Of a DNA stretch of 64,000 nucleotides, positions 1 to 64,000 are shown piece by piece. The notes below the pieces were generated by a model, which ran no database searches, was not told the DNA's origin, and worked only from the letters and a program-made list of their open reading frames with translations. This stretch comes from an uncultured Verrucomicrobiales bacterium (GTDB taxonomy: Bacteria > Verrucomicrobiota > Verrucomicrobiia > Verrucomicrobiales > Akkermansiaceae), in assembly GCA_937928545.1 (NCBI GenBank), contig CALGJQ010000008.1, positions 1-64,000 on the forward strand, read 5' to 3'. Both the position numbers and the translations under genes were made by a program. Numbering within the stretch: the stretch's first letter is position 1; every line of letters begins with the position of its first letter.

Positions 1-45
1 ACTCAGAAAGCAGCCAACCCCCTCCTCAAAAATCCCCCCACTCAT
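1..45 (-). CDS. Possible start of a gene running off the left edge
   Basis: An ATG at 45-43 on the minus strand opens a frame that stays open to the window edge (15 codons, starting MSGGIFEEG). There is no clear ribosome binding site and too little sequence to recognise a family. It follows the acetyltransferase gene on the same strand by about 33 bases, so it could be a co-transcribed neighbour. It could equally be non-coding. Confidence 0.25.
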   Translation of the reverse strand, partial: MSGGIFEEGVGCFLS

Positions 46-78
46 ATTCAAGATGAACTCTTTTAGACCAACTTCAAG

Positions 79-651
79 CTACCACTCTCGCTGCCAAATT
101 TGAGTGTCCGTCACCTCCGCAATTGGAACCTTGAGATTGGGGGACATGCTAAAGTCACTCCCTGCAAGATACTCCTGAGCATCCCGTAAACGCACCGGAC
201 CAAGCTCCAGACAAAGCTCGTAAAAATGATTCCCGAACTCGTCTTCCGTTCGATCATATTCGCTGAACCCTACCACACCTGAATAAAATCCCACTGAACT
301 TTTGATCGCACTTAGGTAAGCGAGAGACCTCCCCTCATTTTCAGTAAGCAAGGCAAGCCGAGCTACTAGAAGAATTGAACCATACTTGCGGCGGTGATGA
401 TCTGGGTGGATCAATCCAAAGCTCAGATTCGCGAAATAGCTTCCTTCCTGATTCAAATAGGCCACAGACCCACATCCCAATAATTCTCCATCAACCTCTA
501 TGACCAGCGTTAAGGACGCCTTATTTTTGAGAGTCTCAACAAACTCTTGTTCATACCCCTGTGGAATGAACCCCGCCTCTCGATTTGCGCGGTAGATCGT
601 CAGGCAATCTTCAAGATCACTCTCAGAATATTCTCGGATCAGCTGATTCAT
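79..651 (-). CDS. GNAT-family N-acetyltransferase
   Basis: This 190-residue protein looks like a GCN5-related N-acetyltransferase, which moves an acetyl group from acetyl-CoA to an amine. It starts MNQLIREYSESDLEDCLTIY, the usual N-terminal strand and helix of the fold. The middle holds a strand (LTLVIEVDGELLGCGSVAYL) followed by an acetyl-CoA loop of the form HPDHHRRKYGSILL, close to the Q/RxxGxG/A motif A. The substrate cannot be told. The frame extends upstream to 777, but that part reads into the divergent sulfatase gene, so the ATG at 651 is preferred. Only about 50 bases separate it from the sulfatase start, so the two genes probably share a divergent promoter region. Confidence 0.8.
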   Translation of the reverse strand: MNQLIREYSESDLEDCLTIYRANREAGFIPQGYEQEFVETLKNKASLTLVIEVDGELLGCGSVAYLNQEGSYFANLSFGLIHPDHHRRKYGSILLVARLALLTENEGRSLAYLSAIKSSVGFYSGVVGFSEYDRTEDEFGNHFYELCLELGPVRLRDAQEYLAGSDFSMSPNLKVPIAEVTDTQIWQREW

Positions 652-700
652 CTTCTTATTTGAGCTTGGGTTACCATATGAAAAAATTAAACTAAAGACG

Positions 701-2032
701 ATGCCTTTGATCTGCCTCCTCTCACTTCTCTTGCTCGCGATTTCCAAAGCAGAGACCAAACCAAACATCCTCATCATCGTTGCCGATGACCTCGGCTACG
801 GAGACCTTTCCAGCTACGGAGCGACCGATCTCAAAAGCCCCCATCTCGACTCCCTCATGGCCGCCGGCTTGAAGTTCACCAACTTCTACGCCAACTGCCC
901 CGTCTGCTCACCCACCCGCGCCGCTCTCCTCAGCGGGAAATACCAAGAACTCGTCGGCGTCCCCGGCGTCATCCGAACTCACAAAGAAAACAACTGGGGC
1001 TACCTTTCCCCTTCCGCCACCCTCCTCCCCCAAGCTCTCAAGAAACAAGGCTACGCCACCGCCGCGATCGGGAAATGGCACCTTGGCCTCGATGAAGAAG
1101 CGCACCCCAACACGCGCGGCTTTGATCACTTCCACGGATTCCTCGGGGACATGATGGACGACTACTACCACCATCGCCGCCACGACCAGCACTACATGCG
1201 ACTCAACCAAGAAGAAGTCAGCCCGAAGGGCCACGCCACCGACATCTTCACCGATTGGACCACCGACTACCTCAAGAGCCGCGCGGGAGCCAAAGAACCT
1301 TTCTTTCTCTACCTCGCCTACAATGCTCCCCACACCCCGATTCAACCTCCAAAGGATTGGCTCGATAAAGTGATCGCTCGCGAAAAGGGCATCGATGAAA
1401 AGCGCGCTAAGTTAGTCGCCTTAATCGAGCACATGGACGATGGCATCGGCAAGGTCGTGGCCTCCCTGAAAGAAAACGGACAATGGGAAAACACCCTCCT
1501 CTTCTTCGTCTCAGACAATGGTGGCCAACTGAACGTCGGCGGCAAATGTGGCAAGCTCCGCGGCGGCAAGCAGGACATGTACGAAGGCGGGCTCAAGGTC
1601 CCCGCCTGCGCCGTCTGGCCCAAGATGATCAAACCTGGATCGACCAACTTCACCGCGCTCACCATGGACCTCTTCCCCACCGCCCTCGAAGCCGCAGGAG
1701 GAGAAGCCGCCGTCGGCATCGATGGAAATTCCTTCCTGCCACTCCTCAAAACCGGCATGCAAATCCCACTCAAACGAGATCTCTTCTTCACCCGCCGAGA
1801 AGGGAACCTCCGCTACATGGGAGAAGTTTCCTGGGCGATGAGGCGCGACTCTTGGAAGCTCGTCAAAAATTCTCCCATGGCTCCCTGGGAACTCTACGAC
1901 CTCGCCAAAGATCCTCTCGAAACCACAGATCTCTCGAAGACCGAACGCAAGCGCTTCAGCGACCTCGGGGAGGCCATGCGCGCCCACATTCAGCGAGGTG
2001 GATCGGTCCCTTGGCAAAAGCCAGACCAATAA
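701..2032 (+). CDS. Secreted sulfatase (type I, formylglycine)
   Basis: This 443-residue enzyme should hydrolyse sulfate esters, most likely on a sulfated polysaccharide or aryl substrate. A signal peptide (MPLICLLSLLLLAISKAE) suggests export. The metal-binding pair DD is at residues 29-30 (IIVADDLGYGD). The sulfatase signature CSPTR is at 69-73, where Cys69 would be oxidised to formylglycine. IGKWHLG and the SDNGG segment near 270 are further conserved pieces. The order and length fit the arylsulfatase/N-acetylgalactosamine-6-sulfatase branch of family S1. It is one of the few plus-strand genes and lies convergent with ssb. Exact substrate is unknown; sulfated EPS made elsewhere in the window is one candidate, but many Verrucomicrobiota carry dozens of such genes. 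Confidence 0.92.
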   Translation: MPLICLLSLLLLAISKAETKPNILIIVADDLGYGDLSSYGATDLKSPHLDSLMAAGLKFTNFYANCPVCSPTRAALLSGKYQELVGVPGVIRTHKENNWGYLSPSATLLPQALKKQGYATAAIGKWHLGLDEEAHPNTRGFDHFHGFLGDMMDDYYHHRRHDQHYMRLNQEEVSPKGHATDIFTDWTTDYLKSRAGAKEPFFLYLAYNAPHTPIQPPKDWLDKVIAREKGIDEKRAKLVALIEHMDDGIGKVVASLKENGQWENTLLFFVSDNGGQLNVGGKCGKLRGGKQDMYEGGLKVPACAVWPKMIKPGSTNFTALTMDLFPTALEAAGGEAAVGIDGNSFLPLLKTGMQIPLKRDLFFTRREGNLRYMGEVSWAMRRDSWKLVKNSPMAPWELYDLAKDPLETTDLSKTERKRFSDLGEAMRAHIQRGGSVPWQKPDQ

Positions 2033-2064
2033 AAAAGGAGCTATCGTAAAACGAAGGCTCCTTT
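2031..2064 (-). terminator. Intrinsic terminator after ssb
   Basis: Arms AAAGGAGC (2034-2041) and GCTCCTTT (2057-2064) are perfect reverse complements with a 15-base loop. Read on the minus strand, the second arm runs into a T tract (GCTCCTTTTTTATT), the classic layout. It ends the prs-to-ssb transcript and, being between convergent genes, may also slow read-through from the sulfatase. Confidence 0.8.
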
Positions 2065-2089
2065 GAAAAAATCGATTCAGATCGCGATC

Positions 2090-2581
2090 CTAAAAGGGAA
2101 TATCGTCCGAGTCATTCTCAAAGCTATCGGCCGCTGGAGCTCCGCCTTGCGCAGGCGGGGGCGATGATTGCTGTTGAGGAGGTGGACTTGATTGCTGGGA
2201 CTGAGGAGGAGCAGAAGGATTTCCACCACCCTGACCACCGCCGCCACCTTGGCCACCGATAAACTGCATGTTCTCGCCGACGACACGGAGGCGCTGACGC
2301 TTTTGGCCAGTTGCCTTGTCATCCCATTGGTCGAGCTGAAGACGTCCCTCAATAAAGACCGAACGCCCTTTCCCGAGATACTTTCCCGCGAGTTCCGCCT
2401 GCTTCCCCCAAAGGGTGACATCGACATAAGTCACCTCTTCGATTCGCTCGCCGTTATCTCCGGTGCGGATCCGATTCACCGCCATACCCAGATCACAGAC
2501 TGCCGTTCCCTTCGGAGTGTAGCGCACTTCAAGATCTCGGGTGATGTTCCCGAGAAGCATGACTTTGTTGACATTGGCCAT
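2090..2581 (-). CDS. ssb: Single-stranded DNA-binding protein
   Basis: This 163-residue protein binds single-stranded DNA in replication and repair. The N-terminal OB fold (about residues 1-110) carries typical family pieces: VNKVMLLGNITRDLEVRYTP, VTLWGKQAELAGKYLGKG and IEGRLQLDQWDD. A Gly/Gln/Pro/Ser-rich linker follows, and the protein ends in the acidic tip DSDDIPF, which docks partner proteins. It is the last gene of the prs-rplY-pth-rpsF-ssb run and sits 28 bases after rpsF. In many bacteria rpsR and rplI follow in this operon; here a terminator follows instead. Confidence 0.97.
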   Translation of the reverse strand: MANVNKVMLLGNITRDLEVRYTPKGTAVCDLGMAVNRIRTGDNGERIEEVTYVDVTLWGKQAELAGKYLGKGRSVFIEGRLQLDQWDDKATGQKRQRLRVVGENMQFIGGQGGGGGQGGGNPSAPPQSQQSSPPPQQQSSPPPAQGGAPAADSFENDSDDIPF

Positions 2582-2609
2582 GATGAAAGAGGGGCTAGGA
2601 TTTCACGCC

Positions 2610-2897
2610 CTAAGCGAGGCGCTGGTAGTGCTGAAGGTGCACTGAGTGATTCAACTTCAAACGAGCTTGGATCTTTTCAATCGTCTCGCCAGTGGCCTCG
2701 AAGGCATAGCTCACGTAATGTCCGCCATCGAGCTTACGCGCGTTGTAAGCGAATTTCTTGCGACCGAGCTGCTTGACCTCATCAAGCTTTGCGCCTTCTT
2801 CTTCGATCTCTTTGGAGACTGTGCTGACAAGATCATCAACGCTGCTATCCGTTCCCTGGGTGTTCAGGACAATCATGCCCTCGTACTTGCGATTCAT
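2610..2897 (-). CDS. rpsF: 30S ribosomal protein S6
   Basis: This 95-residue protein matches ribosomal protein S6, which binds the central domain of 16S rRNA together with S18. It starts MNRKYEGMIVLNTQGTD and contains the family pieces LGRKKFAYNARKLDGGHYVSY and IQARLKLNHSVHLQHYQRL. The frame is open further upstream to 3095, but those residues lie antiparallel to nothing conserved and in a different frame over pth. The ATG at 2897 gives the normal S6 N-terminus. That start places the first 53 bases inside the 3' end of pth, a longer overlap than usual in this operon. Its position just before ssb is typical. Confidence 0.93.
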   Translation of the reverse strand: MNRKYEGMIVLNTQGTDSSVDDLVSTVSKEIEEEGAKLDEVKQLGRKKFAYNARKLDGGHYVSYAFEATGETIEKIQARLKLNHSVHLQHYQRLA

Positions 2898-3492
2898 CTG
2901 GTTCCGTTTGTGGTTTTGGTTTCGGTTTTTTTGGAGCTCGTGTATTGAACTCATTCGCAGCCTTTTCAAGACCGCCCGAAACTGCAAGCTGAACAGCATC
3001 GGCTGCTCTTGCAAGCGTGTTTTCAACGAGTTCTCTCTCATCCGTCGCAAAAGCCCCCAGAACATGGCCCACCAACTTTTCGCCCGCAACCCCATCGATG
3101 CCCAATTTCAAACGAGCAAAGCGATCTGAGGGAAGATGCGCCAAAAGTGAGCGAACCCCATTGTGACCCCCGTGTCCTCCATTCATCCGAAAGCGCAGAT
3201 GACCCAAGGGCAGCGAAATATCGTCAAAGACGATGAGAATTTGCTCGGGATCCCATCGAAAAAAGCGGGCCAAGGAGCCAATCGCTCGCCCACTCTCATT
3301 CATATAGGTGAGCGGCTGGACCAAAAGGGTGTCACCAACCTTACAAGTGCGGGATTCCCACTTCGATTCGATCTGGAACTTCTGCCCCGCCCTCTCCGCC
3401 AACGTATCAAGAACTCGAAAGCCAATATTGTGCCGCGTATTGCGATATTTATCCCCAGGATTCCCGAGGCCGACGATGCACTTTAAGCTCAC
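2845..3492 (-). CDS. pth: Peptidyl-tRNA hydrolase
   Basis: This 215-residue enzyme releases tRNA from prematurely ended peptidyl-tRNA. The N-terminus MSLKCIVGLGNPGDKYRNTRHNIGF holds the conserved Asn and catalytic His region, and VQPLTYMNESG, IVFDDISLPLG and GGHGGHNGVRS are the other signature segments. The family core ends near residue 185. A Lys/Pro-rich tail (APKKPKPKPQTEPDE) then continues into the beginning of rpsF, overlapping it by 53 bases. The tail may be a lineage trait or the product of a lost stop codon. It follows rplY, and the rplY-pth order is common in bacteria. Confidence 0.95.
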   Translation of the reverse strand: MSLKCIVGLGNPGDKYRNTRHNIGFRVLDTLAERAGQKFQIESKWESRTCKVGDTLLVQPLTYMNESGRAIGSLARFFRWDPEQILIVFDDISLPLGHLRFRMNGGHGGHNGVRSLLAHLPSDRFARLKLGIDGVAGEKLVGHVLGAFATDERELVENTLARAADAVQLAVSGGLEKAANEFNTRAPKKPKPKPQTEPDESQVRGHDCPEHPGNG

Positions 3493-3520
3493 CTCAGAAA
3501 CCTAGCCGACAAGAGACCGC

Positions 3521-3562
3521 TGGAAAAGAAAAACGCCCGGAGCATGAAGCGCCGGACGTTTT
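3521..3562 (-). terminator. Intrinsic terminator between rplY and pth
   Basis: On the minus strand AAAACGTCCGG (3562-3552) pairs with CCGGGCGTTTT (3540-3530) with one G-U pair, and a T-rich tract (TTTTTCTTTT) follows. The stem lies just after the rplY stop codon and upstream of pth, so it may attenuate transcription into pth-rpsF-ssb. Confidence 0.75.
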
Positions 3563-3586
3563 GAAATGATTTTAAAAGTGGTCAGC

Positions 3587-4243
3587 TTACTCGGAAGCGG
3601 CTTCAGCTTCACCCTCTGCAGGTTTCGCTTCACCTTCTTCGGTTCCCTCACCTTCTTCTTCTTCACCACTCTCGGACTTAGTGACGCGTGACTCATTCAC
3701 GATCGCAACCAGAACGTCTGGCGCGAGAGCAACGTCAACACCCTCAGGGATATCAAGGTCGCCAATTGTGAGAGAATCGCCAACTTCGAGGTGCTCGATG
3801 CTTGCCTCGACACGCTCGGGGAGATCTTTTGGAGAACAAGAGATTTCCAAGTCGCGGATCAACTGCTCAATAATTCCACCAGCCTTAACACCCACGGGCT
3901 CACCGTGCAGCTCGACTGGAATGGTCGCAGAAATCTTCATCCCCTTCGTCACCGCCAAGAAGTCAGCGTGAACGAGGTCACCGGTGAGCGAATTACGCTG
4001 AGTGGACTGAAGGAAAGCGGTCTGAGCATCTCCTCCGTCGATCTCAAGATCGATGAGAATACTGGTCGACGAACTGTGCGCGAGCATATCAGTAAGCGCT
4101 TTCGTGCTCACCTTGATGTTAAGGTTCTCAGATCCTTTACCGTAAACCACGGAAGGAAGTTGGCCTTCACGGCGCATTTGCTTGAGCACGCCGGAACCGG
4201 TACGTTTACGAGTTTCAGCTTTGAGAGTTTGGGTCTTCGCCAT
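3587..4243 (-). CDS. rplY: 50S ribosomal protein L25/general stress protein Ctc
   Basis: This 218-residue protein matches the long (Ctc-type) form of L25, which binds 5S rRNA. The N-terminal L25 domain (about 1-95) starts MAKTQTLKAETRKRTGSG and contains LPSVVYGKG and LTGDLVHADFLAV. The second, all-beta domain holds PVELHGEPVGVKAGGIIEQL and LPERVEASIEHLEVGDSLTI. The last 35 residues are a very acidic Glu-rich tail (SGEEEEGEGTEEGEAKPAEG), common in the long form. The gene lies between prs and pth, the usual neighbourhood. A possible promoter with TTGACT as -35 lies at 4314-4319, but its -10 is poor. Confidence 0.95.
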   Translation of the reverse strand: MAKTQTLKAETRKRTGSGVLKQMRREGQLPSVVYGKGSENLNIKVSTKALTDMLAHSSSTSILIDLEIDGGDAQTAFLQSTQRNSLTGDLVHADFLAVTKGMKISATIPVELHGEPVGVKAGGIIEQLIRDLEISCSPKDLPERVEASIEHLEVGDSLTIGDLDIPEGVDVALAPDVLVAIVNESRVTKSESGEEEEGEGTEEGEAKPAEGEAEAASE

Positions 4244-4381
4244 GATTCTTGTTCGTTGATTTTCCCGCGGAGAAACCCGCGCGGGCGGGTGATTAACCTC
4301 GTGAGCAGGGTTTAGTCAATCCCTGTTTTCCTTTAGCTCTCGCTTTTTCTCTCTTCGAAGGGAGACAGCGCAAATGATGCT

Positions 4382-5335
4382 TCATGAATCCAAATCAAAA
4401 AGAGAAGTGACTGACTTACCATTATGGATTCTGTCGATCGCTTCAGCCAAAATTGGAGCAATTGAAACCGGCCGCACCTTCCCCCTAGCCTCAACTGGAG
4501 TAGAATCTGTCGTGATGACCTCTTCAATCACGGAATCTTGGATCCTCTGGTGACCCAGATCACCAATCACAGCATGAGAGACTGCCGCAAAAATCCGCTT
4601 CGCCCCCCCCTTTTTCAGAATCTCTGCAGCTGCACAAAGCGTTCCAGCCGTCTCAGTCATATCATCGATCAAGACAACATTCCGCCCTTTTACATCTCCA
4701 ATCACCTGCATCGCTTCGACCTCAGTTGCGGAAACTCGATGCTTCGCAACAATCGCGAGCTGGGCCCCCAAAGCATCTGAATAAGCGCGAGCCATTTTAA
4801 CCCCACCAACATCAGGAGAAACCACGGTAAGATCGTCGCATTCATCACCAAAACGTTCCCGAAGCTCCCGAATCAGGATCGGTTTCCCGTAGAGATGATC
4901 AACTGGAATATTGAAAAAACCCTGAATCTGAGCCGCATGAAGATCCATCGTGACAACTCGGTCCACTCCCGCTGCGGAGAGCAAATCAGCCACCAGTTTC
5001 GCCGTAATCGGAACCCGCGGCTGATCTTTCCGATCCTGTCTCGCATATCCAAAAAAGGGAATGACCGCATTAATCCGGCCTGCACTCGCGCGCTTCGCCG
5101 CATCCACAATGATCATCAGCTCCATAAGATTGTGATTGGTCGGCGGAGAGGTGGGCTGGATAATGTAAACATCCTCACCCCGGATGTTTTCGTTAATCTT
5201 GACGAAAGTCTCGCCATCAGGAAAAGCCGTCACATTCACATCAGCGAGCGGCACATTTAGGCTTGCTGCAATATCTGAAGCCAAAGCCGGGTGGGCGGTG
5301 CCGGTGAAGAGTTTCATGCCGAAATTGGGTGTCAT
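4382..5335 (-). CDS. prs: Ribose-phosphate pyrophosphokinase
   Basis: This 317-residue enzyme makes PRPP from ribose 5-phosphate and ATP for nucleotide, His and Trp synthesis. Seen are FPDGETFVKINENIRG near the N-terminus, the flexible-loop region FFGYARQDRKDQPRVPITAK, MDLHAAQIQGFF, and the PRPP-binding motif VLIDDMTETAGTL. The C-terminus (SVTSLFDLDS) resembles the conserved family end. Two starts are possible: ATG at 5335, or ATG at 5317, which gives the standard MKLFTGTA beginning; neither has a good ribosome binding site. The gene begins 12 bases after the O-antigen ligase stop, so the exosortase operon may read into it. Confidence 0.95.
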   Translation of the reverse strand: MTPNFGMKLFTGTAHPALASDIAASLNVPLADVNVTAFPDGETFVKINENIRGEDVYIIQPTSPPTNHNLMELMIIVDAAKRASAGRINAVIPFFGYARQDRKDQPRVPITAKLVADLLSAAGVDRVVTMDLHAAQIQGFFNIPVDHLYGKPILIRELRERFGDECDDLTVVSPDVGGVKMARAYSDALGAQLAIVAKHRVSATEVEAMQVIGDVKGRNVVLIDDMTETAGTLCAAAEILKKGGAKRIFAAVSHAVIGDLGHQRIQDSVIEEVITTDSTPVEARGKVRPVSIAPILAEAIDRIHNGKSVTSLFDLDS

Positions 5336-5347
5336 GGTGGGAGGGGC

Positions 5348-7579
5348 TTAACGCTTGGCAGGAAGAGAATCAAGACCCGCTTCTGAACCGAGAATAGCGG
5401 CGATCTCTTTTTCACTCAAATCCGTAGGACTCACTCTCCCGCCCTCCAATACCTGCAAGTTAAACTCCAGCTGTTGAACCAGCCTCTCCCAATATGGGTC
5501 TTTTCCTTTTACAACCGATTCACTTGCCTGAAAGCGCTTTTGAGCCTCCAACATAAGCCCATAACCAAGTTCAGAATTACGAGGCCGACTATTCTTCCAA
5601 ACGTGGTCTGCCTCCTTGAAAAGAAGTTGTGCCTCCAAGAACGCAATCCATCCATCTAGCTCTGACTGAAAAGATTTATCGTCACGGACTATCGAAGGCA
5701 TTTTGAGAATCCTATTTCTCTCGTCTAAGCGATTTTGAGCCTTCCTAAGTTCCAAAAGAGCGTCATTTTTATTTCCTTCATAAAGAAGCCTAAGGGCAGA
5801 GGAAAATGAGCTCTGAGCCGCATACAAATGAGGTTTGAGCTGAAATTCTCTCGACCAAAGTCTTTCCATTGCATGCTTATGCCCCTCTTCGGCCTTCTTC
5901 CAATTGCCCAGAGCCTCTTCAACTCTGGGCAACCCAGCAATTCCTGCCGCAAAATTTGGGTTGTACTCTAAACCACTCTCAAAGGCACGCTTGGCCTCAA
6001 AACTAAATCTTTTTGCGAGTTCACCATCTTTACTCTGATTCGCATTTTGAGCATACTCCATCGACAAACGGCCGGCGATTTCAAATATGTTTGGGTCTCG
6101 TCCGACATGAGCGGCATCAATCATCGTATCCAATGCCCTAAAAGCCGACTCTTCGTCACTGACTCCCGCAAGCTCTTTATTCGCTTTAAGACTCAACAAA
6201 TATGATTGTGTAAGGATTCCTCCAACGACGATTAGTGAAACTGACGCGGCGATGCCGAGAGCTCCAGTAAACCGCTCCACGAGCCCTTTCGTAGTAGAGA
6301 CAACTTTTTCAGATTGCGCCTGCGAAGCCAAGATTCCGGAAAGAAGCGCTAGGAGCGCCATACAGGCGGGGACATGTAGCAAGAAACTGAAAAAACACTG
6401 GCATAGAATCGCTACAAATCCTCCAATTGCGCCGAGCTGAAGTAAGGGGAGTTCGTTGTCTCCGCCCGTAGATTCAGAAGTCAAAGCATGGTAGCATCCT
6501 GAAATGAGATGAACTAAAATGAGGAGGAGCCCAACCATAAGACCTATTAGCCCGTAGTCCGAAAGTGCTTGGAGATATTCATTATGCACAAACTCTGGAG
6601 GCCTCTCATAAAGAGGTCTCTTCTCAATATCCCAATTTTCCAAAGACAAATAGGAGTACGACCTAGCTCCCATTCCTATCAGTGGGGATTCCTTGAAAAT
6701 TTCAAAAGCCTGCTGTTGGAAGGCCATTCTACCACCATCATCTAGGCTTCTGGTCCCCTCGACTCCATGAAGCTCAAGCATGTCTTCAGCTCGCTGGTCG
6801 ATGATTTTTTGAATCATCAAAGTAGAGCCAGCCAGCCCAATAAACATGAAAAGGATCCCTGAAATCATGGCAACCCCAAACACGCGACTCTTCCTCTGCT
6901 TCAAATATGCAAGAACCATCAACACCCAAACCGTAAGACCCACTGCCAAGCTCACCCATCCTCCTCTTGAACCTCCAAAAACAACCGCAGCAATGATTGC
7001 CACCGTCAAAAAACCACTGCCTATCCTCAACCAAATTTTCTTTCCGAAAAAAGTAAAGGTCGCAAAAAAGAAGATTGAGCCATTCATGAATCCAGAAAAC
7101 GGATTGTAATGACCAAACAGGCCTGCGACTAAGCGGCTAGACTCAGTCGCCTCCTTCCAAACAAAAAATGCCTCACCCCCAAATTTCTGAGAAAAAGCCA
7201 CACCAATATTGGCCACGCAAAGCACCGCAAGCGCCCACACCATCACTCTCTTTAAGCTCAAATTACTCGAAGCAGAAACCAGATAAATGCAAAGGAACGT
7301 CAGCACCAAAACGACATCTGGAAGAGCTAAGCCGACGGGTCCTCCCAGAGCCGCTCGCCCTATAAAATAGAACCCACCTAAAAATGATAGGCAAAGCAAC
7401 CAAGCTCTTCCTATTTTGAAAGGTTGGAGCAAGCCCTCAAATGACCACAAAAGGGCGCCTACCCCTAATAAGATCAAGCCCATTCCTGTTCGGCTACTTG
7501 CAAGATCGACTCCAGTCCCAGATACGACCGAAAAACCCAGCACGGTGAACAATGTCACCAAAAAAATCATTCTGTTCAT
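5348..7579 (-). CDS. O-antigen ligase/polymerase with C-terminal TPR-like region
   Basis: This 743-residue membrane protein looks like a Wzy/WaaL-type polymerase or ligase that joins undecaprenyl-linked glycan units in the periplasm. The first 430 or so residues hold about a dozen hydrophobic segments. The large periplasmic loop carries the O-antigen ligase family pieces GSRGGWVSL, SPLIGMGARSYSYL and PPEFVHNEYLQALSDYG. After residue 450 the protein becomes soluble and helix-rich with repeated alanine-rich helices (AFRALDTMIDAAHVGRD, AKRAFESGLEYNPNFAAGIA), consistent with TPR repeats. It overlaps the sugar transferase gene by 4 bases (ATGA), so it is translationally coupled to the exosortase operon. 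A second polymerase-like protein lies at 33-34.6 kb. Confidence 0.85.
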   Translation of the reverse strand: MNRMIFLVTLFTVLGFSVVSGTGVDLASSRTGMGLILLGVGALLWSFEGLLQPFKIGRAWLLCLSFLGGFYFIGRAALGGPVGLALPDVVLVLTFLCIYLVSASSNLSLKRVMVWALAVLCVANIGVAFSQKFGGEAFFVWKEATESSRLVAGLFGHYNPFSGFMNGSIFFFATFTFFGKKIWLRIGSGFLTVAIIAAVVFGGSRGGWVSLAVGLTVWVLMVLAYLKQRKSRVFGVAMISGILFMFIGLAGSTLMIQKIIDQRAEDMLELHGVEGTRSLDDGGRMAFQQQAFEIFKESPLIGMGARSYSYLSLENWDIEKRPLYERPPEFVHNEYLQALSDYGLIGLMVGLLLILVHLISGCYHALTSESTGGDNELPLLQLGAIGGFVAILCQCFFSFLLHVPACMALLALLSGILASQAQSEKVVSTTKGLVERFTGALGIAASVSLIVVGGILTQSYLLSLKANKELAGVSDEESAFRALDTMIDAAHVGRDPNIFEIAGRLSMEYAQNANQSKDGELAKRFSFEAKRAFESGLEYNPNFAAGIAGLPRVEEALGNWKKAEEGHKHAMERLWSREFQLKPHLYAAQSSFSSALRLLYEGNKNDALLELRKAQNRLDERNRILKMPSIVRDDKSFQSELDGWIAFLEAQLLFKEADHVWKNSRPRNSELGYGLMLEAQKRFQASESVVKGKDPYWERLVQQLEFNLQVLEGGRVSPTDLSEKEIAAILGSEAGLDSLPAKR

Positions 7580-8985
7580 CTTGCTCCTTTACTAAAAAGT
7601 ACTGCTGGAATCGTTTTGATTAAGATTCGGAAATCTTCCCAAATGGACCATTGGTCGATGTATTCAACGTCTAGTTTCACCCATTCATCAAAATCAGTGA
7701 TATCACTCCGACCGCTAATTTGCCAAAGGCACGTGATCCCTGGTTTCATACTTAAACGGCGACGGTGAGCCGAATTTTCGATCGCTTCAATTTCATGAAG
7801 CGGAAGTGGTCTTGGGCCAACTAAGCTCATTTCCCCCCTCAAAACATTAATGACTTGAGGAAGCTCATCGATACTAAATTTTCTCAAAAAGTGCCCAAAA
7901 GGAAAAATCCGAGGGTCGGTTTTCAATTTAAACGCTGGGCCATCCACCTCATTTCCGTGCTCTTCTTTCACTTGATCTAGCAGCTTCTCTGCATCTGCTA
8001 CCATCGTCCGAAACTTAAAAATACAAAATGGCTTTCCATATAAACCTGATCGTTGTTGCGTGAAGATCACTGGAGCACCTGGACTGGAAAGTTTGATCCC
8101 TATGATCGCCGCAATCCAGAATGGCGATGAGAGTATCAAAATTAACAAAGCTCCAATGATATCGACCACCTTCTTACAAAAAAGCTGCCAAGAAAGCTCA
8201 GGTGTCGACCGAAACACTAACATGGGTTGTCCATTCACCGTGTCAAAGCTAGGCCTTGCAACTTGAGCCTGCATGAATGAGGCCCCGATCCACGCTTCAA
8301 CGCCCTGAACTTCGCAAGCCTCAACGGCTCTCGAAACACGCTCAAACTCGGTGTGTTTTGCCAAGAAAATCACACGTTGAACCGACTCTTTCTTAATGAG
8401 TTCATCAAGATCATCCACAGTTTGATTCTCCAAATCAAAATGAGAAACTACTTTCCAAGTCTTCGCCAAGTCAGGATCCAAGTCTTTCTCGAAAGCTTCG
8501 GTATCTTGACAGGGCCCCGCTAGAATCACTCGATCTGAATAGCCTGTATTAGCCGCACGAGAACGCCAAAACCTAAGAAAGAAATGGCTCCGAAGCCATA
8601 GTAAAACAAAGCTGAATAGAAAGCCGGAACCTAGCACGAGGCGCTTAGTTTCCGTATATTTTCCAAAAACAGCGACGATTACGACGATCACAATGATCAT
8701 CGAAAACCCTTGGACTAAACCCGAAAACACCTCAGATCCTCGACGGCTCACAGGGCGATCGTAATGACCAAAACGCTCTAAAATCAAAGGGGTAAGAGGC
8801 ACGACGAGGTAAACAACCCATACCATTCCCCCCAAGCCTTCCCCCCCATCTCCCGGCATTCCAAGAAGGTCTCGAATAGGGCCCCGCATTGCTGCCGCTA
8901 TGATGAAGCCTGCCCAAATGAAAATGGCATCGGTAAGCTGTAACAAGTGGACGGAAAAACGCTGTTTTGATTCTTGCGTGCTCAT
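7576..8985 (-). CDS. Polyprenyl-phosphate sugar-1-phosphate transferase (EPS initiation)
   Basis: This 469-residue protein should begin glycan synthesis by moving a sugar phosphate onto undecaprenyl phosphate at the inner membrane. The N-terminal half has about four membrane segments and a CoA-binding-like region (SDRVILAGPCQDTEAFEKDL). The C-terminal 200 residues match the bacterial sugar transferase domain: KKVVDIIGALLILILSSPFW, PVIFTQQRSGLYGKPF, FKFRTM, RKFSIDELPQ, LVGPRPLP and KPGITCLWQISGR. Architecture is like WcaJ/EpsE-type polyisoprenyl-phosphate hexose-1-phosphate transferases. It overlaps the EpsI-like gene and the ligase gene by ATGA at both ends. Confidence 0.92.
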   Translation of the reverse strand: MSTQESKQRFSVHLLQLTDAIFIWAGFIIAAAMRGPIRDLLGMPGDGGEGLGGMVWVVYLVVPLTPLILERFGHYDRPVSRRGSEVFSGLVQGFSMIIVIVVIVAVFGKYTETKRLVLGSGFLFSFVLLWLRSHFFLRFWRSRAANTGYSDRVILAGPCQDTEAFEKDLDPDLAKTWKVVSHFDLENQTVDDLDELIKKESVQRVIFLAKHTEFERVSRAVEACEVQGVEAWIGASFMQAQVARPSFDTVNGQPMLVFRSTPELSWQLFCKKVVDIIGALLILILSSPFWIAAIIGIKLSSPGAPVIFTQQRSGLYGKPFCIFKFRTMVADAEKLLDQVKEEHGNEVDGPAFKLKTDPRIFPFGHFLRKFSIDELPQVINVLRGEMSLVGPRPLPLHEIEAIENSAHRRRLSMKPGITCLWQISGRSDITDFDEWVKLDVEYIDQWSIWEDFRILIKTIPAVLFSKGAR

Positions 8986-9776
8986 TTCCCAGCTTCGGTA
9001 ACATTTGTTAAATCTCGATCAACTCCTTCACCAGGGGAAGAAACAACCAATGGTAATAACTGCTCTAAAAAGGACCTCACATGAGACTCCGTTTCATCCT
9101 CATCTAAAATTTCTACCATTCCCTGATTAAGCCCCTGGTCTTCATGCTTTTTAGTAATGAAGGCGGAAAACGTTGCGTAGGCCCATCGTTGGTTATAGCC
9201 CTTGAGAAGCCGGTCTTTAATATCCTCCCCCGTTCTTTGGTAATGCCCCGCCACAACCGCTTCGTGCCCGAAAAAAGTGTAATAAAAGACACGCCAGATA
9301 AAAGCCCGGTCACCATTCTCGAGGATCACATCTTCAGGATCACCATTCTCGTCCGCAACTTGGTAGGGGCGTCGACAAACAATTTCCTTAACTGGAAGAA
9401 TCTCGCCATTAGGAAGAACGTTTTCCCAAGAGAAATATGCTTCTGAAACAAATTGCCAACCCTGGGCCCTGAGACACACCTCTGGTCGGTGGATGCTCTG
9501 GCTCAAATTCTCGCCTGAGAAAACAATCGAAGCCTCAATAGGAGGTAACTGCGTGACAGTATCAAAATACTGCATCCGTTCGAACTCAGTATCTCTTGCA
9601 AGGATCTTTTTCTCCTGTTCACCTGGCTCCTGTGGCTTTCCGCTCCAGTTAAAAAATTTCACAGGAAGATTTCTAGCCAAACGAGATGGCTTCATTCCCG
9701 GAGACGAAGGTAAAGCCACGACGATGCCAACAAACACAACAACAAATCCAAGAAGAAGAATAGCGCGTTTTTTCAT
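8982..9776 (-). CDS. Exosortase-associated EpsI family protein
   Basis: This 264-residue protein resembles the EpsI/DUF3485 family, found beside exosortases in EPS loci. A signal anchor (residues 5-22) is followed by the family hallmark HRPEVCLRAQGW at 96-107. Later segments (RRPYQV, IWRVFYYTFFGHEAVVAGHYQR) also fit. Its biochemical role is not settled; it is thought to act with the exosortase or in EPS handling. It overlaps exosortase and sugar transferase genes by 4 bases each, so these act as one translational unit. Confidence 0.88.
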   Translation of the reverse strand: MKKRAILLLGFVVVFVGIVVALPSSPGMKPSRLARNLPVKFFNWSGKPQEPGEQEKKILARDTEFERMQYFDTVTQLPPIEASIVFSGENLSQSIHRPEVCLRAQGWQFVSEAYFSWENVLPNGEILPVKEIVCRRPYQVADENGDPEDVILENGDRAFIWRVFYYTFFGHEAVVAGHYQRTGEDIKDRLLKGYNQRWAYATFSAFITKKHEDQGLNQGMVEILDEDETESHVRSFLEQLLPLVVSSPGEGVDRDLTNVTEAGK

Positions 9777-10756
9777 GAGCTGGAAGATTTCTGGATTGTT
9801 ACTTTAGACTTTTTAAAGGAATGCTTCACTTTCCTTGCTCGTCGTTCTTTAAAATTGAGAAGAAAGTCAAAAAGGTAGAGGCCGCAAAGCGCGATTGGGA
9901 AGAATAAAAGCAGCCCAGCCCAATCATGGTAAGTCTTCTTTGCAAATTCTTCGAAACCTAGTTCTGTGAGCACCAAAATTGTAAAAATCCTGCCGAAATT
10001 TCCAATAATCGCTAGCGGCACCGCAGACGCAAAAAGAACGGCCTTCTTCCAGAGTGGCTTCTGAGTGTAGTAAGAATAGACTGCTGCAATCATGGTCAAC
10101 GCCATTAGCGATCGAATCCCACTACACCCTTCAGCAATCTCTAAATCACTCCCCTTCACGGTAATCGTAGAACCGAGCGAAGTCAGGTCCATACCAAAGA
10201 ACAAACCGACATGGTAACAAGATCGTGTAATCAGGGTCTGTAAGTTCCCTGTTAAGATCGCTTCTAGCCCTGGAACGGGAATCGTAAACCAAAAGAAAAA
10301 TGCAGGGAAAAGAATTAATTTCGCGATTCTAAAGCCTACACAAAAGTAGACATAGCCAATGAGCACGAAGGGAACACCCATCAAGGCCAAACGTGGCTGG
10401 ACCGTTCGAATTGAAGCAATAAAAAAAAGTAAGCCCAACCCAAGAGCGACCAATCCCCACTTTGAAGGATCGATTCTTTCTGAACGATTGTCTTTCCAAG
10501 CAATCCAGAACATTATGATGATTGCTGCCGGAACAAAGCGTCCATGGAGAAATCCGTTTTCTGAGTTACAAGCAAACCACGTCCATCCAGAAAGATTTTG
10601 ACCTCCCGTGTAGGCTGGGTAGAACAAATACATCGCCAACAGAATTCCCCCTGAAGTAAGGTTCATCCAAATAGCCGAAACTGGCAATACCGAAAGATTT
10701 CCTAGGGTCGGATAAACTTGATCCGCGTTAGAGGACTGGTTACTGGGTAAGTTCAT
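9773..10756 (-). CDS. Exosortase (membrane transpeptidase-like sorting enzyme)
   Basis: This 327-residue polytopic membrane protein carries the exosortase/archaeosortase triad: Cys211 in EGCSGIRSLMAL, Arg256 in IGNFGRIFTI and His277 in TYHDWAGLLLFF. These enzymes recognise C-terminal sorting signals (usually PEP-CTERM), cleave them and pass proteins to the cell surface. Eight or more hydrophobic segments are visible. It is the first gene of a four-gene run joined by ATGA overlaps with the EpsI-like, sugar transferase and ligase genes. No protein in this window ends in a PEP-CTERM-type signal, so its substrates must be elsewhere. The subclass cannot be assigned by eye. Confidence 0.93.
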   Translation of the reverse strand: MNLPSNQSSNADQVYPTLGNLSVLPVSAIWMNLTSGGILLAMYLFYPAYTGGQNLSGWTWFACNSENGFLHGRFVPAAIIIMFWIAWKDNRSERIDPSKWGLVALGLGLLFFIASIRTVQPRLALMGVPFVLIGYVYFCVGFRIAKLILFPAFFFWFTIPVPGLEAILTGNLQTLITRSCYHVGLFFGMDLTSLGSTITVKGSDLEIAEGCSGIRSLMALTMIAAVYSYYTQKPLWKKAVLFASAVPLAIIGNFGRIFTILVLTELGFEEFAKKTYHDWAGLLLFFPIALCGLYLFDFLLNFKERRARKVKHSFKKSKVTIQKSSSS

Positions 10757-10943
10757 CCGAGATCGTTAAAGAGCAAAAACACCTCTCCGACAAGAAGATT
10801 AAGCCTTCCTAAACTTAACATGCGCAGATTGTTTCTTTTTTGAGAATCAAAAAGCAACCAAGATGTATTCTGTAGCTTTCAAAGATAGTCTAGGAACAAA
10901 GGTAATACTAATTATTGAATCTTTCCGGTATTAAGGGTGGAGA

Positions 10944-11283
10944 TCAGCCGTTTGTTTGCTGACTCATCCAACCGTCACCAATCAATGAGAAAATATTTTT
11001 GGGCTCGTCCCAAAAACTCTTAAGCCAGTAGGTGGCTGATTCTAATAATTCCTCCAGTGAGTCCCAACGTCGGTTACAGAGCCAGTCTCTCATCATATCC
11101 CAGAGCTTCTCGACCGGATTGAGTTCGAGGCTATAGGGTGGTTGGCGCAAAACCACTACGTTGTCAGGGATTCTCGAGTCGCTGTTCTGTGTGTGGGTGG
11201 AAACCAGCTCCATCCCAAATCATGACGTGGATTGCATACGGATCACAGTCGGTTTGAGGTAGCAATTTCCGGGCCAATTAGGA
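10944..11283 (-). pseudogene. IS630-type transposase, C-terminal fragment (frameshifted)
   Basis: This is the end of an IS630-family DDE transposase. The stretch LRQPPYSLELNPVEKLWDMM with its catalytic Glu is typical. Just upstream a second frame gives AIHVMIWDGAGFH, the segment around the second Asp, so a one-base frameshift near 11205-11215 separates the two. The fragment begins abruptly at about 11280, directly against the end of an IS66 tnpB gene. The N-terminal parts of the same ancestral gene are at 12076-12265 and 14838-15045. Confidence 0.8.
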
Positions 11284-11631
11284 GCTTTCATACCAAGGTT
11301 TTTTGAAGCCGTCGCGGAGGTCGATGCCATCGGTGAGCATGGCAAGGGCGGTGGGTTTGAGGATGAGTTTTTCGCGTCCTTCTTCGATGTCTTGTGGCCA
11401 GCTGAAGGTTCCTTTTTCGAGTCGCTTTGCGACGACCCAGTATCCGGTGCCGTCCCAGTAAAGGATCTTGATGAGGTTGCGGCGTTTATTGGTGAAGAGG
11501 AAGGCGGCTCCGCTAGCTGGATTGACTTTGATGGTGTTGCGGGCGATCTCGGAGAGGCCGTTGAAGCTCTTTCGCATGTCGACGGGTGCGAGGGCGACGT
11601 AGACTTTGAGGTTGCCATTGAAGGTGAGCAT
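11278..11631 (-). CDS. tnpB: IS66 family accessory protein TnpB (element 1)
   Basis: This 117-residue protein is the IS66 TnpB (Orf2) type: MLTFNGNLKVYVALAPVDMR is followed by KSFNGLSEIARNTIKVNPAS and FLFTNKRRNLIKILYWDGTGYW. It is required for IS66 transposition, though its activity is poorly defined. It follows tnpA by 8 bases. The stop codon lies at the point where the element breaks off into the IS630 fragment: the large transposase gene tnpC and the far terminal repeat are missing, so element 1 is a dead remnant. Confidence 0.88.
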   Translation of the reverse strand: MLTFNGNLKVYVALAPVDMRKSFNGLSEIARNTIKVNPASGAAFLFTNKRRNLIKILYWDGTGYWVVAKRLEKGTFSWPQDIEEGREKLILKPTALAMLTDGIDLRDGFKKPWYESS

Positions 11632-11639
11632 GACGGGCT

Positions 11640-12014
11640 TTATGCAAGGGCTTTGATCAGGGCGGCGAGGAGTTCGACGGAGGTGGTATCGCACAGGCGT
11701 GCGGTCGCTCCGCCGGGGAGTTGGATGTCGAGTCCTGGTCCGGGGTGAGCTGAAGCGGACGCAAGTTCGGCGAAGATAAAAGGCGAGCTGGTGGAGTTCG
11801 AGTCGAGCTGATGGGAGGCCCTCCGAGCCTTGGCTCGCCATGAGGCGAAAGTTGGGTATTTGATCCCGTGATGCTCCGCGAAAGCCTGTCCGCTCATGCT
11901 GCTCTGTTCGAAAGCTGCGAGAACTTCGGCTCTAAATTCGGAGCTGTAATGAGTCCGCCCGCTTCGGTCAGATTTGATGATGGCGGTAACAGAGGTGTCA
12001 GACGTAGATGTCAT
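11640..12014 (-). CDS. tnpA: IS66 family accessory protein TnpA (element 1)
   Basis: This 124-residue protein is IS66 TnpA-like. The N-terminal region (SGRTHYSSEFRAEVLAAFEQ, then SMSGQAFAEHHGIKYPTFASW) is a Tn3/IS66-type helix-turn-helix. The end, LLAALIKALA, matches the copy in element 2. The start codon sits in the stem of a hairpin (GTCATAG/CTATGAC around 12009-12031), a layout also present in element 2 and probably limiting translation. Confidence 0.88.
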   Translation of the reverse strand: MTSTSDTSVTAIIKSDRSGRTHYSSEFRAEVLAAFEQSSMSGQAFAEHHGIKYPTFASWRAKARRASHQLDSNSTSSPFIFAELASASAHPGPGLDIQLPGGATARLCDTTSVELLAALIKALA

Positions 12015-12075
12015 AGACGAACATCCTATGACACCTATGCTCAGGAAAGATAGAGGGGTTCTGTTGAGCGCTTAC

Positions 12076-12265
12076 TTCCCAACCACCCCCTTACCGTTTC
12101 ATAGGGAGCGGTAATCTTGAATTTTTTCTCGAGCCACCGGCTGGCATCATTGGTCCTGCGGAAGCTGCCTTTGGCTAGCTTTTTGCGAAGTTTCTTCTCA
12201 ATTTCCGCAGTGAGTTTGGAAGGTCTACCGGTAGGAGCATTTGAACGGCGACAAAGCCTTTCAAT
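12076..12265 (-). pseudogene. IS630-type transposase, second helix-turn-helix fragment
   Basis: The minus-strand frame encodes IERLCRRSNAPTGRPSKLTA, then RTNDASRWLEKKFKITAPYE and TVRGWL, the linker and second helix-turn-helix of IS630-family transposases. It is bounded at 12075 by the end of IS66 element 1 and at 12266 by the start of IS66 element 2, so it is a piece of host gene left between two insertions. Confidence 0.75.
12258..12265. repeat. Target-site duplication, left copy
   Basis: CTTTCAAT directly abuts the left end of IS66 element 2 and is repeated exactly at 14838-14845 against its right end. Eight base pairs is the normal duplication for this family. Confidence 0.92.
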
Positions 12266-12323
12266 GTAAGCGGTCAACAGAGCCCCTCTGACGTTTATGC
12301 CAGAGGTCTGGCATCTCTGGCTG

Positions 12324-12575
12324 CTATGCTGCGGACTCTTGCAGATTCTGTTCGGAGCGTTGGGCTGCGATCCAGTTCACGGGGAGCAGAGCTTCAAGTT
12401 CCTCTGCTGCCGGATTGTGCATGAGCTTTTCAAAGACCCATTCAAGGTAGGCGAAGGGGTCCATGCCATGGCGACGGATTTGCCCGGCGAAGGTGTAGAT
12501 GACGGCACTGCGCCAGCCGGTGTCCTCGTTTCCGATAAACATCCAATTTTTCACCCCGAGTTTAGTGGGCCGGAT
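12324..12575 (-). pseudogene. tnpC: IS66 transposase TnpC, C-terminal fragment
   Basis: The minus-strand frame reads IRPTKLGVKNWMFIGNED, then RRHGMDPFAYLEWVFEKL and a final LLPVNW segment, matching the conserved end of IS66 TnpC (usually IRP-xxxGRKNWLFxGS and a C-terminal LPW piece). Upstream continuity is lost at about 12575, where IS3-type sequence begins. The matching N-terminus is at about 13790-14062, so several hundred codons of the transposase core are missing. Confidence 0.82.
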
Positions 12576-12691
12576 TGAGGCGGACCCGAAAATCCGGCCA
12601 CTGAAGAGCTAAGTTAAGCTATGGTGCAGGGGCGATAGAGATTGGTAGGAGTTCATGGACGATTGCGCAAGCAGGGAGTCGGAGAGTATGC

Positions 12692-12757
12692 CGAAATTGG
12701 AAAGCTGGTGTCCCGGAAGGAGCGTAGCGACTGGAGGGCTCCAGCTTTCCAATTTCG
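12692..12757. repeat. Large inverted repeat (17-bp arms) in the IS3 3' region
   Basis: CGAAATTGGAAAGCTGG (12692-12708) and CCAGCTTTCCAATTTCG (12741-12757) are perfect reverse complements separated by 32 bases. The loop itself is GC-rich (GGAGCGTAGCGACTGGAGGG). It lies between the orfB stop and the presumed IS3 end, so it could be part of that element or a separate palindromic repeat that landed there. Confidence 0.75.
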
Positions 12758-12805
12758 CCGCGCTGGGGGGCAAGGCACGGCGATTTCGGCAGGTCTCGTT
12801 TCGCG

Positions 12806-13693
12806 TCAGGCTGTCCTTTCGAGGGTGTCATTGATCGGCCTGATGACGATGCGTCTTGGCTCTTCGGGGTCGTAGATCATGGCTGGTGTTTCACCCGCAT
12901 TGGCCGCATGGGGACGCCAGTGATTGTAGCGCTCAAACCACTCTTCCAACCCGGCACACAGCTCGATGATGGTGGGGTGTTCAAAGAGGTAGATGTTCTC
13001 ATATTTCACACTGCGCCACAGCCGTTCGATGAAGACGTTATCCATCCAACGACCTTTGCCATCCATACTAATTTTGATCTCTAACTCCTTCAGGCGACTG
13101 ATCCACTCTGCTGAGGTGAACTGGCAGCCTTGATCCGTGTTGAAGATTTCAGGAACCTTTCCAGTGTTAGCTAAAGCGTTATCGAGAGCCTCTAGACACA
13201 GGCCTGTTTCCATGGTGTTGGAGACGGCCCAGCCAAGAACTTTCTTCGAATACCAATCCATCACGGCGCAGAGATATGAACTCCCTCCGGGCATGGGGAC
13301 GTAGGTGATATCGGTGCACCAGACCTGGTCCGGGCGAGTCACGGCGAGGTCTCGTAAGAGGTAGGGATACTTACGATGTCCATCGTCTGGGATCGAAGTG
13401 CGAGGCTTGCAGTAAATCGTTTCAAGTCCCATCTCACGACGAAGGCGCTGGACTCGTTTTCGATTCACCACGAGGCCGTAGTCGCGTCTTAAAAGAGTCA
13501 CCATGGAGCGACTTCCGCGACACGGGTCGATGAGATACAGCTCATCCATCAATCTCTTGATGTGCAGGTTTTGCGCACTCTCGGGGACGGGTTGATAACC
13601 CGCCGTAGAGCGGGCGAGACCAAGGAGTTTACACTGTCTTCTTATGCTCAAATCAGGATGCTTTTTTTCAACCAACTCGAAACGATCCCTCAC
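12806..13693 (-). CDS. IS3 family transposase OrfB
   Basis: This 295-residue frame encodes the catalytic half of an IS3-family transposase. The DDE triad is visible as VWCTDITYVPM, FNTDQGCQFTS and FIERLWRSVKYE. An HTH-21-type region precedes it (RQCKLLGLARSTAGYQP, then GSRSMVTLLRRDYG). It is normally made only as an OrfAB fusion by -1 frameshifting; the frame starts at GTG 13693 and overlaps the end of orfA. Since orfA has lost its beginning, the fusion can no longer be made normally. Confidence 0.93.
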   Translation of the reverse strand: MRDRFELVEKKHPDLSIRRQCKLLGLARSTAGYQPVPESAQNLHIKRLMDELYLIDPCRGSRSMVTLLRRDYGLVVNRKRVQRLRREMGLETIYCKPRTSIPDDGHRKYPYLLRDLAVTRPDQVWCTDITYVPMPGGSSYLCAVMDWYSKKVLGWAVSNTMETGLCLEALDNALANTGKVPEIFNTDQGCQFTSAEWISRLKELEIKISMDGKGRWMDNVFIERLWRSVKYENIYLFEHPTIIELCAGLEEWFERYNHWRPHAANAGETPAMIYDPEEPRRIVIRPINDTLERTA

Positions 13694-13790
13694 AGACCGA
13701 GTTGTTTTGACTTTTTTCGCAAGAAGTCGATTTCGATGGCCTGCTGTCCAATTTTGGCGTGAAGATTGTCCTTTTCTGCTTCAAGGTCTT
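13690..13790 (-). pseudogene. IS3 OrfA, C-terminal remnant with slippery site
   Basis: The last residues, LHAKIGQQAIEIDFLRKKSK, are the leucine-zipper end of IS3 OrfA. The heptamer A-AAA-AAG (minus strand, 13717-13711) is in the correct register for -1 frameshifting into orfB. The N-terminal helix-turn-helix is absent and the frame runs instead into IS66 tnpC sequence. Confidence 0.8.
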
Positions 13791-14062
13791 CTTCGGCGGC
13801 TTCGGGCTTTTTTGCTTCATCCTCGAGGAAGGTGAGGAGAAGTTGGTCGTGGCTCATCTTCTCGCTCTTGGCCCCAGGCCCCATAGATGCGGGTGAGGAG
13901 TGCGGAGACGAGGGCTTTTTGGGTCTCGAGTTCAACTCGAAGTTTGGAGACTTCGGCGCTGAGCTTTTCGATCTGTTGGTCCTTGGTGTTGATGGGGCTT
14001 TTAGAAGCAAGCGGCGTGCCGGATTGCAGGTGAAGTCTTTCTTTTATCGTACTTCGAACCAA
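13791..14062 (-). pseudogene. tnpC: IS66 transposase TnpC, N-terminal fragment with 7-bp duplication
   Basis: One frame gives KDQQIEKLSAEVSKLRVELE and ALVSALLTRIYG, the coiled N-terminus of TnpC; the continuation AKSEKMSHDQLLLTFLEDEA lies in another frame. The cause is an exact 7-bp tandem duplication, GGCCCCA-GGCCCCA, at 13870-13883. Removing one copy restores RIYGAKSEKMS. The fragment then runs into the IS3 remnant. Confidence 0.8.
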
Positions 14063-14397
14063 GGGCGTTGGAGGCCATCACGCAGGTCGATACCATCAGC
14101 GAGCATGGCGAGAGCTGTCGGCTTGAGGATGAGTTTTTGACGGTTCCCTTCGATGTCAGCGGGCCAGCTGAAGGTTCCTTTTTCTAGTCGTTTGGCGACG
14201 CACCAATAGCCGGTTCCGTCGAAGTATAGGATCTTGATGAGGTTGCGCCTTTTGTTGGTGAAGAGGAAGGCCGCCCCACTCGCGGGGTCCACCTTGATGG
14301 TGTTACGAGCGATCTCGGAGAGGCCGTTGAAGCTTTTGCGCATATCGCATGGATGCAGGGCGACGTAGACTTTGGCGGTGCCATTAAAGTTGAGCAT
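14044..14397 (-). CDS. tnpB: IS66 family accessory protein TnpB (element 2)
   Basis: This 117-residue TnpB is close to the element 1 copy over its whole length (MLNFNGTAKVYVALHPCDMR, RNLIKILYFDGTGYWCVAKR, LADGIDLRDGLQRPW). It lies between tnpA and the broken tnpC in the standard IS66 order. The frame is intact, but with tnpC destroyed the element should not move on its own. Confidence 0.9.
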   Translation of the reverse strand: MLNFNGTAKVYVALHPCDMRKSFNGLSEIARNTIKVDPASGAAFLFTNKRRNLIKILYFDGTGYWCVAKRLEKGTFSWPADIEGNRQKLILKPTALAMLADGIDLRDGLQRPWFEVR

Positions 14398-14407
14398 GGG
14401 AACGGGA

Positions 14408-14776
14408 TCAGGCGAGGGCTTTGAGGAGGGCGATTAGAAGTGGCAGCTCCGAAGGTGTCGAAACCCTGGCGACTGCTCCGCCGGGAAGTGCGATTTCCAG
14501 CGTGTCACTTGATGGACTCTTTGCGACTTCAGCCACCACGAAATCTGGGGTGGTATTACTCTGCCTCGTGGTCACGTTTTTTCGCTTCCGCTTTGCAACC
14601 CACGACGCGAAGGTGGAATACTTGATACCGCATTGCTCAGCAAAAGCGGGGCCACTGAGGCTGCTGCGCTCGAATGCCTCAAGAACCTGAGACTTATAAT
14701 CGATGCTGTAATGAGTCCGGCCAAGTCGGTCTGCTTTGATAATGGAGGTCGAGACCTCCTCTTGTGTAGATGCCAT
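14408..14776 (-). CDS. tnpA: IS66 family accessory protein TnpA (element 2)
   Basis: This 122-residue TnpA has the helix-turn-helix region GRTHYSIDYKSQVLEAFERS, then LSGPAFAEQCGIKYSTFASW, and the ending LLIALLKALA shared with element 1. The start codon (14776) is buried in a 10-bp inverted repeat, GATGCCATAG/CTATGGCATC (14769-14778 and 14788-14797), which probably limits tnpA translation. Confidence 0.9.
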   Translation of the reverse strand: MASTQEEVSTSIIKADRLGRTHYSIDYKSQVLEAFERSSLSGPAFAEQCGIKYSTFASWVAKRKRKNVTTRQSNTTPDFVVAEVAKSPSSDTLEIALPGGAVARVSTPSELPLLIALLKALA

Positions 14777-14837
14777 AGACCAGCATGCTATGGCATCTCT
14801 ACTGGTTTTGCATAGAGGGGTTCTGTTGACCGCTTAC

Positions 14838-14845
14838 CTTTCAAT
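14838..14845. repeat. Target-site duplication, right copy
   Basis: The second copy of CTTTCAAT, next to the right terminal repeat of IS66 element 2. Joining the flanks here restores the reading order of the split IS630-type transposase. Confidence 0.92.
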
Positions 14846-15045
14846 TCCTTCACTGCGAAATAAGTCGAACCACGTCTGGATGGTGGCACTACTACGTCCA
14901 GCATTATCAGCAATTTGTTGGAGACTGAGTTCCCCTTTGATCCCTGATTTAACTGCCAACAAGCGCTCGCGCGCCAAGCCAGGAGGCTCAGTTTTTAAGC
15001 GGAGAAGGACTTCGTCGACTTGTCCAAGCCTATCAAGTTTTGCTC
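14838..15045 (-). pseudogene. IS630-type transposase, N-terminal helix-turn-helix fragment
   Basis: The minus-strand frame encodes LARERLLAVKSGIKGELSLQ, QIADNAGRSSATIQTWFDLF and RSEGIE, the first helix-turn-helix of IS630-type transposases. It ends at the IS66 element 2 insertion. No ATG is in frame; an upstream A8 run near the expected start may mark a slip. With the pieces at 12076-12265 and 10944-11283 it makes up one ancestral gene. Confidence 0.75.
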
Positions 15046-15132
15046 TTTTTTTTGGTATTCAAAATATTAATTCAGCAAAATCGAAATTACCAGAAAGTTA
15101 TCGTGAATGGTATAAGTCTTATTTGAGACGAA

Positions 15133-15657
15133 TTAGTCGTCATTCGAAAACACATCGTCTTTCGTCCACATCAGACGGTCCTCACCGGCAGATCGAACTT
15201 CAGTTCTAAATGCAGAAGTCCGGTGAAAAAAAAGGGGGGCTCCAAAGCGGTCCACAAGTTCACCTTCCTGATTCACAGAAGGATGCTCTGGATGAATCCA
15301 CGCAAACCTTTGCTTGTTGCCTCCTGTGAATAACTTTGTGAAATCGCGATTATCTGCAAGAGGGAGAGCTGAAAAACCTTTCACAAGAACAACTGCCTGC
15401 TCTAATATAGCTTCAATGATTTCCAGATCTTCCTCTATCGTCGTATCATCGGATCCGTAGCGCAAACAAAATTCACTTTCCGGATCCCAGTGAACCCCAT
15501 CAAAAGTGTGACCACGAGATGGATTTTCTAAATCAAAAATCTCGTGAGTGTCTTCCGATTCATTGGAGATATCTGCTTCACTATCGGATCGATTTAGGTA
15601 GGCGATAGAAACCACCAATACTACGGAAGAGAATGCAATCAAATATCGGCTTTCCAT
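15133..15657 (-). CDS. Membrane-anchored hypothetical protein
   Basis: This 174-residue protein has one N-terminal hydrophobic segment (YLIAFSSVVLVVSIAYL) and an acidic soluble part. The C-terminal stretch DRFGAPLFFHRTSAFRTEVR followed by SAGEDRLMWTKDDVF resembles a motif seen in small secreted or pseudopilin-like proteins of Verrucomicrobiota, where a similar end follows D-R-W-G-T-P. I do not recognise a function. It is 36 bases downstream of the DUF1501 gene and may be the last gene of that operon. Confidence 0.75.
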   Translation of the reverse strand: MESRYLIAFSSVVLVVSIAYLNRSDSEADISNESEDTHEIFDLENPSRGHTFDGVHWDPESEFCLRYGSDDTTIEEDLEIIEAILEQAVVLVKGFSALPLADNRDFTKLFTGGNKQRFAWIHPEHPSVNQEGELVDRFGAPLFFHRTSAFRTEVRSAGEDRLMWTKDDVFSNDD

Positions 15658-15693
15658 AATTCGGTGAAATCGACCTAAGCTAGCTTTAACTCT

Positions 15694-17136
15694 CTATTTC
15701 ATATAACCCATTGCTGGAGCGGTCGCCGGAGCATGAAATCTCGAAAGATTAGGTAGCACCAACGGTAAACTTGAAGGACTCACCCCCATCCAAAGAGCTA
15801 AATCGGAGACATACTCATCAACTGAAGTTGATGGGATAAGGCGCCCACGTCCCGTATCGATCTCAGAGCCCAACGCGAGTGAAGGGTAAGTCCCGTAAAC
15901 TTTTCCACCGTCAACGCCGCCCCCAAACACAAAATGATTTCCTCCCCAAGCATGATCAGCCCCACTACCGTTTGTTCCCAGTGTTCTTGAAAAATCGGAA
16001 CTTGTGAAAGTTGTCACATTGTCCCAAACTTCCAACTCCAATAGAGCAGTCTTAAATTCTGAGAGAGCCGTATTGAGAAGAGTTAAGAGAGCAGTGTGCC
16101 CAGTTCCTAATTTGGCATGCAGATCAAATCCACCTAACTCGACAAAGAAAGTTTGCCGCCTTTTGCACAAAAGATTCCTTGCCGAGATTGTCCGAGCAAC
16201 ATTTCTAAGTTGGAGGGACAGAGCATTGTTGCTCGAGAAGGGGGAGGCGATCGCTGGCGCAAGCTCGACCGCCTCTCGATACTCTACATTCGCGCGAAGC
16301 GCTCCTTGCTTACGCCTTGCAAAAGCACGTTCGAAAGCATTTTGATATTCAGCCCCAAGAATCCCATCAATGGCTTGGCGACGAGCGGCCTGACTTGACG
16401 AACTTCCACCTGTAAGCTGAATAGAACCATTTGCATTCAGGGCAAAGGTTGTGGTGTTCACCCCTGTCTGAAAAAGGTTATTCCCAGATCCAGAAACGTT
16501 CATGGAAACGTTCGTGGTTGTGTTCAGTTCGTCGAGAAGATCTGACATTCGCCCCCCCCAACCTGTGGCTGCAGAACGCTGGTCTGGAAGGGAAGTCTGC
16601 CATTGCATCATCTGATCGCTATGGGAAAATAGTCCCTCAGGAAGACGTGCAACTCCATTTGCGAAAGATGCCAAGGTAGTGGGCTCCACTAGAGTTCCGA
16701 CATTTGCAACAATCGCAACCTGTTCTAGGTTGTAAAGCTCCTGTAAAAAAGGGATGCTAGGATGAACTCCTAACTGACGTCCATCAGGTAAGGGTAACTG
16801 CCCGTCAAGGGGAAGCAGGCCGCCCTCTTCACCACTTTGGGGGATACTTAAATCCCCACGTGAAGAGGCATATTCTAAATATCCATCACCCTCTGCTGGT
16901 GCCACCATATTGAATGAGTCGTTTCCACCAGACAAAAAAACGCAAACAAGAGCCTTATAATCATCTTCTCCATTCTCAGGAGGAAGCTCGGCTCCCGAAA
17001 TTCGACCAAGAAGGTTCAGATTAAGAGCCGCCGAAGTCAAAGCGGCTGACCCAAGCGCAGCACAGTTTGCCTGCCCTATGAAATCTCTTCTTGAGATACC
17101 GTTCATTGAACTAGAAAAAAATTGTGAGGTTTTCAT
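15694..17136 (-). CDS. DUF1501 family secreted protein (Tat signal)
   Basis: This 480-residue protein starts with a twin-arginine signal (GISRRDFIGQANCAALGSAA), so it is exported folded. The body matches DUF1501, an alkaline-phosphatase/sulfatase-fold family of unknown role: ALVCVFLSGGNDSFNMVAPA, FSHSDQMMQWQTS, FFVELGGFDLHAKLGTGHTA, TTFTSSDFSRTLGTNGSGAD and HAWGGNHFVFGG. It overlaps the DUF1800 gene by 4 bases. This pair is very common in Planctomycetota and Verrucomicrobiota and is presumed to act together outside the cytoplasm. Confidence 0.93.
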   Translation of the reverse strand: MKTSQFFSSSMNGISRRDFIGQANCAALGSAALTSAALNLNLLGRISGAELPPENGEDDYKALVCVFLSGGNDSFNMVAPAEGDGYLEYASSRGDLSIPQSGEEGGLLPLDGQLPLPDGRQLGVHPSIPFLQELYNLEQVAIVANVGTLVEPTTLASFANGVARLPEGLFSHSDQMMQWQTSLPDQRSAATGWGGRMSDLLDELNTTTNVSMNVSGSGNNLFQTGVNTTTFALNANGSIQLTGGSSSSQAARRQAIDGILGAEYQNAFERAFARRKQGALRANVEYREAVELAPAIASPFSSNNALSLQLRNVARTISARNLLCKRRQTFFVELGGFDLHAKLGTGHTALLTLLNTALSEFKTALLELEVWDNVTTFTSSDFSRTLGTNGSGADHAWGGNHFVFGGGVDGGKVYGTYPSLALGSEIDTGRGRLIPSTSVDEYVSDLALWMGVSPSSLPLVLPNLSRFHAPATAPAMGYMK

Positions 17137-19280
17137 TTTAAAACTACAAACTCAGGAGATTCGATTAAGAGATGGATTCCCAATTTCACCAAGGCCTCTA
17201 GGCTCCGATCTTGCTCAGTTTTATATGCTAAGAGAAAGTGTGTTCTGGTTGCCTGTGAAAATTCCCCGCCGGTCAGACGTTCATCCAAGAAGTCAAACAA
17301 CGCTTCGCCCTCTTCCGCAACTGCTAGAGCACCTGAAAAATCAAGGTGAATTCGATCAAGATCTTGGCCCGTAACTGAGTTTAAACCTTGGTCGATCATT
17401 CGTCGGAGAGAATTGTCGGTAAGCAATGTTGTGCTGCTGGTAGCGATTTCTAATTCAGGACCAAAAAGTCCTCGATCTCGCAACTCGCCCACTGGTTGAT
17501 GATTGGGCAAATAGAAATTGAAAACCGAGGGAGACCAGAGAGGTAATTGCCCTAAGTCCTCAGGAAAAAACGCCAGTTGAACAGGAAAGCTCGGATTAGT
17601 GGAATCATAAGTACGTTCATTTCGGGCATCAAAAGCTCTCATCACCGCCACCATTCGCTCGTAGGGGCCCCGAACTCGTCCAAAACTGTCATTCTTTGAT
17701 TGATCGTTTCTCGCTTCTGGATCGATAAGGATGGCCATTGCCACAGCCCTCAAATTCCCTCTAACACCTTCACCATCATCTGCCCAGACCCCTGCGACTC
17801 TCTTAATGTAATCTGGAGAAGGGTTCGAAGTTACCAATCGCTGAATCAACAAGCGGCTAATGAAAGGAGCAATGTTTTGGTGCTCGCAAAGGATATCGAG
17901 TGCGTCGCTAACATCTTTCGCTCCAGTTTGACCTTCTGGAACAATTTCCCCCCCAAGTAAAATTTTCTCGCCTTGTTCATGAAAATCATCATACATTTTC
18001 ATCGGGTGAAAGAGCTGGGTACCTTGTACTCCCGAGAAAAACCAACTTCCTTGGGGACCACCATAACCGAATCCCGTGAATATTTTCGCCATTTCAGTGA
18101 TTTCGCTGTTATCGTAAGTGGGGATGATTTTTCCACTCGAGTCTCGAACAGGAGTTCCATCTTCCTCTAAGAGTATCAGCCCCACCGTAAAAAGCTGCAT
18201 CACCTCTCTTGCAAAGTTTTCATCAGGAAAGCGTCCAATCGAAGAATCACTTTTTTGATTTTGAACATAAGAAAGATACAGCCCCATCGCTGCACTATAA
18301 GTCATCTCCTCAAGAAGATCGCGGTAGTTCCCTAACGAATGCTTCTTCAAAATTTCATAGTAAGCTCTCTGCAGGACAAAATTTCCTCTGAATGTATCAT
18401 TTGAGGTAGAAACAACCAAAATCTCGCTTAAGGCCTGAGCCATGCGAAGACTCAATTGATCTCGATTCACCATTGCTGCACGGAGAACTCCCATTCCAGT
18501 GGCGAATGGAACCGTCGCTGAATTCAGGGGAGCATTTCCGCTAATTACAGAGGTAATAGACCGTTGTGGCTCAGTCTGAGTTTGCGCAATTAACCACTCT
18601 GCGATTCCTACGTTTTCAACTTCGTCAACAAGGTCAGGGCTGGCTCCCCAGGATGCTTGCGCAAGAAAACGTACAATTTCAGCGCGAGGCACCTTCGATT
18701 TCTGAAAGGTCTGACCACTTGGAAGAAAGCCCGCGCCCTCACCTTCAAGTTGAGAGAAGGCATTCAAATAGTCAGTCGCTTCCGGGATTGTATTCAGAGC
18801 ACTCTTCTTGGTCTCATCAGAAAAACCGAAGCGAACTTCCTCCCAAGATTCTAAACCATCAGAATCTGAATCAACATCTCCTACAACCACACGATAAACT
18901 CCCCTCGGGACCTCGCTTAAGTCGAAAAAATACTCAAAACCTTCCGCTAGCAGTGGATCACCTTGGGGCACCCAACCGCTAGGGGCTTCAATTTTTTCAA
19001 CCTGGTAACGCTTTCCTGGTTCAGTGAAAAAACCCAGCCTTAAGAAATCTGAATTTTCATCCAGCCAAGCAGAAAAAAAGCGACTCCCATCAAGAGGATT
19101 TGTAGCTGCAATTCCTTCCTCGTAATCAGTCACTCCGTCCTCATCAGAATCAGTTACCTGATCCAAAGTCGCTGCAGGGTAAAGGGCTTGCCACAAGTCG
19201 CTTATCCCATTTCCATCTCTGTCAAGCTTGGCATTACACAAGAATTGCAAGCAGAAAAATAAAGTTATTGTTAATTTCAC
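17133..19280 (-). CDS. DUF1800 family secreted protein
   Basis: This 715-residue protein has a short signal peptide, then acidic calcium-binding-like repeats (DRDGNGISDLWQ, DSDEDGVTDYEEG, DVDSDSDGLESWEE), then a DUF1800 domain from about residue 200. Domain pieces are VPRAEIVRFLAQASWGASPD, FLVSTS-type helices, FPDENFAREVMQLFTVGL and EITEMAKIFTGFGYGG. The function of DUF1800 is unknown. The start is GTG at 19280 with no obvious ribosome binding site; it follows the ThuA gene by 15 bases and overlaps DUF1501 by 4. Confidence 0.92.
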   Translation of the reverse strand: MKLTITLFFCLQFLCNAKLDRDGNGISDLWQALYPAATLDQVTDSDEDGVTDYEEGIAATNPLDGSRFFSAWLDENSDFLRLGFFTEPGKRYQVEKIEAPSGWVPQGDPLLAEGFEYFFDLSEVPRGVYRVVVGDVDSDSDGLESWEEVRFGFSDETKKSALNTIPEATDYLNAFSQLEGEGAGFLPSGQTFQKSKVPRAEIVRFLAQASWGASPDLVDEVENVGIAEWLIAQTQTEPQRSITSVISGNAPLNSATVPFATGMGVLRAAMVNRDQLSLRMAQALSEILVVSTSNDTFRGNFVLQRAYYEILKKHSLGNYRDLLEEMTYSAAMGLYLSYVQNQKSDSSIGRFPDENFAREVMQLFTVGLILLEEDGTPVRDSSGKIIPTYDNSEITEMAKIFTGFGYGGPQGSWFFSGVQGTQLFHPMKMYDDFHEQGEKILLGGEIVPEGQTGAKDVSDALDILCEHQNIAPFISRLLIQRLVTSNPSPDYIKRVAGVWADDGEGVRGNLRAVAMAILIDPEARNDQSKNDSFGRVRGPYERMVAVMRAFDARNERTYDSTNPSFPVQLAFFPEDLGQLPLWSPSVFNFYLPNHQPVGELRDRGLFGPELEIATSSTTLLTDNSLRRMIDQGLNSVTGQDLDRIHLDFSGALAVAEEGEALFDFLDERLTGGEFSQATRTHFLLAYKTEQDRSLEALVKLGIHLLIESPEFVVLK

Positions 19281-19295
19281 AGTTAAGAAAAATGT

Positions 19296-21782
19296 CTATT
19301 CTGAAAAAATCTCAATTCTCAGAAATCTTTGTATATCTGAAAGTTCAAAATGATGACTAAACCGATCAAAACCTTCAACAACATTTGACTGGTCTTGGTG
19401 AAGCGTAGGAGCCGACTCTACCTTCGTCCAGCTTTTTAGATCCCTACTTTCAAAAATTTCATACTGACCAACAAAAGCTTTGTTCATCCAAAAATTGAAA
19501 GAATAAGCTCCATCAGCTTCGGCCTCGATCTTGGGTGTGCCAATCGGCATAAGGCCGTCACCAAAATTGGGATTTCCTCCAAAGGCTATCTCGAAATCAT
19601 CATCAAGAAAATCACCATCCAACGAATCTCCAAGATCAGAGAGCACGATTTGCTTGGTCCCATCGGGCGCTGAAGCTGTAAAAACGAGGCCCGAGCTAGA
19701 AGAATGACCTGCTTGGCCATGTGAATCAGGTTCAAAATCTAATTCGTCTACTTTAAACGAACCATTACGCCCTCCAAGCTGCCAACTTGTTCTCACTATA
19801 ATTCGCGGTTTCAAGCGCCCAAGCAAGAGTAGTGCCTCAGAGGCAGGGCCTACATCGCCTTCTAACGACACCTTCATTACTGATTCAGCTCCTTCGCAAC
19901 TGGCTTTTTCACCTGGAAGAAATTTCACTCGGAAAATTTCATCTCCGTCAGCAAGTTTGTCGCCCTCTGTCAAAGCTACAGAAACGGCAGTATCTGAAAC
20001 CAAGACCAAAGCTCCAATCTCCTGCATCTCTCCCTGCCGAACATAAGCCATAACTATGGCTAGATGGCTCTCTGAGCATGCGACTTTCCACCCATCAACA
20101 GGAGCCTTAACAACCCCCTCATCTACAAAGTCTCCCTCCCTCACTATCAATGTAACCTCCCCAATGCTGGAAAGTCGGCACAACATTTGATCGTTCGAGG
20201 AAGTAACTCCCACACCAGACAAGCTTGCAATAAACAATATTTCACCGCTATCGCGAATTTCTACCCAGTCGAAACTCTCTATAGTCGATCCAAGCGGCAA
20301 GTTCGGGTATTGCACGCCTGAACGAAGATTTACTTCTAAAGTGCCACTCCGATCTGAAATAATAGCTTCTGATGATTCCCCATTCTCGGAAAGCTGAGAA
20401 ATCAAAACTAAAAGACCACCATCAGAAAGAGCAAAATCTCTATTGGTCAAATCACTTACCACCTCGCTCCCCTCGGGTAAGACATCCCCCTCCATTAAAA
20501 CCTTCGTAGTAACAACGCCATCTGTATGCAGTAAAATAGCATCATTTTGAGGTGTATTAGGATTGTCCAACGCTGCCCTTACCACAACCTCGTCAAGATT
20601 GGATGTTTCAAAGACAAATTCCGCTACTCCAGCATAAGTAATTTCAAGTCCTGCTTCAGAACACTCCAAACCACTTGCAGCAATTAGGTGCGGACATTGT
20701 GGAGGACCAAACAAAAAAGCGGCAGAATCACCGCTCACCCCCACTCGGTCGATCCGGCCCGTCATTGCGATCATTCCACTTCCCACGACGACTGCGGAGG
20801 TCTCGGAACTATTTAAAAAAGTTCCTGCTGAAGGCTCATCAAAAAGAGATTCCCCTGATAATACTGCTCTATACGGAGAATCAGAAACCCCACTGAAAAC
20901 TCCCTGCTCCAAGTTACCATCCACTTCTACCTTGGACATAAAAGAGACTTCACCGGACTCCGCTAATATGGCTCCCCAGATTTCTCCAAAAAAATCAGTC
21001 GAGCCAGTTCTAGCCGCCCACTCGGTTCCACGGAGCATGAGCTCCTGAAAGTTCGGCTGTTCCCAGCTCGAAGAATCGTGACCATTTGCGTGATAGAAAA
21101 CTCTGCCCGCACCCTGTGTTCGAACCCAAGTATAAGGTCGGTCATCTGCCTCGTTTCCAATCCCATTCCTCGTTCCCAGTAAAACCACATCCGAATTCAA
21201 ATCCTTTATCTGATAAGGCTCATCAAAGCTCGTATAAGTTCCCAAACCCTCTGTAATTGGGTGCTCTACCAAGTTCGGAACATTGGGAGAGAACGACTGG
21301 TATGGAAAATGACCTGAAAAACGCCCTCCTAAAAGATTTCCAAAGTCGGTTGAATTACGAAAACAAGCAGAAGCAACATGCATTCCAGTAAGCCCCCCTC
21401 CCGCTTCCACAAAATCCACAATCGCATCCACGAAGGGCTGCGCAAAAGCTTCACTTGCGTTCGCCGCTGTTTGCACATCACCATACATGAGTAGTCCATC
21501 ATACTGGGAAAGAAGCCCGATATTCAGGTCCCATATTTTATCAGTGAAGGTGAACCTCAATCCTCTTTCAGCATAACTTCTTCGAGAGTGTTGGTAATAT
21601 TCAACAGGATTGTGAAAAACTCGCTCAGCGCGACCGCAATACAAAATTGATCTCGGCCTGGGTGCGGTATCACCAGAGCTTAAACCCATGGAAAATACCC
21701 GATCAGGCTGAGCTCCTCCATTGGTAATGAGTAACACCCAGCAGAACCTAATTACCATGGATATAGACTGTCGATTATTCAT
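19296..21782 (-). CDS. ThuA-domain secreted protein with C-terminal repeats
   Basis: This 828-residue protein has a signal peptide and a ThuA-like (glutamine-amidotransferase fold) domain at about residues 45-260: YDGLLMYGDVQTAANASEAF, GGGLTGMHVASACF, NLLGGRFSGHFPYQSF, HPITEGLGTYTSFDEPYQI and GAGRVFYHANGHD. The rest is a long beta-rich region with at least three copies of an EGD-x-(L/V)-x-(D/E)-G motif (MEGDVLPEGSE, REGDFVDEGVV, TEGDKLADGDE), like the repeats in surface proteins of this phylum. The ThuA fold is linked to sugar metabolism in other bacteria, but the role here is unknown. It leads the ThuA-DUF1800-DUF1501 run. Confidence 0.88.
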   Translation of the reverse strand: MNNRQSISMVIRFCWVLLITNGGAQPDRVFSMGLSSGDTAPRPRSILYCGRAERVFHNPVEYYQHSRRSYAERGLRFTFTDKIWDLNIGLLSQYDGLLMYGDVQTAANASEAFAQPFVDAIVDFVEAGGGLTGMHVASACFRNSTDFGNLLGGRFSGHFPYQSFSPNVPNLVEHPITEGLGTYTSFDEPYQIKDLNSDVVLLGTRNGIGNEADDRPYTWVRTQGAGRVFYHANGHDSSSWEQPNFQELMLRGTEWAARTGSTDFFGEIWGAILAESGEVSFMSKVEVDGNLEQGVFSGVSDSPYRAVLSGESLFDEPSAGTFLNSSETSAVVVGSGMIAMTGRIDRVGVSGDSAAFLFGPPQCPHLIAASGLECSEAGLEITYAGVAEFVFETSNLDEVVVRAALDNPNTPQNDAILLHTDGVVTTKVLMEGDVLPEGSEVVSDLTNRDFALSDGGLLVLISQLSENGESSEAIISDRSGTLEVNLRSGVQYPNLPLGSTIESFDWVEIRDSGEILFIASLSGVGVTSSNDQMLCRLSSIGEVTLIVREGDFVDEGVVKAPVDGWKVACSESHLAIVMAYVRQGEMQEIGALVLVSDTAVSVALTEGDKLADGDEIFRVKFLPGEKASCEGAESVMKVSLEGDVGPASEALLLLGRLKPRIIVRTSWQLGGRNGSFKVDELDFEPDSHGQAGHSSSSGLVFTASAPDGTKQIVLSDLGDSLDGDFLDDDFEIAFGGNPNFGDGLMPIGTPKIEAEADGAYSFNFWMNKAFVGQYEIFESRDLKSWTKVESAPTLHQDQSNVVEGFDRFSHHFELSDIQRFLRIEIFSE

Positions 21783-21832
21783 TTGTTTAGAAAACTACGC
21801 CTCAGGATGAGCGCGTGCAAGCCAACAGAACC

Positions 21833-23011
21833 TTAAAAGGGGCTCGAAACAGCTCTCAACAAATCCTCTCGATGCCGCGATATACTAAATTTACTTAAAA
21901 ACTCTTCGCGTCCATGAAATTCAGAAACACTGACTGAAGAATTCGAGGTGATCTTAGCAATCGAATCTGAAAAATTTACTACATTCTTGGGCTCAAAGAG
22001 AAAGGGATAGCCCAAACCCAAGATCCCAAGAGCACCATCCGATGCCGCAGCAACAACTGGTAAATCAAAAGCCATCGCCTCCACGATTACAAGACCAAAA
22101 CTCTCCCAGCGACTCGGAAAAAGAAGTAGGTCATGATTTTTAAAAAGCTCCGCCTTTTCATCTCCAACCACGAAATCTCGGCGCTCAATCTCTACGCCAA
22201 GCTTCTCGCACCTAGCACAGAGCTCAATCACTTCACCCTCAATATCTGGATCGACACCTCCGGCAATGGTCAGAGAGTGCTCTCCTGACAACCAACTGTG
22301 CTTGATTGCGCAAATTTCCACCGCTGCGAGGGCATCAAGCAGTCCTTTGTCGACTGTCCCGCGCGAGAAAAATAATAATTTTCTCATCGGCCCAGAGCGC
22401 TTCGGCCTATCGCAATTCTCCCCCGCCAAATCTGAAATACCATTCAACACCACCTCTATTTTTCCAGACTCCACTGCTCGAGCATCTGATGAACTAGAAG
22501 AAGAGACAACCAAAGATAACTCAGGCTTTGCAAGCACCCAACGGCTAAAAAAGGACATAGTCGCAACTACCCACCTAGGTCCCCGTAACATCACACGCTC
22601 ACTGCCATGTGCCCATTCACCTTGACCGATAGCATGCCAATGAAACACCGTCTTGCGGAAAAAAGGCCTTAAACATAACAAAACCACAAAATCCCGAATG
22701 ACCGCACTCCATTTTACCGGTCCCGGTACATAATATAGAACCTCGGCCCCCTTATTCCAACGAATCAAAAGAGCTTCCCTTACATATTTAAAAATAAAAA
22801 ATGCCTTCTTCCAACTCGAGGCTCCTATCTCTCCAGAGGTCTCAGACCACCGCGCATCGACGTGAAAAATGCCTTCTTCATATTCTTCCCGTAAGATAGC
22901 AAGATCATCCTCCACCATTTTACTCTGTCCATGATGTGGTGGAGGCACATGGGCAAAAATAACCATACCTCCAGGGAATTTGGACCTTTTTGATACAAAA
23001 CTATTGCTCAT
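21833..23011 (-). CDS. Glycosyltransferase family 4
   Basis: This 392-residue protein looks like a GT-B, retaining glycosyltransferase. The N-terminal Rossmann half starts MVIFAHVPPPHHGQSKM; the C-terminal half has KLLFFSRGTVDKGLLDALAA and the donor-binding E-x7-E segment WESFGLVIVEAMAFDLPVVA. The ATG at 23011 is preferred over the GTG just before it. It is the last gene of the EPS operon on the minus strand, starting 8 bases after its neighbour. Donor and acceptor are unknown. Confidence 0.9.
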   Translation of the reverse strand: MSNSFVSKRSKFPGGMVIFAHVPPPHHGQSKMVEDDLAILREEYEEGIFHVDARWSETSGEIGASSWKKAFFIFKYVREALLIRWNKGAEVLYYVPGPVKWSAVIRDFVVLLCLRPFFRKTVFHWHAIGQGEWAHGSERVMLRGPRWVVATMSFFSRWVLAKPELSLVVSSSSSSDARAVESGKIEVVLNGISDLAGENCDRPKRSGPMRKLLFFSRGTVDKGLLDALAAVEICAIKHSWLSGEHSLTIAGGVDPDIEGEVIELCARCEKLGVEIERRDFVVGDEKAELFKNHDLLLFPSRWESFGLVIVEAMAFDLPVVAAASDGALGILGLGYPFLFEPKNVVNFSDSIAKITSNSSVSVSEFHGREEFLSKFSISRHREDLLRAVSSPF

Positions 23012-23019
23012 CACTTGCT

Positions 23020-24276
23020 CTACGACGCTTGGAAACCTTCTACCGCTTCCAAATATGAAGCACGGATTTCATCAGCTATAATTTTCCAATGAAAATACTC
23101 TACTGCTCTTTTACGGCATGCTGCTGATATCTCGGCACGTCGTGGCAATGAGTCCCTCACAGAAACAATAGCATCCGCAAGGCCCTCAATCGTCTCCTCT
23201 CTTTCCCCTGGCGTAACTTTAAAGCCCGTTTCTTCGTCAATAATCATACCGGGTCCACACCAATCGATACAAATCACAGGAACACCCAAAGCCAAGCTTT
23301 CCAAGCACGCCTGCCCAAAGACCTCATGGAGAGCAGGATGGATTAAAGCATCAGCTTGTGAAATCATCCCATACACATCATCAAGCGTGGGCAACAAGCC
23401 TTCAAATGTTACTTCATTTTTCAGATTGAGGCGAGAAACCAGCTCCTCCAAATTTTCCCGTTCTCGACCATCTTGTAATATATGCAGCTTCACGTTCACT
23501 CCTTGCTGTTTTGCCAAAGCTACGGCTTCAACAGCAAGATCGATCGCCTTCCAATGAATAAGCCGACTCGCTGCAACCAAAGTCACCAATCCTTCGTCAC
23601 GTGACCTCCCTTTTCTATCAACAATCGTCTGGGAAAACCGATACACCTCGTCGTCACCAATGCCAGATTGAGGAATGAGCTTCACCTCAGTCTCGCACAT
23701 CGTCTCAAGAACCGCCCTACTCTGCTCCGTGGCTGCCAGCACGGTTGAGCCACGTGTAAGACGTCTGCGAAAAGGAGGCCAATGTTGAACAATCAAACGC
23801 ATCAAATCTCTGCTAAATTCAGAAACTCTACCTCGAAAGTCATACGATTTTCTAAGCAGGGGAGGAGATGTCTCTCCACCACCAACAGGCCCAATCACCA
23901 GAGGAATCCCAAGAGAGCCCAGTAAACAAGGGACTAAATAGGTGCCGAAAGTAAGATGGTGTGCCAAATCAAACTGGACCTCTTCATGGAGGCGACGTGC
24001 CTCTATCAAAGCAGTTCTTTGCCACATCACATAAAAAAACCTGAGGATTCTTGTTCCGCTTTTCCAACGAGTAATCCAACCAGGCGGATCAACATACCGC
24101 CAGTGCACTTTCTTCGCCCACTCGCCTTCATAAGCTTCAATCGGAGCTTGGTTGTCAGCACGAGTCAAAACCCAGAGCTCATGATCTCGAGAAAGTTCAC
24201 GAACAATATTCCATCCTACTCCTGGCTCAGCACCTCGGTTTGGCTCACATGCGTATGCCGAAATTAATACCTTCAT
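23020..24276 (-). CDS. Glycosyltransferase family 4 (SAYACEP type)
   Basis: This 418-residue GT-B enzyme starts MKVLISAYACEPNRGAEPGV and is clearly paralogous to the protein at 26720-27982, which shares SAYACEP and the following GVGW. The C-terminal half has LVAASRLIHWKAIDLAVEAV, LHILQDGRERENLEEL and the donor motif HEVFGQACLESLALGVPVIC. It overlaps the upstream glycosyltransferase gene by 4 bases. Two such paralogues in one locus suggest two similar linkages in the repeat unit. Confidence 0.9.
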   Translation of the reverse strand: MKVLISAYACEPNRGAEPGVGWNIVRELSRDHELWVLTRADNQAPIEAYEGEWAKKVHWRYVDPPGWITRWKSGTRILRFFYVMWQRTALIEARRLHEEVQFDLAHHLTFGTYLVPCLLGSLGIPLVIGPVGGGETSPPLLRKSYDFRGRVSEFSRDLMRLIVQHWPPFRRRLTRGSTVLAATEQSRAVLETMCETEVKLIPQSGIGDDEVYRFSQTIVDRKGRSRDEGLVTLVAASRLIHWKAIDLAVEAVALAKQQGVNVKLHILQDGRERENLEELVSRLNLKNEVTFEGLLPTLDDVYGMISQADALIHPALHEVFGQACLESLALGVPVICIDWCGPGMIIDEETGFKVTPGEREETIEGLADAIVSVRDSLPRRAEISAACRKRAVEYFHWKIIADEIRASYLEAVEGFQAS

Positions 24277-25406
24277 GATAGATACTTCCCCTCCTTTTCA
24301 TTAAACCAGTTTTTATAGATCTTAAGGCTTTCATTTGCCGATTTCTTCCACGTCAATTCGGTGGATACAAACTTACGGGCTCGCGCTCCACGTTCACTCC
24401 ATTGAGCTCGCTCACGCCAAGCTTGCTCAAAACCATCTGAAATTGATTCTGCTGTCGCCTTAACTACCCATCCCGCATTGCCCTCCCGAACGTGAGAAGA
24501 TACTCCACAGGTATCCGTCACCAACACGGGACAACCAGCCAACATAGCTTCAACAATCGTAAGCCCAAATCCATCAAATCGCGAGGTTAGAACTGCTAAG
24601 TCTGCGTTTGAAAAAATCTCCGCAGATGATTCAGAACGAGCCCCCGTAAAAACAACTTGCCCCGTCAATCCGGCATCTGACACCTGCTTTTCAAGTTCAT
24701 TTCGGTCGAGCCAGTCATTCCCTGAGAGGACAAGCACGGGGGCTTTCCCTTCTACCTTGCTAACAAATTTCTGAAACCCTGAAATCAAAAGATCTAAGCC
24801 CTTGTGATTTCGATCCATCCGCCCAAGGTACTGTATGATTCTAGGCGCATTTGTGTCTTTAATTTCCCTTCGAAAATACTCAACAGCAGGATTACAGCCA
24901 TTCGCGATGACCACAGCCTTCCCCTGAAATCCCATACCCTCTAACACATCTCGGTGAGACTCTGACAAAAGGACAACTCCAACTGATTGAGAAATGAGTC
25001 GTTTTTCAAACAAATGCCAATAAACCAATTTCTTCAAGCGTCCATGAGACATCAACTCGTCTGCATATGGATCATGAGGGACAAAAATATAGGGGATTTT
25101 TTGTTTTCTCAAGAATCGCCCCATTGCGGCCATTGGGGGATTAAAAGTTCCATGAAGAACCATTCCTGAGATTTCATCTTTTCGCTGCTTAAGAGTCTCT
25201 CGGAGTTTTTTCGGTAAACTAAAGACATGTTTCCGTGGTTCTGGAAAACATAATACCGTTAAAGGTTCATCCGCCAATTTCTCTTTGTAGGACCATATCT
25301 CGACTGAATCAGGAGCAATTTCATTGATCGCCTCACAAAGTCCACGACAGTAGGATGTTGTTCCCTCCCTTCCTGGAAAATGGGGTAAAAAATGAATCAC
25401 CTTCAC
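24273..25406 (-). CDS. Glycosyltransferase family 4
   Basis: This 377-residue GT-B enzyme (MKVIHFLPHFPGREGTTSYC) has IIQYLGRMDRNHKGLDLLIS and the donor motif RFDGFGLTIVEAMLAGCPVL. The start is a GTG at 25406, six bases after a strong AGGAGG site; an upstream TTG lies too close to that site. GTGA overlaps the stop of the preceding kinase-like gene, so the two are coupled. Specificity cannot be read from sequence. Confidence 0.9.
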   Translation of the reverse strand: MKVIHFLPHFPGREGTTSYCRGLCEAINEIAPDSVEIWSYKEKLADEPLTVLCFPEPRKHVFSLPKKLRETLKQRKDEISGMVLHGTFNPPMAAMGRFLRKQKIPYIFVPHDPYADELMSHGRLKKLVYWHLFEKRLISQSVGVVLLSESHRDVLEGMGFQGKAVVIANGCNPAVEYFRREIKDTNAPRIIQYLGRMDRNHKGLDLLISGFQKFVSKVEGKAPVLVLSGNDWLDRNELEKQVSDAGLTGQVVFTGARSESSAEIFSNADLAVLTSRFDGFGLTIVEAMLAGCPVLVTDTCGVSSHVREGNAGWVVKATAESISDGFEQAWRERAQWSERGARARKFVSTELTWKKSANESLKIYKNWFNEKEGKYLS

Positions 25407-26707
25407 CCCCAACCTCCTGGTCGATTTTTAAAGGCCGCTTTAACAGCATCCATCCCATTTTTCACCACGACTTCCAAGGGGGCTCCTGCATCAACCAATA
25501 CAGCTCGTTGACCTAGATTTGCAGCCACTTTTTCGTATGCATCCAACTGTCTCTCTAATTCCTCGAATGTCACCTCCTGCTTGCGTGCATGAATCACCTC
25601 AGGGTCACCAGTTAAAACAATGACCTTATCAGGTTTTGGGCAAAGCCTAAAGATAAGACGAGCTGGCCACAGACTCGCCCCATAACGATACCGGATAGGG
25701 TCCACCAACAAATCATTGTAGTATCGATCAGAGACCCAGACCTGAGCCTTAGCCCTCGCATGACGAGAGGCAAAGAGAAAACCCAACCACCAGTCTACCA
25801 TCAACATCACCAGTTTGGCGAACGAAGTCACTGAACCATGTGCCTTTTGTCCATGAGGATTAGAAACAACCCCAGCAGCGACCTCTTTTTTCTTACTAAA
25901 CACATTAGGACGCCAATGCATCAGTCTTACTCCGACTCTCATTGTCTTCAACTGCTCTTGAATCCCATTGATCACAGAGGATTTCCCACTCCCATCTGGA
26001 CCTAGAACAGCAACCCATGGAAAGGGTGGGAAAAGATGGTGTTTCAACTCGGTGAGCCAATGCCCGACCCAAGAAAACAAAGTTCGCAACGGGGTTTTGC
26101 GAACGCTATGCCAAAAAAGAACTCTCCTAAGGTTGGATGTAAAGCGAAGTGCTTCAGCTTCTTTCCCAACTCTTTGCCAAGCCATCAATTGTTCTCCCCA
26201 AGCTCTTCCAAATGCGCGTACTGCGCAGCGTCGTAATTCGCGCTCATCACTCCTCATGGCCTCACGCATCACGATCTGATAGCGAGAATTAAAGGTCCCC
26301 CCCCACAACATCCCCGTCATCCAGAGGATCCAAGCGTCATGCGCTAAACATGGTCTAGACACACCGTCACCACCAAGTTCCACTCTATCAAACAGCCGCT
26401 CCATTTGTAGGTAAGGCAGGCCATGCCAGACGAATCGAGGTAAAAAATCTACCTGTCCCCATGGGAAAAAACGTTGATGCACATACTGTCGCTTTAAAGT
26501 GAGCCAAGGCCTTCCTAAAATCTTCTCTACTTCAGATCCCGCCGACTCAACGCAATCTGCAGTCAGATCCCAATCGCTCAGCTCTCGACGCTCCAATCCA
26601 CAGATAATATGGCGAAGTAACAACGCCTTAGGTTCAGCATCCTCTCGGCACAAGCCCTCTAAAGCCTGATTTGCTTTATCTCTTTTCTCGCTGTCGACTT
26701 CACCCAT
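25403..26707 (-). CDS. Nucleotidyltransferase-like/thymidylate-kinase-like fusion protein
   Basis: This 434-residue protein joins two parts. The N-terminal half looks like a nucleotidyltransferase fold, with acidic residues in SDWDLTAD (Asp45, Asp47) and a third in WGQVDF (Asp87). The C-terminal part is a P-loop kinase like dTMP kinase: AVLGPDGSGKSSVINGI (Walker A about 236-244), VWVSDRYYNDLLVDP and VIVLTGDPEVIHARK. Proteins of this type occur in polysaccharide loci; their reaction is unknown. A paralogue of the N-terminal half alone is at 30909-31928. The ATG at 26707 has an AAGG site; it is preferred over the TTG at 26716. Confidence 0.8.
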   Translation of the reverse strand: MGEVDSEKRDKANQALEGLCREDAEPKALLLRHIICGLERRELSDWDLTADCVESAGSEVEKILGRPWLTLKRQYVHQRFFPWGQVDFLPRFVWHGLPYLQMERLFDRVELGGDGVSRPCLAHDAWILWMTGMLWGGTFNSRYQIVMREAMRSDERELRRCAVRAFGRAWGEQLMAWQRVGKEAEALRFTSNLRRVLFWHSVRKTPLRTLFSWVGHWLTELKHHLFPPFPWVAVLGPDGSGKSSVINGIQEQLKTMRVGVRLMHWRPNVFSKKKEVAAGVVSNPHGQKAHGSVTSFAKLVMLMVDWWLGFLFASRHARAKAQVWVSDRYYNDLLVDPIRYRYGASLWPARLIFRLCPKPDKVIVLTGDPEVIHARKQEVTFEELERQLDAYEKVAANLGQRAVLVDAGAPLEVVVKNGMDAVKAAFKNRPGGWG

Positions 26708-26719
26708 CGTATTCAACCT

Positions 26720-27982
26720 TCATTTCCCTTCCTCGTTTATCCCTTTACCGAGCACCTTCTGATAAAAAGAATAAAATTTCTCTGCTTTCCTCTCCCAAAT
26801 ATAGTGATTCAGAACTCGCTCTCGACTCGCAAAGCAAAGTCGCTCCCTTAGCTCAGGCTCTTTCGCCAGCCGCACCATCCCTTTCGCAAAACCCTCCACA
26901 GTTTCATCCAAGGGTCCCGGTTCCACTCGGATTGCAGTCTCATCCGTTGTCATATCGGCGACCCCTTGATGATTAATGCACAGCATTGCCTTTCCGTGTC
27001 CCATTCCCTCCAACACCACCGTCCCCGAGGTGTCTTTCACGCTACTAAAGACCATCGCATGCGACGTCTCGATCAACTCATGCAAATCATCCAATGGAAT
27101 TCTACGAAAGAAAGTCACTCGATCTCCCAAATCCAATTGTTCAGCTAACTCGTGTGCCGCCCCTTCCTCTTTACCTCTTCCCAACATCGTTAGACTCACT
27201 GCCCCCTCATTCCCCAATAAATCATTCGCACGCTTCACCGCCCTTATTGCGATCGACCAAGCCTTCCAAGGTTCAACCATCCCAATCCACACCAACTTCA
27301 GATCATGCCCCTCATGCTTGGGGAGTTCGCCCAAAGTCACACGCTCTTTCTCAGCCCCAATTTCAAGCATTCGCACGGTTTTTCTAGGGTATCGTTTCGC
27401 CAAGATCTCATTCGCCTCACTATTGGAACAGGCGATTAAGTCTGCCCTCCGAAAGGATAACCTTGCCCAAGGCAACAAATCCCAATGCCGGATCACGAAG
27501 GATCGGAAACGTTCCTTCCAAATCCGCTTTCCATAGAGCGCGATATAGTTCTCCGAAACAGTCGATGTTCCGCCAATCGGCCCCAAAACAACTGGTTTTG
27601 GAGAACGCCACCAAAGCCCAGGAAAAACAATCGAGCTATAGGTTAACTGGTGAATCAGGTCAAACTCACTCAAACGACGCCGATACTTCCACGCAACTCC
27701 CATCTTCCAAAGTGCAAAAAAGAGTTGCACAGGCAGCACTTTTTTCCGCTTCAGCCACAGCGCCCACTTCGGGGGGTCATAATACTCAAACTTTGGTCTC
27801 GGGACATGCCCCTCAGGGTCATTGAGCTCATACCACGCATCGATCACCTGCCTATGATTTACACGCGTGACCACAGTCAAATCCACATGAGCCGCTAAGG
27901 CATTACTCCAACCCCAACCGACCCCTGACTCTGAACCTTTTCCAGGTTCACACGCATACGCTGACACTAATACTCTCGCCAT
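26720..27982 (-). CDS. Glycosyltransferase family 4 (SAYACEP type)
   Basis: This 420-residue GT-B enzyme starts MARVLVSAYACEPGKGSESG and is a paralogue of the 23020-24276 protein. LKLVWIGMVEPWKAWSIAIR and the donor region DTSGTVVLEGMGHGKAMLCI are visible. In this copy the first Glu of the usual E-x7-E motif is replaced, so the donor pocket may differ. It lies 12 bases before the kinase-like fusion gene. Confidence 0.88.
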   Translation of the reverse strand: MARVLVSAYACEPGKGSESGVGWGWSNALAAHVDLTVVTRVNHRQVIDAWYELNDPEGHVPRPKFEYYDPPKWALWLKRKKVLPVQLFFALWKMGVAWKYRRRLSEFDLIHQLTYSSIVFPGLWWRSPKPVVLGPIGGTSTVSENYIALYGKRIWKERFRSFVIRHWDLLPWARLSFRRADLIACSNSEANEILAKRYPRKTVRMLEIGAEKERVTLGELPKHEGHDLKLVWIGMVEPWKAWSIAIRAVKRANDLLGNEGAVSLTMLGRGKEEGAAHELAEQLDLGDRVTFFRRIPLDDLHELIETSHAMVFSSVKDTSGTVVLEGMGHGKAMLCINHQGVADMTTDETAIRVEPGPLDETVEGFAKGMVRLAKEPELRERLCFASRERVLNHYIWERKAEKFYSFYQKVLGKGINEEGK

Positions 27983-28022
27983 TATTTCAAATTGTTTAAA
28001 AGCAAGCTACCAAGAATCGAGT

Positions 28023-28922
28023 TCATCGTGACTGAGCAAGTGCCGATTGTAATAAAGATTTATTTGGACTCCATCCCGAAACCTTGCGGAGTTTATCGAC
28101 AGATCCAACCGCGGAACGCACCTCCGAACGGAAGGCCGGATTCGCAGCTCTTACCACTTCGCCATTCTTACCAGAAGCCTGTATGTATACCTCCCCCAAC
28201 TCAGAGAGCATCACACCTACCCCAGAACAAATATTATAGATTCCAGCAGAAGCATCACAGCTCATCAAGGCAGCCAACGCATCGGAAAAATCATCGACAT
28301 CTATGAAGTCTCTTACCATTTCAGGATCATCCAAAACTAAGTTTTCGTGCTCCGTTAAACGAGAAACTTTTTCTCGAATCTTTTCGCTGATTAAAGAAGG
28401 CGGACTCTTTTTCCCCATAAGATTAAAAGGGCGCACTACGAAAATTTGCGCTCCCTTTTCTTCTATTAACTTTAATGCTAAATCAGTCTGTTGTTTTTTG
28501 GACTCACCGTAGCTGCTGGCAGGAACACATTCTGCATCCTCACCAAGCGGGTTTGTCGTGGATTTTCCATACTCGGCAGCCGAGCCCATCGTGATGAACT
28601 TCTTATGAAAATTTTCCTCCCTTGAGGCTAGCTGATCCCATAACTTTAGAACACCCATATTAATTGTTTTTAACTCATGTAGATCACATGAGGAATCTGC
28701 CGAGCCTACGAAATTGACCACCACGCTTGGATCGACCTCCCTAAGGACTGACTGAAAAAAACTTGGGTTAAAAACATCTCCCCTAAAATGGTTCTCAGAA
28801 AAGCAAGCATCGCTCAGGTTTCGAGAAACCGTGTAAACTGAATCAGAACGTTCATTCAGCATTCTCGAAAAATTCTGGCCCAAAAAACTATTTGAACCAA
28901 GCACCAGTATTTTCTCTCCCAT
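28023..28922 (-). CDS. NAD-dependent epimerase/dehydratase (nucleotide-sugar SDR)
   Basis: This 299-residue extended SDR protein has the Rossmann glycine motif LGSNSFLGQNF at its start and the catalytic pair in SSYGESKKQQT (Tyr-x3-Lys). It resembles 4-reductases or epimerases acting on NDP-sugars (RmlD/RMD type). It follows a sugar nucleotidyltransferase and a CapD-like dehydratase, so all three may make one activated sugar. Substrate is not determined. Confidence 0.87.
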   Translation of the reverse strand: MGEKILVLGSNSFLGQNFSRMLNERSDSVYTVSRNLSDACFSENHFRGDVFNPSFFQSVLREVDPSVVVNFVGSADSSCDLHELKTINMGVLKLWDQLASREENFHKKFITMGSAAEYGKSTTNPLGEDAECVPASSYGESKKQQTDLALKLIEEKGAQIFVVRPFNLMGKKSPPSLISEKIREKVSRLTEHENLVLDDPEMVRDFIDVDDFSDALAALMSCDASAGIYNICSGVGVMLSELGEVYIQASGKNGEVVRAANPAFRSEVRSAVGSVDKLRKVSGWSPNKSLLQSALAQSR

Positions 28923-28956
28923 TTTAATTTACAGTCTTTGTTCCTCGTTCTCACAA

Positions 28957-29649
28957 CTAAAACGACGCCTTATATTCCTCTTTTGCCTTTGAATAATCGT
29001 CAATTTGTCCAATATCTAGCCAATATTCCTTTATCAGCCACCGAGATATTGATTTTGATTTCCCTAAAAGCTTGTGAATGAGATCATCCATTCCGAAGTA
29101 GGTATCTCTTGGAATTTCAGAGAAAATTGCAGGCTTAAAGAAATAGATCCCTGCTAAAATTTCAAAAGTAAGTTCGGGTTTTTCCTCTACCCCCGTGACT
29201 AAATTATCCTCAGAGACCTCCACATTTCCAAAACGAAATGGATGGGTGATTATTTTTGTTCCGATTGTAAGATCTGACTTCTGCTTCATGCCGAACTCGT
29301 ACATCTCTGAAAAATTATTTTTTGTTAGAATGTCTCCATTCATCATAATAAATGGCTCATCAAGTTGTGACCTTAAAAGAGTCAAGGGACCACAGGTCCC
29401 GAGGCGCATCTCCTCTCTACTGTAAACCAATTTCACCCCATGCTTACTCCCATCACCTAAATAAGCCTCCACAAGTTCTGATTTATAATTTGTCGCCACA
29501 TAAATCTCATCAAAACCATGCTTAGCGAGATTTGAAATCTGCAACTCCATCAGCGACTGCTCGCCGATCGGCAAGAGGGGCTTTGGAATGACATCGGTGA
29601 AGGGGCGCAGGCGTGTCCCAAGGCCCCCTGCTAAAATTACGGCTTTCAT
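28957..29649 (-). CDS. Sugar-phosphate nucleotidyltransferase
   Basis: This 230-residue protein starts MKAVILAGGLGTRLRPFTDV, then IPKPLLPIGEQSLMEL, the signature of nucleotide-sugar pyrophosphorylases that couple an NTP to a sugar 1-phosphate. FIMMNGDIL is the metal-binding segment, and EEKPELTFEILAGIYFF fits the sugar pocket. The protein lacks any C-terminal beta-helix domain. The NTP and sugar used are not certain; neighbours suggest a deoxysugar. Confidence 0.92.
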   Translation of the reverse strand: MKAVILAGGLGTRLRPFTDVIPKPLLPIGEQSLMELQISNLAKHGFDEIYVATNYKSELVEAYLGDGSKHGVKLVYSREEMRLGTCGPLTLLRSQLDEPFIMMNGDILTKNNFSEMYEFGMKQKSDLTIGTKIITHPFRFGNVEVSEDNLVTGVEEKPELTFEILAGIYFFKPAIFSEIPRDTYFGMDDLIHKLLGKSKSISRWLIKEYWLDIGQIDDYSKAKEEYKASF

Positions 29650-29689
29650 GTTTTTTGGTATTAAATTTAAAATTTCTCGGGAAATGGGT

Positions 29690-30895
29690 CTACATCTTTT
29701 GATCTAGATTTCTACTACTCTGAACGTGATTGATCTCTGGCACCGCCTTTTTAACAATTGCGCTAATCTCCTCGATTGTCCAACGACCCGAATCCCGCAG
29801 CTCATCTAGCTCCTTTACTGCTGCCAACGTGATCTCAGCCCCATGGTCGATCGGTTTAGTGATCACCCCCATCGCCCCAAATCGGTCATCATCGGTTTCC
29901 TCTCCGGGATCCACAAACTCCTCAAATGGCTTTTCCCCGCTCGTATCTGCCGAAGAAAAATAACATGGCCACTTTGTCGACGAATCATTCAGCTTTCCAG
30001 CCATCTCTAGTGCCTCCGCCACTGAAGCACACTCATAAGGCTCATAGCCAGATTCCCGCAGAAAGACCTTCGCGATCTCAGAGAAAGTCAACATATCCCG
30101 GTCAGGGCGGAAGTCTGAGTAAGTGATCTCACGGTTTCTCCCCGCAAAGCAGCCTAGTAAGCAAAGCTGGCCCGCCTCTTGGTGGGAAATAAAATAACGC
30201 CTCACATCATCCGGCGCCGTAATGGGCTGACGCTTCTCAAGCCGTTGCTTAAAGCCATGCAATAAACTCCCATCGGAAAAAGCGACATTCGCAAAACGAG
30301 CACTCCCGAAAGGGATCTCATCCGCATGGGCCAAAAAGACCCGTTCCATAAAAGCCTTAGACCCTCCCATCAAATTTCCAGACCGCACCGCCTTATCAGA
30401 AGAGACCGCGAAAATCTTCTTAGGCACATGAGTCTCCTTGAGCCACTGGATCAAACGCGCATTAGAGAGCACATTCACCTCCAATAAACGCATCAAAGTG
30501 AAGGGATCACGCTCCGAACGTACATGCTTCAGCGCCGAGAAATTTAAAACATAATCGTAGTGATTTTCCTGCAACAGTCCCCGCATCTCCGCCGCTCCAT
30601 AATCCAGCGCAAAGGTCGCAAAATCATCCGGCAAAGCCCCTCCAGATGAGCGTAAATCTCGCACCACCTCAGCCAAATTATTCTCACTAATATCCACCAA
30701 ATGCAAAAGCCCCGGCTCATAAGCCACCAACTCCCGCACAAAAGAGCCCCCAATCGACCCCGCTGCTCCAATCACTAAGATCCGAACCCCTCCAATCTGC
30801 TTTCTAAGAAGGAGGCGGGAGGCTTCAAGATCATCTTTTAGAAATGATTCTGACCGTCCTAAAACAACTGCTACTAATCTTGCTTGTAAATTCAT
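29690..30895 (-). CDS. CapD/FlaA1-like NDP-sugar dehydratase or epimerase
   Basis: This 401-residue protein has the Rossmann motif VRILVIGAAGSIGGSFVREL, the family segment FSALKHVRSERDPFTLMRLL, then SSDKAVRSGNLMGGSKAFME. These fit the polysaccharide biosynthesis (CapD) family, whose members are inverting UDP-GlcNAc 4,6-dehydratases or related epimerases. The membrane domains of full CapD proteins are absent, as in the soluble FlaA1 group. The usual catalytic Tyr-x3-Lys appears altered to GGSK, so activity should be checked. Confidence 0.82.
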   Translation of the reverse strand: MNLQARLVAVVLGRSESFLKDDLEASRLLLRKQIGGVRILVIGAAGSIGGSFVRELVAYEPGLLHLVDISENNLAEVVRDLRSSGGALPDDFATFALDYGAAEMRGLLQENHYDYVLNFSALKHVRSERDPFTLMRLLEVNVLSNARLIQWLKETHVPKKIFAVSSDKAVRSGNLMGGSKAFMERVFLAHADEIPFGSARFANVAFSDGSLLHGFKQRLEKRQPITAPDDVRRYFISHQEAGQLCLLGCFAGRNREITYSDFRPDRDMLTFSEIAKVFLRESGYEPYECASVAEALEMAGKLNDSSTKWPCYFSSADTSGEKPFEEFVDPGEETDDDRFGAMGVITKPIDHGAEITLAAVKELDELRDSGRWTIEEISAIVKKAVPEINHVQSSRNLDQKM

Positions 30896-30908
30896 GACCG
30901 GATCTAAT

Positions 30909-31928
30909 TTATTGAATAACTAAGGGCAATTTTGTAAAGTTCCTCATAACTTTACACACATCTTCGGAAAATTTATCAAAGTGAAGATCTTTAACATCCA
31001 TGACGTGAAAGCTTGCCGATTGAATCTCAAAATTACTATTATGGGTGAGGAATATAAGTAATCCATTTCGAGCCATAAACGAGCTGTTTAAAAAACGGTG
31101 TTTCAATAGCTCAATTTTAGTGAGAACTGATATTGAATATTTTAATTGAATAACCTTGGCCCTAAATTCATTTTGTTCCAAAGATTTTAGAATGAAAGAC
31201 TTCAAATTTTTGTTACCAAATAGCTCCCTATTTCTCAAAATAAGAGCGGGAATTCCGGGCGAGACTCTTAATCTAAACTCTGAAAAAAAGAAGCTAACAT
31301 AACCAGAAAGAGATCTTTTCGGATGTTTAGTGAAATGGTGGCATTTTGTCAAATTCCTGAGGTCTCGCACATTCTTTTCAATCGCATCCCAATCGTGCTC
31401 CATCGACTTTTCGATTAGAAGCTTGCTTGCATTCTTTCCTAGCATGTGATGCAGAATTCTTTCAACCTCGGATTGTGTATTGCTAAATATCTCATGGATC
31501 TTGAAAACGTAGCGCTTCTTTACAAACCCTCCCCAAAGTACACTGTTTAGAAGCGAAACTATCGACTCGTCAGCATCAGATACCATTGGGAGGTTACCAA
31601 GATACCGTTTTCGAGATAATATTTGGTCTCCTTCAGCTAACGTTAATCCTCGCCAATAAATATTGTCAGTGAGATCAATATGACCCCACTCATAATAATA
31701 ACTTACCACATAGGAGCGCGCTGCTATTCTGAGCGGCACCCCAAGATGAGCAATAATTTGCTCTCCGCATTCAACCAAATCTTTGCAAATAATATCACAG
31801 TCACCTCCATCGAGGAAGTTTTGAATCACATCTTCATTTCTAATTACAGCCCAATTCTTAAGCGCAGAGAAAAGTCGGTCCAATTTCCTTGTGGGGATAA
31901 CTGGTCGTTTATCGCTTGCAGTATTCAT
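30909..31928 (-). CDS. Nucleotidyltransferase-like hypothetical protein
   Basis: This 339-residue protein has no recognised name. Its first 110 residues align by eye with the N-terminal half of the 434-residue protein at 25403-26707: WAVIRNEDVIQNFLDGGDCD (Asp43, Asp45) and YEWGHIDLTDNIYWRG (Asp85), with the same 40-residue spacing between the second and third acidic residues. That pattern suggests a nucleotidyltransferase fold. The C-terminal part lacks a P-loop. The start at 31928 forms an ATGA overlap with the preceding glycosyltransferase; the frame extends to 31976 but would then overlap by 52 bases. The gene is AT-rich relative to most of the locus. Confidence 0.75.
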   Translation of the reverse strand: MNTASDKRPVIPTRKLDRLFSALKNWAVIRNEDVIQNFLDGGDCDIICKDLVECGEQIIAHLGVPLRIAARSYVVSYYYEWGHIDLTDNIYWRGLTLAEGDQILSRKRYLGNLPMVSDADESIVSLLNSVLWGGFVKKRYVFKIHEIFSNTQSEVERILHHMLGKNASKLLIEKSMEHDWDAIEKNVRDLRNLTKCHHFTKHPKRSLSGYVSFFFSEFRLRVSPGIPALILRNRELFGNKNLKSFILKSLEQNEFRAKVIQLKYSISVLTKIELLKHRFLNSSFMARNGLLIFLTHNSNFEIQSASFHVMDVKDLHFDKFSEDVCKVMRNFTKLPLVIQ

Positions 31929-33019
31929 TCCGGAAGATTCATATTCTTGAAAAGAGAATTCCCTATTCGATCCCAATCTAATCTTTCTTCTACAAGTTGG
32001 AACGCCCCCTTTGATTTTCTTTTGATTTCTTCACTGCTAAGACTCAAGATTTGATTCATCTGCTCTACCAGAGTTTCTGATTCCACCAACCAACCAGCAT
32101 CATATTCTACTATGAGATCTCCCATATTAGTCTCTGGAGTTACCACTACAGGCACCCCTTTTTGCAGAGCTTCAATGATCGAAAAAGGCATTCCTTCCCA
32201 ACGACTTGTGTGAACAAACAAATCAGCTTTCAACATTATGAGTTCCTTATCCGCACCAAAAAGAGCGCCGTGAAGAACAATACGATCATTAAGATTCAAC
32301 CTCTTAATCAGTTCATAAAGTTCATCTTCCTCTTCCGGTAGCCCTGCCCCTACAATGTCAAGAGTCCAAGCTAGGGTGCTATTTAAATTTGCTAGGCAAG
32401 AAATCAGTAAATCTAATCCCTTATGAACAATCGACAAACGACCCACGAAAACAAGACGAATGGCCATTTCTTTTGTTAAATTATTTTTTTCTAGGGATTT
32501 TTTGGAAGGAATACATCCATTCGGCGCTATTCTCGTGACCGCAGTTGGAGCAATTGCCAATATTTGATCTACTTCGTTTTTTGATAGCGCATGAACAAAG
32601 TTAGCAGTTCTTAGCATTTTCTTCTCAAACAGAAGGATCGCAATTTTTTTGAGGTAAGGTCTTTTGTAAGCTAGCTGTCCCGGCGAATATCCTCCATTAG
32701 GAGTTATTATAAACGGGCAGTTAAAAAGAGCGACCGCTGCCCAATTATACGTTGTAAATACTGAATGAAGGGAGATTAAATCGAACTCATTACGCAGAAG
32801 ATAAAAAGCTCTCAGCCATTTTCCTTTTTTCTTCAGAAGGATTATTTTTGAAATCCCAATATTTTCACAATCTTTAATGCCATTGTCATCCATTTCATCA
32901 AATGTTATCAAAGTGACTTGATAGCCCAGTCGGATAAATTGCGAAATATGGCCTACGATCGTACGATCAACCCCATTGGCGCTTGCCTCTCTATATCGTC
33001 CGATTACCGCAATTTTCAT
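31925..33019 (-). CDS. Glycosyltransferase family 4
   Basis: This 364-residue GT-B enzyme starts MKIAVIGRYREASANGVDRT and contains RLVFVGRLSIVHKGLDLLIS and the donor motif RWEGMPFSIIEALQKGVPVV. FIITPNGGYSPGQLAYKRPY is a conserved acceptor-side loop. It is followed by the nucleotidyltransferase-like gene with a 4-base overlap. Together with its neighbours it is richer in A and T than the flanking EPS genes. Confidence 0.92.
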   Translation of the reverse strand: MKIAVIGRYREASANGVDRTIVGHISQFIRLGYQVTLITFDEMDDNGIKDCENIGISKIILLKKKGKWLRAFYLLRNEFDLISLHSVFTTYNWAAVALFNCPFIITPNGGYSPGQLAYKRPYLKKIAILLFEKKMLRTANFVHALSKNEVDQILAIAPTAVTRIAPNGCIPSKKSLEKNNLTKEMAIRLVFVGRLSIVHKGLDLLISCLANLNSTLAWTLDIVGAGLPEEEDELYELIKRLNLNDRIVLHGALFGADKELIMLKADLFVHTSRWEGMPFSIIEALQKGVPVVVTPETNMGDLIVEYDAGWLVESETLVEQMNQILSLSSEEIKRKSKGAFQLVEERLDWDRIGNSLFKNMNLPE

Positions 33020-33122
33020 AACTTTTTTCTATTAAATTTTAAGATGATTGAACATGTAGTATTTTTACTTGCGAGCTGTTTAAGGGAAGGGTTTCATTAG
33101 ATTTTTCTTATTTAAGGACAAG

Positions 33123-34634
33123 CTAAATCTTCTGGTTTTCGTAATCGAGCAATCTCGCTCTCAAAATGCCTACGCCTAATGCTGTGATGATAGGAATAAA
33201 CTGCCCGCCAAGAATTTGATAGATGAGAATAAACGGAAGATAGACAGTGATTGCCCCACAAAGAGCTTTTTCCAGCGGAAGATCGGAAGGGAAATTTCGA
33301 TATAGACGCACGTAAAAAATTATTATTGAAATGAATGCTAAAAAATAGAGTATCGCTCCTAGTAGTCCATATTGTAGTAGCAAGTCAGAAAGAAGGTTGT
33401 GGGTTCGCCCTGATCTCATTGCATTCATTACAAAACCCTCATTACCGAACTTCTGACTAATATAAAGCGCTTCCTCACCGGTAATTGAGAAAACAGATCG
33501 CCCAGTTAAAAAGATGCGCGGATCATTTTTCCATATTTCAATAGCTTCGTGATAAGCAGCGTCTCGAACCCTTTGGGAGCCTGAAATTCCTCGAAAAGAA
33601 TCTCCTTTTTCAATCATCACGTATTGCAGTGACCTTGCGATATAGGTTGGCGCCTTATTATTAATCACGTCCGAAAACAGATTCGCGAGAGTAATCCCTA
33701 ACACAGCAACCATTCCAGCAGCAATCACAAGCCCAACTCTCTTTCTAATTAGTGCAACTAACCCTATCAAAAATAGGGTGAATGGTAAGGTTACTCGTCC
33801 TCCAGAAAAAATGGCGCCCACCAAGAGCGAAGCTACAACGAGAAGTAGAAATATTTTCATCGACATGCTGCTACGTCTCAACATTATTGGAGTAGAGAGC
33901 ATCATTGCGAGAATCACGCCTCCAATCGGACAGAGTTCTCGAAGGGTAAAAATTCCAGCCTGCATATTGATGACAGGTATATGGAGGAAGTAGCTATCTA
34001 GTGCTCTTGAAGAGAGCCCGTCTGCGGCTTGAAAACCCTGCAAGAACAAACTCCCTCTCGCGACAGTATTCACTAATACCGCCAGTCCAAGGATTACGAT
34101 AAAACGAGACGCCCATTTCTCACCCAAACGAAATGCATAAGGCCCTTTCACCAACCAGAAAAAACCTACCATTGTCGCAAAAGCTTCGAAGTATGCCTTT
34201 GAAGATGTCTTAAGAGAGTAGTCAGGCTGTGAATAGGGGAAGGTGAGATTATAGGTGAAGTGGCATACACCATAAAGAAGAAAAGCTCCTACAAAGAAAG
34301 CGGCAATGTTCCCGCCTGACCGATTGATAATCCGACTTTGAGGTGCTAAGCTTCGGTTTACTACGCTGATTATCGAGGCCAACACCAACATCATAATAAA
34401 GAGATGCTTTGCATCGAAAACAAAACCATGAACAAAAACAAAACCAGAGAAAGCGAGTAAAGCCGTAAGCCACCAAACATTTTTCCACCCGTGGACAACG
34501 AAGTAAACAACGATCGCGATGACCGCATAGACCGTTAAGCTTTCATAATCGCCAGCCGCAACGTTAGACCCCAGAACGAGAGCAAAAATAAAAGCTATTG
34601 CAAGAAAGCTAATCGTAAGAATTTTTCGATTCAT
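33123..34634 (-). CDS. O-antigen polymerase-like membrane protein (Wzy candidate)
   Basis: This 503-residue protein has about 12 hydrophobic segments and a large loop containing GISGSQRVRDAAYHEAIEIW and MRSGRTHNLLSDLLLQYGLL, the layout and His-containing loop typical of O-antigen ligase/polymerase proteins. It probably joins repeat units on the periplasmic side after flipping. The 103 bases after its stop, before the next gene, hold nothing I recognise. The locus thus has two Wzy/WaaL-like proteins, this one and the TPR-bearing one at 5348-7579; which one polymerises is not clear. Confidence 0.85.
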   Translation of the reverse strand: MNRKILTISFLAIAFIFALVLGSNVAAGDYESLTVYAVIAIVVYFVVHGWKNVWWLTALLAFSGFVFVHGFVFDAKHLFIMMLVLASIISVVNRSLAPQSRIINRSGGNIAAFFVGAFLLYGVCHFTYNLTFPYSQPDYSLKTSSKAYFEAFATMVGFFWLVKGPYAFRLGEKWASRFIVILGLAVLVNTVARGSLFLQGFQAADGLSSRALDSYFLHIPVINMQAGIFTLRELCPIGGVILAMMLSTPIMLRRSSMSMKIFLLLVVASLLVGAIFSGGRVTLPFTLFLIGLVALIRKRVGLVIAAGMVAVLGITLANLFSDVINNKAPTYIARSLQYVMIEKGDSFRGISGSQRVRDAAYHEAIEIWKNDPRIFLTGRSVFSITGEEALYISQKFGNEGFVMNAMRSGRTHNLLSDLLLQYGLLGAILYFLAFISIIIFYVRLYRNFPSDLPLEKALCGAITVYLPFILIYQILGGQFIPIITALGVGILRARLLDYENQKI

Positions 34635-34642
34635 TTTAGCTT

Positions 34643-35308
34643 CTATTTTCTACGCACTCTAAAAGCAAATTGCTGATAAAGGGTATCGTTTTGAGTTTTA
34701 AGTGTCAGGAGGTCGAAGGCTTTCAAGAAGAGGCCCCTAAGGGCCATTTTCACGGTCTCTTTGACGTTTGTAATATTATTGATGCCTTCAAAGCGCTCGA
34801 TTTCGAAATCGTGGTCTCGAAAAGATCGTTGCAAGCTTTTCGAAGTGAAGTATCGGAAATGAGTGCGATCCATAACACCAGATTCCTCATACTCCCAATC
34901 GCGTTTCAAAATGAGTCCCACTAAAACTGGCAAATAACGAATATTGGGAATAGAACCAACAAGGTAACCCCCTGATTTAAGCTTCTGCTGAATTTTTTCG
35001 AAGAAATCATCATGGCTCGTCATGTGCTCGATGACGTCATTGCAAATCACGAGATCAAAGTAGTCGTCAGGGAGTTCGGGGTGCGCGTCATCATAAATTC
35101 CGGTGAGCACGCGAGTGGGGACCTTGTCCTTAGCCCGCTCCGCGACCTCACGGACGGGTTCCACCCCCCAATACTCTTCTGCTCCTTTTAAATGGACTGA
35201 GAAAGTGCCTTCTCCACAGCCAATTTCTAAGGCCTTGCCAAGGGTCTCTGGTAAGAACGCGGCCACTTCTGGCCGAGTGTGTTGATAGTAGTCTTCTGAC
35301 TCGTTCAT
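34643..35308 (-). CDS. Class I SAM-dependent methyltransferase
   Basis: This 221-residue protein has the SAM-binding motif I (KALEIGCGEGTFSVHL), an acidic motif II region (YWGVEPVREVAERAK) and FDLVICNDVIEHMTSHDDFF, which is typical for small-molecule methyltransferases of the Methyltransf_11/23 type. In a glycan locus it likely methylates a sugar or lipid carrier intermediate. It lies 8 bases before the polymerase gene. Confidence 0.9.
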   Translation of the reverse strand: MNESEDYYQHTRPEVAAFLPETLGKALEIGCGEGTFSVHLKGAEEYWGVEPVREVAERAKDKVPTRVLTGIYDDAHPELPDDYFDLVICNDVIEHMTSHDDFFEKIQQKLKSGGYLVGSIPNIRYLPVLVGLILKRDWEYEESGVMDRTHFRYFTSKSLQRSFRDHDFEIERFEGINNITNVKETVKMALRGLFLKAFDLLTLKTQNDTLYQQFAFRVRRK

Positions 35309-35338
35309 GGGGGGTTATTTGTTTCGAGAATAGGGAGT

Positions 35339-36475
35339 TTAGCAAGGCATCTGGGAATCCTCTTTCGCCAAAGTCCGGAAAGCCTTGAGAATGGCGATCA
35401 TAAAAGGAAAGGCAAGAGGATCATTCTGATTTGCGATGCAATGACGACTATAGAAAGCGAAGCAACTCGCCAAGTAGAGCAAGGCATCACGTTTTAGGGG
35501 GCCTGTTCCGTCAGCTTGATAACCCTTTAGAAGAGACTGCGCTTCTGGAGATTGCCAGCCGGAGAGAAGGCTAACCACCTCTGAGCCTTTCGCGGCCTGG
35601 AGATCACGAAACCAAAGAAAGTGGAAGAGGTCATGGTATTCCGCCCTGCGCCCTAGCCACTCCCAGTCGAAAACGAAGCCTTCTGGACCGTCCACCATAT
35701 TCCAGCTAACAAAGTCTCCGTGAGTGAGGCCTTCTCGAATAAGGGTTTTGCCAAGGATTTCGGACAGCTTACGCTCCATTTCCTTTAACAACTCACTTAC
35801 GTCAACACGGTCCGCGTTATGAACTTCATGAATGGAATCCAAAAGCGCACGACGGCTCTCTGATTCTATCCAAGGGACTTCACAAACTTGTAATCGAAAG
35901 AGTCGGGCCGCAATTCGACCTGCATTCTCTGCCAGTTTCCCATGTCCAGAACTTGGAGCGGGAGATTGAACCGCAAAGCCTTTTGCCTGATAAATCACTC
36001 GTGGGAAACTTCTTAAATCAGGAAATTTTTGAGTAAGAAAAGTCAGAGCATTAACTTCATCCTCAATTGCTTTATCCGCATCTTGCCCCTCAGATAGCTT
36101 GGCGAAACCCAATGGCTCGGCTGATTGGCTCAAAAGAACCAGAGTATATTTTGAGAAACGGCTAGGAGTAGAAACATAGGCTGCAAAATGAATGACTTTC
36201 CCACCAAATAACTGCTGAATAGTGACAGGCCAATCTCCCTCAAGGCCAAAATCTGGCTTACGGCGAAGCAGTCGGTAGGCTTTTAAAATAACACTGAGGG
36301 CGATTCGCTTTTTTCGTGATGAAACAAAGGAAAGCCCTTCTTGCCAGAATCGCGGGTCTGTCGGAATTACAAAACGCGGCCTTTGGCGTGACGGAAAAAC
36401 CCACCACCCGAGGCCACCCCCCCCCAGCGTGAGATCTCCAAAGAATTCCTTTAGTTGAACCAAACGATCAGACAT
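35339..36475 (-). CDS. Aminoglycoside-phosphotransferase-like kinase
   Basis: This 378-residue protein looks like a member of the APH/choline-kinase fold. The catalytic and metal pieces are LTHGDFVSWNMV (HGD-x4-N) and FVFDWEWLGRRAEYHDLFHF (DWE). The N-terminal lobe is poorly conserved. In an EPS locus it may phosphorylate a sugar or other small hydroxyl compound. The ATG at 36475 fits just inside the stop of the preceding GT2 gene; longer upstream readings overlap that gene by 150 bases and are rejected. Confidence 0.75.
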   Translation of the reverse strand: MSDRLVQLKEFFGDLTLGGGGLGWWVFPSRQRPRFVIPTDPRFWQEGLSFVSSRKKRIALSVILKAYRLLRRKPDFGLEGDWPVTIQQLFGGKVIHFAAYVSTPSRFSKYTLVLLSQSAEPLGFAKLSEGQDADKAIEDEVNALTFLTQKFPDLRSFPRVIYQAKGFAVQSPAPSSGHGKLAENAGRIAARLFRLQVCEVPWIESESRRALLDSIHEVHNADRVDVSELLKEMERKLSEILGKTLIREGLTHGDFVSWNMVDGPEGFVFDWEWLGRRAEYHDLFHFLWFRDLQAAKGSEVVSLLSGWQSPEAQSLLKGYQADGTGPLKRDALLYLASCFAFYSRHCIANQNDPLAFPFMIAILKAFRTLAKEDSQMPC

Positions 36476-36476
36476 A

Positions 36477-37412
36477 CTAAGAAGAATTACCGATGAAACG
36501 GCGACGAAGACCACGAGCACGCTCAAGGAGTGAGAGTGCGACAGGAAAAGCGAGCGATAGTTTAAGGGCTTTTGTTCGTAAACCCCCGATTGCGCCAGAG
36601 GCCTGATCAATGAGCGCTTTGGCATCCTCTTTCCTATTTTCCGAAGCTAGAAAAGCTCCGCACCAAAAAAGCATCCGGGAAATACGGCGGCGATAGAACT
36701 CAGGTTTATTGCTCTGATCAATATAGTCCAAATAGACCGCAAGGCTCTCGGTCCACATCTTCACCCGATTCGACGAGGTGGCGGCTGCATGTTCACGATA
36801 ACCGATGATCTCATTATCCACCAAGACTGCTCGGCGCTCTTCCTGACCGAGTTTGATCATCAGATTAAGATCACAAACCACCCCACAATCTTCTCGGAAA
36901 ACTGCGAGCTCTTTTTTCAGAAGAACCGCGTTGATATTTACTGGAAAGGAATTCCCGACCACAAAATTTTCTAGATCAGGAACAACCCCCTCCTCGTGAA
37001 TATAATCCGAACGGCCAAGAACGCGATTTTCTTCCTCTACGATATAGGAAGCTCGGCCGATCAGAAGATCTGCATCTGGATATTTGCCTAGATTCCGAGC
37101 AAGCGTATCCAGCGCCCCAGGAAGTAGCATATCATCAGCAGAGAGAACCAATACCCAAGGTTGCGTGGCCATCTGAGCTGCCCGGTTGAGATTTGCAGCG
37201 AGGTGGACGTGCGTGTCCGCTACTTGAACTTTTAATCGGGGATCTTCAAAGCGTTGAATCACGTTAAGAGTTCCATCAGTCGAGACGTTCTCGCAAACAT
37301 TGACTTCGAAATTCGGGTAATCTTGATCTAAGACGCTCTGAATAGCTTCACCCACATAGTCCTCGCCGTTGTAGACGGGAATACAGATTGAAATAGGAGG
37401 GTAATATTTCAT
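36477..37412 (-). CDS. Glycosyltransferase family 2
   Basis: This 311-residue GT-A enzyme starts MKYYPPISICIPVYNGEDYV, then GEAIQSVLDQDYPNFEV, and has the metal-binding segment WVLVLSADDMLLPGALD with the Asp pair. It uses a nucleotide-diphospho-sugar and acts at the cytoplasmic membrane face. ATG at 37412 is preferred; the longer frame overlaps the flippase gene. It is the only GT2 in the locus. Confidence 0.92.
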   Translation of the reverse strand: MKYYPPISICIPVYNGEDYVGEAIQSVLDQDYPNFEVNVCENVSTDGTLNVIQRFEDPRLKVQVADTHVHLAANLNRAAQMATQPWVLVLSADDMLLPGALDTLARNLGKYPDADLLIGRASYIVEEENRVLGRSDYIHEEGVVPDLENFVVGNSFPVNINAVLLKKELAVFREDCGVVCDLNLMIKLGQEERRAVLVDNEIIGYREHAAATSSNRVKMWTESLAVYLDYIDQSNKPEFYRRRISRMLFWCGAFLASENRKEDAKALIDQASGAIGGLRTKALKLSLAFPVALSLLERARGLRRRFIGNSS

Positions 37413-37425
37413 AGACCACACACGT

Positions 37426-38718
37426 TTAAGAAGCTTCGCTGACGGTCCCACCGGCCTGACTCTTAGAGCAAATTTGATACGAAAGAATCAAAAGGTTCAA
37501 CAGTCCTGAGGCAATCATACCCCATGCGACACCACTAAGGCCATAGGTCTTTGTCAGAGGGAGGCCAACCAGCAAGCAAGCAATTGTTGCTCCTAGGTAG
37601 CCTTTCATGACTGCATCGGGGCGCTCGATAGCTCTCAGAGAAGCCGCGGTGACCATGATCAAGCCTGACAAAACGACTCCCCCACAGAAAAGAATGAGCA
37701 AAGAAGACGGTGCCTCATATTTACCGGCGTACAAGAGATTCATGACCCAATCTCCCCAAAAACCCAAAACAACCATCCAAACCAAGCCTGGAAATGCCAT
37801 AAAAAGTGATAGTCGAAAAACTGTTTTTAGATACCCTGGAGTGGAAGCCCGACGTACCAGAGAAGGTAGGATAATAGGAGAAATCGCTGCCTGAAACTGT
37901 AAAATCGGTAAAAGCACATTGAGAACTGCTCTCAATTCACCTGCCATTTCATCATAAAAAAATATTGGGATTACTAGAATATAGAGGTTCCCAGGGATCC
38001 AACTAAGCACATTCGCAACAACAGCCCAACGGCCATAACGAATGTGCTCTTTAATCGTACTGCGCTCATCAAATTTGTTTAGCGCAGGCGTAGAAACCTG
38101 ATTCAGCGATTCAAACTTAGGAGGGGAAGAAACAGTCCTTAGACGCATCATCAAAAATGCGGAAGAGACAACCGCTCCAAACATTAGAGCTAGCACACCA
38201 GTGGTGGCAGAAATTAGCTCAAATCTCCAAAGGCATGTTATGACTAAAAGTATATTGACGATATAAACGAATCCAGCCTCTGCTGAGATTCTAGGGCACC
38301 GCCAAAGGTGGCAACTCCGACGTAGCATCCATAGATAGAGTAAGGGGCCAGAAGCAATCGCAAAACAGCCTACCACTTTAATGACCGGCCAACTCGCGTA
38401 GCTTAAACCCACTATCCCAATAATTCCGATAATTGGGGGCCAGAAAAAACTCCAATGCCTTTTTTTAAGAAAACCTAAATAGTGAGAGAGCTGCTCCTTG
38501 TAACGAGAAGAGCCAAAAACCATCATAGGCTCCACCGTGAACGCATTAAAGACGATTAAACCGAAAGTATACAGCACGAACGCGATCGAAAAAACGGCGT
38601 AGTCATTTTCAGACAGCCAACGCGCGAGAAGGAGGTTGATCGCAAAATTCGAGATCGCAAATAGTGCCTGATCTGTGAAAGAAGCTACTAAGTAACCTAG
38701 TCGCTTTGTTGTAAACAT
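37426..38718 (-). CDS. Oligosaccharide flippase (Wzx type)
   Basis: This 430-residue protein has about 12 to 14 hydrophobic segments and starts MFTTKRLGYLVASFTDQALF, typical of polysaccharide transport proteins of the MOP superfamily that flip undecaprenyl-linked repeat units. WLSENDYAVFSIAFVLYTFG and the later GLSGVAWGMIASGLLNLLIL fit the family. It lies between the sulfotransferase and GT2 genes in the EPS operon. Confidence 0.9.
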   Translation of the reverse strand: MFTTKRLGYLVASFTDQALFAISNFAINLLLARWLSENDYAVFSIAFVLYTFGLIVFNAFTVEPMMVFGSSRYKEQLSHYLGFLKKRHWSFFWPPIIGIIGIVGLSYASWPVIKVVGCFAIASGPLLYLWMLRRSCHLWRCPRISAEAGFVYIVNILLVITCLWRFELISATTGVLALMFGAVVSSAFLMMRLRTVSSPPKFESLNQVSTPALNKFDERSTIKEHIRYGRWAVVANVLSWIPGNLYILVIPIFFYDEMAGELRAVLNVLLPILQFQAAISPIILPSLVRRASTPGYLKTVFRLSLFMAFPGLVWMVVLGFWGDWVMNLLYAGKYEAPSSLLILFCGGVVLSGLIMVTAASLRAIERPDAVMKGYLGATIACLLVGLPLTKTYGLSGVAWGMIASGLLNLLILSYQICSKSQAGGTVSEAS

Positions 38719-38759
38719 AAAGCAATTTTAATCAGGCAGCTAAGAAAATAAAATAGCCT

Positions 38760-39680
38760 TCAGGACCTCCACGGTAATTTACGACCGAGTAGTCGTTCTA
38801 GAGCCTCATTGTGGGGTCCAAAATGGGCTGTTAATTCCGAAATCATTTTCTCCGTGAAGTGCCTCTCTTTCGCTTTCCTCAAACCTTTCTTAGAAATCCA
38901 TAGCTTGATTCTCTTAGGCACTAACTTGGCTAATCCCCATTTCCAAACCAATGTCTTAACGAACTCAGATCGAAAAAATTGCGGCGGAGCAGCCCCTTCC
39001 TGAGTATTACCCACCTCTCCCATACGATCTGGGTCCAAGCCTACGAATTTCATCAATTCATCTAGGGTTCCTTCCTGATCTTTGATGAACTCTTCAAAGA
39101 TGATGACATGAAGCTGATCTCGTTTAAAAAGGTTCAAGTAAATTTGAAGCTGCTCAGCGTAATATCCAGTATCCACGAAAGTCCGATAGATTCCCAATCC
39201 ATGCCGTCTTCCCGGGCGCTCAAGATTCTGGTCATGGCCAGATTGCTCCTCAGGGGTCGTCATGCGTTTCCCCGATTGGATCCTAGCGAGATCCTCATGA
39301 ATGGCGTCTTCAAAAGAGAGATCCTCGTCTCCGTTGCGATGAAGCATCATCCAGTGAGAAAATGCACGTGCCACTGGATCTCGTAGAATCACCACCAATT
39401 TTGCCTGTGGATTGGTTTCGTAGATACGCTCCGCAACATATGGCAAGTAAAGATTACGGTGTCTCGAATCCCCGATTATGGGCTCACCCTGAAAGTGGCT
39501 AAAATACTTTTTATGATTAAAATCTTGGCCTTTCGAAAATTCAGTTTCGTAAAAAAAGGGCTCTTTAGGATCGGCCATACAGGCATCTGGATGCCGATCC
39601 AACATAGCGTGCAATGTCGTAGAGCCACATTTAGCCGCACCCAAAATAAAGAGATTAGGGAGAAATTCTAAAGGAGTCAT
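38760..39680 (-). CDS. Sulfotransferase (PAPS-dependent)
   Basis: This 306-residue protein matches the sulfotransferase family. The 5'-phosphosulfate loop is FILGAAKCGSTTLHAMLDRH (P-loop-like), and the 3'-phosphate region is VVILRDPVARAFSHWMMLHR. FYETEFSKGQDFNHKKYFSH is similar to heparan/carbohydrate sulfotransferases. It should move sulfate from PAPS onto a sugar hydroxyl. cysD, cysN and cysC in the same operon supply PAPS, so the EPS is probably sulfated. The start at 39680 has a good AAGGAG-like context (GAGTCAT on the plus strand). Confidence 0.92.
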   Translation of the reverse strand: MTPLEFLPNLFILGAAKCGSTTLHAMLDRHPDACMADPKEPFFYETEFSKGQDFNHKKYFSHFQGEPIIGDSRHRNLYLPYVAERIYETNPQAKLVVILRDPVARAFSHWMMLHRNGDEDLSFEDAIHEDLARIQSGKRMTTPEEQSGHDQNLERPGRRHGLGIYRTFVDTGYYAEQLQIYLNLFKRDQLHVIIFEEFIKDQEGTLDELMKFVGLDPDRMGEVGNTQEGAAPPQFFRSEFVKTLVWKWGLAKLVPKRIKLWISKKGLRKAKERHFTEKMISELTAHFGPHNEALERLLGRKLPWRS

Positions 39681-39711
39681 GAGATGTCAATTGTTCTAGA
39701 AGTCTGGCGGA

Positions 39712-40542
39712 CTAGGCAGGGATGAAGCTTTTGGCCTCATTTGGCCTAGGGGGGAGTGCGCCGAGCTTTAACTCTCCTTTGGCCTCTGTCTCTCGCCAAA
39801 TACTGCGGGCAAAATCTGCAACAGTCTGTGCCTTGCCAGAACCGACATGACGGATCTCAAGCTGCCCAGCTCCTAAAGCTTGCTCTTCAGCAGCATCCAC
39901 GAAAGCTTTCGCCACATCACTGACATGAACGAAATCTCGGACTTGATCTCCAGCTGTCATTTCAAGATCTTCACCGGAGAGGGCCGCAGCGCGGAGACTC
40001 GGCCAGAGTCTTCCCTCCGCTTCACCTGGCCCATAGACTTGAAAAATCCGAAGCATCTTCATGCCCACGCCCAATTCACGGACGAGAGACTGGAAAGCGA
40101 CTGTTGCCGCCGCCTTGGAGGCAGGGTAACTCGTAGTGGGCTCTAGGGGAGCATCGACCGGAATTTTTCCAAGGCGCTCACCAGCAGCTCCATACTCAAA
40201 GCAGGTTCCAGCTGATACAAAATGAGTCAAGCCAGCCGCTGCAGCTTTTCGAAACATCTCAATCGGATCGATAACATTCTTGCGAAGGCAATTCTCAAGC
40301 GTGTCGTACGGATAGTAGGCGGAGTGTGCCGCAAGATGGATCAATACTTCACACCCCAAAAAATCTGATTCATCAACCCCCGCGAGGTCTTTCTCTAGCC
40401 ACTGAGGTTCTTTCTCCAAAGAAATCCGTGGCCGGCTCTGAGCCGTTCTACGGAGAGCGACCACCTCATGGCTACGGCGATGAGCCTCATTCAGCAAATA
40501 GGAACCGATGAAGCCAGTCCCACCAGTCAAAAAGATTTTCAT
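39712..40542 (-). CDS. NAD-dependent epimerase/reductase (nucleotide-sugar SDR)
   Basis: This 276-residue SDR protein starts MKIFLTGGTGFIGSYLLNEA and has the catalytic Tyr-x3-Lys in TTSYPASKAAATV. RDFVHVSDVAKAFVDA is the usual nucleotide-sugar region. It overlaps the 3,5-epimerase-like gene by 4 bases and follows rfbG, so it probably reduces the 4-keto group of a CDP-6-deoxyhexose. An epimerase role is the alternative. Confidence 0.87.
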   Translation of the reverse strand: MKIFLTGGTGFIGSYLLNEAHRRSHEVVALRRTAQSRPRISLEKEPQWLEKDLAGVDESDFLGCEVLIHLAAHSAYYPYDTLENCLRKNVIDPIEMFRKAAAAGLTHFVSAGTCFEYGAAGERLGKIPVDAPLEPTTSYPASKAAATVAFQSLVRELGVGMKMLRIFQVYGPGEAEGRLWPSLRAAALSGEDLEMTAGDQVRDFVHVSDVAKAFVDAAEEQALGAGQLEIRHVGSGKAQTVADFARSIWRETEAKGELKLGALPPRPNEAKSFIPA

Positions 40543-41087
40543 TTGGAGTAAGCGAAAGGGCTCTGATACTCATCTAGCCCAATTAAAGTTTGGTCCTTAT
40601 CCGACACAATTGGGTTTTGCACAGGCCAATCATAACCAAAACTGTTCCAACGGATTCCAGAATCACAAGAAGGGTCGTGCCCCGTATCAGTGCAGTAGGT
40701 CACGAGGCTTTGATCCTTCAGCGCTAAAAAGCCGTGTGCAAAACCGCGAGGAATGAGCAGGACGTGACGATTCTCATCGTTTAGTTCAAAGGCCGCATAC
40801 TCACCAAAGGTGGGGGACCCTTTTCGCAAATCAACTACAACATCGATGATGGCTCCAGCAGCACAGCTAACTAACTTTTGATGGTCCGACTCTGGAGTCT
40901 GGAAATGCATTCCACGAACAACATCTCGGGCTGAAATTGAAAAAACAATCTCTTTCGGATCAATCGAAATGCCCATCTTGTTAAAGGCGACTCCGTTGAA
41001 GGTTTTTACAAATTCGCCTCTTTCGTCAAGGTGTTTGAACGCTTGGAGGAGTTTGAGTCCCGGCATGGTTTCTTTGATGAATTTCAT
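40539..41087 (-). CDS. dTDP-4-dehydrorhamnose 3,5-epimerase-like protein
   Basis: This 182-residue cupin-fold protein resembles RfbC/RmlC and the epimerases paired with CDP-sugars. Visible pieces are LKLLQAFKHLDERGEFVKTF, VFSISARDVVRGMHFQTPES with the catalytic His, DVVVDLRKGSPTFGEY and LIPRGFAHGFLAL. ATG at 41087 is preferred; an upstream TTG would overlap rfbG. It lies directly after rfbG, so its substrate is likely CDP-4-keto-6-deoxyglucose rather than the dTDP form. Confidence 0.88.
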   Translation of the reverse strand: MKFIKETMPGLKLLQAFKHLDERGEFVKTFNGVAFNKMGISIDPKEIVFSISARDVVRGMHFQTPESDHQKLVSCAAGAIIDVVVDLRKGSPTFGEYAAFELNDENRHVLLIPRGFAHGFLALKDQSLVTYCTDTGHDPSCDSGIRWNSFGYDWPVQNPIVSDKDQTLIGLDEYQSPFAYSK

Positions 41088-41095
41088 AAGAGTGA

Positions 41096-42205
41096 TTAAG
41101 ATGCCCAACCTACGCCCACTTCCTTAGCAGCTGCCTGATAGGCTTCAATCTGTCGGTTCGTGAAGGCCGTCATTACTCCCTCGGTTTTCTCATCCTCAAG
41201 ATACCAAGCTGCGGTTTTTTCGAGAGTCTCCTCGAAGGACCAGACGGGTTTCCACTCAAGAAGATGAAATGCTTTATCCGTGGCAAGATTCAGTTTCGAG
41301 GCTTCATGGAGGGCATTCGGATCAGAGGCATCTGACCACTCACCGTTAGTATGGATGATGAGTTCTTGAACCAATTCGGCAACGGTTCGATTGCTAGTAA
41401 GTGCTGGCCCGAAGTTAAATCCAGAGGCTACTTCCTCTCGCACCTGAGCACCGGGAACGTTACTTTGACCTAGTACTGCCCCCAACCAAAGATAACCAGA
41501 AAGAGGCTCCAAGACATGTTGCCACGGGCGGGTCGCAATCTTGTTGCGAACTGGAATAGATTCGCCATTCCTGAGAGCTCGGACGCAGTCAGGAACGATT
41601 CGGTCAGCCGCCCAGTCCCCCCCTCCAATGACATTTCCGGCTCGGGCGCTCGCTACTTTGACTTTCCCACTAGGTGGGAAAAAGGAGCGACGATAAGAAG
41701 AAATAACAATCTCAGCCGCTCCTTTACTCGCGCTGTAAGGGTCATGCCCACCCATCGCATCCTCCTCGCGATAGGCGTGCAGCCACTCGCGATTTTCATA
41801 ACATTTGTCAGTGGTGACGCAGACCACCGCGCAAGTATGATCTGACCGCCGGACGGCGTCCAGCAGGTGGGCCGTCCCTATCACATTGGTAGCGAAGGTC
41901 TCGACCGGAACGTCATAAGACAGCCGCACTAACGGTTGTGCTGCTAGGTGCAAGACAACCTCGGGCTGAGCTTCCGCGACTATTGCGGCAAGCCGCTCAC
42001 GCTCCTCTAAATCACCACGATGATCTGCGACGAGCCGCGCTCCTAAGCCAAGTTGGTCATAGAGGACCTCATTTGCTTGAGGATCCAACGCATACCCAGT
42101 CACTTCAGCACCGAGAGAAAGAAGCCATTCACAGAGCCAAGATCCTTTAAAACCAGTGTGGCCTGTCACGAAAACCTTGCGGCTTCGGTAATAATCATCA
42201 AACAT
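41096..42205 (-). CDS. rfbG: CDP-glucose 4,6-dehydratase
   Basis: This 369-residue SDR enzyme makes CDP-4-keto-6-deoxyglucose. The N-terminus has VFVTGHTGFKGSWLCEWLLS, the catalytic region is GGHDPYSASKGAAEIVISSY, and SARAGNVIGGGDWAADRIVP, PWQHVLEPLSGYLWL are RfbG hallmarks. Pairing with rfbF next door supports the name. The pathway leads to CDP-6-deoxyhexoses; the 3,6-dideoxy step enzyme (RfbH) is not in the window. Confidence 0.95.
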   Translation of the reverse strand: MFDDYYRSRKVFVTGHTGFKGSWLCEWLLSLGAEVTGYALDPQANEVLYDQLGLGARLVADHRGDLEERERLAAIVAEAQPEVVLHLAAQPLVRLSYDVPVETFATNVIGTAHLLDAVRRSDHTCAVVCVTTDKCYENREWLHAYREEDAMGGHDPYSASKGAAEIVISSYRRSFFPPSGKVKVASARAGNVIGGGDWAADRIVPDCVRALRNGESIPVRNKIATRPWQHVLEPLSGYLWLGAVLGQSNVPGAQVREEVASGFNFGPALTSNRTVAELVQELIIHTNGEWSDASDPNALHEASKLNLATDKAFHLLEWKPVWSFEETLEKTAAWYLEDEKTEGVMTAFTNRQIEAYQAAAKEVGVGWAS

Positions 42206-42257
42206 AAGTTAAAGTTTTTCAGCGAGACAAGGGGTGAAAAAAGTAAAAGAGCTCTTT

Positions 42258-43034
42258 TTAGCTCCACGTCTTCCATGGAGCCTTACCAGACTCCCACATC
42301 TCCTCAAGTTGGATCTTATCCCGCAGGGTGTCCATTGGACGCCAAAATCCGGCATGCTTGAATGCAGCGAGCTGCTGATCTGCAGCCAGCCCCTCAAGAG
42401 GCTCACGCTCCCAAGTCATCGCATCACCATGAATTCGATCAATCACAGAAGGGTTAAGAACAAAAAATCCCCCATTGATCCATGCTCCATCACCCTCAGG
42501 TTTTTCTTGAAACTGCTCAACTGCGCCCCCTTCTGAAATGGCTAAAGCCCCATAGCGTCCCGGAGGTTGGACCGCAGTCAGCGTGGCATCCAGCCCCTGC
42601 TCAGCATGAAATTTGATCAAGGCCGTGATATCAACATCTCCAACTCCGTCACCATAGGTGAAACAAAATGGCTCACCTGGATCAAGAAACTCCGCAACCC
42701 TCTTGAGACGGCCTCCGGTCATAGTGGCCTCGCCAGTATCAACTACTGTGATCTTCCACGGCTCAGCTTTCTTACGATGGACTTCCATCGTATTGCCAGT
42801 CATATCGATGGTAACGTCTGACATATGGAGGAAGTAATTTGCAAAATATTCCTTAATGACATAACCTTTGTAACCAGCACAAATCACAAAGTCATTAATT
42901 CCATGATCACTGTAGATTTTGAGAATATGCCAAAGAATTGGCTTCCCTCCAATCTCCACCATAGGCTTCGGCTTAAGACTGGTTTCTTCACTGAGACGAG
43001 TGCCGAGACCTCCGGCAAGAATGACTGCTTTCAT
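42258..43034 (-). CDS. rfbF: Glucose-1-phosphate cytidylyltransferase
   Basis: This 258-residue enzyme makes CDP-glucose from CTP and glucose 1-phosphate. It starts MKAVILAGGLGTRLSEETSL, then KPKPMVEIGGKPILWHILKI, and has FCFTYGDGVGDVDI and RPMDTLRDKIQLEEMW, which are RfbF signatures. It sits 52 bases before rfbG; that gap contains a perfect palindrome (AAAAGAGCTCTTTT, 42245-42258) of unknown meaning. Confidence 0.96.
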   Translation of the reverse strand: MKAVILAGGLGTRLSEETSLKPKPMVEIGGKPILWHILKIYSDHGINDFVICAGYKGYVIKEYFANYFLHMSDVTIDMTGNTMEVHRKKAEPWKITVVDTGEATMTGGRLKRVAEFLDPGEPFCFTYGDGVGDVDITALIKFHAEQGLDATLTAVQPPGRYGALAISEGGAVEQFQEKPEGDGAWINGGFFVLNPSVIDRIHGDAMTWEREPLEGLAADQQLAAFKHAGFWRPMDTLRDKIQLEEMWESGKAPWKTWS

Positions 43035-43069
43035 AAAAATATTTGAATTAAGGAGTAGATGATCTGTAA

Positions 43070-44314
43070 TTAGAGAATCATACCTGCGGCCACCGTTTCA
43101 TTGGTGCCTGGGTCGATAAGGATGAATGAACCGGTCTGACGGTTTTGATTATAGGAATCGTAGAAAAGAGGAGAGGCTGTCCTGAGGGAAATTCGTCCAA
43201 TCTCATTGAGAGCAAAACTGCTCGTATCCTCCTCTTTACGAAGAGTATTAATGTCGATTTTGTAGCTAATTGCTTGGACAATTGCTTTGGTCTCTTTAGT
43301 GGTATGGCGAATAATAAACTTCCCTTTGGGATTGAGGTTGGTGTTTGAGAACCAACAGATCATCGCTTCAATGTCCTGCCCTTGCTGAGGCGGGTTATTT
43401 GCTTTCACCAACATGTCACCACGAGACAGATCGATTTCATCCTCAAGGGTAATTGTAACCGATTGAGGGGCATAGGCTTGTTCCAGCTCACTCTCGTCTT
43501 GGTAAACCTTTTTAACTTTGGTGGAGAAACCTGAGGGCATGACGGTGACATCATCACCCGGCTTAAAGACGCCGCCGGCAACACGCCCCGCAAAGCCACG
43601 GAAGTCGTGAAACTTCTCACTCTGAGGACGGATGACCCATTGGACTGGAAAACGGGCTTGAACGTGATTTTCGTCACCTCCTACGTATACGTTTTCAAGG
43701 TGATAGAGAAGACTGGACCCTTCAAACCAATCCATGTTTTCTGATTTATCGACGATGTTGTCACCATTCAGTGCGGAGATGGGAATGGGGGTGATATCGA
43801 CGATATTATCGAGTCGGGAGGCGAAGGCCTTATAGTCTGCCATAATCCCGTCGTAAACTTCTTGGCTGTAATCGACCAGGTCCATCTTATTAACCGCAAC
43901 GACCACGTGCTGGATGCGGAGGAGATTCGCAATAAAGCTATGGCGTTTCGTTTGCTCAATGACCCCCTTGCGCGCATCAATCAGGATAATTGCAAGATTC
44001 GCGGTGGAGGCACCAGTAACCATGTTGCGAGTGTACTGGATGTGACCAGGGGTATCAGCGATAATAAACTTTCGCTTGGGAGTTGCGAAGTAACGATAAG
44101 CAACATCAATCGTGATACCTTGCTCACGTTCTGCTTTGAGACCATCAGTAAGGAGAGCGAGGTTGACATTTTCATCACCTTTCTTACGTGATGATTCTTC
44201 GATCGCTCTAAGTTGGTCCTCAAAAATGGATTTTGAGTCATAAAGCAATCGACCGATAAGAGTTGACTTACCGTCATCAACTGAGCCGGCGGTGGTAAAA
44301 CGTAGGAGGTCCAT
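43070..44314 (-). CDS. cysN: Sulfate adenylyltransferase subunit 1 (GTPase)
   Basis: This 414-residue GTPase activates sulfate together with CysD, forming APS. The G-domain pieces are TAGSVDDGKSTLIGRLLYDS (G1), DTPGHIQYTRNMVTGASTAN (G3) and VVAVNKMDLVDYS (G4), followed by EF-Tu-like domains II and III (FRGFAGRVAGGVFKPGDDVT). The ATG at 44314 gives the normal MDLLRFTTAGSVDDGKST beginning; 20 further upstream codons are not conserved. cysN is separated from cysD by a secreted-protein gene. Confidence 0.96.
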   Translation of the reverse strand: MDLLRFTTAGSVDDGKSTLIGRLLYDSKSIFEDQLRAIEESSRKKGDENVNLALLTDGLKAEREQGITIDVAYRYFATPKRKFIIADTPGHIQYTRNMVTGASTANLAIILIDARKGVIEQTKRHSFIANLLRIQHVVVAVNKMDLVDYSQEVYDGIMADYKAFASRLDNIVDITPIPISALNGDNIVDKSENMDWFEGSSLLYHLENVYVGGDENHVQARFPVQWVIRPQSEKFHDFRGFAGRVAGGVFKPGDDVTVMPSGFSTKVKKVYQDESELEQAYAPQSVTITLEDEIDLSRGDMLVKANNPPQQGQDIEAMICWFSNTNLNPKGKFIIRHTTKETKAIVQAISYKIDINTLRKEEDTSSFALNEIGRISLRTASPLFYDSYNQNRQTGSFILIDPGTNETVAAGMIL

Positions 44315-44351
44315 AAAGAGAGTGGAGATGATAAATTGTGACTGGTTCGAT

Positions 44352-45659
44352 CTATTTGCTCTTATCCTCAACAAGAAGTCCGTTGAGTGCGAATATCTTT
44401 TGATCTACCTCTTTAGTCGATTGCCCTAGCGATTCAGCGCTCGGTCCAAATGACTCACAAATGAAAGCGGCAGGACGGGTGATTTCAATTCTTAGGGAAT
44501 GAACAATTAAAGTATCTCCGCGAATATCAGCGATTTTGGACCCCACGGACCCTGACATATATAGTCGCAAAAAATCAAACTTACTTAAAGACGTCCCCTC
44601 GACAACTTCGGATTTCCATTTGCCTATCTTTCCTTCTGTTCGCTCTCCAAGCGGGAAGCCTCCCCCTTGCTGGTAGCTCCAACCTGACACCTTCCGGTTA
44701 GACTTAGGAACCAAATACTCGAAAGTAATCTTGAATCCAGAACTGACATTTTCAGGAGGTAGAGTTCCAGGCGGTAGACTAATCATGGGATTCTTTGCTT
44801 TCTCATTGATAGTCAGAATCAGACCCGATTTCCCATCCACTTCAACGACCTTTCCTGAATCAATATCTAATGCCACGAGTGGCTCTAGGCCTTCTTTATC
44901 AAACTTGTGATCAAAGACTGTAAATGATTCACCTTGGAAGCCTTCAGCTCCTAAAAATCCTCCAAGCCTGAGGGCACTAGTCTCTCCCTTTTCTTTTTTG
45001 GATCCAGTGATCTCTACCACGTTTTCGATCGGACTATCGAATGAAACTTTTCCTTCCGTATCATATCTCACCAGAACCTCAATATTGTCGCCTTGGCGCC
45101 GAAGTCGGAAAGCACTTTTTGCACCACCGCTTTTTCCCACTCTTTTGAGAAACTGGCGGGCACCTACGATACTCGGAGCTATTTTCAAGGATTCTTGCTG
45201 GGCCTTAACTTTCAAGGCACTCTCTAAATCACCATTCTTAGTGAGAGTGGTCGCAAATTTTTCCAAGAGCTTGTCCATTTTGTCAGCACTTTTAACGAGA
45301 GCTTCACCGTGTTCTTGCTGAATTCTAATGTAGGATTTTGTGAATAGTTTGCGGGCGGAAATCAGACCAGAAGGAGCTGTCGGTCTGAGGGCAGTGAGAG
45401 GCCATTTTCCCTGCGAAACTTCGGTAATTTCTTTCTTAACCCGAAGCGCGTCATTGAGCCTATTTCCGTTCTGATACTTTATCTGAAGTTTCTGAAGAGC
45501 CTCTTGGTAACTACCACCTAATTTTGTCGTTTTTGTTTCCAGAGTTTTTTGAATCCTAAGCTCATGAGCTTTGAAAGACGCCAACAGCTCCGTAAGGGAC
45601 TCACCAAAAATAGGTGCCCCCAGGAGGACGTTTACCAGAAAAATCAGGAGGATCTTCAT
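44352..45659 (-). CDS. Secreted coiled-coil hypothetical protein between cysD and cysN
   Basis: This 435-residue protein has a signal peptide (MKILLIFLVNVLLGAPIFGE), a helical region with repeated pieces (LGGSYQEALQKLQIKYQNGN, RLNDALRVKKEIT; KMDKLLEKFATTLTKNGDLE, SALKVKAQQE) and a beta-rich C-terminal half. The helical repeats resemble those common in secreted proteins of Planctomycetota and Verrucomicrobiota. I do not recognise a function. Its position inside the sulfate activation genes is unexpected, since cysD and cysN are usually adjacent. Confidence 0.8.
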   Translation of the reverse strand: MKILLIFLVNVLLGAPIFGESLTELLASFKAHELRIQKTLETKTTKLGGSYQEALQKLQIKYQNGNRLNDALRVKKEITEVSQGKWPLTALRPTAPSGLISARKLFTKSYIRIQQEHGEALVKSADKMDKLLEKFATTLTKNGDLESALKVKAQQESLKIAPSIVGARQFLKRVGKSGGAKSAFRLRRQGDNIEVLVRYDTEGKVSFDSPIENVVEITGSKKEKGETSALRLGGFLGAEGFQGESFTVFDHKFDKEGLEPLVALDIDSGKVVEVDGKSGLILTINEKAKNPMISLPPGTLPPENVSSGFKITFEYLVPKSNRKVSGWSYQQGGGFPLGERTEGKIGKWKSEVVEGTSLSKFDFLRLYMSGSVGSKIADIRGDTLIVHSLRIEITRPAAFICESFGPSAESLGQSTKEVDQKIFALNGLLVEDKSK

Positions 45660-45684
45660 GCTGCCATTATCTCACAAGGGGCGC

Positions 45685-46590
45685 TTAAAAATACCCCTCT
45701 TTTTTTCGATCTTCCATTGCAGTTTCAGAGCGTTTGTCATCTGCACGGTTGCCTCGCTCGGTCTGGCGAGCGGCTGCGACTTCTTCAATGATTTTCTCGA
45801 TGGTATCAGCGCTGGACTCGACAGCACCTGTGATAGTGGCATCACCCATCGTGCGAAAACGGATCATTTTGTTTTCAACAACTTCACTCTCTCGTGGCTG
45901 AACAAACTCCGAGACAGCGAGAATAACGCCATTCCTAGTCACAGTGTCGCGTTTGTGTGCGTAGTAGAGGCTGGGAAGTTCGATGCCTTCCTGCTTCATG
46001 TACATCCACACGTCCATCTCAGTGAAGTTTGAAAGGGGAAAAACACGAAAATTTTCACCAGGTTGCTTTCGACCATTGAAGAGGTTCCAGAGCTCAGGAC
46101 GCTGGTTTTTAGGATCCCATTCGCCAAAGTCATTGCGATGAGAAAAGAATCGCTCTTTTGCCCGAGCCTTCTCTTCATCACGACGGCCTCCTCCAAGGAC
46201 AGCATCGTACTGCTGCTCTTCGATCGTCTCGAGAAGAGTGACCGTTTGGAGTTTGTTTCGAGAAGCATTGAGGCCAGTTTCCTCAACAGCCGTTCCCTTG
46301 TTAATAGAGTCTTGAACTAGGCCGACGTGGAGACGCGCTCCAATTTTATCAGCATAAGCATCGCGAAAGCTAATTGTTTCAGGAAAATTATGCCCCGTAT
46401 CAACGTGCACAAGAGGGAAAGGAATCCGGCTTGGATAAAATGCTTTTTTGGCAAGGTGTGCCATAACGATTGAGTCCTTACCCGCCGAGAATAGGAGGCC
46501 TGGATTCTCGAACTGAGCAGCTGTTTCACGGAGAATGAAGATCGCTTCAGCCTCCAGCTGATCGAGATGGCTTAAGTTATAGTCTGCCAT
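45685..46590 (-). CDS. cysD: Sulfate adenylyltransferase subunit 2
   Basis: This 301-residue ATP-pyrophosphatase forms APS from ATP and sulfate. Signature pieces are LLFSAGKDSIVMAHLAKKAF (PP-loop), PFPLVHVDTGHNFPETISFR, DAVLGGGRRDEEKARAKERF and FPLSNFTEMDVWMYMKQEGI. The end (SSADTIEKIIEEVAAARQTE, then RGNRADDKRSETAMEDRKKEGYF split by the limit) is the typical CysD tail. It lies between cysC and the secreted-protein gene. Confidence 0.97.
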   Translation of the reverse strand: MADYNLSHLDQLEAEAIFILRETAAQFENPGLLFSAGKDSIVMAHLAKKAFYPSRIPFPLVHVDTGHNFPETISFRDAYADKIGARLHVGLVQDSINKGTAVEETGLNASRNKLQTVTLLETIEEQQYDAVLGGGRRDEEKARAKERFFSHRNDFGEWDPKNQRPELWNLFNGRKQPGENFRVFPLSNFTEMDVWMYMKQEGIELPSLYYAHKRDTVTRNGVILAVSEFVQPRESEVVENKMIRFRTMGDATITGAVESSADTIEKIIEEVAAARQTERGNRADDKRSETAMEDRKKEGYF

Positions 46591-46694
46591 AAGATTATTA
46601 AATTTATCAGGTTAATCAGGAATTAGCGAAAGCTGGGTGGTAATTTGAGGAGAGGAGCTTGGCAAGTTTTTTCACTTCATCCGCTGCCATCCTA

Positions 46695-47285
46695 TTAGGA
46701 GGCCATGGAAAGAAGCTCAATAACTTGAGCGGCAGACTCCATGACTTCAGTCGTTTCAGTGTCTACGATGAGCTCGGCAAACTCGGGTTCTTCGAAGCCC
46801 GAATCCTTGCCGGTAAACTGCTTGATTTCTCCAGACTCCACTTTGGCGTATAAGCCTTTCGGATCTCTTTTAGCACAAGTTTCAAAGGAGGCCTTAATGT
46901 AGATTCCCTGAAATCCTGATCCGACAATCTGGCGAGCACTTGAACGAAAAACTTTCTTCGGAGTAATGACACTCACAATGACGATCGCTCCCTGACTCGC
47001 GAACATCTTAGCAACTTCGGCAACGCGACGGACGTTCTCCTCGCGGTCTTTGTCACTAAAGCCCAAATCAGAATTCAGACCGTGGCGAAAGTTATCACCA
47101 TCAAGGATAACGACATAGCGACCCAAGTCATGTAAGGTCCGCTCAACTGCAGCGGCGATTGTGGATTTCCCTGATCCACTTAAGCCATACATCCAAAGAA
47201 CAGTTCCTTTTTGGCCTAGCAGCTCAGCTTTCTCGTCTGGCGAAACGAAACGATGGAACTGGGTATGGATATTATTCTGAGACAT
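46695..47285 (-). CDS. cysC: Adenylyl-sulfate kinase
   Basis: This 196-residue enzyme phosphorylates APS to PAPS. The P-loop is WMYGLSGSGKSTIAAAVERT; VILDGDNFRHGLNSDLGFSD, DREENVRRVAEVAKMF and IKASFETCAKRDPKGLYAK are family hallmarks. PAPS is the sulfate donor for the sulfotransferase in the same operon. No PAPS reductase or sulfite reductase gene is nearby, which points to sulfation rather than assimilation. It overlaps the GT26 gene by 14 bases. Confidence 0.97.
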   Translation of the reverse strand: MSQNNIHTQFHRFVSPDEKAELLGQKGTVLWMYGLSGSGKSTIAAAVERTLHDLGRYVVILDGDNFRHGLNSDLGFSDKDREENVRRVAEVAKMFASQGAIVIVSVITPKKVFRSSARQIVGSGFQGIYIKASFETCAKRDPKGLYAKVESGEIKQFTGKDSGFEEPEFAELIVDTETTEVMESAAQVIELLSMAS

Positions 47286-48030
47286 GATCCTTCAGTGAAT
47301 AGTAGAGAAAGAGACTATTGTGGACCGCATAGCGCTTAAAAAGTCTTCGCGGTTCAGCGCAAAGACGATAGAGCCACTCCATTCCAAGCTTCTGAACTAA
47401 GGCGGGAGCTTGTTTAACTTCTCCGGCGTGAAAAGCGAAAGCTGCTCCAACTCCAAAATAGACCGCGGGAGGCAGGCTATCGAGATGATCGGAAATCCAA
47501 GATTCTTGTTTCGGACAACCGAGCCCCACCCAAACATAATTAGCGCGTGATTCTTGAATGAGCTTCATAATTTTCTGATGCTCGTCATCCGGCCATTCCC
47601 CAAATGGAGGCGAATAGATTCCCGAAATATGGTTCTTCGAGAAACGTTCTTTGAGTTTGTCGAGAGTACTTTGAGAACCTCCTAGAAAGAAGTGCCCTTG
47701 ATTACCATCACCCTCTGTCGCCTTCAGCACTTCTAACATAAGTGAGGGGCCATAAACTCGGTCGGTCAGCTTCTCTGATTCTGGAAGTTGAGTATTCAAG
47801 GTCCAGACGAGAGGCATTCCGTCAGGGCAAATAAGATCAAACCTTCGCATGACTTTTCCATACTCTTCATCATGCCTCGCATGAGAAAGGAGATGGGTAT
47901 TCGCAGCACTTACCGCATAGGGCCGGTCTCCAAGCTTGGCTCGATCAACGCACCAATCCCTAGCTTCTTCGTAGTGTGTTACCGCTACGGGGAAGCCAAT
48001 GACTGGCTTGGTTTTTAGGGAGATAGCCAA
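47272..48030 (-). CDS. WecG/TagA/CpsF family glycosyltransferase
   Basis: This 252-residue protein matches GT26: YAVSAANTHLLSHARHDEEY, ICPDGMPLVWTLN, VYGPSLMLEVLKATEGDG, FLGGSQSTLDKLKERF and WVGLGCPKQESWISDHLDSL. It transfers a sugar, often ManNAc-type, onto a lipid-linked acceptor. The start is TTG at 48030; no in-frame ATG is close. GAGGG of the gmd end may act as its ribosome binding site. Confidence 0.9.
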   Translation of the reverse strand: MAISLKTKPVIGFPVAVTHYEEARDWCVDRAKLGDRPYAVSAANTHLLSHARHDEEYGKVMRRFDLICPDGMPLVWTLNTQLPESEKLTDRVYGPSLMLEVLKATEGDGNQGHFFLGGSQSTLDKLKERFSKNHISGIYSPPFGEWPDDEHQKIMKLIQESRANYVWVGLGCPKQESWISDHLDSLPPAVYFGVGAAFAFHAGEVKQAPALVQKLGMEWLYRLCAEPRRLFKRYAVHNSLFLYYSLKDHVSE

Positions 48031-48036
48031 TGTATT

Positions 48037-49155
48037 TTAACCCTCGGTTGCAACAGAAACCTTGTGACCATGTTTCTTAAGAAGAGCGTGTTGCTTTGCT
48101 TTTTCGAGGTCATGCGCGACCATCTCAGAACACATTTCTTCAACCGTAATTTCAGGAACCCATCCGAGCTTCTCTTTCGCCTTAGAAGGGTCACCGAGGA
48201 GAGTCTCCACTTCTGCTGGGCGGAAGTAACGCGGATCTACTTTCACGATGACATCACCAACCTTAAGTGCAGGTGACTTTTCTTGATCAACTGACTTGAT
48301 GGTGGCTATTTCCTCAATTCCCTCACCGGAAAATTCTAGCTCAATTCCAGCTTCTTTTGCCGAAAGACTGACAAACTCACGAACTGAAATTTGTTTGCCT
48401 GTCGCGATGACGTAATCTTCAGCGCTATCTTGTTGAAGCATCATCCACTGCATTCGCACGTAGTCTTTGGCGTGGCCCCAGTCTCGTAGAGCATCCATAT
48501 TTCCAAGGAAGAGACACTTCTCCAGTCCTTGGGAAATATTGGCAATGGCGCGGGTGATTTTTCGAGTTACGAAAGTCTCACCGCGACGTGGCGATTCATG
48601 GTTAAAAAGAATTCCGTTACAAGCATACATCCCATAAGACTCTCGATAGTTCACCGTGATCCAGTAGGCATACATTTTCGCAGCTGCGTAGGGGCTACGA
48701 GGATAGAATGGCGTTGTCTCCTTCTGAGGAATCTCTTGAACTTCACCAAAAAGTTCCGAAGTAGATGCCTGATAAAAACGAGTCTTCTTTTCGAGACCCA
48801 AAAAGCGAATCGCTTCCAACAGGCGTAGTGTTCCAATCGCATCAACATCCGCGGTGTATTCTGGAGATTCAAAGGAAACGGCGACGTGCGACTGAGCACC
48901 CAAGTTATAGACCTCGTCCGGCTGAACTTCGCTGATGATTCGCGTGAGGTTCGATGTATCAGTCAGATCACCGTAGTGCAGCTTAAAGCGAGCACTCTCA
49001 ACGTGTGGATCTTCATAAATATGATCAACTCGCTCCGTGTTGAATGAAGACGCACGGCGCTTAATACCGTGAACTTCGTATCCTTTTTCTAGCAAAAACT
49101 CTGCGAGATAGGATCCATCTTGACCGGTGATTCCAGTGATAAGGGCCTTTTTCAT
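48037..49155 (-). CDS. gmd: GDP-mannose 4,6-dehydratase
   Basis: This 372-residue SDR enzyme starts GDP-fucose synthesis from GDP-mannose. Visible are [68 protein letters not shown] and [20 protein letters not shown] (Tyr-x3-Lys). The C-terminus ([20 protein letters not shown]) fits well. fcl follows upstream in the operon order, completing the GDP-L-fucose pathway. Confidence 0.97.
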
Positions 49156-49167
49156 AAGTCGTGTTTT

Positions 49168-50103
49168 TTAAAGTCGAGCTGTTCCCGAATCGAGAGTTGC
49201 TAAAAAGTCTTGATAAGCTCCTGCCAATCCATCGGCAAAGGAGATCTTCGCTTTCCAGCCCGTTTCATTGAGACTTGAAACGTCCAAAAGTTTACGAGGA
49301 GTGCCGTCTGGCTTACTCGGATCAGTTGTGATTTCTCCCTCGAAGCCAACTGTCTTGGCAACGAGCTGAGCGAGTCCCAAGATTGTCACGTCTTCACCGA
49401 CGCCCAAGTTAACCCAGTCTGGTGGATCGGCGTGATCAAGAAGGTGAAAACAAGCCTCCGCAAGATCATCAACATGGAGAAACTCGCGACGTGGAGTCCC
49501 ACTCCCCCAAATCTGAACCTCTTTATCGCCTCGTTCTTTTGCTTCGTGAAAGCGGCGAATCAAAGCTGGAATAACGTGGGAATTTTCGGGGTGATAATTG
49601 TCACCTGGCCCGTAGAGGTTCGTCGGCATTGCCGAATGATACATCAATCCATACTGAGCTCGATAATGCTGACACATTTTCAGACCTGCAATTTTGGCGA
49701 CCGCATAGGCTTCGTTGGTCACTTCAAGCGGGCTTGTCAAAAGACAATCTTCTGGCATCGGCTGTGGAGCCATTTTGGGATAAATACAGGAACTGCCGAG
49801 AAAGAGAACCCGCTCGATTCCCGCTTGCCGAGATCCCTCAATCAGATTTGTCGCAATCACGAGATTCTCGTAGATGAATTCGGCAGGGTAAGTCGAATTT
49901 GCGTGAATCCCTCCTACCTTTGCGGCCGCGATAACAACTTGATCCGGCTTGTTTTCGGCCAACCACTGGTGACATGCCGATTGATCTAGGAGATTTAGTT
50001 CATCTCGTGTGGCCGTGAGGACCTCAAAGCCTCCTCGTTTCTCGGCCTCCCGAACAAGCGCCGAACCAACCATACCGCGATGTCCTGCAATAAAAATTTT
50101 CAT
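49168..50103 (-). CDS. fcl: GDP-L-fucose synthase
   Basis: This 311-residue enzyme epimerises and reduces GDP-4-keto-6-deoxymannose to GDP-L-fucose. It starts [20 protein letters not shown], and has [60 protein letters not shown] (Tyr-x3-Lys) and [20 protein letters not shown]. It overlaps the aminotransferase gene by 4 bases and precedes gmd by 12 bases. Confidence 0.97.
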
Positions 50104-51212
50104 GACTTAAAAAAGGAATTTACAACTTTGGCAACTCGTTCACGCCGTTCGTCCCCCAGTTCTGCATAAACTGGAATACTCAAAACCTCCTGCGCCAGTT
50201 TTTCCGCAACTGGTAATTTTGTTTCCGGCAGCTGGTTGAAGCACTCTTGCTTGTGTAAAGGAACGGGATAGTAGATTTCGCAACCCACGTCGTTTTCCAG
50301 AAGGTGAGCTTTTAGAGCATCTCTTTCACCATGCACCTTCATCGTAAATTGATTCCAAATCACCCCATCATCCGCTCCGCCTGATAGAGGTAGAGTTACG
50401 CGGGATGAATCTAACTCAGCAAACTCCGCTAAATAGTAGGCAGCATTTTCAGCTCGCCCGCGTCCATAAGAATCAAGGTGCGGTAGCTTTTTTCTTAAGA
50501 GAGCTGCTTGTAAGGCATCAATCCTGAAATTTCCTCCAACCTCCGAATGGTAATACTTTGGAAACATTCCGTGGTTTCTCAAACGCTTCACCGCCTCCGC
50601 TCGCTCGTCGTCATCGCAACTCACCAACCCAGCATCACCAAAGCCACCGAGATTCTTCGATGGAAAAAAACTATAAGTTCCAAAGTCCCCCATCGTGCCG
50701 CACTTCTTACTACAAATCGAAGCTCCGAGCGACTGAGCGGTATCTTCGATCACCACCAAGGAGTGTTTTCTCGCGAAAGCTTTTACCTTCCCCATCGCAG
50801 CACACCTTCCAAACAAATGAACCGGCACAATCGCCTTGGTCCTTTCATTTACCAAGTCATCCGCGCCTCTCAGATCGAGGTTAAAGCTTTCTTCATCTGA
50901 ATCCACAAAGACCGGAACAGCTCCAATTCGCATAATGCTCCCTGCGGTCGCGAAAAAGGTAAACGAAGGACAAATGACTTCATCACCGGCCGTCACGCCC
51001 GCCGCCATTAGAGCCACAATCAAGGCATCCGTGCCCGAAGAAACCCCTATTGCATGTGCCGTTCCTAGATAACTAGCAGCTTCTTCTTCAAAAGCCTCAA
51101 CCTCCGGACCTAAAATAAAGTAACCAGAATCTAAGACGCCCTCAAATGCTTCCATCAGCTCATTCTTCAATCCCGCATTTTGAGCAGGAACGTCTAACAA
51201 TGGGACTTTCAC
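50100..51212 (-). CDS. DegT/DnrJ/EryC1/StrS family aminotransferase (first EPS gene)
   Basis: This 370-residue PLP enzyme probably aminates a keto-sugar nucleotide. Pieces: [72 protein letters not shown] and [20 protein letters not shown]-like [16 protein letters not shown] with the PLP lysine. The start is GTG at 51212 with a GAGG site about ten bases upstream. It is the first gene of the 30-kb EPS operon. The ops-like element ends 15 bases before the start codon. Confidence 0.93.
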
Positions 51213-51226
51213 AGTAGATTTGACCT

Positions 51227-51238
51227 CACGCTACCGCC
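51227..51238 (-). promoter_or_regulatory. ops-like element (RfaH/NusG-paralogue recruitment site)
   Basis: The minus strand reads GGCGGTAGCGTG, an exact 12-base match to the ops element of enterobacterial RfaH-controlled operons. It lies in the leader of the EPS operon, between the likely promoter and the first start codon, and a gene for an RfaH-like protein is immediately upstream. In enterobacteria RNA polymerase pauses at ops and RfaH binds the exposed non-template strand. Whether that holds here is inference. Confidence 0.75.
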
Positions 51239-51249
51239 CTTGGTCGATC

Positions 51250-51265
51250 ATTCTTCGGAAAGAAT
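51250..51265 (-). promoter_or_regulatory. Small hairpin upstream of the ops-like element
   Basis: ATTCTT and AAGAAT form a 6-bp stem around a TCCG loop in the EPS leader RNA, ending about 11 bases before the ops-like site. It could act as a pause hairpin. No T tract follows, so it is not a terminator. Confidence 0.4.
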
Positions 51266-51332
51266 AAAACCTTGGGAAGTCTTCGGGGATTTGTGGGTTG
51301 TTGCAGGGCATCAACTCAGTGGGTTGAAAGGA

Positions 51333-51361
51333 ATCACAAAGCTAAGGCTTGTTCAATTCAA
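51333..51361 (-). promoter_or_regulatory. Candidate EPS operon promoter
   Basis: On the minus strand TTGAAT (51361-51356) and TGTGAT (51338-51333) are separated by 17 bases, giving a plausible housekeeping promoter. The -35 lies inside the palindromic operator, so a bound regulator would block it. The predicted leader is about 110 bases and contains the hairpin and ops-like site. Confidence 0.4.
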
Positions 51362-51370
51362 AATGAACAA
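51349..51370. promoter_or_regulatory. Palindromic operator, copy 1 (EPS promoter)
   Basis: TTGTTCA-N8-TGAACAA with perfect 7-bp arms. It differs from copy 2 at one position of 22, a spacer base. It lies between the RfaH-like gene and the EPS operon and overlaps the candidate -35. It is probably bound by the GbsR/MarR-type protein encoded at 51941-52441. Confidence 0.7.
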
Positions 51371-51385
51371 TTTCATTTTCCTTGA

Positions 51386-51937
51386 TTAAATTCCCTTCCA
51401 TCCCTCGGGAATATCATGGTCCGCCAAAATTAGACTAAACAAGCTCACTTCCACCGGCTTCTCCTCACCTAAAAATTCCAACAAAAGGCTCACTCGCTCT
51501 GATCCAGGACGTAGCTCGATCACCTTTCCCTCCATTCCCTTAAACGGCCCCTCCGCCACCTCCACTTCATCACCCAGATCCACTTTCCAATTTACCACAA
51601 TCTCATCATCTTCCGCCTCCAATTTCGCCACCTGCTCTTTCAAACCCTCCACAAAAGCCTCAGGCACTTCTGGCACCTTATTTCCAAAACTTATAATCCG
51701 ACTCACCCCAGGTGAATAGCTCACCACCCGACCCATCTCTTCGAGCGAAAACTTCGCTAACAAATACCCCGGAAAAAGAGGCTCCACCCACCAAACCCTT
51801 CCCCGCCTTGTCGTCTTCAAATACCTAAGCCTTGGTAAAAACGCTTCGACACCTTCCAACTGACGAAGGTTCGCAGCGGCCAATTTTTCCCGCTTTAACT
51901 GCGTTCGCAGCACATACCAGCTTCGTTCCACACTCAT
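51386..51937 (-). CDS. RfaH-like NusG paralogue (EPS antitermination factor)
   Basis: This 183-residue protein has a NusG N-terminal domain and a KOW domain. It starts SWYVLRTQLKREKLAAANLR; the segment VWWVEPLFPGYLLAKF (EPLFPGY at 52-58) and PGVSRIISFG align by eye with RfaH EPLFPNYLFVEF and RGVSHFVRFG. The KOW part is LGDEVEVAEGPFKGMEGKVI. RfaH and related proteins (UpxY, LoaP) bind RNA polymerase and prevent early termination in long polysaccharide operons. It is 3 bases after the regulator gene and upstream of the ops-like site. It is unlikely to be the general NusG, which normally lies with secE and ribosomal genes. Confidence 0.9.
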   Translation of the reverse strand: MSVERSWYVLRTQLKREKLAAANLRQLEGVEAFLPRLRYLKTTRRGRVWWVEPLFPGYLLAKFSLEEMGRVVSYSPGVSRIISFGNKVPEVPEAFVEGLKEQVAKLEAEDDEIVVNWKVDLGDEVEVAEGPFKGMEGKVIELRPGSERVSLLLEFLGEEKPVEVSLFSLILADHDIPEGWKGI

Positions 51938-51940
51938 CAG

Positions 51941-52441
51941 CTAGCGCCCCAAGAATTTTTGCAAGAGTGGCAAAACCACCTTCGCTTGCTTTGTCCAGCG
52001 TCCCAAACGCTCTAATCTTCCCGCATAAAAATCTGCCCGAGTATCTCCAGGCATCTCCGCCACCATCTCCTTTAAATTTTTCAACTTCCCCTCCCCACTC
52101 GCCAAGTGCGGCCTCACCTGCTCCTTGATAAAGCCCCCTACCAACTGCTTCAACTCGACATCTGGCTCATAGTAACTCTTCCGCCCCTCGCTCGCGTCAG
52201 ATTCCTTAACCGCTCCCAATTCCCGCAACATTTTTAGCCCCTGGCTCGCCGACCCCTTACTAATCCCCAAGCGCTTCACCAAGTCATCAAGCGACAGCGC
52301 CTCTTGCGACACATAAAGAAGCCCATAAATTTCCCCAATCGATTTAGGTAAACCCAGAATCCGCACCCCATCACAAAAGAAATCAATCACCTGAGCCTCA
52401 AATTCGCTCAATTTCACCTCTTCGTTCACCTCACCGGACAT
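51941..52441 (-). CDS. GbsR/MarR-type transcriptional regulator
   Basis: This 166-residue protein looks like a winged helix-turn-helix regulator of the GbsR branch of MarR proteins: LSEFEAQVIDFFCDGVRILG, LPKSIGEIYGLLYVSQEALS, LDDLVKRLGISKGSASQGLK (recognition helix) and MLRELGAVKESDASEGRKSY. The rest is helical and likely for dimerisation or ligand sensing. The ligand is unknown. It is followed 3 bases later by the RfaH-like gene, and palindromes lie both before it and after that gene, which suggests self-regulation plus control of the EPS operon. Confidence 0.88.
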   Translation of the reverse strand: MSGEVNEEVKLSEFEAQVIDFFCDGVRILGLPKSIGEIYGLLYVSQEALSLDDLVKRLGISKGSASQGLKMLRELGAVKESDASEGRKSYYEPDVELKQLVGGFIKEQVRPHLASGEGKLKNLKEMVAEMPGDTRADFYAGRLERLGRWTKQAKVVLPLLQKFLGR

Positions 52442-52467
52442 GCCTCAAAAAGCCACAAAAGTCCTAT

Positions 52468-52489
52468 TTGTTCAATTTAAAATGAACAA
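52468..52489. promoter_or_regulatory. Palindromic operator, copy 2 (regulator promoter)
   Basis: TTGTTCA-N8-TGAACAA again, 26 bases before the regulator start codon and directly against the stop codon of the upstream sulfatase gene. Its match with copy 1 (21 of 22) is much closer than expected for unrelated intergenic sequence. It likely serves autoregulation. Confidence 0.7.
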
Positions 52490-54028
52490 TCATTCTCCTC
52501 CTGGGATCTTCGGCTTCAACTCCTCACCCGACTCACTCACGGGATAAAGCGCCCCATGTTTCTCCAACTGACTCACCATCTCCGTCATCATCTCCTTCAA
52601 AAGATCCGACTTCACTGCGGCCATATTCCTTCCCTCAAACGGATCTCTCGCCAAATTAAACAACTCATAGTTCCCCCCTCCAAACTGCACCCGTCCACCC
52701 TTCGCCTTTAGTTCAGGCTTCGCATGATAAATCACCTTCCAATCACCATCCCGCCACGTCGTAAAATAATGACTCCGATGCGGCCCGTGGGGATAGTGCA
52801 TCAAAAATTGCTCCTTCCGCTCCGCATCCTTCTTCCCCGTGAACAAGGTCTGCAAAAGCTTCCCATCCACCACATGCCCTTCCGGCAACTCGGCACCAAC
52901 CACCTTCAACACCGTCGGAAACACATCCTCAACCGAAGCAACCTGCTCCTGAATCGCCCCCGCCGGAATCGCCAATCCCTTCTGCACCTCCGAGCTCTCA
53001 TCCCGCTTCGCCCAAGCCGCAATCATCGGCACTCGCATCCCCCCTTCATAATGCGCCCCCTTCTTCCCGCGCAGCGGAGCCGCACAAGCCACCTCATGCT
53101 GATGCCCCAGCGGCCCATCGCTCCCATTATCCCCTAGAAAAATCACCAGCGTATTTTCCGCCACCCCCAGCTCCTCAAAACAATCCAGCATATCCCCCAA
53201 AGACTTGTCCATTCCCTCAATCAAAGTCGCAAAAGCCTTCGCATTCTTCGGCTTATCTGAACCCTCATAATTCTTCGCAAAACGCGGATCCGATTCAAAA
53301 GGCGAGTGCACCGCATAGTGCGCAAAGTGCAAAAAGAAGGGCTTCTCATCCTTCACCGCCTGCGCCACTCGCTTCTTCGCCTCACGCGTCAGTGCTTCCG
53401 TCAAAAAAGTCTCCGTCCCATGATACTCCTCCAAATGCGGAACCGCATGCGACTTCCGCTTCGTCCCATGCCCATAGCTCTTCTCCCCGAAATAACTCCC
53501 CGGCGCCCCAAAAGCAGCCCCACCCACATTCTCCTCAAAGCCCACGTTCAACGGCTCCGCCCCCTCAAAACCCGTCGCTCCCAAATGCGCCTTCCCCACA
53601 TGGATTGTCCGATACCCCGCCTTCACCAACTCCCCAGGCAAAGTCACTTCACCCTTTTTTAGGCCCTCCCAATTCCACTTCGGCGGCCCAAATTCACCCG
53701 CATTGTTCCCCTTCGGATTGATCCAATTCGTCACCCCATGCCGCGCCGCATTCTGCCCTGTCAAAATCGAAATCCGCGAAGGCGAACACACGCTCATCGC
53801 ATAGAATTGATTAAACCTTACCCCCTGCTTCGCCAATCTCTCCATCGATGGCGTCCGATAAAAATCATTCAGCGGATACCGCTTTGCCTTCCCATCTTTG
53901 TCCGTCAAAAAGGCCACTGACGTATCCATGACCCCCATATCATCCACCAAGAACACCATCACATTCGGCTTCCGCACCTCTCCAAAAACCATCCCACACA
54001 TCCCAAAAAAAATCGCAAAGGCCTTCAT
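52490..54028 (-). CDS. Secreted sulfatase (type I, formylglycine)
   Basis: This 512-residue sulfatase has a signal peptide (MKAFAIFFGMCGMVFGEVRK), the metal pair in VFLVDDMGVMD and the formylglycine signature CSPSR at 81-85. HVGKAHLGATGFEG, LHFAHYAVHSPFE and IFLGDNGSDGPLGHQHE are conserved pieces. It is in the same large family as the one at 701-2032 but only distantly related. It lies directly upstream of the EPS control cassette on the same strand; it might remodel the sulfated EPS or degrade foreign sulfated glycans. Confidence 0.93.
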   Translation of the reverse strand: MKAFAIFFGMCGMVFGEVRKPNVMVFLVDDMGVMDTSVAFLTDKDGKAKRYPLNDFYRTPSMERLAKQGVRFNQFYAMSVCSPSRISILTGQNAARHGVTNWINPKGNNAGEFGPPKWNWEGLKKGEVTLPGELVKAGYRTIHVGKAHLGATGFEGAEPLNVGFEENVGGAAFGAPGSYFGEKSYGHGTKRKSHAVPHLEEYHGTETFLTEALTREAKKRVAQAVKDEKPFFLHFAHYAVHSPFESDPRFAKNYEGSDKPKNAKAFATLIEGMDKSLGDMLDCFEELGVAENTLVIFLGDNGSDGPLGHQHEVACAAPLRGKKGAHYEGGMRVPMIAAWAKRDESSEVQKGLAIPAGAIQEQVASVEDVFPTVLKVVGAELPEGHVVDGKLLQTLFTGKKDAERKEQFLMHYPHGPHRSHYFTTWRDGDWKVIYHAKPELKAKGGRVQFGGGNYELFNLARDPFEGRNMAAVKSDLLKEMMTEMVSQLEKHGALYPVSESGEELKPKIPGGE

Positions 54029-54143
54029 CTCAAAACCCTCTCAACTCGCCTGTCACCTGTCAACCTCTCACAAGCAAACCACTCCTCGACTTGCTATCCT
54101 CAAAGATCGCGCCACCCTTAGCTCTTATGTGGCAAAAAATCCT

Positions 54144-54275
54144 TCAAGCTCCTCTCGCAAGTCGAACGGCGGCGCGGGAGAGAAGGCTGAGTCGGCGGTC
54201 AACTTCACGCAGAAGGAGAACCCCACCGTCAGAGCTGACTTTGCCGCATTTGAAATCAGCCTGAGCTTTACGTCC
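54144..54275 (-). pseudogene. IS1380-family transposase, N-terminal remnant
   Basis: The minus-strand frame gives GRKAQADFKCGKVSSDGGVL, then LLREVDRRLSLLSRA, close to the conserved IS1380 start (ADFDGG-x-(I/L)-SSDGG-LLLLRE-(L/I)-DRRLGL). The match covers about 40 residues, then the frame stops at 54144. It lies between the end of ileS and the sulfatase and no terminal repeats were found. The remaining 250 or so bases of this gap show nothing else. Confidence 0.65.
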
Positions 54276-54297
54276 TTGGTAGCTTGATCGCCGTGCC

Positions 54298-57012
54298 TTA
54301 AACCGCATCCGCGCAGCGCTGGCAGAGATCATCTTTGACGATCGGCTCATACTTACGACAACGTGGGCACATCGCATGAGGGGTGTGCTCAACGCTTGCA
54401 CTAAGGGAATCGCCTTCGGTGATCTTGAGTTCGGAGACGATGAAGAACTCGGTCGCAAAGTCGTGATCCTTGAGGAGATCTAGGCAGGAATGATTCACGG
54501 GGACGGTGAGAGTGACGCTGGCTTCGTTGTTCTTTTTGAACTCCTTGGCCTGCACTTTTTCCTCAATCGCGGTCTGCATGATTCCGCGAATCTCAAGAAG
54601 CTGGGCCACTTTCTCCGTCGCTTCGCTTCCGGCGAATTTCGGATTCACTTCGGGGAAGACCTGCTCGTGAATCGATCCTTCACGGTCGGCATGTTCCCAG
54701 GCTTCCTCCGCGGTGTAAGCGAGGACGGGGGCGAGGAGCTTGACCATCGCATCGAAGATTTCTCCGATGCACCAGACGCTCGCTTGGCGACGCTCGCTGT
54801 CTGCAGCGTCGCAATAGAGGCGATCCTTCGTGATGTCGATGTAGTAGGCGCTAAGGTCAGTCGCTGCGAACTGGTTCACGATGGAGAAAACCTTACGGAA
54901 ATCATAAACAGCGTAAGCGTCCTTGATCTCGGTGATGACGACCTGCAGGCGCTCCATGATCCATTGGTCGATGAGCGGAAGTTCCGCAGGCTCGCTAACC
55001 TTCTCATCACGCATGTTTCCAAGGAGGATCTTGAAGGTGTTTCGCAGCTGGCGGTATGGCTGGCTGACCTGTGTGAAGAGGGCTTCGCTGAAAGGGACTT
55101 CACTCTGCCAATCGACCGAGGAAACCCAAAGACGGAGAATGTCTGCGCCGTACTTATTATAGAAGTGCGCGGCATCGGTGGGCTTGCCCTTTTTCTTGGC
55201 GTCGGACTTAGAGGTCTTTTTCCCAGTCTCAGTATCGACAACGAAGCCGTGCGTGAGGACCGTTTTATAGGGAGCCTTATCACGAACTCCGACAGAGAGC
55301 ATGAGGGAAGATTGGAACCAACCACGGTGCTGATCAGTCGCCTCAAGATAGAGATCGGCCGGAGCGCTGAGCTCCGGGTGAGCATCCAGGACCGCGACGT
55401 GTGACGAACCAGAGTCGATCCAAACGTCGAGAGTATCACGGCACTTTGTGGAGCCTTCGGGAAGGTCGAAAAGGGTGGCGAGTTCCGCGTCAGATTTCTC
55501 AAACCAAACGTTCGTGCCTTCCTTCTCGACAAGGTCGGCGATCTTACGAGCGAGGTCAGCTGAGACGATGGGCGCGCCTTCCTTATCGAAGAAAACTGGA
55601 AGCGGAACTCCCCAAGTGCGCTGGCGAGAGATGCACCAATCGGGACGAGATTCCACAGTTCCGTAGATCCGGTTGCGGCCCCATTTGGGAAGCCATTCGA
55701 CTTCATCGATCTCGCTGAGAGCTTTCTCACGAAGCTGATCGATGGAGATGAAAAACTGCTCTACCGCACGGAAGATGATGGGCGTTTTAGAACGCCAGCA
55801 ATGCGGGTAGGAGTGCTCGTAAGTTTCCTGACCGAGAAGGCGGCCCTTTTCTTCGAGGATTTCCACCACACGCGCGTTGGCTTTGAAGACATGAACTCCA
55901 ACGAGCTCGGGAACACCACATTCGTCGGTGAATTTACCATCGTCATCGACCGGACTGATGAGGCCCAGATCGTATTGCTGGCCGACCACGTAGTCATCCG
56001 CACCATGACCGGGAGCGATGTGCACTGCGCCAGTTCCAGTCTCAGCGGTGACGAAACCACCGAGGATGATTTTGGAAGTGCGGTCGAGGAAGGGATGCTG
56101 AGCTTCGAGATTTTCAAGCTCAGCACCTTTCAATTCCTGAAGATCACCGGAAGGCTTCCAGCCAGTCTTATCCTCCACCATGCCGAGGAGCTCGCGAGCT
56201 ACGATGAGCTTGCGAGCAGCTTCGCCATTCGTGAATTCACCGGCGACATAGATAAAGCGCTCATTGACCGCGATGCCGAGGTTCGCAGGAAGAGTCCACG
56301 GCGTAGTGGTCCAGATCGCGATATCAAATCCAGCCCACTTCTCGTCCTTCATTTCGAAGGGAACAAAAACGGCGGTGGATTTCTTATCGGCATACTCGAC
56401 CTCCGCTTCCGCGAGGGCTGTCTTGGCACCGTAGGACCATTGGACCGGCTTTTGAGATTGGTAAACGCAGCCCTTTTCGATGAGCGCCGCAAAGGTGCGG
56501 ATGATATTGGCTTCGTATCCGGGATCGAGCGTGAGGTAAGGATTCTCCCAATCACCAAAAACGCCGAGGCGCTTAAACGATTCACGCTGAGTATCGATCC
56601 AACCCCGCGCGAAGGTTTCGCAGCGGCGGCGGATTTCCGCAGGCTCCACGTCGCGGGCATCGTCGCCCTGCATCACCTTGAATTCGATGGGGAGACCGTG
56701 ACAATCCCAGCCCGGAATGTAGGGCGTTTCAAAGCCCGCCATTGTCTTCGACTTCACCACGAAGTCCTTCAGCACCTTATTCAAACCCGTGCCCATGTGG
56801 ACATCGCCATTCGCGAAAGGAGGGCCATCGTGAAGGAGAAAGCGGGGGGCATTTTCAGCCTTACGCTTCGCAATAATTCGCGCGTAGAGACCTTCGGAGT
56901 TCCATTTCTCGAGGCGTTCCGGCTCCCGCACGGTCAAATTTCCCTTCATGGGGAAATCTGTCTTCGGCAAAAACAGGGTGTCTTTATAGGATTTTCCTTC
57001 TGGAGTGCTCAT
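54298..57012 (-). CDS. ileS: Isoleucyl-tRNA synthetase
   Basis: This 904-residue class I synthetase charges tRNA-Ile. Pieces: LLHDGPPFANGDVHMGTGLN with HMGT (72-75) in place of HIGH, IPGWDCHGLPIEFKVM, WTTTPWTLPANLGIAV (editing), DVWIDSGSSHVAVLD, YLEATDQHRGWFQSSLMLSV and KTSKSDAKKKGK in place of KMSKS. The end has a zinc-finger pair, MCPRCRKYEPIVKDDLCQRC, as in bacterial-type IleS. It is divergent from the cytochrome gene with about 124 bases between them. Confidence 0.97.
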   Translation of the reverse strand: MSTPEGKSYKDTLFLPKTDFPMKGNLTVREPERLEKWNSEGLYARIIAKRKAENAPRFLLHDGPPFANGDVHMGTGLNKVLKDFVVKSKTMAGFETPYIPGWDCHGLPIEFKVMQGDDARDVEPAEIRRRCETFARGWIDTQRESFKRLGVFGDWENPYLTLDPGYEANIIRTFAALIEKGCVYQSQKPVQWSYGAKTALAEAEVEYADKKSTAVFVPFEMKDEKWAGFDIAIWTTTPWTLPANLGIAVNERFIYVAGEFTNGEAARKLIVARELLGMVEDKTGWKPSGDLQELKGAELENLEAQHPFLDRTSKIILGGFVTAETGTGAVHIAPGHGADDYVVGQQYDLGLISPVDDDGKFTDECGVPELVGVHVFKANARVVEILEEKGRLLGQETYEHSYPHCWRSKTPIIFRAVEQFFISIDQLREKALSEIDEVEWLPKWGRNRIYGTVESRPDWCISRQRTWGVPLPVFFDKEGAPIVSADLARKIADLVEKEGTNVWFEKSDAELATLFDLPEGSTKCRDTLDVWIDSGSSHVAVLDAHPELSAPADLYLEATDQHRGWFQSSLMLSVGVRDKAPYKTVLTHGFVVDTETGKKTSKSDAKKKGKPTDAAHFYNKYGADILRLWVSSVDWQSEVPFSEALFTQVSQPYRQLRNTFKILLGNMRDEKVSEPAELPLIDQWIMERLQVVITEIKDAYAVYDFRKVFSIVNQFAATDLSAYYIDITKDRLYCDAADSERRQASVWCIGEIFDAMVKLLAPVLAYTAEEAWEHADREGSIHEQVFPEVNPKFAGSEATEKVAQLLEIRGIMQTAIEEKVQAKEFKKNNEASVTLTVPVNHSCLDLLKDHDFATEFFIVSELKITEGDSLSASVEHTPHAMCPRCRKYEPIVKDDLCQRCADAV

Positions 57013-57100
57013 AGCGCTAGGGGCGGGACGCTAGGGAAATCAGGAGAAAAGGTCAATGCCGAGGGAATCTCCCGCGAATCTAGCTGGCTTCCTTATGGAG

Positions 57101-57118
57101 CTTAGACTTTAGTCTGAG
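57101..57118. promoter_or_regulatory. Possible inverted repeat in the ileS/cytochrome divergent region
   Basis: CTTAGACT-TT-AGTCTGAG pairs at 7 of 8 positions in each arm and lies about 18 bases before the cytochrome start. It could be an operator. No regulator can be linked to it. Confidence 0.3.
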
Positions 57119-57136
57119 TTCTCAACCCGCTCCCCA

Positions 57137-58792
57137 ATGCCCACTCTGCTCATCTTCCTGCTTAGCGTCATCACCGCATACGCAGGGACAATTCAGATTC
57201 AGGTCAGCAATACCTTCGCTGGGCAACCCCTCTCCCTCAACTCTCTCAAATACCAAGGCAAAGAAACCCTCTCAGTCTCCCGTCTCTCATATCTCCTCAG
57301 CGACTTCGCCCTCCAAGACGAGGATGGAAAATGGCACGAATTACCGCCCCAATTTGCCTTCCTCGATGCCGCATCCCGCCGCAACTCCTTCTCTCTCTCG
57401 GAAGTCCCCGCTGGCACTTACAAAAGCCTTCGCTTCTCCATCGGCCTTCCAAAAAAAGAAAACCATGGAGACCCCGCCCAATACCCCGCCGACCACCCCC
57501 TCAACCCCAATCTCAACAATCTCCACTGGGACTGGGAAGGCGGATACATCTTCCTCGCCCTCGAAGGAAAATACCGCGACTCCAAAAAAGAACTGCAAGG
57601 CTTCGTCTACCACCTCGCGAACGACGGCAACCTCTCCCGCATCCAACTCGCCCTAAACTTTCGCATAAAAAATCACACCGCTCTCGGCCTCTCCCTCGAC
57701 CTCCAAAAACTCCTCACCCATCCCCGCCCCCTCTCCTTCGAAAAAGACGGAAACTCCACCCACTCCCACCCCGGTGACCCCATCGCCAGCGCCCTCATCG
57801 CTAATCTCCAAAGCGCCTTCTCAGTACGGGGAGCATCGTACCCGCCCGAAGAAGTCCCCCTCGCAGCCGTCACCCCCCTTTTCCTTCCCGAAACATACAC
57901 CCCCTTCCCTTTCAAGATGAGCCGGCGCTTCTCCATGCCCCTCCTCCCCCGCGACAACCCCCTCTTCGTAGAACGCGTCGCGCTTGGCAAATCTCTCTTC
58001 CACAACAAAGCCCTCTCGAAAGACGACACCATCTCCTGCGCCACTTGCCACCATGAAGACAAAGCCTTCACCGACGGCGTCGCCCTCTCCAAAGGCATCA
58101 ATGACCTCGTAGGTGACCGTAACTCCATGCCCCTCTTCAACCTCGCCTGGAAATCCTCCTTCTTCTGGGATGGCCGCGCCAAGTCCCTCCGCGACCAAGT
58201 CCTCCAACCCATTCAGGATCACAAAGAAATGGCCTCCGACCTCCCCAGCGTGATTGCTCATCTCGAAAAGACCGAACGCCCCGCCTTCGAGAAAGCCTTC
58301 GGCCCAGGAGAAATCACCGAAGAAAAAATCGCCCTCGCCCTCGAAAATTTCCTCCTCACCCTCACTAGCTACGATTCCAAATTCGACCGCGCCATGTCCG
58401 GCAAAGCCAAACTCACTCCCACCGAAGAACGCGGCATGGAACTCTTCTTTACCGAATACGAACCCCGCAGCCAACAATACGGAGCCGATTGCTTCCACTG
58501 CCACGGCGGCGCCAACTTCTCCGACCACCAACTGCACAACAACGGCCTCGGCGGAAATTTTTCCACCCCAAGTCTCAGGAATCTCGTACTCACCGGCCCC
58601 TACATGCACGATGGTCGCTTTGAGACCCTCGAAGAAGTCGTCGCCCACTACAGCGGCCCCATCGAGCGCACCAAAGACCTCGACCCCAACCTCGCCAAAC
58701 ACCCCAAGGCCGGCCTTCAGCTCAAAAAAGAAGACCAAGCCGCCCTCGTCGCCTTCCTCAAGACTCTCACCGACCCGAAGTATGCCCGCTAG
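57137..58792 (+). CDS. MbnP-domain/di-haem cytochrome c peroxidase (MauG/MbnH-type) fusion
   Basis: This 551-residue secreted protein joins two parts. After a signal peptide, residues 18-235 resemble MbnP: VSRLSYLLSDFALQDEDGKW, SIGLPKKENHGDPAQYPADH and HWDWEGGYIFLALEG with Trp131 and Trp133. Residues 260-551 are a di-haem cytochrome c peroxidase/MauG domain with haem sites CATCH (301-305) and CFHCH (452-456), FNLAWKSSFFWDGRAKSLRD and MHDGRFETLEEVVAHY. In methanotrophs MbnH, a MauG-like enzyme, oxidises a Trp in MbnP to kynurenine, making a copper site. Here enzyme and substrate would be one chain. Copper handling is inference. Confidence 0.88.
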   Translation: MPTLLIFLLSVITAYAGTIQIQVSNTFAGQPLSLNSLKYQGKETLSVSRLSYLLSDFALQDEDGKWHELPPQFAFLDAASRRNSFSLSEVPAGTYKSLRFSIGLPKKENHGDPAQYPADHPLNPNLNNLHWDWEGGYIFLALEGKYRDSKKELQGFVYHLANDGNLSRIQLALNFRIKNHTALGLSLDLQKLLTHPRPLSFEKDGNSTHSHPGDPIASALIANLQSAFSVRGASYPPEEVPLAAVTPLFLPETYTPFPFKMSRRFSMPLLPRDNPLFVERVALGKSLFHNKALSKDDTISCATCHHEDKAFTDGVALSKGINDLVGDRNSMPLFNLAWKSSFFWDGRAKSLRDQVLQPIQDHKEMASDLPSVIAHLEKTERPAFEKAFGPGEITEEKIALALENFLLTLTSYDSKFDRAMSGKAKLTPTEERGMELFFTEYEPRSQQYGADCFHCHGGANFSDHQLHNNGLGGNFSTPSLRNLVLTGPYMHDGRFETLEEVVAHYSGPIERTKDLDPNLAKHPKAGLQLKKEDQAALVAFLKTLTDPKYAR

Positions 58793-58831
58793 AGGCTAGA
58801 ATGGGGCATTCCATTAAGTTTTCGAAAAATA

Positions 58832-58840
58832 TGGTATAAT
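58832..58840 (+). promoter_or_regulatory. Extended -10 promoter for the RRM gene
   Basis: TGGTATAAT gives a perfect -10 hexamer (58835-58840) with the TGn extension. No good -35 is present, as expected for extended -10 promoters. Transcription would start near 58847 and leave a leader of about 80 bases before the RRM start. Confidence 0.65.
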
Positions 58841-58927
58841 CGGCCCACATCGGTTACGGGCTTCATTCGGCTCGTGCCTTTGTTCGCCCTTAAGGAGAAC
58901 ACTTCACCGCACGCGCCACTTAAGACA

Positions 58928-59194
58928 ATGAAAATGTATGTAGGCAACATGTCGTTCAACACGACAAAGCAAGATCTCGAATCTTTCTTCTCCCAGTATG
59001 GCACCGTGACTGACACCCACCTCCCTGAAGATCGCGAAACAGGCCGCCCTCGTGGCTTCGCCTTCGTGACCATGGACTCTAAGGAAAACATGGAAGCTGC
59101 CATTAAAGGCGCCGATGGTGTCGACCTCGATGGTCGTAACCTCAAGGTAAACGAAGCCAAGCCGCGCGAAGAGCGTGGAGGCGGACGTTTCTAG
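58928..59194 (+). CDS. RRM-domain RNA-binding protein
   Basis: This 88-residue protein is a single RNA recognition motif. RNP2 is [11 protein letters not shown]1 is RGFAFVTM, and a short Arg/Gly tail (REERGGGRF) ends it. Such proteins in cyanobacteria and other bacteria are linked to cold or stress responses; the target here is unknown. The ATG at 58928 is preferred over a GTG at 58874 because it gives the normal [10 protein letters not shown] start. An AGGAG lies 31 bases upstream, too far to act on this ATG, so the leader may be structured. Confidence 0.93.
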
Positions 59195-59216
59195 TCCCAC
59201 TCTAAGAGATTACCCC

Positions 59217-59251
59217 AAGGGCAAAGCGCTTCATCGTGCTTTGCCTTTTTT
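59217..59251 (+). terminator. Intrinsic terminator after the RRM gene
   Basis: GGCAAAGC (59220-59227) and GCTTTGCC (59238-59245) form a perfect 8-bp stem with a 10-base loop, extended by A-T and G-U pairs, and followed by six T residues. It ends the single-gene RRM transcript. Confidence 0.88.
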
Positions 59252-59278
59252 ATGGCCAGCGAAGAAGGACTTACACAA

Positions 59279-59653
59279 TCACGACAGCTTTGGATGAAGC
59301 TCCTCCTGCGTCATCTCATTGGCCTCAAAACGTCGCAGCGCCTCAGTGGCCAGAACTGCCCAATTCACCGGCCAACCTCCGTCATCAGTCGCAGCTTCAT
59401 CAGCGTTCAAAGCGGGAGCAATGTGAAAGACCGCCAGCCACCCTCTCATAAATTCATCATGACTAAGTTCCTTAAGCCTCGCACTTTGATCAAGAAGATG
59501 ACGTAGCCTCGCATGAGCATCTTGAGAAGATCTGGGAACCAGCGAACTGCTATCGACACCCGTCCCGATTGGAACCGTTGACACCGTCAACCGTCGAAAC
59601 CAAGCCGTTGCGCTCTCTCTCACTTGACTCATTTTGGGAATCGAAAATTTCAT
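59279..59653 (-). CDS. Hypothetical protein downstream of racemase
   Basis: This 124-residue soluble protein is rich in charged helices (DAHARLRHLLDQSARLKELS, HDEFMRGWLAVFHIAPALNA). I do not recognise the family. ATGA overlap with the racemase gene suggests a real, co-translated gene. A downstream Met (MSQVRES, residue 8) is an alternative start. It ends facing the RRM terminator. Confidence 0.65.
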   Translation of the reverse strand: MKFSIPKMSQVRESATAWFRRLTVSTVPIGTGVDSSSLVPRSSQDAHARLRHLLDQSARLKELSHDEFMRGWLAVFHIAPALNADEAATDDGGWPVNWAVLATEALRRFEANEMTQEELHPKLS

Positions 59654-60744
59654 AAACGCTTTGCGTGAAGTCGTGCTTGAGGAGTGATGATCATCGTCGA
59701 AACAAAGGGCGAAGTCATCGCACTCAAAAGCGCGCTGTAGTTGAGTTGAAAAGGGATCTCAGTCCCCACTTTCAGGCTTCCTCGGTATCGAGTCCCGTCG
59801 ACGACGAGATGATCGCTACTCGCGGCGAGAATCTCCAAACCCCGCGGAGGCACCAAGCCCTCTGGATCAGCATCCTGCCTTCCGATCGCAAGAATCGCCT
59901 GCGTGATGGGTCCTCGGTCTCGCCCGATCGCCACTTCCCCAAAGGCGGACTGCGCAATCCTCCCCCATGGCTTAGAAGGTTTTGTTTTCACCTCGATCAC
60001 CTCCCCCACCAAGCGAATCGCATCGCAGTGAAGCCCCTTAATCGGCTGCCGATTGAGAGGCTCACAGCCCAACAGTAGCGCCTCGCCAAGTCGTAAATCG
60101 TCCACCCTCCCCGTATCTGCTCCGCTTAAGGCCCACTCGAGGTTTGCCGAATTGCCACCGGAAATACTGGTCACAATTGGCCCAAAAGTCGCGTCAATCT
60201 CATCTGCCAGCGCAGACAGTTTCGCCATATTGTGGCGATCCGGTGACACCCCGCTCCGGCATGCCAAGTTCGTGCCGATTCCCATGAAGACGAGATTTGG
60301 CAAGCGCAAGACCTCGCGAACAGTCTTCACCAGTAAAGCTGGCATAATGCCCTCACGAAGATCTCCCAGTTCTACCATGAGCATAACCCCATGAACCCGA
60401 TCTCTCTTCTTTGCGGCCACTGAGAGCTTCCGCATCACCTCAAGTTCCGTATTAAAACTGACATCACAAAGCTCAACAACTTCATCAACTTGGCTCATCA
60501 TCGGAGTGCGAATCAGAGTCATCGATGCCGAAATACCCGAAGCTCGCATTCTTCCAATATTCTCAATCCGAGAATCTCCCAGCCCCCTCACGCCGGCCCG
60601 CATCCATGCTTCCGCGATCTCCGGTGAACCGAGCGTTGCCTTAGTGACCCCAGTCACCGCAATCCCTTCTTCACTCAGGCGATTCACAAGAGTGCGAGCG
60701 TTGTGAGTGATCTTATCCAGATCGATCTCTAAACGCAGACCCAC
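59650..60744 (-). CDS. Alanine/ornithine racemase family PLP enzyme
   Basis: This 364-residue protein has an alanine-racemase-like N-terminal TIM barrel: RLEIDLDKITHNARTLVNRL, the PLP lysine in TGVTKATLGS (Lys35), and SISGGNSANLEWAL near the phosphate site. GVMLMVELGDLREGIMP and GIGTNLACRSGVSPDRHNM are features of the alanine/ornithine racemase group. It probably interconverts an L- and D-amino acid. The start is GTG at 60744. It follows the DUF1611 gene by 8 bases; the two are commonly paired. Confidence 0.88.
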   Translation of the reverse strand: MGLRLEIDLDKITHNARTLVNRLSEEGIAVTGVTKATLGSPEIAEAWMRAGVRGLGDSRIENIGRMRASGISASMTLIRTPMMSQVDEVVELCDVSFNTELEVMRKLSVAAKKRDRVHGVMLMVELGDLREGIMPALLVKTVREVLRLPNLVFMGIGTNLACRSGVSPDRHNMAKLSALADEIDATFGPIVTSISGGNSANLEWALSGADTGRVDDLRLGEALLLGCEPLNRQPIKGLHCDAIRLVGEVIEVKTKPSKPWGRIAQSAFGEVAIGRDRGPITQAILAIGRQDADPEGLVPPRGLEILAASSDHLVVDGTRYRGSLKVGTEIPFQLNYSALLSAMTSPFVSTMIITPQARLHAKRL

Positions 60745-60752
60745 TTTATCAC

Positions 60753-61937
60753 TTAGCTGAATGAGAGGCCTCCCATCTTTGGAAAGGCCGAGAGCAGCAT
60801 CCCCACCAAAATTTCGGGAGAGCGAGTGAGGGCGTCAGTCACAGGAATCCCAAGCTCTTCTTGATAGCGTATGATCTCAGCAGAAAGCTCTTCGTCCGTC
60901 ATATTTTCATGATTCAGAGTCAGCCCAATCACTTTCGTATTCGCAAAGGTCTCGATGAGATGAATTTCGGACGCAGGATCCGGCATCGGCATCCCCTCAA
61001 AGTCGCAGCGATGTTTCCGCCCTGGCGCATGCTGCAGGATCACTCCTTGAGGACAACTTCCTCGAAGGATGAAACTCGAGGTCGAATAGGCCGGATGGCT
61101 GAGTGATCCCTGGCCCTCGATCAAAATCACATCAGGGTCCTCATTTTCGAAAGCCTCGATGATCTTTCCCTCTAACTCGCCCGCACAGAACTGCGATGGC
61201 ACCGCATCGAGAGCGAGCCCGTAGCGAGCACCTTGAATCAAGCCCGTTTGCCCCGTGCCAATCAGGACCGCCTTGATGCCTCGATCGTTCAGAGCACGCG
61301 CCAAAATAGTCGCCGTCGTCCGCTTCCCAATCGCGCAATCAGTTCCCAAGACCGCAATGCGCGGGCAAGTGACCTCGGAAATACGGCCGCTGAAAACTCG
61401 TAGATCTTTCTTATCGCGCGGCCTTCTCACATCACGAATCACCACCCCAGCCTCCTCACAAGCAGCGGTGAATTCAGGGTCATCATTCAAGAACTCATGC
61501 AGCCCATTCACGATGTTCATCCCCAGCTTGATCGCTCTCAGCATGAGCTTCCGCTCTTCTGGAGAAAGAACCCCACTTGCCGGAGCAATTCCAAAGATAA
61601 AGTAATCGGGCGTCCGACCAGCCACCTCCAAGGCCTCATCAAGATCCTCACAAACTAAGATACCATTTGCTTCATTATCGAGAATTTCGCCTGCATCCTG
61701 ACCAGCCTTCTCCCGATCGATGATCGAAAGGATTTTGTATTTCTCAGAATGACGAACCAGTCCATTTGCGGTCTTCCCATCGATCCCTCCAAAATGACCC
61801 TCACAGTAAACAATAGCAGTTTCTGAAGGCACCACCTTCTTCTGCAAAGATGGCTTCACTGTCTTAGTGACCGAAGGAGGAGTGGAAAAGCTGTCGAAAA
61901 AATTCGACGAAGAAGCGGGGGTGCGTTTTTTGGACAT
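60753..61937 (-). CDS. DUF1611 family protein (DgcN-like)
   Basis: This 394-residue protein matches DUF1611. An N-terminal Rossmann-like part (AIVYCEGHFGGIDGKTANGL) is followed by a P-loop domain: AVLGTDCAIGKRTTATILAR, VLIGTGQTGLIQGARYGLAL, ILIEGQGSLSHPAYSTSSFI and GVILQHAPGRKHRCDFEGMP. One DUF1611 member, DgcN, was reported as a D-glutamate N-acetyltransferase, which fits pairing with a racemase-type enzyme. ATG at 61937 is used, five bases after GAGGAG; that site lies in a hairpin arm. Confidence 0.87.
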   Translation of the reverse strand: MSKKRTPASSSNFFDSFSTPPSVTKTVKPSLQKKVVPSETAIVYCEGHFGGIDGKTANGLVRHSEKYKILSIIDREKAGQDAGEILDNEANGILVCEDLDEALEVAGRTPDYFIFGIAPASGVLSPEERKLMLRAIKLGMNIVNGLHEFLNDDPEFTAACEEAGVVIRDVRRPRDKKDLRVFSGRISEVTCPRIAVLGTDCAIGKRTTATILARALNDRGIKAVLIGTGQTGLIQGARYGLALDAVPSQFCAGELEGKIIEAFENEDPDVILIEGQGSLSHPAYSTSSFILRGSCPQGVILQHAPGRKHRCDFEGMPMPDPASEIHLIETFANTKVIGLTLNHENMTDEELSAEIIRYQEELGIPVTDALTRSPEILVGMLLSAFPKMGGLSFS

Positions 61938-61942
61938 AAGGA

Positions 61943-61966
61943 CTCCTCGAGCTAGGCTCGGAGGAG
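61943..61966 (-). promoter_or_regulatory. Hairpin covering the DUF1611 ribosome binding site
   Basis: On the minus strand CTCCTC-C-GAGC and GCTCGAGGAG pair with one bulged C around a CTA loop. The 3' arm contains GAGGAG, the ribosome binding site. Closing the hairpin would hide the site, so translation could depend on temperature, a ligand or coupling. Confidence 0.5.
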
Positions 61967-62063
61967 GCGAAAGAATCAAATCAGCCAGATGCGGCTAAGA
62001 GTCATCGAGTTGTCCCGACCAAGATAAGGTGATAAGTCCTCCTTGTAACACGCTTCCCTCGCT

Positions 62064-62085
62064 AAGATAGGAATATCTTTTTTTT
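62064..62085 (+). terminator. Terminator-like hairpin with no upstream plus-strand gene
   Basis: AAGATA-GGAA-TATCTT followed by a T tract of eight (counting the stem) looks like a weak intrinsic terminator on the plus strand. The genes on both sides are on the minus strand, so it would end only an antisense or small RNA. It may be chance in AT-rich sequence. Confidence 0.35.
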
Positions 62086-62109
62086 GCGCCTTCAAGCACC
62101 ACCTCGCCT

Positions 62110-62850
62110 CTATTTCTCACTCGCACTGAGATGAAGAGTGGAAACATAGATTAAGTCATCTTCCTCACCATCGCCCAAATTGTGAATCTCCTTCACAATT
62201 TCCCAGCCCGTTTTCTTGAGAAGATTCTTCAAAGCGACATCCGTAAAAAATCGCATCCGCTGCTCCGTCTCCTCTTTCCGAATGATCTCCCCCGACGCAT
62301 CCTTCATGACGTAGCGATGCTTCCGCACCAGGCTCCCTGTCTGTTCTCTAATCTTGTGCCGAGTTTCCAATTCCCCCATCTCCCCACTCGGTAAAGTAAT
62401 CGAGCGATCAAAATACCACTTATTCGCCGGCAGATCTCCGGACAACTCCGCCCAAGGAAAGAAGAGCGTCAAATAAAGATCATTCGTCTGCTCGCGCAAG
62501 CGCTCCAACTGACGTTGCGGATCCTCAAAGAGTTGAAAGGTAAATGCTGGGATCAAAATCGAGCCATACTTCCCTTCATGCTCCTGCCAACTTTCTTCAA
62601 TGACCTCTACCGCCGCATACTTCTCCCGAGATAATGCCACCATCTCCGACGACACCTCCAAACCCACAAGTTCATGCCCCGCCTCCACCAAAGGCCCTAA
62701 CAGCCGCCCCGATCCCGACCCCACGTAAAGTGATTTCCCCTCCTTATCTTGCAGAAAATCATCGATCAAAAGCACCTCACTCGGCGCTTCTTCAGCCTCC
62801 CAAAAGAGATCATGCCAGAGTGCTTCAAAACCATGGTAGCCAGATTTCAC
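62110..62850 (-). CDS. Class I SAM-dependent methyltransferase
   Basis: This 246-residue protein has a SAM-binding region (SLYVGSGSGRLLGPLVEAGH, then ELVGLEVSSEMVALSREKYA) and ILIPAFTFQLFEDPQRQLER, as in Methyltransf_25-type enzymes. The C-terminal part (FFTDVALKNLLKKTGWEIVK) also fits. The substrate is unknown. The 172 bases between it and the DUF1611 start hold only the two hairpins noted. Confidence 0.87.
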   Translation of the reverse strand: MKSGYHGFEALWHDLFWEAEEAPSEVLLIDDFLQDKEGKSLYVGSGSGRLLGPLVEAGHELVGLEVSSEMVALSREKYAAVEVIEESWQEHEGKYGSILIPAFTFQLFEDPQRQLERLREQTNDLYLTLFFPWAELSGDLPANKWYFDRSITLPSGEMGELETRHKIREQTGSLVRKHRYVMKDASGEIIRKEETEQRMRFFTDVALKNLLKKTGWEIVKEIHNLGDGEEDDLIYVSTLHLSASEK

Positions 62851-62918
62851 GGGGTGGGAATGCCAAATTGGCCGCTTTGGCGCAACTGATACCTCTCAAT
62901 CTTCAACTTTCACTCAGC

Positions 62919-63803
62919 TTACAATTCTCCCAAAAAGCTTCGAAACAAGTCGTCTAGGCCAACCCCAAAAATCTCCTGCAAGGCTTTCTCCCCGGCATCT
63001 TGCCATGAGGCTGTTTTGATCAACTCTTGAATCTCAAAAGCCTGAGCATCGAGATTTGTTTCGATCTTTTTCCACAAGATCTCCGCCAGTTGATACGAAA
63101 GCTCAAAAAGATCTCCCGCGATTGACCACGATTCCCCTGACTTGAATCTCTCGAGATTTTCCCAATTCCAAAGCGCCTGATGACGTTCAAATAATTCACG
63201 ATCAAGCTGATACTCTTCTCGACCTGCGACGAGAGTCTCCATCCGCATCGCGATCGCTTCATCCATCCACGCAGGTAAGGTCAAATGACTGACATAAGCA
63301 TGACTCGCTTCGTGAGAAAAAACAGAAAGCAAATCTCCCCATTCATCTTCATACAAAGCGACATGAACGTATCCCTCGGTGATGCACATCCCTCCGCTCA
63401 TCGGAACCACAGAACCCTCCGGATAGAAGCCCGCGATGTAATTGTTATAGCAGTGAGGATTCGCGAAAATGAGAACCCCCATCTTTCCATATCTCACAGA
63501 TTCAGCAGCACTTCCGAGATAGCCAATCACTGCCTCAAGAGCCTTTTCTAAGTTCTTCGCCAAACGATCTCGGTTCTCACCCACCGTTGGCGACATCACG
63601 ACGAGATTCTTAGTCTCAAAGACGTCAACCGCCTCCTCTTGCTCATCAGCCAGCTTCACCATCCAAAGTCCCGCCGCTTGACTCCAAGACTGTGATAAAT
63701 CAGCTCCATCTTGGTCTCCGATTATTGTCGCAACCCGGTCCCAATCAAGCATCTGAGAATTCCCCAAATCATGGAAATACTTCAAGAGACCGTTATGCTC
63801 CAT
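62919..63803 (-). CDS. HExxH metallopeptidase-like protein
   Basis: This 294-residue protein has a zinc-peptidase motif: FSHEASHAYVSHLTLPAWMD with HEASH at 164-168 and a downstream Glu in WMDEAIA (about 182), the gluzincin pattern. No signal peptide is seen, so it would be cytoplasmic unless the start is wrong. ATG at 63803 is preferred, with AGGG eight bases before it; a GTG at 63818 overlaps the preceding gene. Function beyond probable peptidase fold is unknown. Confidence 0.75.
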   Translation of the reverse strand: MEHNGLLKYFHDLGNSQMLDWDRVATIIGDQDGADLSQSWSQAAGLWMVKLADEQEEAVDVFETKNLVVMSPTVGENRDRLAKNLEKALEAVIGYLGSAAESVRYGKMGVLIFANPHCYNNYIAGFYPEGSVVPMSGGMCITEGYVHVALYEDEWGDLLSVFSHEASHAYVSHLTLPAWMDEAIAMRMETLVAGREEYQLDRELFERHQALWNWENLERFKSGESWSIAGDLFELSYQLAEILWKKIETNLDAQAFEIQELIKTASWQDAGEKALQEIFGVGLDDLFRSFLGEL

Positions 63804-63807
63804 GTCA

Positions 63808-63999
63808 TCAGCCCTCACTCTTCGTTCCCGCTGCTTCCTTCTTCTTCAGCGCCTTCGTTTCGATGTCATCTTCCTCGATCACGAGCGCGTGAATGGTAAT
63901 CGGGCCTTCAATTTTCTCGGCATCCGAAAGAATCGGGCTCAACACTTTATCCTCCGTTTCTTTGAAGAGGATGATCGCATTGTCACCATGCGTGTTCTT
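63808..63999 (-). CDS. C-terminal end of a gene running off the right edge
   Basis: The minus-strand frame gives 63 residues and a TGA stop (63810-63808), including NAIILFKETEDKVLSPILSD, IEGPITIHALVIEEDD and a Lys/Glu-rich tail. The family is not recognised. It ends 4 bases before the start of the metallopeptidase-like gene, so the two are probably co-transcribed. Confidence 0.6.
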   Translation of the reverse strand, partial: KNTHGDNAIILFKETEDKVLSPILSDAEKIEGPITIHALVIEEDDIETKALKKKEAAGTKSEG

Positions 64000-64000
64000 G

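Follow-up and report, generated by a model that had tools for sequence, protein, structure and literature searches.

A probable ops-type recruitment site for an RfaH-like NusG paralogue in Verrucomicrobiota

In E. coli, the elongation factor RfaH is recruited to RNA polymerase by a short signal, ops. The 64,000-nucleotide stretch of verrucomicrobial DNA analysed here, henceforth the window, carries an exact copy of the ops core in the leader of a long exopolysaccharide (EPS) gene run, which raises the question of whether such a signal may operate outside Proteobacteria and which protein may read it there. According to PMC7593976, RfaH is mostly limited to Proteobacteria and acquired ops recognition late in its evolution, and how operon-encoded NusG paralogues are recruited is called unknown. 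No prior report of ops or RfaH function in Verrucomicrobiota was found in the literature searched, which lay mostly outside subscription journals. We regard the site, with a probability of about 0.78, as a JUMPstart/ops-type recruitment element for the adjoining RfaH-like NusG paralogue, and ops-type recruitment is probably not limited to Proteobacteria. The locus comprises the following features:

51227..51238, minus strand: ops core GGCGGTAGCGTG, exact match, conserved in orthologous leaders; proposed pause and recruitment site
51225..51275, minus strand: whole element as matched by model R1 (E 1.3e-9, 45.8 bits), consisting of GGTT, stem-loop, GACC-AAG and ops
51386..51937, minus strand: RfaH/UpxY-type NusG paralogue of 183 aa (P0001), assigned by profile scores; proposed reader of the element
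51941..52441, minus strand: MarR/GbsR-like regulator gene, 166 aa (NCBIfam CudC 46.9 bits, below the cut-off of 218); proposed to control initiation
51349..51370, no strand: leader palindrome TTGTTCA-N8-TGAACAA, proposed as operator for the MarR/GbsR-like protein
52468..52489, no strand: second, near-identical palindrome copy before the regulator gene; present before the regulator in 102/110 genomes
50100..51212, minus strand: DegT/PseC-type aminotransferase (profile match), first gene behind the element
23020..51212, minus strand: sulfated-EPS gene run of about 28 kb (fucose pathway, APS kinase, CysD, sulfotransferase, epimerases, glycosyltransferases)

The core GGCGGTAGCGTG resides on the minus strand, which is the coding strand of the downstream genes, between the NusG paralogue and the EPS gene run, and the GTG at 51212 is the start of the next open reading frame (ORF) behind it. 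A preliminary description of this DNA had reported an exact ops element on the coding strand of an EPS leader, an RfaH-like protein encoded immediately upstream and a host from Verrucomicrobiota, all of which holds, the nearest named relatives being Akkermansiaceae/Verrucomicrobiales MAGs. Its 30-kb EPS operon stands as a polysaccharide/sulfation run of about 28 kb, which starts with the DegT-type aminotransferase followed by GDP-fucose genes and ends at about 23020; strand and spacing suggest that 23020..51212 forms a single operon. Several ORFs within this range gave no Pfam match.

The exact core occurs once in the 3.98-Mb genome, and so does a reversed control pattern. With up to two mismatches, the window holds five matches to ops versus 2.7 expected, a number reached by 18 of 100 shuffles, and such near-matches are not unusual in the window. 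The chance of 1 in 100,000 quoted earlier for the exact match fits 175 positions at 4^-12 but is an estimate made after the fact. It is place and conservation that lift GGCGGTAGCGTG above chance.

Conservation was assessed in the leaders of 110 of the 113 family genomes with an orthologue of the paralogue (all but G050, G058 and G104). Within the first 400 bases behind the paralogue stop, ops with at most two mismatches is found in 65/110 leaders (11 exact, 32 with one mismatch, 22 with two), compared with 2/110 on the other strand and 4/106 and 2/103 in two windows further down. Three hundred permuted 12-mers matched a mean of 2.8 leaders, a mean that includes one shuffle recreating ops itself, and one near-shifted permuted 12-mer reached 37 leaders. 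The enrichment in 65/110 leaders over the controls refutes a chance 12-mer match, a reading that could draw on the near-matches expected in such a window and that is, in view of this conservation and of the covariation and co-occurrence reported below, extremely improbable.

The pattern GGCGGN[A/C]GC is present in 77/110 leaders at a median distance of 155 bases from the paralogue stop and is absent from 33. Among these 77, the invariance of G1-G5, G8 and C9 is by selection, these letters being fixed in the search pattern. Position 6 is C in 47, T in 24, A in five and G in one, and it switches between T and C among species with paralogues 96-97% identical; position 7 is A in 72, position 10 is G in 46 and T in 26, position 11 is T in 69 and position 12 is G in 60. 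Upstream of the core, C-5 and C-4 are invariant, G-7, A-6 and A-3 almost so, and GGTTT stands at about -32 to -28, while the outer flanks (columns -70 to -34 and +12 to +49) hold no more than about 0.3 bit. If the upstream YGACCRNK alone is used to locate the element, a full core follows 73 of 95 matches, the remainder of which look unrelated, and none of 26 other-strand matches; C3, G5 and G8 belong to an all-or-none core. The preliminary description had tied its claim to conservation of the motif in orthologous leaders, and on comparison the motif is conserved and the outer flanks drift. The degenerate 12-mer GGCGGYAGCKTG is too short a sequence to be counted across whole genomes: its copies and those of controls reach comparable numbers in most of them, and it also occurs in genus g3, which lacks the paralogue.

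Four leaders of genus g11 (L097, L116, L120, L124) carry a variant, GGCGGACGC, preceded by ACCAAT or TCCAAT, which R1 matches little or not at all and which is possibly a drifted element. In L045, GGCGGTCGCGTG, with one mismatch to ops, resides 63 bases upstream of the paralogue match, the usual copy being found behind the gene too.

The conserved element exceeds ops. It consists of GGTY, a covarying stem-loop and GACC-AAG, followed by GGCGGYAGCKTG; the stem-loop between GGTY and GACC varies in sequence among genomes, and GGTY and RACC at the hairpin base are conserved in sequence also. Covariation was evaluated in the 32 of 77 leaders that share one spacing, using a structure written after inspection of the alignment. 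Both sides have changed in 7/11 pairs, with 61 such cells versus 20 in shuffles, and 92.3% of the cells pair versus 78.2% after shuffling, a comparison that is not a probability as the rows are kin; sliding the partner by 1-3 columns lowers pairing to 24-55%. RNAalifold on a MAFFT alignment of 70 leaders placed two base pairs within ops and yielded no hairpin with covariation, because hairpin lengths differ; these 70 are the core leaders other than L015 and L066 (unread bases), L125 (incomplete) and the four with GGCGGACGC. Taken alone, the fold of the window element (-12.5 kcal/mol, z -1.1) is not exceptional, and single-fold z values vary (L022 -0.1, L081 -3.7, L032 -2.5).

Model R1 was built from 32 Akkermansiaceae leaders. 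One paralogue orthologue each was detected in 113/145 family genomes (E ≤ 1e-15), and at an R1 threshold of E ≤ 1e-3, 105 genomes contain both element and paralogue (32 of them fed the model), eight the paralogue only, one (G025) the element without a detected paralogue, and 31 neither. Genera g1, g8, g9, g13 and g16 each have members that lack both, suggesting repeated joint loss. In a control set from the phylum to which a Gammaproteobacteria MAG belongs, presumed to be Pseudomonadota, R1 gave 39 matches in 31/299 genomes at E ≤ 0.01 and none in the 299 genomes at E ≤ 1e-4 (best E 2.7e-4). The laxer limit thus includes chance matches and 1e-4 was used for phylum counts. A further control in the group of G405 gave matches in 2/295 genomes, many of them small, which makes it a weak control. 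In the verrucomicrobial phylum sample, the element is present in 30/288 genomes from families f1, f2, f3, f10, f12, f13, f17, f20 and f24, and the paralogue in 62/288 (protein profile, E ≤ 1e-20, within a gap between 2.1e-25 and 4.3e-19). All 30 element genomes possess the paralogue, 22 of them outside the family behind R1 (p about 7e-18, uncorrected for relatedness); conversely, no element reaches E ≤ 1e-4 in 32 of the 62 genomes with the paralogue. Another 30 genomes fall between 1e-4 and 0.01, a range that holds chance matches because only 11 of them carry the paralogue.

The element is not restricted to the leader next to the paralogue gene. The window genome has one strong R1 site, the next match having an E of 0.029, whereas G052 has 11 matches at E ≤ 0.05, and in many g10/g12 genomes there is no core behind the paralogue and the element is found on other contigs instead. 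Distant copies precede ORFs for APS kinase (L159, L162, L174), a flippase-type protein (L160), UDP-galactopyranose mutase (L164, L165, L166), an epimerase (L168) and, at a second L162 site, a PEP mutase with a cytidylyltransferase domain; further copies stand before a nucleotidyltransferase (L175), a DUF218 protein (L173) and a pectate-lyase-like protein (L176), and copies near the paralogue gene precede UDP-glucose dehydrogenase (L170) and an epimerase (L178). The ORFs tested at L171 and L172 had no Pfam match except for an ABC transporter in the second L172 ORF; the scan covered copies other than L161, L163, L167 and L169. The occurrence of copies before other polysaccharide and sulfation genes implies a trans regulon. 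It also bears on the idea that the element is just a strong consensus pause with a pause hairpin, serving for example translation coupling or the timing of folding, with the paralogue unrecruited. We deem this highly unlikely, since a pause consensus leaves the fixed positions 3-5 and 7-9 and the CCA unexplained, as well as the association between element and paralogue across families, which extends to copies remote from the paralogue gene.

The paralogue itself is one of two NusG-domain genes in the genome, the other being the housekeeping gene. P0001 scores 78.5 bits with RfaH (TIGR01955 equivalog cut-off 144.5), 75.9 with UpxY (NF033644, cut-off 100), 60.6 with NusG and 53.4 with LoaP (NF033641, cut-off 125), all below the curated cut-offs. 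Foldseek places NusG and RfaH-ops complexes at the top of the structural matches; the AlphaFold2 model is mostly confident for the N-terminal domain, the C-terminal domain being mixed and low-confidence with a helix at 145-157; in RfaH this domain is alpha-helical and autoinhibitory. An ops element in target leaders, a feature of RfaH, is present for the paralogue. In RfaH, T6 flips into a pocket formed mainly by H20, R23, Q24 and R73, G5 is read too, C3:G8 closes the hairpin, and K10, H20 and R73 are three of the ops contacts, according to PMC5995543. An L-INS-i alignment has Q13, N23 and P76 in the window protein in place of the ops-reading K10, H20 and R73; among 104 orthologues, K occupies the K10 site in five and H the H20 site in 41, and the five most frequent residues at the R73 site do not include R. 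The simplest reading of these sequences may be that the same hairpin is formed as for RfaH and that the loop contact is different and looser. Candidates for the contact are the invariant K15, R16 and E17 and the stretch K41-x-T-R-R-G...W50...F55-P56-x-Y58.

LoaP reads an RNA hairpin, and the paralogue might likewise read mainly the nascent RNA hairpin, the GGCGG part being a pause or part of the RNA site only. Consistent with this, the hairpin is kept by covariation, its GGTY/RACC base is conserved in sequence and the residues with which RfaH reads T6 are mostly absent. Nevertheless, the most conserved stretch is CCA-N-K-GGCGGN[A/C]GC and not the hairpin, its letters equal the DNA element read by RfaH, and the paralogue scores lower with LoaP than with RfaH, so that we hold a LoaP-like mode to be unlikely, albeit less so than a mere pause.

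How, then, does the proposed recruitment element relate to known systems? With JUMPstart/ops and RfaH it shares a leader hairpin followed by CCARGGGCGGTAGCGTG before long polysaccharide operons and a NusG paralogue as server, with several targets per genome in some relatives. The verrucomicrobial element differs in its longer, two-part hairpin and in having mostly C at position 6 (T in ops) and G or T at position 10, and the paralogue differs from RfaH in that its gene stands beside a target, the RfaH and Rfam cut-offs are missed and its clade is apart from the sampled RfaH proteins. For UpxY of Bacteroides no ops is known; as there, the paralogue adjoins a capsule/EPS operon, and its UpxY score is near that for RfaH. 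According to PMC7819879, the leaders in which UpxY acts precede its own gene. Here, by contrast, the paralogue gene precedes the element, and the score stays below the UpxY cut-off. LoaP of Bacillus, for which no ops is known either, resembles the present case in the position of the paralogue beside an operon and in the leader hairpin and differs in its lower score.

JUMPstart is listed for Gammaproteobacteria in PMC2864571. The layout of Rfam JUMPstart (RF01707), a stem-loop followed by GGGCGGUAGCGUG, recurs in the window as stem-loop, GACCAAG and GGCGGTAGCGTG. In one search of 13 loci the only RF01707 match listed was L103, where UGG...CCA followed by GGGCGGUAGCGUG aligns end to end with 25.6 bits, below the gathering cut-off of 35; no match was listed in the window or 13 further loci, and 0/11 genomes rose above the cut-off. 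In the opposite direction, the top match of R1 among the 299 proteobacterial genomes is an Rfam JUMPstart, though R1 scores are weak: of 20 inspected matches out of 39, three including the best are JUMPstart by Rfam (54.7-58.7 bits), two are JUMPstart-like (L196, L213) and 15 look like chance. In family f12 (L143, L145, L150), TTGG pairs with CCAA as in JUMPstart. Having failed the formal tests, the system is not assigned to RfaH proper or to RF01707, though its mode of action is probably similar.

The recruitment reading draws support from core conservation, covariation, co-occurrence, the kinds of genes behind the copies and the JUMPstart layout. The reach of ops-type recruitment into Verrucomicrobiota, one of two alternatives raised earlier, is well supported by the first three of these. 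It is weakened by the mostly replaced K10 and R73 equivalents, the prevalence of C at position 6, the coreless leaders, the paralogue genomes without element, the missed Rfam cut-off, G025 and the automatic 70-row folding that returned no helix. By analogy with E. coli RfaH, we infer pausing, a DNA hairpin, binding and antitermination (for the pause site, loop contacts and NusG exclusion of RfaH see PMC5995543, PMC11001881 and PMC7593976). RNA polymerase transcribing the EPS leader would first make the RNA hairpin and then pause at ops, where the exposed non-template strand could form a small hairpin closed by C3:G8 whose loop is bound by the N-terminal domain of the paralogue. The latter would stay on the polymerase, exclude NusG and Rho and carry the enzyme across the 28 kb of EPS genes; other element-bearing polysaccharide and sulfation operons of relatives may be served in trans by the same paralogue. 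Found together in nine families of Verrucomicrobiota, a JUMPstart-like element and a paralogue provide a candidate recruitment signal for such paralogues. PMC11001881 raises the question of whether other factors are recruited by ops-like hairpins that have A, G or C in the loop; the leaders vary naturally between C, T and A at this place and come with a candidate reader, which makes the question directly testable.

Initiation is probably governed separately, by the MarR/GbsR-like protein at the palindrome. A promoter scan detected no sigma-70-type site in the window leader. The MarR/GbsR-like gene at 51941..52441, whose best NCBIfam match is CudC, is located directly upstream of the paralogue in 110/110 genomes. 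A similar leader palindrome (TTCA-N7-9-TGAA) occurs in 68/110 leaders and in 0/110 control windows; it is found in 68/77 leaders with the ops core and in 0/33 without. Upstream of ops it is also present at 9/13 g10/g12 sites (eight at 134-141 bases, one at 239), at 1/3 sites in g7 and at 0/4 outside the family. The palindromes at 51349-51370 and 52468-52489 and their copies are probably the operator set of a second control layer, in which initiation would be under the regulator and elongation under the paralogue. The preliminary description mentions neither this MarR/GbsR-like gene nor the hairpin upstream of ops, and it does not cover the element copies at other sites or the relaxed position 6.

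The second alternative raised there, transfer of the signal together with the locus, is unsupported as a recent event. In a small tree, the sampled verrucomicrobial paralogues from families f1, f12, f17, f20 and f24 form one clade (100/99) that is not nested among the gammaproteobacterial RfaH-type rows; the outgroup has few rows, and one gammaproteobacterial paralogue, L216, groups with NusG. The tree speaks against recent transfer from enterobacteria and not against ancient transfer or convergence. At somewhat less than even odds, we tentatively entertain an old origin, in which the combination of hairpin and ops would be a code, shared across phyla and predating proteobacterial RfaH, by which NusG paralogues are recruited. 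Loop position 6 and the pocket of the protein would since have diverged, RfaH taking T6 and the verrucomicrobial clade tolerating either pyrimidine, mostly C. If so, operon-encoded paralogues would be recruited by sequence, too.

Two neighbouring regions were also noted. Behind the EPS genes, 15694-21782 on the same strand contains DUF1501, DUF1800 and ThuA/DUF7453 genes. Upstream of the regulator, 52490-54028 holds a sulfatase-like gene (best NCBIfam match arylsulfatase, below cut-off) that fits a sulfated-polysaccharide locus.
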